A stretch of DNA of 24,356 bases from a virus. This document shows, in pieces, positions 1 to 24,356 of this stretch (position 1 is the first letter of the stretch; each line of letters starts with the position of its first letter). Both the position numbers and the translations under genes were made by a program. The stretch lies in IMG/VR virus record IMGVR_UViG_3300011115_000893, positions 1 to 24,356 of that record. The stretch is one strand, 5' to 3'. Under the pieces are notes generated by a model, which saw only the letters and a list, made by a program, of their open reading frames with translations, searched no databases and was not told the origin of the DNA.

Positions 1-23
1 CCCCTCCTTATAGAGATGCCTGA
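1..23 (+). CDS. 3' tail of an upstream gene (partial)
   Basis: The first bases can be read as the end of an open frame that closes with TGA at 21-23, which overlaps the primase ATG at 23 (TGATG). This is the coupling seen throughout the replication block, so an upstream gene probably ends here. Only about six codons are visible and nothing can be said about the product. Confidence 0.35.
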
Positions 24-1558
24 TGCAAGAACAACTTGAAAAATTTCGGACAATATTCAGCGGGCTGGAGATTGCCTATGGGACATACGTAATTAAGTCG
101 GAGCGTGGAGATGGAAAGCGAGCGGGTAAGGCCACGGTGGTTCGCAAGCCGCCTACTGAAGACCTATGGATCAAACACCTTGACGGTGTTGAACCTAGTC
201 TGGGTATCATTCCTATCCGCTCTGACAATAGCTGCATTTGGGGCTGTATTGATATTGATCAGTATCCCATTGACCATAAGGGCCTTGTACAACGTATTTC
301 GTCGCTAAGCCTACCATTGGTAGTGTGCCGGAGTAAATCCGGTGGAGCGCACGTCTTCCTGTTTGTGCGAGAACCGATACCTGCTGCCGACATGCAGCAT
401 TACCTCAACAATGCCGCTGCATTGCTGGGTGAGGCTGGACGGGAGATATTCCCTAAACAAGCCGAGATTTTGGTTGAACGTGGTGACACGGGCAACTTCC
501 TGAACCTGCCTTATTTTGCCGGGGACAACGGCACGCGCTACGCCTTCAACCTTGATGGCTCCGCCGCTACGCTGGATGAATTCTTTGCCCTGTATGAGGC
601 CAATGCGCAGACAGCGCCACTGACCTACCCTGAGCCGCCCAAGCAGGCCGAAAGCCCTATCAAGGACGGTCCACCGTGCCTGCAAGCGTTGTGTGCGCAA
701 GGGTTCCCCGAGGGGACAAGGAACAACGGTTTGTTCAACATAGGGGTGTTCCTCAAAAAAGCATCACCAACAACATGGGAAGACAAGCTGATTGAGTACA
801 ACCATAAGTATGTCTCCCCACCGCTACCCAACAACGAAGCGCAGGTCATCTTAAAGCAGTTGAACAAGAAAGAATATCTGTACAAGTGCAAGGATAGCCC
901 GCTCAATTCCTTTTGCAATTCCGGCCTGTGCCGAAGCCGTAAGTTTGGGATTGGCTCCTCCGGCCCCGATGCACCAAAGATCAGTTCCTTGTCCAAGTAC
1001 GCCAGTGAGCCGCCGCTGTGGTTCTTGGATATCAATGGCCGCAGGGTCGAGTTGGAAACTGACAACCTGTTCAACCAGATGGCTTTCCAGAAGGCATGCC
1101 TAGAGCGCCTGAACATCGTGCCGCCTACCTTGCGCAAGCAGGATTGGGAGACCCTGCTCAATTCCCTGCTCAAAGAAATGGTGGAGACAGAGCAGATCGT
1201 TGAGGCCAGCGAAGACACCAGCGTAACTGGTCAGTTCATGGACCTGTTGGAGGAATTTACAACACACATGCAGCAGGCGCTGGATCGGGATGAATTGCTC
1301 ATGGGCCGTCCATGGACGGACGATACCGAGGCAAAAACCTACTTTAGGATGAAAGACCTGATGGCGCACTTAAAGCGCAACAACTTTATAGGCCTGACTG
1401 CTCCCAAGATTGCACAGCGCATCCGTGACCTTGGTGGAGAGCCCATCTCTTTGTTCCTAAAATCACGGGCCACCCGATGCTGGAGAATCCCATGCTTTAC
1501 CAAGCAGGATGCTCCGTTTGACACCAACACCGTTCGCAAAGAAGGGAGTCCATTTTGA
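23..1558 (+). CDS. Archaeo-eukaryotic-type DNA primase (TOTE/AEP family)
   Basis: 511 residues. The N-terminal half has the layout of an AEP primase/polymerase of the TOTE conflict-system type: a metal-binding D77-I-D79 in GCIDIDQY, then CRSKSGGAHVFLF (S104-H110), then LVERGDTGNFLNLPYF. The middle has a small cysteine cluster (C289, C298, C303) seen in related phage primases between the catalytic core and a helical tail. The C-terminal 150 residues look like a helical or winged-helix region of unknown role. It would make primers for phage replication and sits directly upstream of helicase and PolA. The start overlaps an upstream stop (TGATG) with no strong Shine-Dalgarno, so coupled translation is likely. 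The motifs are seen directly; the family name comes from memory of this motif set. Confidence 0.85.
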   Translation: MQEQLEKFRTIFSGLEIAYGTYVIKSERGDGKRAGKATVVRKPPTEDLWIKHLDGVEPSLGIIPIRSDNSCIWGCIDIDQYPIDHKGLVQRISSLSLPLVVCRSKSGGAHVFLFVREPIPAADMQHYLNNAAALLGEAGREIFPKQAEILVERGDTGNFLNLPYFAGDNGTRYAFNLDGSAATLDEFFALYEANAQTAPLTYPEPPKQAESPIKDGPPCLQALCAQGFPEGTRNNGLFNIGVFLKKASPTTWEDKLIEYNHKYVSPPLPNNEAQVILKQLNKKEYLYKCKDSPLNSFCNSGLCRSRKFGIGSSGPDAPKISSLSKYASEPPLWFLDINGRRVELETDNLFNQMAFQKACLERLNIVPPTLRKQDWETLLNSLLKEMVETEQIVEASEDTSVTGQFMDLLEEFTTHMQQALDRDELLMGRPWTDDTEAKTYFRMKDLMAHLKRNNFIGLTAPKIAQRIRDLGGEPISLFLKSRATRCWRIPCFTKQDAPFDTNTVRKEGSPF

Positions 1559-1803
1559 AACAGCTAGACGGCTACGGGCCCGCCATCATTGGCCCAGCAT
1601 TTATTTGGAACGGCAACGAACGTGTGCAGGTTCTTGTCTACAACGCCGAAGCCATTCGATGGATCTTGCAGCGGCGCGATGGCATGAGCGCCGAAGAAGC
1701 GCGAGAGTTCATTGAGTTCAACATTGAGGGCGCTTACATGGGGCCGGACACACCCGTCCTTACTTGGCCAGATGATTCCTTTTGCCTGACCCACGATGCC
1801 TGA
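1555..1803 (+). CDS. Small conserved phage protein, TTG start
   Basis: 82 residues, starting at TTG 1555 which overlaps the primase stop (TTGA). GGGAG at 1544-1548 is well placed as ribosome binding site and no better ATG exists. The protein has a hydrophobic N-terminus and a pattern I recognise from many phage hypothetical proteins: EAIRWILQRRDGMSAEEARE followed by FIEFNIEGAY and a G-P-D-T-P stretch. Function is unknown. Its position between primase and helicase suggests co-expression with replication. It ends at TGA 1801-1803, at the left edge of the HNH insert. Confidence 0.75.
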   Translation: MKQLDGYGPAIIGPAFIWNGNERVQVLVYNAEAIRWILQRRDGMSAEEAREFIEFNIEGAYMGPDTPVLTWPDDSFCLTHDA

Positions 1804-1906
1804 TATCGTATATACTTGTTTTGGCCTAGCTCGACGGAGCGAAAAGCAGTACCCCTTACTGTCTGGCCAACTTTCATTAAAGGGTTGTTTTGGAAAGGGC
1901 AAAACA
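1804..1906 (+). promoter_or_regulatory. Leader of the inserted HNH gene
   Basis: A 103-base non-coding stretch inside an otherwise overlapping gene block. It holds GTATATACTT near 1808-1817, which could act as a -10 element, and the GAAAGGG ribosome site before ATG 1907. It probably travelled with the HNH gene. Promoter activity is inferred only. Confidence 0.3.
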
Positions 1907-2311
1907 ATGCAGATCAAACTCTGCCAGTGCGGTTGCGGGAAAGAAACTCCCATAGCTGCCCGCACTCGAACCTCTCGTGGTCAGAAAAAAGGTGAACCTT
2001 TACGGTTCATTAATGGCCATAACGCTCGGCTATTAGATAGCGAAGAGCAGCGACGAAGGACTTCTTTTCGTGATCATGATAGCCAAAGATACACCGGCAG
2101 TAGAAACAATTATGTGAAGCTTAAAAATAGGCATATGCATAGGGTAGTTGCTGAGCAAAAAATAGGTAGAAAACTACTTGCTGGAGAAATTGTTCACCAT
2201 ATAGATGGCGATAAATGGAACAATCATCCGGATAACTTGTTGGTAATGACTCAGGCAGAGCATGCCCGTATTCACTGCAACATTCGTTGGCATGGAGCAT
2301 CCCATGACTGA
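1907..2311 (+). CDS. HNH homing-type endonuclease
   Basis: 134 residues from ATG 1907, chosen because GAAAGGG lies 9 bases upstream; an in-frame ATG at 1796 overlapping the previous stop would add 37 residues unlike the family. An N-terminal CQCGCGKET zinc-type motif is followed by basic residues and a C-terminal HNH core, IVHHIDGDKWNNHPDNLLVM followed by AEHARIH, with the paired histidines, central Asn and final His expected of the fold. Free-standing HNH nucleases of this size are mobile genes that cut related phage genomes next to their own site. Local base use is AT-rich (20 G/C in bases 2101-2160 against 33 in 2701-2760), consistent with recent arrival between two replication genes. Confidence 0.85.
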   Translation: MQIKLCQCGCGKETPIAARTRTSRGQKKGEPLRFINGHNARLLDSEEQRRRTSFRDHDSQRYTGSRNNYVKLKNRHMHRVVAEQKIGRKLLAGEIVHHIDGDKWNNHPDNLLVMTQAEHARIHCNIRWHGASHD

Positions 2312-3839
2312 TGACACGAGAAAGGAGCTGGGGCCGAAGATTTGCAAAATCTTTGGCCCCCCGTAACTAGGAACAGGCAAGACAACCTACCTGCTCAACG
2401 TGGTGGATGCCGAGCTTGTGGCCGGTACTTCACCGCTTAGTATTGGCTACTTTTCTTTCACTAGAAAGTCTGCCAACGAAGCGCGGGACAGGGCGATTGA
2501 GAAGTTCCCAGCGCTCAACGCCCGTACGGATTTCCCTTACTTCCGTACGCTTCACAGCCTTGCGTTTCGATGCCTTGGCACGAAGACCGATGACATCATG
2601 CAGCCTGCGCACTTCAAGGAGTTTGCGGCAGAAGCTGGGATCGACATTGACCTGACCAAGGATGAGGAGATGGGCTTTGTCAAGGCGGACAACCCCATCC
2701 TGAACGAAGTCAACCTTGCGCGGATCAAGGGCCAAGACCTGCGCAGCCACTATAACCAGTCCGGCATGGACATCGAGTGGCATCACTTTGAGTTCGTGGA
2801 GCGCACCTATCGGCACTACAAGCATTCCCACAACCTGCTGGACTTCACAGACCTTTTGGAAATGGTCGTGGCTGAGCCTTCAAGATTGCCTTCTCTGGAG
2901 GTTTTGATTGTAGATGAGGCCCAAGATCTTTCCCGCATCCAGTGGCAACTGGTCGAGGCGCTCTCTTCGCGGGCCAAGCGCACCTTCCTCGCTGGCGACG
3001 ATGATCAGGCCGTCTTCACATGGGCCGGTGCAGATGTCAAAAGCTTCTTGGCATTCCAAGGATCGGTCACCATCCTTGACCAGTCCTATCGCGTACCGAT
3101 GCGCATCCACACGCTGGCCGATACCATCGTGCACCGGATCAGGGAGCGCCAGCAAAAGACGTGGAAGTCTAGAGACAGTGAGGGCAGCGTTTTGAGCTAC
3201 TACCGCTTTGAAGATGTAGACGTGAGCCAAGGCCAATGGCTCATCATGGCAAGCACCAACTACATGCTCAATCCTGTGCACGAATGGCTCAAGGGAATGG
3301 GCATCCTGTTTGAGCGCAACGGCATCCCCAGCCTGTCCCAGCCAGCGGCCAACGCCGTTCTCAACTGGGAGCGCCTACGCCGTGGCGGCGAAGTGCTGGG
3401 GGAGCAAGTCGCCTCCATCTACCGGTATCTTGATGCCAGCTTCGTGGCTCGGGGCCACAAGACCTTTCGCAGCGGTGAGAGTTCCGCGCTGTACAACATG
3501 CAATCCCTCAAGGACAATTTTGGGCTGCTGACCGATGTCATCTGGCACGAAGCTTTGACCAAGATTGCCGATGAGACCAAAGAGTACATGATCGCCCTGC
3601 TACGCCGTGGGGTGAAATTGAACCAAGCGCCGAGGATCAGGTTATCCACCATCCACGGAGCCAAAGGCGGCGAGGCGGACCACGTCCTGCTGCTCATGGA
3701 CCTTAGCCCCAAGTTCGCTAAGGAATACGCCCGCAACCCTGACAACGTACACCGGTTGTTTTACGTGGGCATCACACGGGCAAAGCAAACACTGCACTTG
3801 GTGCTGCCCAAACACATCGAAAAAGGATTCAAGATATGA
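2304..3839 (+). pseudogene. UvrD/Rep-like SF1 DNA helicase, interrupted by in-frame TAA in Walker A
   Basis: The conceptual protein is 510 residues from ATG 2304 (GGAG 7 bases upstream). Superfamily 1 motifs are complete downstream: SFTRKSANEARDR (Ia), RTLHSLAF (Ib), IVDEAQD near codon 203 (II), GDDDQAVFTWAGA (III), QSYR (IV), STIHGAKGGEADHV (V) and YVGITRAKQTL (VI). The frame opens as KICKIFGPP, then TAA CTA at 2364-2369, then GTGKTTYLL. Removing those six bases restores a perfect GPPGTGKT P-loop. The stop would give a 20-residue peptide; restart would have to use GTG 2400, losing the ATP-binding loop. It could be a genuine inactivating insertion, recoding, or an assembly error. Intact, it would unwind DNA for the adjacent primase and polymerase. 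Confidence 0.8.
2330..2360 (+). other. Strong hairpin inside the helicase 5' end
   Basis: GGGGCCGAAGATTT (2330-2343) pairs with AAATCTTTGGCCCC (2347-2360) around a GCA loop, giving 14 pairs with one G-U. It lies within helicase codons, four bases before the in-frame TAA. There is no T-run, so it is not a standard terminator. Confidence 0.6.
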
Positions 3840-5701
3840 GAACCATGCCATTATTTCCCACCCCTTGCGAGTGGGTCGCCCCAGAAACATTCCCTAACCT
3901 ATCGACTGCCAAGGAGATTGCAATTGACCTCGAAACCTGTGACCCACATATGGAGTCCTTTGGACCGGGCTGGCCCAGAAACGATGGCTTTATTGTTGGC
4001 TATGCTGTTGCTGTGGACGGATGGTCGGGCTATTATCCTGTTGCCCATCAAGGCGGTGGTAACCTTGACAAATCCCGAGTTGATCGCTGGGTACAAGAAG
4101 TCCTCTCCACCTCCGCAACCAAGGTCATGCATAACGCAGCCTATGACGCAGGATGGCTTGGGGCCAGCGGATTTACCATCAATGGTCGTATCGTGGACAC
4201 GATGCTTGCAGCGCCGCTCATCGACGAAAATCGTTTCAGTTTCTCCCTCAACGCCCTTGGCTATGACTACCTCCAAGAGACTAAGTCAGAAGCCGGACTG
4301 AAGATGGCCGCAGCCGACTTTGGCGTTCACCCAAAGAAGGAATTGTGGAAGCTGCCCGCGATGTACGTGGGCGACTATGCCGAGCAAGATGCTGCCTTGA
4401 CGTTGAAATTATGGCAAGCCCTTAAGATCAAACTGAGACAAGAGGAAGTCGAGTCAATCTTTGATTTAGAAACAGAAGTGTTCCCTGTGCTGCTGGGCAT
4501 GACCCAGCGCGGCATCCGCTTTGACCGGTATAACTGCGAAATGCTGATGGATAAGCTCAAAAAGCGGGAGAAGGATCTTTATATGCACATGCGCAACCTT
4601 TGTGGAGCGTCAGTTGACATTTGGACTCCACTAAGTATTGCCTCCGCCTTTGACAAGCTGGGGCTCCCCTACGCCAAGACCGAGGCCGGTGCGCCGAGCT
4701 TTACCAAGAGCTTCTTGGAGTCGTGCACACATCCTATTGCTAAGATGATTGTGGAAGCCCGTGAGACCAACAAGACCCACGGCACGTTCCTCCAGCCCTA
4801 TTTAGAGTTCAGCGCCAAGACGGGGCGCATCCACCCGCACGTCAACCAGATGCGTAGTGACGATGGGGGCACGGTTACAGGACGGCTGTCCATGGCCAAC
4901 CCCAACCTCCAGCAAGTTCCCGCCCGCCACGAAATTATTGGCCCGATGGTACGTAACCTGTTCCTGCCGGAGGAAGGTGAGCTTTGGGCATCCAATGACT
5001 TTAGTTCTCAGGAACCTAGACTGCTTGTCCACTATGCAAGCCTCTTGGGATTGCCGGGGGCCGATGTAATGGTAAACGCTTATAGGGAAAACCCTAATAC
5101 GGACTTTCACCAAATGGTGGCCGACATGGCAGGCATTGGCCGCAAGTCTGCCAAGACGATTGGCTTGGGATTGATGTACGGCATGGGCAAAGGCAAGCTG
5201 GCAAACCAGTTGGACCTGCACATCAGCGAGGCCGATGAATTGATCACCAAGTTCCACCACAACGTGCCGTTCCTCAAGGGCACGATCAATGCGGTCATGA
5301 AGCGCATAGACAGCCCTATGTCCAACGGATCAATCCGCACGCTGTTGGGCCGCAAGTGCCGCTTTCCTCTATGGGAGCCGATGGAATGGGGCGTGCACAG
5401 GGCGCTGCCGCGAGAGCAGGCGGTCATGGAATACGGACAACGGATCAAGCGCAACGGCACGTACAAGGGTCTCAACAGGTTGATACAGGGATCGGCTGCG
5501 GATCAGGTCAAGTCCGCCATGGTGGCGCTGCACAAGGCGGGGATACACAGCATGCTGCAAGTGCACGATGAGCTTGCTTTGTCTGTCAAGAGCAGGGAAG
5601 AGGCGCAGGCCGCTGCGCAGATCATGATGGAAGCAGTGAGGCTGGAAGTCCCAAGCCGGTGCGATGTGGAAGTCGGTCCGACTTGGGGATCGGCGAAATA
5701 A
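3836..5701 (+). CDS. polA: Family A DNA polymerase with 3'-5' exonuclease
   Basis: 621 residues; ATG 3836 overlaps the helicase stop (ATGA). The exonuclease domain is intact: D31-L-E33 (Exo I), N100-A-A-Y-D104 (Exo II), Y181-A-E-Q-D185 (Exo III). The polymerase domain has motif A as NDFSSQEPRLLVHYA with catalytic D388, motif B as RKSAKTIGLGLMYG with R436, K440 and Y448, and motif C as QVHDELAL with H577-D578-E579. There is no 5'-nuclease domain, which is normal for phage enzymes of this size. The residue matching E. coli Pol I Phe762 is Leu444. It is the likely replicative polymerase, last gene of the plus-strand replication block, followed by the convergent minus operon. Confidence 0.95.
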   Translation: MRTMPLFPTPCEWVAPETFPNLSTAKEIAIDLETCDPHMESFGPGWPRNDGFIVGYAVAVDGWSGYYPVAHQGGGNLDKSRVDRWVQEVLSTSATKVMHNAAYDAGWLGASGFTINGRIVDTMLAAPLIDENRFSFSLNALGYDYLQETKSEAGLKMAAADFGVHPKKELWKLPAMYVGDYAEQDAALTLKLWQALKIKLRQEEVESIFDLETEVFPVLLGMTQRGIRFDRYNCEMLMDKLKKREKDLYMHMRNLCGASVDIWTPLSIASAFDKLGLPYAKTEAGAPSFTKSFLESCTHPIAKMIVEARETNKTHGTFLQPYLEFSAKTGRIHPHVNQMRSDDGGTVTGRLSMANPNLQQVPARHEIIGPMVRNLFLPEEGELWASNDFSSQEPRLLVHYASLLGLPGADVMVNAYRENPNTDFHQMVADMAGIGRKSAKTIGLGLMYGMGKGKLANQLDLHISEADELITKFHHNVPFLKGTINAVMKRIDSPMSNGSIRTLLGRKCRFPLWEPMEWGVHRALPREQAVMEYGQRIKRNGTYKGLNRLIQGSAADQVKSAMVALHKAGIHSMLQVHDELALSVKSREEAQAAAQIMMEAVRLEVPSRCDVEVGPTWGSAK

Positions 5702-5873
5702 GCGTTGGCGCAGGGAGCTTCAGTAGAGATTTGATTTTGACAGAAAGCACGCCCCTATCCGATTACTGTGCACCAACACGGCTGGGGACTGCATCTGTCG
5801 ATAGGCTCCGTGCGCTCTCGGTTGACTACCAGCCTGTACCTTGTCCGAGGGTATCAATCCCCATGCGTGATGG

Positions 5874-5892
5874 TCACCCCTTACGGGGGTGA
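5874..5892. terminator. Hairpin between convergent operons
   Basis: TCACCCC (5874-5880), loop TTACG, GGGGTGA (5886-5892) gives 7 pairs. It sits between the polA stop at 5701 and the end of the minus operon at 5905. It has no clear T-run on either strand, so terminator function is inferred from position. The remainder of 5702-5904 has no gene I can support; it contains an isolated TTGACA at 5737-5742 without a good -10. Confidence 0.4.
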
Positions 5893-5904
5893 ATCGGCGA
5901 TATT

Positions 5905-6090
5905 CTACTTCGCCATTTGCTCAGGCTGCCTGTATGCAGCCTGCTGCGCTTGGATGTCGCGAAACTTTTTGATCACGGCTTCAGCAACCACCAGTTCCTT
6001 GTCATGGGCCCCATCAAGGCCGTTGGTCTGGCGGTAGGCCTTGGCCAAGTTATCCAGCACAGCGATTACGTTATCGAAGGTCAATGTCAT
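5905..6090 (-). CDS. Small helical protein, last gene of minus operon
   Basis: 61 residues, mostly helix-forming (FDNVIAVLDNLAKAYRQ, then VVAEAVIKKFRDIQAQQAAY). No known motif. ATG 6090 lies inside the end of the preceding gene (20-base overlap), with AAGAGA upstream as a weak ribosome site. It is the last of 21 overlapping genes, before the intergenic hairpin. Function unknown. Confidence 0.65.
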   Translation of the reverse strand: MTLTFDNVIAVLDNLAKAYRQTNGLDGAHDKELVVAEAVIKKFRDIQAQQAAYRQPEQMAK

Positions 6091-6268
6091 CTTGTTTCTC
6101 TTTCATAAATTTAAGGGAATGGAACAGCAAACGGGTCTCAGTAGTGGCAGCTAGGGCATGCTCCATGGCAAGGTCTAGTCGGCCATCCAATACAGCATCG
6201 TGGACCGCTTTGAGGGCCTTTTCGGCCATCATGCAGGGCATGGCATAGTCAATCACTTCGGTGGGCAT
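6071..6268 (-). CDS. Small helical protein of minus operon
   Basis: 65 residues, helical and acidic at the C-terminus, containing AEKALKAVHDAVLDGRLDLA and a MKEKQDDID tail. AAAGGAAAA lies well placed upstream of ATG 6268, which overlaps the preceding gene by 20 bases. Not recognised; the coupled layout shows only that it is made with its neighbours. Confidence 0.65.
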   Translation of the reverse strand: MPTEVIDYAMPCMMAEKALKAVHDAVLDGRLDLAMEHALAATTETRLLFHSLKFMKEKQDDIDLR

Positions 6269-6419
6269 CTTCGTTTTCCTTTGCGCGTTGTTTCATAAAC
6301 TGGTTTGCCTGTGAAAAGGCTTCCTCATGGGGGAAGTCATTGTATTTGTTCCTAATCAGCAGCGCTGCCATTGCAAACATGGCGGCTAGGTCTCGTAGAT
6401 TTGTTTCGTGTTCGGTCAC
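6249..6419 (-). CDS. LRD-type small phage protein, GTG start
   Basis: 56 residues from GTG 6419. This start is chosen because it overlaps the upstream stop as GTGA and has CGGAG about 7 bases upstream; the longer open frame from 6515 runs antiparallel to nothing useful and would overlap the upstream HTH gene. The sequence NLRDLAAMFAMAALLIRNKY, then EEAFSQANQFMKQRAKE, fits the common small phage family whose members carry a LRDxFAA motif and end with a DAMLxER-like helix. The gene at 8588-8797 is a second member. Function unknown. Confidence 0.7.
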   Translation of the reverse strand: MTEHETNLRDLAAMFAMAALLIRNKYNDFPHEEAFSQANQFMKQRAKENEDAHRSD

Positions 6420-6664
6420 AGGGGTTTCTCCGTGGGTTTGGGGCAGTTCTGTGGCGGCACTACTACGCACCACACCGCAGCCCATTGCTTTCTGTGTTCT
6501 CTGTTGGAAATCCATCTATCGATGTAGGCATCAGACATGTCAAGCAGCGCACGGTTGATTGCCCCTTTGTCTTTTTCGGTACGCTCAGATATTTCAGATA
6601 CGGTCAAGCCATCGTGGTACTTTTGTAGCGCCATCCTGATTGCATGGTGGTTGGATTTACGCAC
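6416..6664 (-). CDS. Winged-helix/HTH DNA-binding protein
   Basis: 82 residues from GTG 6664, with AAGGAG correctly spaced inside the end of the preceding gene. Residues about 8-48 form a helix-turn-helix: AIRMALQKYHDGLTVSEISE, RTEKDKGAINRALLDM, then DAYIDRW. The C-terminal part has AAVWCVVVPPQNCPKPTEKP, a tail I recognise in related phage HTH proteins. It is likely a small DNA-binding regulator, perhaps of this operon or of the host. The fold call rests on pattern recognition, and the target is unknown. Its TGA overlaps the next GTG. Confidence 0.7.
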   Translation of the reverse strand: MRKSNHHAIRMALQKYHDGLTVSEISERTEKDKGAINRALLDMSDAYIDRWISNREHRKQWAAVWCVVVPPQNCPKPTEKPL

Positions 6665-6827
6665 TATTCTTCTCCTTCAACATCTTCGCGTATTCACAAA
6701 GTCTTTTAAAGACTTGCGGCTCAAGCGCCACTACTTTGTTTTCATGGTGGTTGGCTGCAAGCCAGATTTGAAATCCATCAAAGCTGGCGTACACGCCGTC
6801 ACCTAGGTAAGTCTGATGTTCATCCAT
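6657..6827 (-). CDS. 56-residue conserved microprotein
   Basis: From ATG 6827 to TAA 6657-6659. It begins MDEHQTYLGDGVYASFDGFQ and continues IWLAANHHENKVVALEP, a pattern I recall from many phage small proteins (YLGDGVYASFDG...ANHHEN). AAAGGAGAAGAACA lies directly upstream. It ends LKEKNSA, and the codons for KEK make the Shine-Dalgarno of the next gene. It overlaps the genes on both sides by 8 bases. Biochemical function is unknown. Confidence 0.75.
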   Translation of the reverse strand: MDEHQTYLGDGVYASFDGFQIWLAANHHENKVVALEPQVFKRLCEYAKMLKEKNSA

Positions 6828-7077
6828 TGTTCTTCTCCTTTAATTTGGCTTCAATGTCACGCACCATTTCCAATATGGTTGAACGCCCCGCCCCTGTTTG
6901 AAAATCCTCCCAATCCCAGTAGAGTTCTACCTCTTCATCCGTCAGCCCTATCCACGGCTTCTTGTACACCTGTGTATCGTCATCGTCATCCAAGACTTTA
7001 TTTAGGTAAGCCCTTGCAGATGGGGTGTCCGGTAACCGCGCAGCGCCCAACAATTTCTTTGATACGTATCCGGTCAT
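6820..7077 (-). CDS. Small acidic protein with MTGYxSKK N-terminus
   Basis: 85 residues from ATG 7077, with AGGAGG 7 bases upstream and an ATGA overlap with the preceding gene. It opens MTGYVSKKLLGAARLP, has an acidic DDDDD run near residue 32, a tryptophan/acid stretch (EVELYWDWEDF) and ends AKLKEKNNG. The MTGYxSKK opening recurs at 7928, and the LKEKN ending recurs in other operon genes. Function unknown. Confidence 0.7.
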   Translation of the reverse strand: MTGYVSKKLLGAARLPDTPSARAYLNKVLDDDDDTQVYKKPWIGLTDEEVELYWDWEDFQTGAGRSTILEMVRDIEAKLKEKNNG

Positions 7078-7388
7078 ACTTTTCCTCCTGCTCGAATTAC
7101 AACTCGTTCCATTGCATCCCCATAGTTCATGCCCAGTGCTTTGTCAATCAAGGCCAATGACTCGTCAATAATTGTTCCAAACGTACCTTCGTGCACTTTC
7201 CGAAGAATCCGTAATGTCTCTTTGGCATCCTCCAAAGCTTCGATATCCGCGCTGTTTACTTCGTACAATAGGTCAACGTCTTTTTGAATTGGGTCAATGA
7301 ACGGCTTAAGCGGCTGTATCTGATCAAACATCTTCTTTCCAAGCGCGTAGAACTCTTTGTCCTTGCCTGTGCTGTTATCTACTTTCAT
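7074..7388 (-). CDS. Hypothetical helical protein
   Basis: 104 residues from ATG 7388, which has GGAGA upstream and overlaps the preceding TGA; the further ATG at 7418 lacks these signs. The protein starts MKVDNSTGKDKEFYALGKKM and is charged and helical, with segments such as IEALEDAKETLRILRKVHEG. No catalytic motif is visible. Possible coiled-coil or adaptor protein, but that is only an impression. Confidence 0.65.
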   Translation of the reverse strand: MKVDNSTGKDKEFYALGKKMFDQIQPLKPFIDPIQKDVDLLYEVNSADIEALEDAKETLRILRKVHEGTFGTIIDESLALIDKALGMNYGDAMERVVIRAGGKV

Positions 7389-7606
7389 GTGTTTTTCTCC
7401 AATATGGATTCCAAGCAAATAACAAAAGCTTCGTAAAGCCCTGCTATATTTATCGGGTCGCCTGCTTCTTTGGTCAATTCAATTTCTTTTTTGTAGTGCC
7501 TAATCATGGCCTCTGCTTTTTGCTCCATAGTTTTTTGTGACCACGGGTACTGGCGGCTGGCGTAAACCATTTTGTCGGGGTCTGTTGGGTGTGGTTTAAG
7601 CGGCAT
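7385..7606 (-). CDS. Hypothetical protein
   Basis: 73 residues from ATG 7606, preceded by AAGGAGAAGAACA inside the end of the previous gene (11-base overlap). Starts MPLKPHPTDPDKMVYASRQY and continues with a basic-acidic helix (EQKAEAMIRHYKKEIELTKE). It ends LESILEKNT, whose codons supply the GGAG for the next gene. Not recognised. Confidence 0.65.
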   Translation of the reverse strand: MPLKPHPTDPDKMVYASRQYPWSQKTMEQKAEAMIRHYKKEIELTKEAGDPINIAGLYEAFVICLESILEKNT

Positions 7607-7928
7607 TGTTCTTCTCCTTGAGTTTGGATTCGATGGCTCGGCCTTTTGCGTATGCGTCATCTTTCCACTCCCAGTTTCCAGCATCCCCACTGACTCTTAA
7701 TTGCTCCATCCAATCAAGGCAATCAGTCAACGCAGAGAGCAACTCGGCATTTAGTTTGGAGGCTTCAATGCCCTTGCGGATTAAGTCGCTGGTCACCTGT
7801 GTTTCACGGTGTTCCCAATCGCTGTACAGCATATTGGTTCGGGCAAGGAACTCAATCTTTTCGTTGAGCCGTTCAATCTCGGCATCCCTGTCCTGCGCCG
7901 CTTTCTTTTTGCTTTGATAGCCTGTCAT
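7596..7928 (-). CDS. Coiled-coil protein with MTGYxSKK N-terminus
   Basis: 110 residues from ATG 7928, which overlaps the preceding TGA as ATGA and has AAGGGG upstream; a longer frame from 8003 is less likely. It opens MTGYQSKKKAAQDRDAEIER with a short coiled coil (EIERLNEKIEFLARTN), then a helical C-terminus with ALTDCLDWMEQLRVSGDAGN and an ESKLKEKNNAA end. The opening is shared with the gene at 6820-7077. MTGYQSKK openings are common in small phage proteins; the role is unknown. Confidence 0.7.
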   Translation of the reverse strand: MTGYQSKKKAAQDRDAEIERLNEKIEFLARTNMLYSDWEHRETQVTSDLIRKGIEASKLNAELLSALTDCLDWMEQLRVSGDAGNWEWKDDAYAKGRAIESKLKEKNNAA

Positions 7929-8143
7929 GTTGTTCCCCTTGCGCGGATAAGCCTTGCAAAATACGGCCCAGTGCGCGGTACTGCCATGAACATAGCTGCA
8001 CACTCTTCACGCTCATCAGCACGGGCTGCTGCTGCTACCAACTCGGCGAACTTTTCTGCGTATTCAAGACTAATGATGGGCATCCAGTTCACATCTGTGG
8101 CTATATGCATCCCCGCTTGCTTTGCTAGTTCAATGATGTTCAT
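7925..8143 (-). CDS. MNIIELA-family small protein (copy 1)
   Basis: 72 residues from ATG 8143, with AAGGGGAAAC upstream and an ATGA overlap. MNIIELAKQAGMHIATD is followed by YAEKFAELVAAAARADEREE and ends IRARGTT. It matches a small phage family with an N-terminal NIIELA helix and a central ADERE helix. A diverged tandem copy lies immediately upstream. Function unknown. Confidence 0.75.
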   Translation of the reverse strand: MNIIELAKQAGMHIATDVNWMPIISLEYAEKFAELVAAAARADEREECAAMFMAVPRTGPYFARLIRARGTT

Positions 8144-8373
8144 GTTGTTTCCCCTTGAGTGTTAGCTCTTTTTCGGATAAATTCAGCTACACCTTGTTTG
8201 TCATAGCCGTACAAATTTTCCCATTTTGTTGCAATGAATTTACGCTCATCAGCACGGACTGCTGCTTCTACCAAGTTGGCAAAGGCTTTCAAATAGTGAA
8301 TAAATTTATCGCGGTCTTTACCCATCCCGTAATATGTCAATCCCGATTCGTTTGCTAGTTCAATGATGTTCAT
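8140..8373 (-). CDS. MNIIELA-family small protein (copy 2)
   Basis: 77 residues from ATG 8373, overlapping the preceding stop by one base (TGATG) with GGGGGAAG upstream. MNIIELANESGLTYYGMGKD is followed by FANLVEAAVRADERKFIATK. It is a paralogue of the next gene: 23 identical bases at the two starts, and the same ADER block. The middle and C-terminal parts have diverged (VAEFIRKRANTQGETT end). Confidence 0.75.
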   Translation of the reverse strand: MNIIELANESGLTYYGMGKDRDKFIHYLKAFANLVEAAVRADERKFIATKWENLYGYDKQGVAEFIRKRANTQGETT

Positions 8374-8591
8374 CACTTCCCCCAAAAAAGTAAAAAAGCA
8401 ATCCACCCGCACAGCACTACAGCAACCATAGTAAGCAAGGCTTTGAAAGTTTCTGCCATATCATCCAGCGAATCTTCCTGCCCCACTAGGAACCCTTTGA
8501 CATAAGCCTCGTTGACTTCCTTGATACGCTGCTTGCGGATTGGGCAATCACGCCCTTGGTCGCAATCGCCGTTTGCGTTACAGCAGTTCAT
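8373..8591 (-). CDS. Cys-rich N-terminus with C-terminal membrane anchor
   Basis: 72 residues from ATG 8591, with AAGGAG 8 bases upstream. Five cysteines lie in the first 16 residues (MNCCNANGDCDQGRDCPIRK), which may bind metal. A helical middle is followed by one membrane segment at the end (LLTMVAVVLCGWIAFLLFWG). A tail-anchored inner-membrane protein with a cytoplasmic Cys cluster is the simplest reading. I recall similar NCxxGCxQGRDCP openings in other phages; no function is known. Confidence 0.75.
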   Translation of the reverse strand: MNCCNANGDCDQGRDCPIRKQRIKEVNEAYVKGFLVGQEDSLDDMAETFKALLTMVAVVLCGWIAFLLFWGK

Positions 8592-8797
8592 TTGTTGCGC
8601 TCCTTGAGCATTGCGTCTGCCATCTTATAGGCGTACTGGGCAATTGATTCGTATGCGGATGATTTCGTCAACATACCCTGCATAGCCTTTGCTGCAAAGT
8701 GGTCACGCAAGGTCATGTCCCTTGCAAAGCCGCCGGTCTTTACCATCCAGTCGGTGTACTCCTTAGCGTAAATCGTACCTGCAATCTCGTCTTTCAT
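8588..8797 (-). CDS. LRD-type small phage protein
   Basis: 69 residues from ATG 8797, with AGGAGA 8 bases upstream; the longer frame to 8995 covers the membrane microprotein gene and is rejected. It contains MTLRDHFAAKAMQGMLTKSS and ends AYKMADAMLKERNK, the signature of a widespread small phage family of unknown function. The AAG GAG CGC AAC end codons form the ribosome site of the next gene. Confidence 0.8.
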   Translation of the reverse strand: MKDEIAGTIYAKEYTDWMVKTGGFARDMTLRDHFAAKAMQGMLTKSSAYESIAQYAYKMADAMLKERNK

Positions 8798-8807
8798 GTC
8801 ATTTCTC

Positions 8808-8957
8808 CTAGTGAACCCAAAGATAAAAACCATGCAAAATGCCAATGGGGAACAAAAGAGCCCCCGCCAACAAGAAGCCCCACAAGCCCTGCGCGAAGCA
8901 GGTAAAGACGTGCGTGAACCACGCTGCCACGCAAAGTAGACCAATGATTTGCCCCAT
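8808..8957 (-). CDS. 49-residue two-helix membrane microprotein
   Basis: From ATG 8957 to TAG 8808-8810. It is almost entirely hydrophobic, with two likely membrane segments: IIGLLCVAAWFTHVFTC and GFLLAGALLFPIGILHGFY. AGGAGA overlaps the end of the upstream gene and is well spaced. Small phage membrane proteins with the FPxGIxHG pattern are common. It could act on the host envelope or be an accessory lysis or exclusion protein, but nothing shows which. It ends with TAG, so amber works as a stop here. Confidence 0.75.
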   Translation of the reverse strand: MGQIIGLLCVAAWFTHVFTCFAQGLWGFLLAGALLFPIGILHGFYLWVH

Positions 8958-8960
8958 GCC

Positions 8961-9173
8961 CTATTCTCCTGTCTTGTACTCATCCAAACGCTCATTCAAG
9001 CGCTTGATCCGGTTGATGTTGTAATCGACAATGCTCTGCGCATACTCGACTGCCGTTTCAGCTTGGAGCTTGGCCAAGTGACTCTCAGAAAGCTCTGCTG
9101 CAATCAATTCAAGCGGGGTAGGCTTTTTAAACGGCTCCTTGAGCAAGTCCCGTAACCCTATCTTTCTCATCAT
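8961..9173 (-). CDS. Small helical/coiled-coil protein
   Basis: 70 residues from ATG 9173 (a second ATG follows at once at 9170). The start overlaps the preceding stop as ATGA. Helical with heptad-like spacing: ELIAAELSESHLAKLQAETA, then EYAQSIVDYNINRIKRLNER. Small phage proteins with the AEYAQ...YN..RI.RL pattern are familiar; no function is known. It ends with TAG. Confidence 0.7.
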   Translation of the reverse strand: MMRKIGLRDLLKEPFKKPTPLELIAAELSESHLAKLQAETAVEYAQSIVDYNINRIKRLNERLDEYKTGE

Positions 9174-9508
9174 GACGTGCCCCCTACCGCCATGTCCGGC
9201 AGATCCAACTGGTCAGGACTGACCACGGGCCGCTTCTCGCGCTTCTTGGCCTTGATAGCCTCCTTGTTGGCTGCGTAATACTTACGGGCATACGCACGCT
9301 GACGCTCCAGCTTAGAAGCTTTTTCAAGCTCGCCTTTCGAATCGTTGGCCTTCTTGTCAATGATCAAGGCCTGCAACATCCCATCATGAACGGCAACCCC
9401 GTTCTTAACTTGTCTCAGCGTCCCCTCAAGAATAGCAACCCGAGTCTCAAGGACCTCGATCCGCGCCAACAGATTGGCATCCTGTTTAAGAAAATTAAAA
9501 ACACTCAT
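9170..9508 (-). CDS. Coiled-coil protein with basic C-terminus
   Basis: 112 residues from ATG 9508, with GGAGG upstream and an ATGA overlap with the 31-residue gene before it; the alternative start at 9553 would cover that gene. The first 60 residues form a probable coiled coil (ARIEVLETRVAILEGTL). Next comes a very basic helix (ERQRAYARKYYAANKEAIKA), then KKREKRP and an acidic tail. The basic part could bind nucleic acid; this is inference. Confidence 0.7.
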   Translation of the reverse strand: MSVFNFLKQDANLLARIEVLETRVAILEGTLRQVKNGVAVHDGMLQALIIDKKANDSKGELEKASKLERQRAYARKYYAANKEAIKAKKREKRPVVSPDQLDLPDMAVGGTS

Positions 9509-9600
9509 TTCACTAACCTCCAAGAATCCTTCACGGCCCGCGCAAGAGACCATCCCTTGCGTCGAAACATAAAGTACAAACGAACAAAATTAAGCATCAT
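9505..9600 (-). CDS. 31-residue basic microprotein
   Basis: From ATG 9600 (or the adjacent ATG 9597) to TGA 9505-9507. GGAGGAGA is 7-8 bases upstream. Sequence MMLNFVRLYFMFRRKGWSLA, then RAVKDSWRLVK: an amphipathic aromatic/basic peptide. I recall many phage micro-genes of the form F.R...RR.GW....A...W. It overlaps its upstream neighbour by 11 bases and its downstream neighbour by ATGA, which argues strongly that it is translated. Confidence 0.7.
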   Translation of the reverse strand: MMLNFVRLYFMFRRKGWSLARAVKDSWRLVK

Positions 9601-9898
9601 CTAAATCTCCTCCATACTGCTCAGCGCAGCTTTCACAGACGTAGCAAGAGTACAGGTCCGCGCCCCACGAATCAGTGATGCTGGACTGCTTGTGGTTCAT
9701 GTAGTGGCATTTGGGGCACTCAGTGGCCTCATAGACCTCCAATTGCTCGTCCGTGGCCTTGGCTTCAGGATAAGTCTCCTGAAACCCTGCCTTGGCATCT
9801 ACCTCGTTGTCAGCAAGGATCAAGGCCGAATACGAACCCTTAGGAATCTCCAGCAACACCATGTACCAAGTCGGGGAAGGGAAGCGGGTATCAATCAT
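9590..9898 (-). CDS. Small zinc-ribbon-like protein
   Basis: 102 residues from ATG 9898, with GAAGGGG upstream. The N-terminal half resembles a small beta domain (TWYMVLLEIPKGSYSALILA). The C-terminal half carries two CxxC pairs, ECPKCHY and CYVCESCAEQYG, a likely zinc ribbon. It ends GDLDDA, its last codons supplying the ribosome site and start of the 31-residue gene. Specific function unknown. Confidence 0.7.
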   Translation of the reverse strand: MIDTRFPSPTWYMVLLEIPKGSYSALILADNEVDAKAGFQETYPEAKATDEQLEVYEATECPKCHYMNHKQSSITDSWGADLYSCYVCESCAEQYGGDLDDA

Positions 9899-10049
9899 GG
9901 TCGGCCCCTTCTGTAATCTGCTCAAGCGTTACCTCAAAATCCCCGTTGCCGTTATGTTCTTCGTAGAACAAGTCCCACGCCTCCTGCTCAGTCTCGGCGG
10001 AAATCTCCACCTCACCGTATTCCTCGGACCAAAAAAGATACCTATTCAT
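9891..10049 (-). CDS. 52-residue acidic microprotein
   Basis: From ATG 10049, with AAGGAG 7-8 bases upstream; the longer open frame to 10151 overlaps the neighbouring gene. Begins MNRYLFWSEEYGEVEISAET and continues EQEAWDLFYEEHNGNGDFEV; strongly acidic, with the beta-then-helix look of small phage proteins. It could be a protein inhibitor or DNA mimic, but this is only suggested by charge. Confidence 0.65.
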   Translation of the reverse strand: MNRYLFWSEEYGEVEISAETEQEAWDLFYEEHNGNGDFEVTLEQITEGADHD

Positions 10050-10299
10050 CGTAATCTCCTTCAGGCTCATCGCCCATAGTGTCAAAAGTGATCTCAGCAC
10101 ACCTCTCAATGTCTTGGATCGTGGAGTAAGACAAGATATCCAATATCTCAATCTTGTTTGCCTTTACGCTGCTCAAGGTCAAAACGCCGGGGTCCGCTGG
10201 CTCGTCAAAGGTCGCTGGCGTGGCAGGCTCGTAATACAACTCGCAATCCAAAGAGCGAATCGGGCCGGACAAAGGGTATAAGTAGTTCAAATAAGGCAT
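10042..10299 (-). CDS. Small acidic conserved phage protein
   Basis: 85 residues from ATG 10299, close after the preceding TGA, with a weak GGTGG ribosome site. DCELYYEPATPATFDEPADP is followed by VLTLSSVKANKIEILDILSY and an EIERCAE-like helix. I recognise the D-C-E-L-x-Y-E-P...DEP layout from many phage hypothetical proteins, with no assigned function. Confidence 0.75.
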   Translation of the reverse strand: MPYLNYLYPLSGPIRSLDCELYYEPATPATFDEPADPGVLTLSSVKANKIEILDILSYSTIQDIERCAEITFDTMGDEPEGDYDE

Positions 10300-10300
10300 G

Positions 10301-10519
10301 TCAATCCACCACGTTGTAATAGGCCTCAAGCTGCACAAAGAGGTCAAAAAAGTCCTCCTCGGACAACAAAGTAAGCACTTCTAAAGCCTCGCGGCCCACG
10401 ACGACTTTTACCGAAGTTATACGCGCAGAACCACTGTCATCGTTACCATAATGCACCTCTACGGGTAACTTTAACGTTAAGTCAGCTATGCTGGTGTGTT
10501 TAGGCATCATTGATGTCAT
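10301..10519 (-). CDS. First gene of the minus operon, hypothetical
   Basis: 72 residues from ATG 10519. Its leader reads CCTAGAAAGGATAGAGCA, the same ribosome-site module used by the plus-strand cassettes. The protein has a beta-rich N-terminus (LTLKLPVEVHYG, ARITSVKVVV) and an acidic helix at the end. No known motif. As promoter-proximal gene it is probably the most strongly expressed in the operon. Confidence 0.7.
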   Translation of the reverse strand: MTSMMPKHTSIADLTLKLPVEVHYGNDDSGSARITSVKVVVGREALEVLTLLSEEDFFDLFVQLEAYYNVVD

Positions 10520-10625
10520 TGCTCTATCCTTTCTAGGTTTATGACGTTTAAAGGTTTTTGGGCCGTTGCCCGAGGCTTATTCTACGTTAATCTGCGTTAC
10601 TAAAACCCTTATTTTTGGGTGTCAA
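10520..10625 (-). promoter_or_regulatory. Promoter and leader of the 21-gene minus operon
   Basis: Read on the minus strand: TTGACA at 10625-10620, AAAAAT at 10616-10611, a -10-like TAGAAT at 10584-10579, and a short stem GGGC-AACG-GCCC at 10571-10560 just at the predicted mRNA start. AGAAAGGATAG precedes ATG 10519. TTGACA and TAGAAT are too far apart to pair as a standard promoter. The -10, 5' stem and leader match the design of the plus-strand cassettes. Confidence 0.5.
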
Positions 10626-10990
10626 TTGTAGGAATTGATACTAGGGTTTACCCTTAGAGATTTGGCTTATATGCCAAAAAGCATATAAGGAATAGGCTTT
10701 GATATGCATTTTGAGGGCTCCCTATAGAGTTTTTCCAAGAAAAAAAGATTTTATTTTTTTTTTTTGTGAAATTAGGCGTAATGACGTAATTGGTGTAATA
10801 AGTGATATAAATCAATAGGTTAGAGCATTACATTGAGATAAGAGGTAGTGTAAGGGTGTAATTTTACTGGGGGGTCCCTACGTTTAAAAAAAAAAAATTT
10901 TATTTTTATTTTTTGATGAAAAAACTCTATAGGCAGGCCTTCGGGAGTGCCCCTTGATTTCCTGCCTTACATGAGTTAAACTATCGTTAT
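10626..10990. other. AT-rich divergent region, candidate replication origin
   Basis: No gene seen. It holds a perfect 9-bp hairpin CTTATATGC / GCATATAAG (10666-10689, loop CAAAAA) and a 14-bp inverted repeat CCTATAGAGTTTTT (10721-10734) / AAAAACTCTATAGG (10920-10933) enclosing about 185 bp. Between them are long A/T tracts near 10739-10766 and 10883-10911, and direct GTAAT repeats at 10778, 10786, 10795 and 10858, plus one inverted at 10827. The two outward-facing operons diverge here. AT-rich DNA plus iteron-like repeats at a transcription divergence is typical of phage origins; the function is inferred. Confidence 0.5.
10954..10982 (+). promoter_or_regulatory. Promoter for the terminase small subunit operon
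   Basis: TTGATT (10954-10959), a 17-bp spacer and TAAACT (10977-10982), giving a start near 10989. It is the only fair promoter between the AT-rich region and the gene at 11015. CTATCG...CGATAG around 10981-11004 could form a weak stem near the 5' end. Confidence 0.45.
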
Positions 10991-11014
10991 CCTTGTTTCG
11001 ATAGGCTTAATCAA

Positions 11015-11242
11015 ATGCTACTTCCAGACCTACAAATTGACCCCAATATCCCCGTGCCTAGGGGAAGGACGCTGTACCCCTTTCGTGAGATGGAAGTAGG
11101 CGACAGCATCTTCTTTGCTGAGTTGGCCAAGGGCACGTCCGCTAGGGTGGCTTCCAGCCACTTCGTGAAGACGCATGAGCCTACGTGGGTGTTCACCCTG
11201 CGCAAGGTGGATAACGGCTTTCGCCTGTGGAGGACAGCATGA
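11015..11242 (+). CDS. Small conserved phage protein
   Basis: 75 residues from ATG 11015; the ribosome site is weak. The pattern of a proline-rich N-terminus, YPFREMEVGDSIFF, then FTLRKVDNGFRLWRTA is one I recall from many phage small proteins (YPFxxMxVGDSF...RKVDGGxRVWR). No function known. It overlaps the next gene as ATGA, so it is co-translated with the terminase small subunit. Confidence 0.75.
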   Translation: MLLPDLQIDPNIPVPRGRTLYPFREMEVGDSIFFAELAKGTSARVASSHFVKTHEPTWVFTLRKVDNGFRLWRTA

Positions 11243-11907
11243 CCCGTAAAGACGTTTGGAGCGTGCCTCCGGTGATACCGGACAAGGCCAAGCAGCGCAT
11301 GGCCGGTGAAGTCATCCCCCTGCGCCAGCAGCGCAAGGTCCTGAACGAAAAGGAATGGAAGTTTGTGCAGGAGTACGTTTCCGGTGACGGGCGGGTGACC
11401 CTGAAGGAAGCAGCCATCCGTGCAGGGTACAAGGAGACCTCTGCAAGCGTCATGGCGTGGAAGCTGACCAACCCCAAGGAGTACCCCCACGTAGTGGCGG
11501 CAATACAGGCCTACAGGGCTGAATTGGCCTCCAAGTACAACACCAGCTACGAGCGGCACATGAAAGACCTTCAGATCATCCGCGACAAGGCGTTGGAGGC
11601 TGGGGCCTTCTCGGCTGCTGTGGCTGCGGAATACCGGCGCGGACAGGCGCTGGGGACCATCTATGTCGAGCGCAAGGAAATTAGGCACGGGCTTATCGAC
11701 AGCATGAGCAAGGAAGAAGTGCAGCACCAGCTTGATGAAATCAAGCGCTTGTACGGCGGGCCCCCTCCGACTGCCCTGATTGATGCTGACACCGGCAAGG
11801 TCATGGAGAGTATGGCAAAGCAGGCGGATCCCGTCTTTGATGCAGGCGTACCGAATCCCCCTCCGGACATTTTCGAGATGGACCATGGCGACGACACCGG
11901 AGAGTAG
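11239..11907 (+). CDS. terS: Terminase small subunit
   Basis: 222 residues from ATG 11239, which overlaps the previous TGA and has GGAGG 5 bases upstream; GTG 11227 is a less likely start. Residues about 35-90 hold the TerS helix-turn-helix pattern: NEKEWKFVQEYV, then LKEAAIRAGYKETSAS. A helical oligomerisation region follows (YNTSYERHMKDLQIIRDKAL, EYRRGQALGTIYVER). The C-terminus is acidic and proline-rich (NPPPDIFEMDHGDDTGE), suited to contact the large subunit. It would recognise phage DNA and start packaging. It ends with TAG. The large subunit lies 5.2 kb away rather than next to it. Confidence 0.8.
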   Translation: MTRKDVWSVPPVIPDKAKQRMAGEVIPLRQQRKVLNEKEWKFVQEYVSGDGRVTLKEAAIRAGYKETSASVMAWKLTNPKEYPHVVAAIQAYRAELASKYNTSYERHMKDLQIIRDKALEAGAFSAAVAAEYRRGQALGTIYVERKEIRHGLIDSMSKEEVQHQLDEIKRLYGGPPPTALIDADTGKVMESMAKQADPVFDAGVPNPPPDIFEMDHGDDTGE

Positions 11908-12310
11908 ATTTGCCCAGCGCGTTCGGGGCTCTCTCGGCGGCGGCGACATCGAACGAATAGAGAATCGGGTGAACCTCGGCGTGCCTGATATGCTGGTCGG
12001 CGTGGACTCGCGGTTTGTCATGGTCGAGCTAAAGGTAGTTACCAGTGGGCTGAAAGTAGCCCTGCGGTCCCATCAGGTGGCCTTTGCGACTAGGCATACG
12101 GCTGCGGGCAGGCCTTCCTTTGTGCTTGTCAAGCGTGAGGGCGGCACGGCCAGTAGCCAGTCGGCTGTCCCGCCTGATTCCATTGCCTTGTACAAGGGCG
12201 CGTCTGCAATTGAGCTTTATCAGCAGGGGCTAAGGCTGGCCCCCTTGGCATGGTGGCCTTCGCGTACTATGAACTGGTCGGAACTGCGCAAGCTATTGGC
12301 AACTCAATAG
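11885..12310 (+). CDS. VRR-NUC-like PD-(D/E)xK nuclease
   Basis: 141 residues from ATG 11885, overlapping the end of terS by 23 bases; the longer frame from 11780 lies in terS. The nuclease core is visible: RIENRVNLGVPDMLV with D35, VMVELKV with E48 and K50, then RSHQVAFATRHTAAGRPSFV. This is the VRR-NUC/Holliday-junction-resolvase-like layout. In phages such enzymes process branched DNA before or during packaging, which fits the position beside terS. The C-terminus (residues 95-141) is variable. It ends with TAG. Confidence 0.8.
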   Translation: MATTPESRFAQRVRGSLGGGDIERIENRVNLGVPDMLVGVDSRFVMVELKVVTSGLKVALRSHQVAFATRHTAAGRPSFVLVKREGGTASSQSAVPPDSIALYKGASAIELYQQGLRLAPLAWWPSRTMNWSELRKLLATQ

Positions 12311-12315
12311 CAATA

Positions 12316-12408
12316 GAAAAATGCAATCGGAAGGGGGCTAGAACCCGATTACAATGGTGCACCGGCACAGATTAACCGGTACTGTTAAACCCAAGAAAGG
12401 ATAGAGAG
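12316..12408 (+). promoter_or_regulatory. Cassette A promoter, 5' stem-loop and leader
   Basis: GAAAAATGCAATCGGAAGG begins at 12316, TACAAT at 12350-12355 is the -10, and no TTGACA-like -35 is present. A stem ACCGG (12361-12365) / CCGGT (12376-12380) starts at the predicted transcript 5' end. CCAAGAAAGGATAGAGAG gives the ribosome site for ATG 12409. The region is closely repeated before the gene at 13906. Confidence 0.65.
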
Positions 12409-12642
12409 ATGAAAACCGCAAAGGAAATTACAGCTTTTGTTAGGGCTTACAGCCAATGCATGGCTTATGAGAGCGCAGAAAATGCCGAGACCATTGTTCT
12501 AATGTTATCCATGGATTACGACGAGGAAAAAATATTGGAGCGTTTCCCCCAAGCCACTACAGTGCTTGACGCATACCACCTGTGGAACGAAGCCAAAAAG
12601 TTTAGCAATACCTACGCGACGGAAGGGGCTAAGAATGTTTAA
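12409..12642 (+). CDS. Hypothetical acidic helical protein (cassette A)
   Basis: 77 residues. MKTAKEITAFVRAYSQCMAY, then an acidic helical segment (LSMDYDEEKILERFPQ) and VLDAYHLWNEAKKF. No known motif. Strong AGAAAGGATAG ribosome site. It shares its transcript with the next gene, overlapping it by 8 bases. Function unknown; the setting points to an accessory role. Confidence 0.7.
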   Translation: MKTAKEITAFVRAYSQCMAYESAENAETIVLMLSMDYDEEKILERFPQATTVLDAYHLWNEAKKFSNTYATEGAKNV

Positions 12643-13003
12643 CGTTTACAACCACAATCACACCCTGCTCGGATCATTCGACACCAAGCAAGCCGCCGAT
12701 AGCGAAGCCGCCTTTTACACTGAGCAGACAGGCAACGCTGCCTTCGTCCACGAAGGGCCTAACCCCGTCAGCTACATTCGCCACCACCCCAAACCCCGCC
12801 AGCGCATAAAGTTTGTCGTTTGCTACCCTAGCACCCGCACGGCGGTCGCTGCTTTCGATACTCTCAAAGCCGCCCGTCACTATGCGGAGAACATGATCAT
12901 TGAGGGGTTCCCGTGGGACTTTCCGGCACGCACTGCGATACCTATTATTTCCCGTGAAACAATAGAAAAATACAATCAAAGGACAGCGCCAGCTATTGCA
13001 TAA
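12635..13003 (+). CDS. Hypothetical protein, second gene of cassette A
   Basis: 122 residues from ATG 12635, with GAAGGGG upstream and an 8-base overlap with the previous stop. Two similar beta-helix halves are suggested: FNVYNHNHTLLGSFDTKQAA and, later, KFVVCYPSTRTAVAAFDTLK followed by AARHYAENM. This looks like an internal duplication of a small fold. Its last codons (from GAAAAATACAATC at 12965) also serve as the upstream box of the next promoter. Confidence 0.65.
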   Translation: MFNVYNHNHTLLGSFDTKQAADSEAAFYTEQTGNAAFVHEGPNPVSYIRHHPKPRQRIKFVVCYPSTRTAVAAFDTLKAARHYAENMIIEGFPWDFPARTAIPIISRETIEKYNQRTAPAIA

Positions 13004-13048
13004 TTAGCTCATGCCGGAATAGTCCGGCACAACAGAAAGGATAGCATC
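12965..13048 (+). promoter_or_regulatory. Cassette B promoter, 5' stem-loop and leader
   Basis: GAAAAATACAATC (12965-12977) lies in the end of the previous gene. CATAAT at 12999-13004 is the -10 and straddles that gene's stop. A 7-bp stem TGCCGGA (13012-13018) / TCCGGCA (13023-13029) begins at the predicted +1. CAGAAAGGATAGCATC leads into ATG 13049. Confidence 0.6.
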
Positions 13049-13747
13049 ATGTTAAAAACAGTAGCAATTAGCGGCAACAGCAAAACGGGCCCCATAGCCG
13101 TTACGTATCGCGCAGGCGAACATGAGACTTACGGAACGTGCCCGAAGACATGCAAGCTTCACCCAAAAAGCGAAACCGGCACGGACCATATCGACAGCGA
13201 ATATTTAGCCGCCGTGTATGACGCTGTCCCCCGTGGCGGTTTGGCTTGGGCTTACAGTCACTTTACGGCGGAAGCTTTGCCACTGCCTGCCAAGGGTAAA
13301 ACGACAATCAACGCAAGCTGCGACACTATGCAAGACGCTGCCCGCGCTGTGGAGCTTGGCAGGCCCGCCGTATACGCTGCCCCATATAACAGCGCCGAAC
13401 AATGGCCGAAAAAATTCCACGGGATAAGCTTTGTTCGATGCCCTGCCGAATTGTCTGATTCCTTTACGTGCCACCAGTGCGGCAATGGCTCCCCATTGTG
13501 TGCCCGTGGCGATAGGGATTTTGTCGTGGTATTTGTCGGCCATGGCACGGGTAAAAAGCGAGTTGGCACGGATGCCGAAGGCGGTTGTTATGCGGCATCA
13601 GGACCGACAGCGATACAGTGGCACGCTACCAAAACAAAAGGCGTGGCCAATGATGCGCAGGCAGTGCGGGACTTTGCGCAGCGCTTACCCCATCGTTCTA
13701 TGCTGCGTCACCATATCGCAGGCGATATTGGGAGGGCTATTGCATGA
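13049..13747 (+). CDS. Cys-rich conserved phage protein (DUF7227-like)
   Basis: 232 residues. It starts ISGNSKTGPIAVTYRAGEH and continues with a TCPKTC motif (C31, C35). A second Cys group is C131, C141, C144 and C151, ahead of RDFVVVFVGHGTGKKRV, and GGCYAASG holds C180. The Cys pairs could bind a metal or a cluster. The opening S-G-N-x-K-T-G-P-I and the C-P-x-T-C motif match phage proteins that I recall being grouped as DUF7227; the name is from memory. No enzyme activity is established. It ends as ATGA with the 22-residue gene. Confidence 0.7.
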   Translation: MLKTVAISGNSKTGPIAVTYRAGEHETYGTCPKTCKLHPKSETGTDHIDSEYLAAVYDAVPRGGLAWAYSHFTAEALPLPAKGKTTINASCDTMQDAARAVELGRPAVYAAPYNSAEQWPKKFHGISFVRCPAELSDSFTCHQCGNGSPLCARGDRDFVVVFVGHGTGKKRVGTDAEGGCYAASGPTAIQWHATKTKGVANDAQAVRDFAQRLPHRSMLRHHIAGDIGRAIA

Positions 13748-13812
13748 TCATGGCATTCGTGGCCCTTGGTATCATCATAGCCCTAGGCTGGATTTTGGAC
13801 AAATTCGATTGA
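13744..13812 (+). CDS. 22-residue single-span membrane microprotein
   Basis: ATG 13744 overlaps the previous stop (ATGA), with GGGAGG well spaced upstream. Sequence MIMAFVALGIIIALGWILDK, then FD: one hydrophobic span followed by charged residues. Its TGA (13810-13812) runs into the upstream box of the next promoter. Too short for normal gene finders, but start, ribosome site and composition agree. Possible role in the host membrane, otherwise unknown. Confidence 0.6.
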   Translation: MIMAFVALGIIIALGWILDKFD

Positions 13813-13905
13813 AAAATTCAATCGGCAGGCAGTGAATATTCCCCTTACAATGGCGCACCGGCACAAATTAACCGGTATTTTTTAAACTCTATAGAAAGAA
13901 TAGTT
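13811..13905 (+). promoter_or_regulatory. Cassette C promoter, 5' stem-loop and leader
   Basis: GAAAAATTCAATCGGCAGG from 13811; TACAAT at 13846-13851 is the -10. A stem ACCGG (13857-13861) / CCGGT (13872-13876) is followed by ATTTTTT, so it could also attenuate transcription. AGAAAGAATAG leads to ATG 13906. Nearly all elements repeat those of cassette A in order and spacing. Confidence 0.65.
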
Positions 13906-14886
13906 ATGGCACATATGATCGATACCACCACCGGCACAGCCGCTATCGCTTACGCTGGTAAAACCCCATGGCACGGACTAGGTCAGGCGCTAACCGAAGG
14001 CGCTTCGATTGAAACGTGGACACGCGAAGCCGGTTTGGCTTATGACGTGCTGGAATCTCCCGTGTTGTTCCGCACTGCTGCTGCTACTGAGCCGGAGACA
14101 TTCAAGGGCCGCAAAGTACTGCACCGCAGCGACACGGGCGCAGCGCTGGCCGTAGTGTCTGACGGATACCACGTAGTGCAGCCCGCCGAAATAATGGGGT
14201 TTTTTTCCGATTTAGTGGCGCTAGGCGGTTTTCAATTGGAGACAGCCGGAGCCCTTAGCTATGGCCGTAGGGTTTGGGCGCTGGCATCCGTAGGCGAAGC
14301 CGCACCAGTTATCGATGGCGACATGGTCAAGCCTTACCTATTGCTTGGCACGTCATACGATGGAACCATGGCAACAGTGGCGAAATTCACAGCTATCCGC
14401 GTAGTGTGCAATAACACCATAACCGCAGCAGTCGGCAGCGAATCCGATATTGATAAGGGCTATCTGAAAAGTGCTATTCGCGTGCTGCACAGTGAGCGCT
14501 TTGATGCTGATGCTGTCCGCCTTCAATTGGGGATTGTGGCAAATCAATTCGAGCGCTTTTTAGTGCAGAGCCGCCAATTAGCGGGCGTGCCAATGACCAC
14601 CACGGAAGCGGATGCATTTGTGGCCGAATTGCTCAAGCCTTACCACCAAGGGAAAACCGCTGTGTCTGACAGCCGCGCTTATAAGCGAATAATTCAATTA
14701 TTCGAGGGCGCTGCCATTGGTTCGGATATCGATGGGGTTACCGGAACGCGCTGGGGCATGCTCAATGCTGTAACCGAATTGGTGGACCATGAGCGCGGGC
14801 GAAGCGACAATACCCGCCTTGAATCGGCATGGTTTGGCACTGGTAACGTGCTAAAAAATCGGGCAGTAGAATTGCTGGCCGCTTAA
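13906..14886 (+). CDS. DUF932 phage/plasmid-like protein
   Basis: 326 residues, the usual length for this family (TIGR03299 type). Recognisable blocks are KTPWHGLGQAL near residue 20, SDGYHVVQPAEIMGFFSDLV, YLLLGTSYDGTMATVAKFTA followed by IRVVCNNT, LKSAIRVLHSERF, and GTRWGMLNAVTELVDHERG near the end with a SAWFGTGN motif. DUF932 proteins are common on phages and plasmids, often near anti-restriction genes, but their activity is not established. It has its own promoter and terminator, so it is a single-gene unit. Confidence 0.85.
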   Translation: MAHMIDTTTGTAAIAYAGKTPWHGLGQALTEGASIETWTREAGLAYDVLESPVLFRTAAATEPETFKGRKVLHRSDTGAALAVVSDGYHVVQPAEIMGFFSDLVALGGFQLETAGALSYGRRVWALASVGEAAPVIDGDMVKPYLLLGTSYDGTMATVAKFTAIRVVCNNTITAAVGSESDIDKGYLKSAIRVLHSERFDADAVRLQLGIVANQFERFLVQSRQLAGVPMTTTEADAFVAELLKPYHQGKTAVSDSRAYKRIIQLFEGAAIGSDIDGVTGTRWGMLNAVTELVDHERGRSDNTRLESAWFGTGNVLKNRAVELLAA

Positions 14887-14902
14887 CGATAGGGTAATGC
14901 TG

Positions 14903-14944
14903 GCGAATTTCCCCCGTAAAACGGGTAATTCGCTGGCCGTTTTT
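14903..14944 (+). terminator. Terminator after the DUF932 gene
   Basis: GCGAATT (14903-14909) pairs with AATTCGC (14927-14933), enclosing CCCGT / ACGGG (14913-14925, loop AAA). A T-run follows at 14940-14944. It starts 17 bases after the DUF932 stop. Confidence 0.65.
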
Positions 14945-14945
14945 C

Positions 14946-15125
14946 CGGTTGCTTTCGATATCGGAAACCAGCCCCCGAGCCGCGCACCGACAGCCCTAAA
15001 AAGTTATTCGCGCTGCGCTGGCCGCGCCCCGTGGCACGCGCTTCGCGTGCCACGGATAACGCTGCGCTATCCGCGCCCGTAGGGCTCGCGCAGCGAAGGA
15101 TAGCGCAGCGTTATCGGCTATCGAT
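14946..15125 (+). other. GC-rich, highly foldable non-coding block
   Basis: There is no convincing gene. A 12-bp perfect hairpin CCGTGGCACGCG (15029-15040) / CGCGTGCCACGG (15044-15055) is followed by an 18-bp perfect inverted repeat, GATAACGCTGCGCTATCC (15055-15072) and its complement at 15098-15115, with a 25-base loop. AGCCCTA near 14991-14997 can also pair with TAGGGCT near 15080-15086, enclosing the first hairpin. GCTGCGCT occurs twice as a direct repeat. It may be a structured RNA or an extra terminator system. Confidence 0.6.
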
Positions 15126-15140
15126 GGGGCTGGTTTGATT

Positions 15141-15227
15141 GATAAATACAATGGGGGCTGGGGCTGGTATGCCCTTATAATTGCATCATGCCAGCGCGGT
15201 GCTGGTATCAACAGAAAGGATATTGAT
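15141..15227 (+). promoter_or_regulatory. Cassette D promoter, 5' stem-loop and leader
   Basis: GATAAATACAATGGGGGC from 15141; a perfect -10 TATAAT at 15176-15181. A stem TGCCAGC (15189-15195) / GCTGGTA (15201-15207) with one G-U starts at the predicted +1. CAGAAAGGATATTGAT leads to ATG 15228. Confidence 0.65.
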
Positions 15228-15674
15228 ATGGGCTTAGATATGTATCTTAATGCACGCAGCAGCGTGGGCGCTTACGATGACACTGCGCAAATGGAATTAG
15301 AAAAAGTGCCGTTTATTGCAGCTACTGGCATGCGGGTAACTGGCATTACTTACCGCGCTATGTACTGGCGCAAAGCAAATGCCATCCACAAATGGTTTGT
15401 GGATAACGTGCAAGACGGCGTGGACAATTGCGAAGAATTCCACGTTAGCCCGCAGCACCTGCAATTGCTGCGCGACACTTGCCAGCAGGTGCTAGACAAT
15501 AGAGAAAAAGCAGGGGAGCTACTGCCGCCCAGTGCCGGATTCTTTTTTGGCACCACTGATATCACCGAATATTACTTTGATGATTTGCGCGACACTGTCG
15601 AGGGGCTGGATAGAGCGCTGGCACTTGCGCAGCGCGATAGCTGGGTGACGTTTACTTATCAGTCCAGTTGGTAG
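15228..15674 (+). CDS. Conserved MGLDMYL-type phage protein
   Basis: 148 residues from ATG 15228, set by the leader; the longer frame from 15135 would run through the promoter. MGLDMYLNARSSVG is followed by MYWRKANAIHKWFVDNVQDG, VDNCEEFHVS, then ELLPPSAGFFFGTTD and YYFDDLRDTVEGLDRALAL. This order of blocks is typical of a widespread phage and bacterial family of unknown function with the WRKAN.IH.WFV core. It ends with TAG followed by a strong terminator. Confidence 0.8.
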   Translation: MGLDMYLNARSSVGAYDDTAQMELEKVPFIAATGMRVTGITYRAMYWRKANAIHKWFVDNVQDGVDNCEEFHVSPQHLQLLRDTCQQVLDNREKAGELLPPSAGFFFGTTDITEYYFDDLRDTVEGLDRALALAQRDSWVTFTYQSSW

Positions 15675-15680
15675 CAGTAC

Positions 15681-15715
15681 GCTATCGGGGCTCGCGCCCC
15701 GATAGCTATATTTTT
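15681..15715 (+). terminator. Strong intrinsic terminator
   Basis: GCTATCGGGGC (15681-15691), loop TCGC, GCCCCGATAGC (15696-15706), then TATATTTTT. Eleven perfect pairs and a T-run, 7 bases after the stop of the gene at 15228-15674. Confidence 0.85.
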
Positions 15716-15716
15716 C

Positions 15717-15794
15717 TTGCCGCGCCGCCCTGCTGGGGTATACTTACCCCAGCCCCCAGCAGGGCTATATCATCAACCTAGAAAGGATAGCATT
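15717..15794 (+). promoter_or_regulatory. Cassette E promoter in nested palindromes, leader
   Basis: TTGCCG (15717-15722), a 16-bp spacer and TATACT (15739-15744). The -10 sits inside CTGGGGTA / TACCCCAG (15733-15752), itself within CCCTGCTGGGG / CCCCAGCAGGG (15728-15763). AGCCC / GGGCT can pair from the predicted +1 at 15751. CTAGAAAGGATAGCATT leads to ATG 15795. The palindromes could be an operator. Confidence 0.65.
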
Positions 15795-16214
15795 ATGAAA
15801 ACCCAAGGCACTAAACTCTCCACGTACGTGAACAATCTATTTGCTACATGCGAAGATATGGAAGCAGCGTTAGCACAGGCCGCCAATATTGCAGGTGGCT
15901 CGGACAATGCCGCCGCCGTCCACACTGCCGTTCATATGGTTTTGAACACAGCCATCAAATTGCATCAAGCAGATATGGCCAAGGCTAACGCACCGCTGCT
16001 TGAATTGATCGATGCAAGGATTCAAGAGTCGCTCACTACGGTGGACAGCCTGATTGAGCATGCGCTCGAAGTCTATGGCCGGACAGTAGACGACAAGATC
16101 GAATTGGCCATCGATGATATCGATCTGAATCAGAACGTGGCCGACTGGATGGATAACAACTTTGATCTGGAAAACTCACTGTCTGGATTAAGTGTCCGAA
16201 TCAACTTTGATTAA
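15795..16214 (+). CDS. Hypothetical helical protein (cassette E)
   Basis: 139 residues from ATG 15795. Almost wholly helical and acidic: MKTQGTKLSTYVNNLFATCE, AVHMVLNTAIKLHQADMAKA, SLTTVDSLIEHALEVYGRTV, then an acidic end with IDDIDLNQNVADWMDN. No known domain. It could be a small regulator or decoy protein, but the sequence does not show this. Confidence 0.7.
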   Translation: MKTQGTKLSTYVNNLFATCEDMEAALAQAANIAGGSDNAAAVHTAVHMVLNTAIKLHQADMAKANAPLLELIDARIQESLTTVDSLIEHALEVYGRTVDDKIELAIDDIDLNQNVADWMDNNFDLENSLSGLSVRINFD

Positions 16215-16220
16215 TCGATA

Positions 16221-16307
16221 GAAATAATTGTGAGCCAGCCCGTAGGGGCTGGCTTATAATGTACCTGTCAGCAGCCGCTGACAATCAACCCTAGAAAGGA
16301 TAGCAAA
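16221..16307 (+). promoter_or_regulatory. Cassette F promoter, 5' stem-loop and leader
   Basis: A perfect 9-bp hairpin AGCCAGCCC (16233-16241) / GGGCTGGCT (16246-16254) directly abuts TATAAT (16255-16260). A second stem TGTCAGC (16266-16272) / GCTGACA (16277-16283) begins at the predicted +1. CTAGAAAGGATAGCAAA leads to ATG 16308. GAAATAATTG at 16221 is a weak match to the upstream box. The first hairpin may end the cassette E transcript or act as operator. Confidence 0.65.
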
Positions 16308-16589
16308 ATGAAGACTCGTATATTGAACCTCGGATGGGACTGCAAGCTGGTTATACCTGAGAGTGTTTCCCCCAAAGATCTGCAAGCGCTTATTGGGTTT
16401 CTCGGCACGCTGCGTAAGACCTCTACACATAGCAACTTTGCTGGCCCCGACTTTATGTATGCCAACAACTTTGCTGGCGTGCAACTCGAAGAAGTAGATC
16501 TACACTCAGAGGCGGATGCTAGGCGCTTGAGCGAAGAAAGCAAAGCAGCGTACAAGGCGCGCGAAGCAATGGAGAAGGCGGCAGCCTAA
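16308..16589 (+). CDS. Hypothetical protein (cassette F)
   Basis: 93 residues. MKTRILNLGWDCKLVIPESV suggests a short beta start, SPKDLQALIGFLGTL a helix, and the end (DARRLSEESKAAYKAREAME) a charged helix. No known motif. Strong leader upstream and two terminators downstream make it a single-gene unit. Confidence 0.7.
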   Translation: MKTRILNLGWDCKLVIPESVSPKDLQALIGFLGTLRKTSTHSNFAGPDFMYANNFAGVQLEEVDLHSEADARRLSEESKAAYKAREAMEKAAA

Positions 16590-16595
16590 ACCTCA

Positions 16596-16649
16596 AACTG
16601 GGGGCGCTGCCCCCAGTTACCCTAAGCGGCCCAACTGGGCCGCTTTTTC
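16596..16649 (+). terminator. Double terminator closing the cassette region
   Basis: First hairpin AACTGGGGGC (16596-16605) / GCCCCCAGTT (16609-16618). Second AGCGGCCC (16625-16632) / GGGCCGCT (16637-16644) followed by TTTTTCTTT. The second is a classical intrinsic terminator and isolates the cassettes from the packaging genes. Confidence 0.85.
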
Positions 16650-16800
16650 TTTGCCTGTGCAAATCGGCCCAGCCCGTGCACCTGGCCAATTCCCAAAAAA
16701 GCCTTATAAATCAAGCACTTACGCGATGCTTGCCAAATGTAATAGAGTCGCTTGAATGATTCCCAATAACGCAATATAAATTGGTAAGCATTACCTAATA

Positions 16801-16933
16801 GCTATGGCTGGCTTGCCAGCCATAGCCTAAGCCTATCCCGCTATCACGCACCGCGCCCCATAGCCGCAGGCTATGGGCTGTGGCCCTCCCTTGCCCGTTA
16901 GGGCCCCATGCGTGGCATGGGGGGAGGGCCACA
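16801..16933 (+). other. Structured non-coding block with a three-way junction
   Basis: Three adjacent folds: GCTATGGCTGGC (16801-16812) / GCCAGCCATAGC (16815-16826); CCCATAGCC (16857-16865) / GGCTATGGG (16869-16877); and a 12-bp stem TGTGGCCCTCCC (16879-16890) / GGGAGGGCCACA (16922-16933). The last encloses two further hairpins, GCCC-GTTA-GGGC (16893-16904) and CCCATG / CATGGG (16905-16921), leaving only TT unpaired at the junction. No gene is present from 16650 to 17002; 16650-16800 is AT-richer without clear features. Possible structured RNA or packaging-site DNA. Confidence 0.55.
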
Positions 16934-17044
16934 AGGCTACCGGCTTCTCTGTCGTTCGCCTCCGCCCATGTTTTACAGCCATAAAACGGTATTTAGGAAT
17001 TATTGGACCCCACCCCCTTGTTTTTAAAAAGGCAAGGCCGGGGG

Positions 17045-17080
17045 TATACTAAAAAAATTCAGAACTTTACGAGTCTGCCC
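17045..17080 (+). promoter_or_regulatory. Promoter of the packaging/virion operon
   Basis: GGGGGTATACT (TATACT at 17045-17050) matches the -10 context of cassette E. No clear -35. The predicted start near 17057 leaves a short leader before ATG 17081, with only a weak GAG as ribosome site. Confidence 0.45.
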
Positions 17081-18550
17081 ATGGTCCACGCTCCGCCGTC
17101 CGATGTCGAACACAAACGCCTCTTGCTGGAACTGCGCCTCCAGCAGATCCAAATCAGGGACAAAGCCTCCAACGAATTCCTAGAATTCTGTCGTTACGTC
17201 TGGCCGGAGATCATCATTGGTGAACACCATCGGCGTATTGCCAAGGCCCTTGATCGGGTAATCGAGGGCAAGTGCAAACGACTCATGGTCGCCATGCCCC
17301 CGCGCCACGGCAAGTCACAGATGGGCAGTTATCTGTTTCCCGCCTACCTGATGGGAAAGCTCCCCGCTTCTAAGCTTATTGTGGGATCTCACACTGCCGA
17401 GTTGGCTCAGCGCTTTGGCCGGATGATCAGGAACCTTGTTGATGAGGACAGGTACAAGGAACTTTTCCCCGGCGTGGGCCTTTCTGCTGACAGCAAGGCT
17501 GCTGGTCGGTGGAACACGAAGGGTGGTGGAGAAGCCTATTTCATTGGTAAGGGCGGCGCGATGACCGGGCGCGGCGGGGATATTGTGATTTTGGACGATA
17601 TCTTGGACGAGCAGGACGCTTTGTCGGAGACCGCCATGGAGAACACTTGGGAGTGGTACACCTCGGGCCCCCGTCAGCGGCTCCAGCCCAACGGCACGAT
17701 TATCGTGATCAACACCCGTTGGAAGACGGATGACCTGACTGGTCGGTTGTTAAAGCAGCAGGGGCAGTTAAAGTCGGATCAGTGGGAGGTCTTGGAATTT
17801 CCTGCCATCTTGCCTTCTGGTCGCGCACTGTGGCCCGAGTATTGGAGCATAGATGAGCTAGAAAAGGTCAAGGTCAGCATTGGCCTGAAGAAGTGGAATG
17901 CCCAGTGGCAGCAGCAGCCCACCAATGATGAGGGGGCGATCCTGAAGCGCGATTGGTGGCGCAAGTGGACTTATGACGAGCCACCGGCCTGTGAGTACAT
18001 TATTCAGTCGTACGATACGGCGTACTCCAAGAAGGAGACAGCGGACTACTCTGTTATCTCGACGTGGGGCGTGTTCACTCCCAATGCCGACTCGGGGCCC
18101 AATCTGATCTTGCTCAATGTCAAGCGTGGGCGCTGGGACTTCCCGGAATTAAAGCGCGTTGCGCGGGCCGAGTACCTTTATTGGAATCCAGATAACGTCT
18201 TGATTTAGGCCAAGGCCACCGGCACGCCACGCCAGCAGGAGTTGCGCAAGGTCGGGATTCCTGTGACGATGTACTCCCCGGGCGGACGGCGCACGGGCCA
18301 AGACAAGATATCTCGTGCTAATGCGGTAGCCCCTTTGTTGGAGTCGGGGATGATTTGGTATCCACCGGACTTGGAGTGGGCGCAGGAGATGGTGGAGGAG
18401 TGTGCTGCTTTCCCCAACGGATCGCATGACGATCAGGTGGACTCAGCGGTCATGGCTTGGAGCCGGTTTCGCGCTGGCAACTTTATTGCTTTGGACTCGG
18501 ACGAAAAGGATGAAGAGCATCCGGAGAGCGCGGTATTAGAGTACTATTGA
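17081..18550 (+). pseudogene. terL: Terminase large subunit, interrupted by an in-frame amber codon
   Basis: 489 sense codons plus TAG at 18206-18208 (codon 376). ATG 17081 is preferred over TTG 17003, which lies upstream of the promoter. ATPase domain: MPPRHGKS (Walker A, K78), DIVILDDI (Walker B, D172-D173), INTRWKTDDL. Nuclease domain: QSYDTAYSKKETADYS with D312 and D322, then after the amber the third site HDDQVDS near residue 450. The frame continues unbroken past TAG for 114 codons as AKATGTPRQQELRKVG, where related proteins read LIE-x-K-x-TG. One base change from GAG would explain it. As written the protein lacks a catalytic aspartate. Whether this is suppression, readthrough, a defective phage or a sequence error is open. 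Confidence 0.85.
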
Positions 18551-18615
18551 CGTAGCTTGACGGCCCAGTAAAATGGTGATAATACTCACCATTCACGTTC
18601 CGAGGATCACGGACC

Positions 18616-21600
18616 ATGGCTAACCCCACAAATGAAGAATTCATCAACCGCATCATGGAAGCGGAAAGCAGTGGCCGTAGGTACGACAAGAACGGAAAGC
18701 TACTGCAAGGTCCAAAGACTAAGCATGGTACGGCCAAGGGTGAGATGCAGGTTTTGGACAAGACCAATTTTGACCCCGGCTTTGGCGTAGAGCCTGCCAA
18801 AAACAAATCTCCTGAAGAGCGGGCCCGGGTGGGCCGCGATTATGCAAAAGCGATGCTGGATCGGTACAACGACAAGCAGCATGCTGCCATGGCTTACAAC
18901 TGGGGTCCGGGCAACGTGGATAAGTGGCTTGCAAAAGGTCAATCCGCTCCTGTCCCCAAGGAGACAGAGGATTATGTTGTCAAGGTGACGGGCGCTCCGA
19001 TTGGAGCGCAGGTAGCAAAAAAGCCTGCCGCTTCTCCTTTTGAAACAGCCGCCGCCCCCGCTCCGGCAGCAGCCGCTGGTGCACCCAAAGCTCCCGCCTC
19101 ACCTCCGGTGAAAAAGGTAGCGCAAGCGACTCCCGCCCCAGCGCCGACTGAAGATATCAAGGCGAGGATCGCGGCCCTCGGGCCAAACTACCATGCCGCC
19201 ATGGCGCTGTCCTATTTGGCGGACAACACCGATGAGGATGACCCGGCAATCCAGTCGTACAGGGAGCGCATGGGGGAGGAGTCTGAGCGCAGCGCTTTAC
19301 TTAGTGAGCCTGTTGTTTCTCCTGCCATTGCAGATTTGGATTTAAAAGTACGCAGCCCGTTTCCAGAACCGGTGGCCGCTGCTCGGGGTGGGTTGATTCA
19401 CCGGGCCGGTGGTTCGCCTGAGGAGGGGGAAGAGGTTACCGGCGATAGCGATACCATGGCAAGCAACACTGATCCTGAGACAGGTCGGGTTGCTACTACA
19501 AAGTATGGGGAACAAACCCCGGTCTACTCTTTCCAAGGAAAAGAGTACCCTGCTGCGCAAGGCGCTAACCTACCGCCGTCACGTTCTAAACAGGCGCTTG
19601 AGGCTTATGTACAAGCAATGGTTCCTGATGCAAACATACGGGAAAAATACCCTCTTAGTGATTCGGTCAGAGGATTTATAAGTAGAAAAGATCCCAGCAC
19701 AATTAATTTAAGTCCTATCCTTTCTCCCGGATCACGGGAAGAGACCATGTTGCATGAAGCCGAGCATTCAATGGATGCTCGGGGTGGTGATTTGCTTGGT
19801 CGTCCAAAAGTTAGAAACATGGATAACAACTACCGGGCGTATTACCTGATGGGAAGCCGGTGGGCCCCTGTCAACATGACGGTCAAGAACCTTGTGGACA
19901 ACAAAGATGAACTGGAAAAGTTTTTTGGTCGTCCATTGGACAACTCGTATTTCAGAAAAGAAACGTATGCCAATGTTGCCAAAGATGGCGATCCGTCTGC
20001 TTTGTTTTCTGAACAGTTGGCAACTTTGTCAGCTTTGGAGCAGCAAACTGGGAAGTTCTTGACGCACGATCCTAAGATGCGTGAACTGATTTTCCCGTCA
20101 AACCCTTTGTACAACAACACCAGCATGATGGCGGTGTACGATGCTTTGACCGGGCCTCGCCAGACTCGCATGGATGCGAGGGACATGCCGCCCCACACGC
20201 CTGTTCCGTCTTACTTGTATGAAGAGCCGGGGTCTATGTCTCGTTTCTTTCGCAAGCATACGACTGGCCCAAATGAATATGGCATCCCCATCAAACGCGC
20301 CGATGGTTCTCCTGAGGAGGGGGAAAGTTCTCCTGAGTATTCTTTTATGGGGGCGGCTCGCCCTGACAATGAGCATAAGCTTTACCCTAAGACCGAGCGC
20401 ATGAATCCTGTTGTCAAAGCGGTAAAGTCGGGAGTGGACACTTTTAACCGTTTTATTGATAGCGGACCATCAGTAGGTAGGGTGGTAGGTGACGTAGTGG
20501 GGGCCATACCTTTTGTTGGCCCAGACCTACGTAAAAGCATGGAAGAGTCCACCGTTACTTTGCCTACGAGGTATACACGTTCTCCCACAAATCCAAACGT
20601 GGCAGTAGGTGTTGAAACTTCTAAAGTTCCTGTAACTGACGCATTAAACAGTGTAAAGATGTCCGACCTTGTTGGCGGGACGGGAGTGAGCAATGTTCTG
20701 GGTAGTGTGGGCAAAGGGTATGCGCCTTCCCCGCTGGATGTTTTGGACACCGTAGGTGCTGGCGCTGTCGGTTACAAAGCGGCCAAGGCGGGTGTAAAAA
20801 CTGCCAAAAAAGCTTCTGACATGTTGAAAGAATTGAAAACTCCAGCGCAAGTGGCCGCTAACGTTGAGCCTGCATTGGATGCAGCAACTCCCGCCGCTGC
20901 ATCCCTTTCTGCCATGGCAACTCAAAAGGGCGCTACAGCCACTCCATTCTTCAGTCCTTTGGATGCGTACGCACAGACGCTGACAGGCCCCGTTACTCCG
21001 GCTGAGTTTATTAAGCAAGTACAAAACAAGGGTTTTCGTGCATACGATGTAGAGCGGGCAAAGGAAGCCATGCAAAAACTAGGGACGGGCCAAGTTTCTC
21101 CTGCCCAGATTTTGGATTCACTAGATAAAACTTACCATCCCGAAAGCTTTATTACCAAAGTTGCAGAACCGGGGACCGTTGGATTTACCCACCCCGATGT
21201 AGATAATGTGTTCAACGGAAGAGGCAAAAGCCCTCCCCAAGGCGTAGTGAGCTTGCATCTTCCAGTTACGGAACAAATGCGGGAAGCTAGGCAAGTACAA
21301 ATTGCTTTAGAAAACTTAAAAAGTTATAAATTGAGTTTAATCAACCCTAGTGTTACATCTAACTCCGTAATGACATCAGCGGAAAAAGCAGCCAGTTTGA
21401 TAGCGGATGTCTATGGGCAACGCAGTGAACAAGCCCTTGATGCCATGGAATCCGTAGATCTTATACGCCGGAAACAGGAACAAATTGTTCCTTACTTAGA
21501 GCAAATTCCTGAATACTTAAAATTACAACAAGAATTTAAATATCCCATGGCAAAGGCAGATGCAAAATTGTTTTCACAAAAGTATGAGCAAGAAGGAAAA

Positions 21601-22824
21601 ATTCTTAATCAACAGTATCCAAATCTTTCTGGCACAGAAAAAGCGCAGATGATTACAAAAAATACGGTAGCAAAATTAAGAGATGAAACCCGCAAAAAAT
21701 TAATGGTTTTCTTTGAAAAACACAACGTCCTTAATCATGAAGTTAAAAGCATGTTTAAAGATGCCGTTGATGCCGATCAGGCTATTGGGGATGGACAAGG
21801 TACTTACATTGATTTAGCATTTAAACAGGCGGATAATGTAATAAACCGTGATTTAAAAGACTTTCACACAGCAACGGGCTCAGAGTTTGCTAGGCTAAAA
21901 CATCAACTTCCTGACTATTTAGTCCCTGACCTAGGTCATGGTGATTTGTATTCCAGCAAACTTCCTGAGGGGGAGGGGTACACACACATGATGTTGCATC
22001 ACAGCCATGAAACAAACCCGGTGGCTTTTAGCCGGTTTACTGACCACACTGTAAATCTTAATGGTCGAAAAGTGGAAGGAATGTATGTGACCGAGCTACA
22101 GTCCGATTTGTATAAACGGCTGAAGCAAAGAGGCGCTGTTGGGAAAAGCGCGGCAGATGATGCCCCTAAAATTGATAAAATAAAACAAGAACAACAAGAT
22201 TTAAATTCCCAAATAGAAACCCTAAGGGAAGAACATGAGTCATATTCAAAATACGGAGAAAACCCAAATACTATTAACTATGAGGTAACGGGAGCTAAAT
22301 TACGTGATTTACAAAATCAATTGCTTAACAAAGATATTTTAATTTCAAATATTAAAAACAAAAAATACGATGTTGCTCCAGCTTATGCGGGCATGGAAAA
22401 TTCTCCGCAAGTGATACAACAACTTGCAGCTAAAAATGCAGTGCTTGCTGGAATAAAACGTGGAAAGAATTTTGTGGCTTTTCCCGGGGTAGAGTCAGAT
22501 CAGGCAAAACTTTATGAAAAAATGCCACGAAACATTGATGAAATTTTAAGAGACCTTGGCCCCGGTTTTGAACATCAGATGGTGCATATCCCATTACCTG
22601 AAGGGGTGGATAGCACAAAAATGTACAAAATGATGAAAGCAAAGTCTGTTGAATATCCAACGGATGCAAATGGCATAGTTATGAATAACGAGCCCCTTAC
22701 AATGCTTTCGCACGCGATAGTCTGGGGCCCGGAAGCCGCTGCGCGGATCTTGAAACAGGGTGTACGATTCAATCATGGCGGCTCCGTTGAACGCCAACCG
22801 GACGATAATCGCCGCTACCTATAA
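18616..22824 (+). CDS. 1402-residue polyvalent virion protein: transglycosylase, metallopeptidase motif, polyvalent C-terminus
   Basis: ATG 18616; GAGGATCACGG upstream is a modest ribosome site. Residues 1-125 are a lytic transglycosylase: RIMEAESSG with catalytic E17, GEMQV near 42, AYNWGPGNV near 93. An Ala/Pro linker follows (130-185). RAGGSPEEGEE and RADGSPEEGES are spacer repeats near 263 and 558. H380-E-A-E-H384 in TMLHEAEHSMD is an HExxH zinc-peptidase motif. The region 615-820 is low in complexity. The last 400 residues include MYVTELQSDLYKRLK near 1155 and AKNAVLAGIKRGKNFVAFPG, resembling the E-x-Q-S-D domains of phage polyvalent proteins. It is probably packaged and injected, opening the cell wall and acting inside the host. 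It lies between terL and portal. The 3' third is much more AT-rich than the start. Confidence 0.75.
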   Translation: MANPTNEEFINRIMEAESSGRRYDKNGKLLQGPKTKHGTAKGEMQVLDKTNFDPGFGVEPAKNKSPEERARVGRDYAKAMLDRYNDKQHAAMAYNWGPGNVDKWLAKGQSAPVPKETEDYVVKVTGAPIGAQVAKKPAASPFETAAAPAPAAAAGAPKAPASPPVKKVAQATPAPAPTEDIKARIAALGPNYHAAMALSYLADNTDEDDPAIQSYRERMGEESERSALLSEPVVSPAIADLDLKVRSPFPEPVAAARGGLIHRAGGSPEEGEEVTGDSDTMASNTDPETGRVATTKYGEQTPVYSFQGKEYPAAQGANLPPSRSKQALEAYVQAMVPDANIREKYPLSDSVRGFISRKDPSTINLSPILSPGSREETMLHEAEHSMDARGGDLLGRPKVRNMDNNYRAYYLMGSRWAPVNMTVKNLVDNKDELEKFFGRPLDNSYFRKETYANVAKDGDPSALFSEQLATLSALEQQTGKFLTHDPKMRELIFPSNPLYNNTSMMAVYDALTGPRQTRMDARDMPPHTPVPSYLYEEPGSMSRFFRKHTTGPNEYGIPIKRADGSPEEGESSPEYSFMGAARPDNEHKLYPKTERMNPVVKAVKSGVDTFNRFIDSGPSVGRVVGDVVGAIPFVGPDLRKSMEESTVTLPTRYTRSPTNPNVAVGVETSKVPVTDALNSVKMSDLVGGTGVSNVLGSVGKGYAPSPLDVLDTVGAGAVGYKAAKAGVKTAKKASDMLKELKTPAQVAANVEPALDAATPAAASLSAMATQKGATATPFFSPLDAYAQTLTGPVTPAEFIKQVQNKGFRAYDVERAKEAMQKLGTGQVSPAQILDSLDKTYHPESFITKVAEPGTVGFTHPDVDNVFNGRGKSPPQGVVSLHLPVTEQMREARQVQIALENLKSYKLSLINPSVTSNSVMTSAEKAASLIADVYGQRSEQALDAMESVDLIRRKQEQIVPYLEQIPEYLKLQQEFKYPMAKADAKLFSQKYEQEGKILNQQYPNLSGTEKAQMITKNTVAKLRDETRKKLMVFFEKHNVLNHEVKSMFKDAVDADQAIGDGQGTYIDLAFKQADNVINRDLKDFHTATGSEFARLKHQLPDYLVPDLGHGDLYSSKLPEGEGYTHMMLHHSHETNPVAFSRFTDHTVNLNGRKVEGMYVTELQSDLYKRLKQRGAVGKSAADDAPKIDKIKQEQQDLNSQIETLREEHESYSKYGENPNTINYEVTGAKLRDLQNQLLNKDILISNIKNKKYDVAPAYAGMENSPQVIQQLAAKNAVLAGIKRGKNFVAFPGVESDQAKLYEKMPRNIDEILRDLGPGFEHQMVHIPLPEGVDSTKMYKMMKAKSVEYPTDANGIVMNNEPLTMLSHAIVWGPEAAARILKQGVRFNHGGSVERQPDDNRRYL

Positions 22825-22833
22825 GGACAGAAT

Positions 22834-24356
22834 ATGCCAGTTGAAAAAGCCCTACGTGCCGAAGACCTGCCTTCAGGCAGCATGGACATTGAAGTCGATG
22901 ACGGTCCGCTGCCTGATGTCAACATCACATTTGACATTGAGACCGGTGGCGTGGTCATTGACATGGGCGAAGACGATGCTGCTGAAGTCCCCTTTGACAG
23001 CAACCTTGCCGAGGTAGTCGAAGAGTCTGTCCTTGCCTCCATCTCCCAAGAATTGATGGACATGTTTGATGCGGACGTGGCATCACGCAAAGAGTGGGAA
23101 GATCAGTACAGCAAAGGCCTCAAACTCTTGGGCTTTAACATCGAAGAGCGCACCCGTCCTTTCAAAGGCGCGTGCGGCGTGAGCCACCCTCTGCTCACCG
23201 AGAGCATTGTTCAATTCCAGTCCCAAGCACTCAAGGAACTTCTGCCTGCCGAAGGCCCCGTGCGCACGCAAGTGCTGGGCAAGGAAACCCGTGAGAAGCT
23301 GATGCAAGCGGATCGCGTTCGGGACTACATGAACTACCAGATCACAGACGTGATGGAAGAGTACACGCCTGAGTTTGACCAGCTTTTGTTCTACACCGGC
23401 TACGGCGGCTCTACGTTCAAGAAGGTCTACTATGACGAGAACAAGGGCCGCATGGTGAGCGCTCTTGTGTTGGCCGACAACCTGTACATCCCGTACCACG
23501 GTTCGTCAGTCATGAGCGAATGCGAACGCATCACGCACCGTGTGTTCATGTCTGCCAATGCCTACCGCAAGGCCGTGGTTCGCGGTCAGTACTTGGATGA
23601 TGCCGAGACCGCTGACGCTGGCAACAACAACCCCAGCATCATCCAAAAAGCAGTTGACAAACTGACCGGCGTGGCTCCCACTCCTGAGAACGATGAAGTC
23701 TCTTTGCTGGAATTCCAAGTTGATTACGATCTCCCCGGCTTTGAAGACAAGGATGAGAATGGCGAGGCCACCAATATCCAGTTGCCCTACATCATCACTA
23801 TTGATGAGACATCCAAATCCGTTGTTGGCATCCGCCGCAACTGGAAAGAGGGCGACAAGAAGCACGCACGCAAGCAGTACTACGTGCATTACATCTTGGT
23901 CCAAGGCCCGGGAGCCTATGGCCTTGGTTTCTTGCAATTGATTGGTGGCCTGACCAAGACGGCTACCTCTGCTTTGCAGCAACTGGTCGATGCCGGTACG
24001 TTCTCCAACCTCCCCGCTGGCTTTAAGGCCAAGGGTGCACGGATCATGAACGATGACGTGCCGCTGCAACCGGGCGAGTTCCGTGACATCGACGCAGGCG
24101 GCGCAGAGTTGCAGTCCTCCCTGTTGCCGCTGCCGTACAAGGAACCCAGCCAGACGCTGTTTACCTTGCTTGGATTCTGCGTGGACGCTGGTCGGCGCAT
24201 GGCATCCATCACCGACATGCAGGTTGGCGACAGCAACCAGAACGCCGCCGTGGGCACAACGATTGCACTGCTGGAAAAAGGCAGCGCGGTCATGTCTTCT
24301 ATTCACAAGCGCCTGCACTACAGCCAGAAGCTGGAGTTCCAGTTGTTGGCCAAGGG
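22834..24356 (+). CDS. Portal protein (partial, runs off the window)
   Basis: At least 507 codons, still open at the end. AAGGA overlaps the previous stop (TAAGGACAGAATATG). An acidic N-terminus (IEVDDGPLPDVNITFDIETG) is followed by a helical core with the portal hallmarks of one phage family: EEYTPEFDQLLFYTGYGGST, FKKVYYDENKGRM, then LYIPYHGSS and ERITHRVFMSANAYRK. It continues with GPGAYGLGFLQLIGGLTKTA and TSALQQLVDAGTFSN, typical of portal proteins around the clip and stem. It forms the dodecameric DNA entry ring and docks the terminase. The C-terminus is outside the window. Confidence 0.85.
   Translation, partial: MPVEKALRAEDLPSGSMDIEVDDGPLPDVNITFDIETGGVVIDMGEDDAAEVPFDSNLAEVVEESVLASISQELMDMFDADVASRKEWEDQYSKGLKLLGFNIEERTRPFKGACGVSHPLLTESIVQFQSQALKELLPAEGPVRTQVLGKETREKLMQADRVRDYMNYQITDVMEEYTPEFDQLLFYTGYGGSTFKKVYYDENKGRMVSALVLADNLYIPYHGSSVMSECERITHRVFMSANAYRKAVVRGQYLDDAETADAGNNNPSIIQKAVDKLTGVAPTPENDEVSLLEFQVDYDLPGFEDKDENGEATNIQLPYIITIDETSKSVVGIRRNWKEGDKKHARKQYYVHYILVQGPGAYGLGFLQLIGGLTKTATSALQQLVDAGTFSNLPAGFKAKGARIMNDDVPLQPGEFRDIDAGGAELQSSLLPLPYKEPSQTLFTLLGFCVDAGRRMASITDMQVGDSNQNAAVGTTIALLEKGSAVMSSIHKRLHYSQKLEFQLLAK

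Follow-up and report, generated by a model that had tools for sequence, protein, structure and literature searches.

A repeated promoter, 5' stem and ribosome leader before unrelated accessory genes in a freshwater phage group

In uncultivated freshwater phages of one group, accessory genes of many unrelated kinds are preceded by the same upstream module, in which a -10 box is followed by a stem-loop at the predicted transcript start (+1) and then by a ribosome leader, AGAAAGGATAG, before the ATG. Computational comparison with relatives establishes the layout, the position of the stem relative to the predicted +1, the persistence of pairing despite sequence change, the recurrence of the module and the exchange of genes at the leader. 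We assign a probability of about 0.55 to the reading that the module joins a host sigma70 promoter to a sequence-independent protective 5' stem and a strong ribosome site that doubles as an exchange point. Transcripts would then begin at the predicted ends, be stabilised by their stems and be made early by the host polymerase.

The window analysed here is the entire IMG/VR record IMGVR_UViG_3300011115_000893 (24,356 bases); it encodes a DNA polymerase, a helicase and both terminase subunits, and its phage is a member of this group. The nearest annotated record is Phage DSL-LC04 (OR003939), with 73.6% DNA identity across part of the polymerase, 59% identity in TerL and 73% in the DUF932 protein; in the TerL ranking it is followed by Pelagibacter phages. 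The DSL-LC04 genome was assembled from a metagenome of Dishui Lake; its authors proposed the family 'Dishuiviridae' for it and, by software, predicted Pseudomonas as the host (PMC10611076). Downstream of the terminase region, a single 1402-codon ORF extends over 18616-22824 of the window.

Modules in the window

The initial annotation described a -10 box, an inverted repeat beginning 6-8 bases downstream and a leader before six neighbouring genes, and this order is present at all six sites with small corrections (Table 1). The distance from -10 to stem measures 5-7 nt and not 6-8. One leader departs from AGAAAGGATA: at 13893 the sequence reads AGAAAGAATA. All six stems were detected, but they are not of equal status, those of units 1 and 3 being weak on their own (5 bp, 10-nt loop, about -6 to -7.5 kcal/mol). 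In unit 5, a 5-bp stem does lie at the predicted +1; the conspicuous 12-bp inverted repeat that had been taken for it cannot sit in an mRNA starting there because its left arm is upstream of the -10 box. That longer repeat would fold in read-through RNA only, or act on DNA, and it is kept in two related loci, L009 and L014, with matching changes in the arms.

Two features come in addition to those first described: a seventh full module, on the minus strand, and a fourth element, a box like GAAAAATNCAAT, in units 1-4. The seventh module stands at the head of a run of many small leftward genes (5905-10519, minus strand). At 15055-15115, in the gap between the DUF932 gene and unit 4, there is a perfect 18-bp inverted repeat, GATAACGCTGCGCTATCC, with other GC-rich repeats around it.

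Table 1. Coordinates of the modules and of other stem-loops in the window.
Feature	Position	Strand	Gene or remark
Unit 1	12316-12404	+	gene 12409-12642
Unit 1 A-tract box GAAAAATGCAAT	12316-12327	+	
Unit 1 -10 TACAAT	12350-12355	+	
Unit 1 stem ACCGG/CCGGT	12361-12380	+	fold -7.5 kcal/mol
Unit 1 leader AGAAAGGATAG	12394-12404	+	
Unit 2	12965-13044	+	DUF7227 (Pfam PF23872) gene 13049-13747
Unit 2 box GAAAAATACAAT	12965-12976	+	
Unit 2 -10 CATAAT	12999-13004	+	
Unit 2 stem TGCCGGA/TCCGGCA	13012-13029	+	
Unit 2 leader	13034-13044	+	
Unit 3	13811-13903	+	DUF932 (Pfam PF06067) gene 13906-14886
Unit 3 box GAAAAATTCAAT	13811-13822	+	
Unit 3 -10 TACAAT	13846-13851	+	
Unit 3 stem ACCGG/CCGGT	13857-13876	+	
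Unit 3 leader variant AGAAAGAATAG	13893-13903	+	
Unit 4	15141-15222	+	gene 15228-15674
Unit 4 box GATAAATACAAT	15141-15152	+	
Unit 4 -10 TATAAT	15176-15181	+	
Unit 4 stem ATGCCAGC/GCTGGTAT	about 15188-15208	+	
Unit 4 leader AGAAAGGATA	15213-15222	+	
Unit 5	15727-15790	+	gene 15795-16214
Unit 5 -10 TATACT	15739-15744	+	within 12-bp inverted repeat 15727-15738/15754-15765
Unit 5 stem in predicted mRNA AGCCC/GGGCT	15751-15766	+	5 bp
Unit 5 leader	15780-15790	+	
Unit 6	16221-16303	+	gene 16308-16589
Unit 6 -10 TATAAT	16255-16260	+	
Unit 6 stem TGTCAGC/GCTGACA	16266-16283	+	
Unit 6 leader	16293-16303	+	
Unit 7	10517-10584	-	heads leftward small-gene run starting with ATG 10519
Unit 7 -10 TAGAAT	10584-10579	-	
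Unit 7 stem GGGC/GCCC	10571-10560	-	
Unit 7 leader	at 10534	-	
Intrinsic-terminator-like stem, T-rich tail	15681-15706	+	between gene 15228-15674 and unit 5
Stem-loop	16596-16618	+	after gene 16308-16589
Intrinsic-terminator-like stem	16624-16645	+	after gene 16308-16589

With at most one mismatch allowed, the window has nine matches to AGAAAGGATA where 1.29 would be expected, a count reached in none of 100 shuffles, and six of these nine matches are the sites initially claimed. The string AGAAAGGA within the leader is complementary to the 16S 3' end UCCUUUCU, which a plasmid-collection search placed in Burkholderiales and Firmicutes records; as a clue to the host this match is only suggestive, and a genome search by 16S 3' end added little, with a match in 1 of 75 genomes. 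Nor is the leader string diagnostic by itself, since most of its matches in contigs that have no window homologue carry no module (any strong stem in 13 of 35). A 59.9-kb relative has the exact leader-ATG six times, every one within 13.8-20.8 kb.

Alignment of 117 modules from the group shows a -10 consensus of TATAAT, a weak -35, a partial extended -10 and an A-tract lying between about -45 and -40, features that make the promoter look like the host sigma70 type; the A-tract resembles an UP element. Because -35 boxes are weak here, we used the spacing between -10 and stem in place of a consensus -35/-10 scan, which found sites in the region no more numerous than in shuffles. The box GAAAAATNCAAT is present in 38 of the 117 modules (3.3 expected), nearly always at one position upstream of the -10; given its ATTG...CAAT symmetry, it could alternatively be an activator site. 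Around the predicted start, C occupies -1 in 57% of modules, A occupies +1 in 55% and a purine occupies +1 in 75%. Among the 53 modules with C-purine at -1/+1, the gap from -10 to stem is 6 or 7 nt in 44.

Position and pairing of the 5' stem

Relatives were gathered with the DUF932 protein as one query, which gave 80 loci, and the leader pattern as the other, and the 557 leader-ATG sites found in related viral contigs were reduced to 266 distinct upstream regions. A single hairpin is unremarkable (27% of shuffled 45-nt regions score equally high), whereas the constant position of the stem over the 266 regions exceeds chance. Strong stems occur in 64% of these regions compared with 27% in shuffles, and 33% of the regions fold below all 20 of their own shuffles. 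Gaps of 6 and 7 nt between the -10 box and the stem are the most frequent (33 and 34 cases, compared with 0-10 at distant gaps), and since a gap of six nucleotides sets the stem at +1, this peak corresponds to +1 or +2. Sequence statistics, namely the gap peak and the initiator bases, thus agree with the proposal that the stem begins at the predicted mRNA 5' end, and its start lies within 0-2 nt of the predicted +1.

The 117 aligned modules were preselected for a stem at a gap of 4-8 nt, which biases their fold z-scores, and we gave those scores no weight. The stems measure 4-11 bp, with loops mostly of 3-5 nt, and comprise 106 different sequences. Compensatory change, the check that had been proposed for the stems of relatives, was found in one group of 20 DUF932 leaders, in which both partners had changed in 6 of 10 pairs and 94.4% of pair cells are standard compared with 10-63% in slid controls; a second leader group, with short stems, gives weaker covariation support. 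In the stems, G-T outnumbers A-C by 48 to 26 when both are scored alike, an excess that favours RNA over a double-stranded DNA site, although relatedness partly inflates both these counts and the covariation. The expectation that sequence would vary while position and pairing were kept is thereby upheld, and with the same partial inflation by relatedness the stems show the kept RNA structure and free sequence of a 5'-terminal mRNA-stabilising stem.

Leaders inside operons carry the module less often than others (5 of 20 versus 86 of 196), which is the expected direction but not significant (P = 0.15); a looser, ORF-based operon split was too noisy, labelling unit 1 of the window as operon-internal. 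Among 48 control starts with another ribosome site in the related loci, some also have a stem at the +1 position, so use of such stems may be wider than this leader. Upstream of the -10, too, the regions show somewhat better folding than shuffles do.

Recurrence and gene exchange in related phages

The initial annotation had held that the module should be found upstream of the same genes in related phages and that its absence would count against it; a scan for leader plus stem showed that the layout recurs, before the same genes and before unrelated ones. Upstream of DUF932, 50 of 58 distinct regions have the leader and 48 have a -10 with a correctly spaced stem (shuffled rate 0.12); upstream of DUF7227, the leader is in 54 of 64 and the -10 with a correctly spaced stem in 36 (shuffled rate 0.19). 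In DSL-LC04 a -10 followed by a stem at +1 is kept before DUF932 and its neighbours. The exact AGAAAGGATA-ATG leader was not found in that genome, whose repeated leader differs: ACATACAGGAGAAA precedes several genes on the minus strand at 15030-18866 (locus L202, OR003939), some of them with a stem at the predicted +1. A word search of the DSL-LC04 paper for promoter, stem-loop and hairpin returned no mention (PMC10611076). We also considered whether the module is a trait of DUF932 genes in general and rejected this, as four more distant relatives, two on plasmids and two in bacterial MAGs, are without the leader.

The 557 genes behind the leader represent 122 protein families, in keeping with the claim that the module precedes unrelated genes, and all seven families of the window recur with the leader. 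Relatives share a constant frame of DUF7227, DUF932 and then the family of the gene at 15795, with slots before DUF7227 and after DUF932 that hold different small genes in different phages. L014, for example, is without the gene at 15228: its similarity to the window breaks off at 15171 and picks up again at 15733, so that the junction lies within the promoter spacer. In L009 the unit 5 region is present twice, and the two copies enclose two additional genes.

Both ends fell in the leader-ATG repeat in 25 of 136 indel events compared with 0.36 expected at random, a count that is inflated because the alignment (BLAST) extends through the conserved leader. The cleanest exchange case is a 159-bp insertion that distinguishes L031 from L029, with flanks that are 97.5% and 98.2% identical and a shared leader of 18 nt. 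The second gene there has a leader and no promoter of its own, and therefore the exchanged piece can be a gene and leader alone. Some gains and losses of small genes thus appear to map to the 18-nt leader repeat and to reflect exchange there. The description of the module as a plug-in cassette fits these variable genes in recurrent slots.

Explanations and known systems

If the stem is protective, each accessory gene or short gene run would have a sigma70 promoter of the host type to itself, in many cases with an A-tract, and its transcript would open with a short stem of arbitrary sequence, first base at +1 or +2, ahead of the leader. Such a paired end would be a poor substrate for host enzymes that require an unpaired 5' end (RppH, and RNase E by 5'-tethering), and the short mRNAs would be longer-lived and strongly translated. 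The leader repeat before every ATG would offer short homology for gene insertion, loss and exchange, and a gene arriving at it would be expressed at once. We infer protection from 5'-end-dependent decay because it accounts for stems that retain their position and pairing but not their sequence. In E. coli, the preference of RppH and RNase E 5'-tethering for single-stranded 5' ends explains stabilising 5' stems, but RppH inactivation affects only about 10% of mRNAs (PMC3997798), and the pathway of the phage's host may differ. Counting against protection, about one-third of the leaders in related loci are without a strong stem, and some stems, such as those of units 1 and 3, are weak.

It is unlikely that the stem serves mainly as insulation, with stability secondary; in that role it would prevent variable sequence upstream from pairing with the leader and keep the ribosome site open no matter which gene comes next. 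The constant leader, with its match to the 16S 3' end of Burkholderiales and Firmicutes records, does adjoin a self-contained stem, and the genes downstream are unrelated; yet insulation needs no stem start exactly at +1 or +2, the position that is kept. We regard as very unlikely a terminator or attenuator, as in the promoter early stem-loop (PeSL) cassettes of T4-like phages, that ends upstream read-through or limits transcription of its own gene. Like PeSL cassettes, the modules pair a promoter with a stem-loop, cluster in a variable zone and are shuffled between copies, and a T-run follows the stem in some related leaders. However, at least five T within the next 8 nt were found after only 10 of 117 stems and were absent after 107, a result on which we rejected the stem as a terminator; it also sits just past the promoter whose gene it would block, and the window has other, terminator-like stems at 15681-15706 and 16624-16645.

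It is also very unlikely that a regulator acting at the promoter recognises the inverted repeats as DNA. The long unit 5 repeat around the -10, conserved in L009 and L014, would suit such a site, as would the somewhat better folding of regions before the -10, but the 106 different stems in 117 modules hold no common site, the ground on which a stem operator was rejected, and the excess of G-T over A-C indicates RNA. Least probable is a by-product of duplicated strong promoters and leaders, with functionless stems inherited by common descent: the relatives do share ancestry, which partly inflates the covariation statistics, yet the stems diverge fully while pairing and position persist, and compensatory changes occur inside orthologous DUF932 leaders.

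Building on the protective stem, we tentatively suggest that accessory genes in this phage family may be standardised as interchangeable parts (promoter, sequence-free protective stem, and leader as joining site), such that any gene landing there would be stable and expressed. If this is true, many natural replicates would show that phages select for pairing at the mRNA 5' end regardless of sequence, and the more than 100 stems would form a natural library for testing the rules of 5'-end protection. It would also provide a concrete model, beyond T4-like phages, of small accessory genes that are swapped yet still expressed.

Every ingredient of the module is already known, the nearest systems being PeSL cassettes and ompA/papA-type stems; their repeated, sequence-free and position-fixed combination across a phage group was not found described among the open-access papers searched. 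As far as PMC4503421 describes them (Arbiol 2010, Comeau 2014), PeSL cassettes resemble the module in their sigma70-type promoter with adjacent stem-loop, their many copies in a variable zone and the shuffling of genes between copies, which was also found here with a count inflated by BLAST extension through the leader. Their stem-loop is described there as a terminator and their carriers as T4-type myoviruses, whereas here the stem is at +1 of the gene's own transcript, the resolved exchange point is the ribosome leader and not the stem, and the phages belong to an unrelated group nearest in TerL to DSL-LC04 and then to Pelagibacter phages. The scarcity of T-runs, and hence of an intrinsic terminator, is why we do not file the module as PeSL.

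The 5'-terminal stabilising stems of E. coli ompA and papA (Emory, Bouvet, Bricker, Belasco; reviewed in PMC3997798) likewise lie at the extreme 5' end before the ribosome site, where they are expected to block enzymes that require a single strand. Those are single host genes, whereas the phage layout is repeated before many unrelated genes with arbitrary stems; by analogy, the module probably works like such a stem in stabilising its mRNA. Within the phage group, DSL-LC04 shares the -10 and +1-stem layout before DUF932 but differs from the window in its leader.

The T7 gene 10 leader also opens, at the transcript start, with a 5' stem followed by a purine-rich ribosome site, but it is driven by a phage RNA polymerase and not by sigma70-like promoters. 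In the hairpin promoters of the N4 virion RNA polymerase, the hairpin lies upstream of +1, has conserved bases and serves the promoter; the stems here are similarly near the start site but lie downstream of the -10 and are free in sequence, with 106 different ones. Terminator-like stems, which together with a promoter flank each gene in a moron, follow only the genes at 15228-15674 and 16308-16589 in the window.
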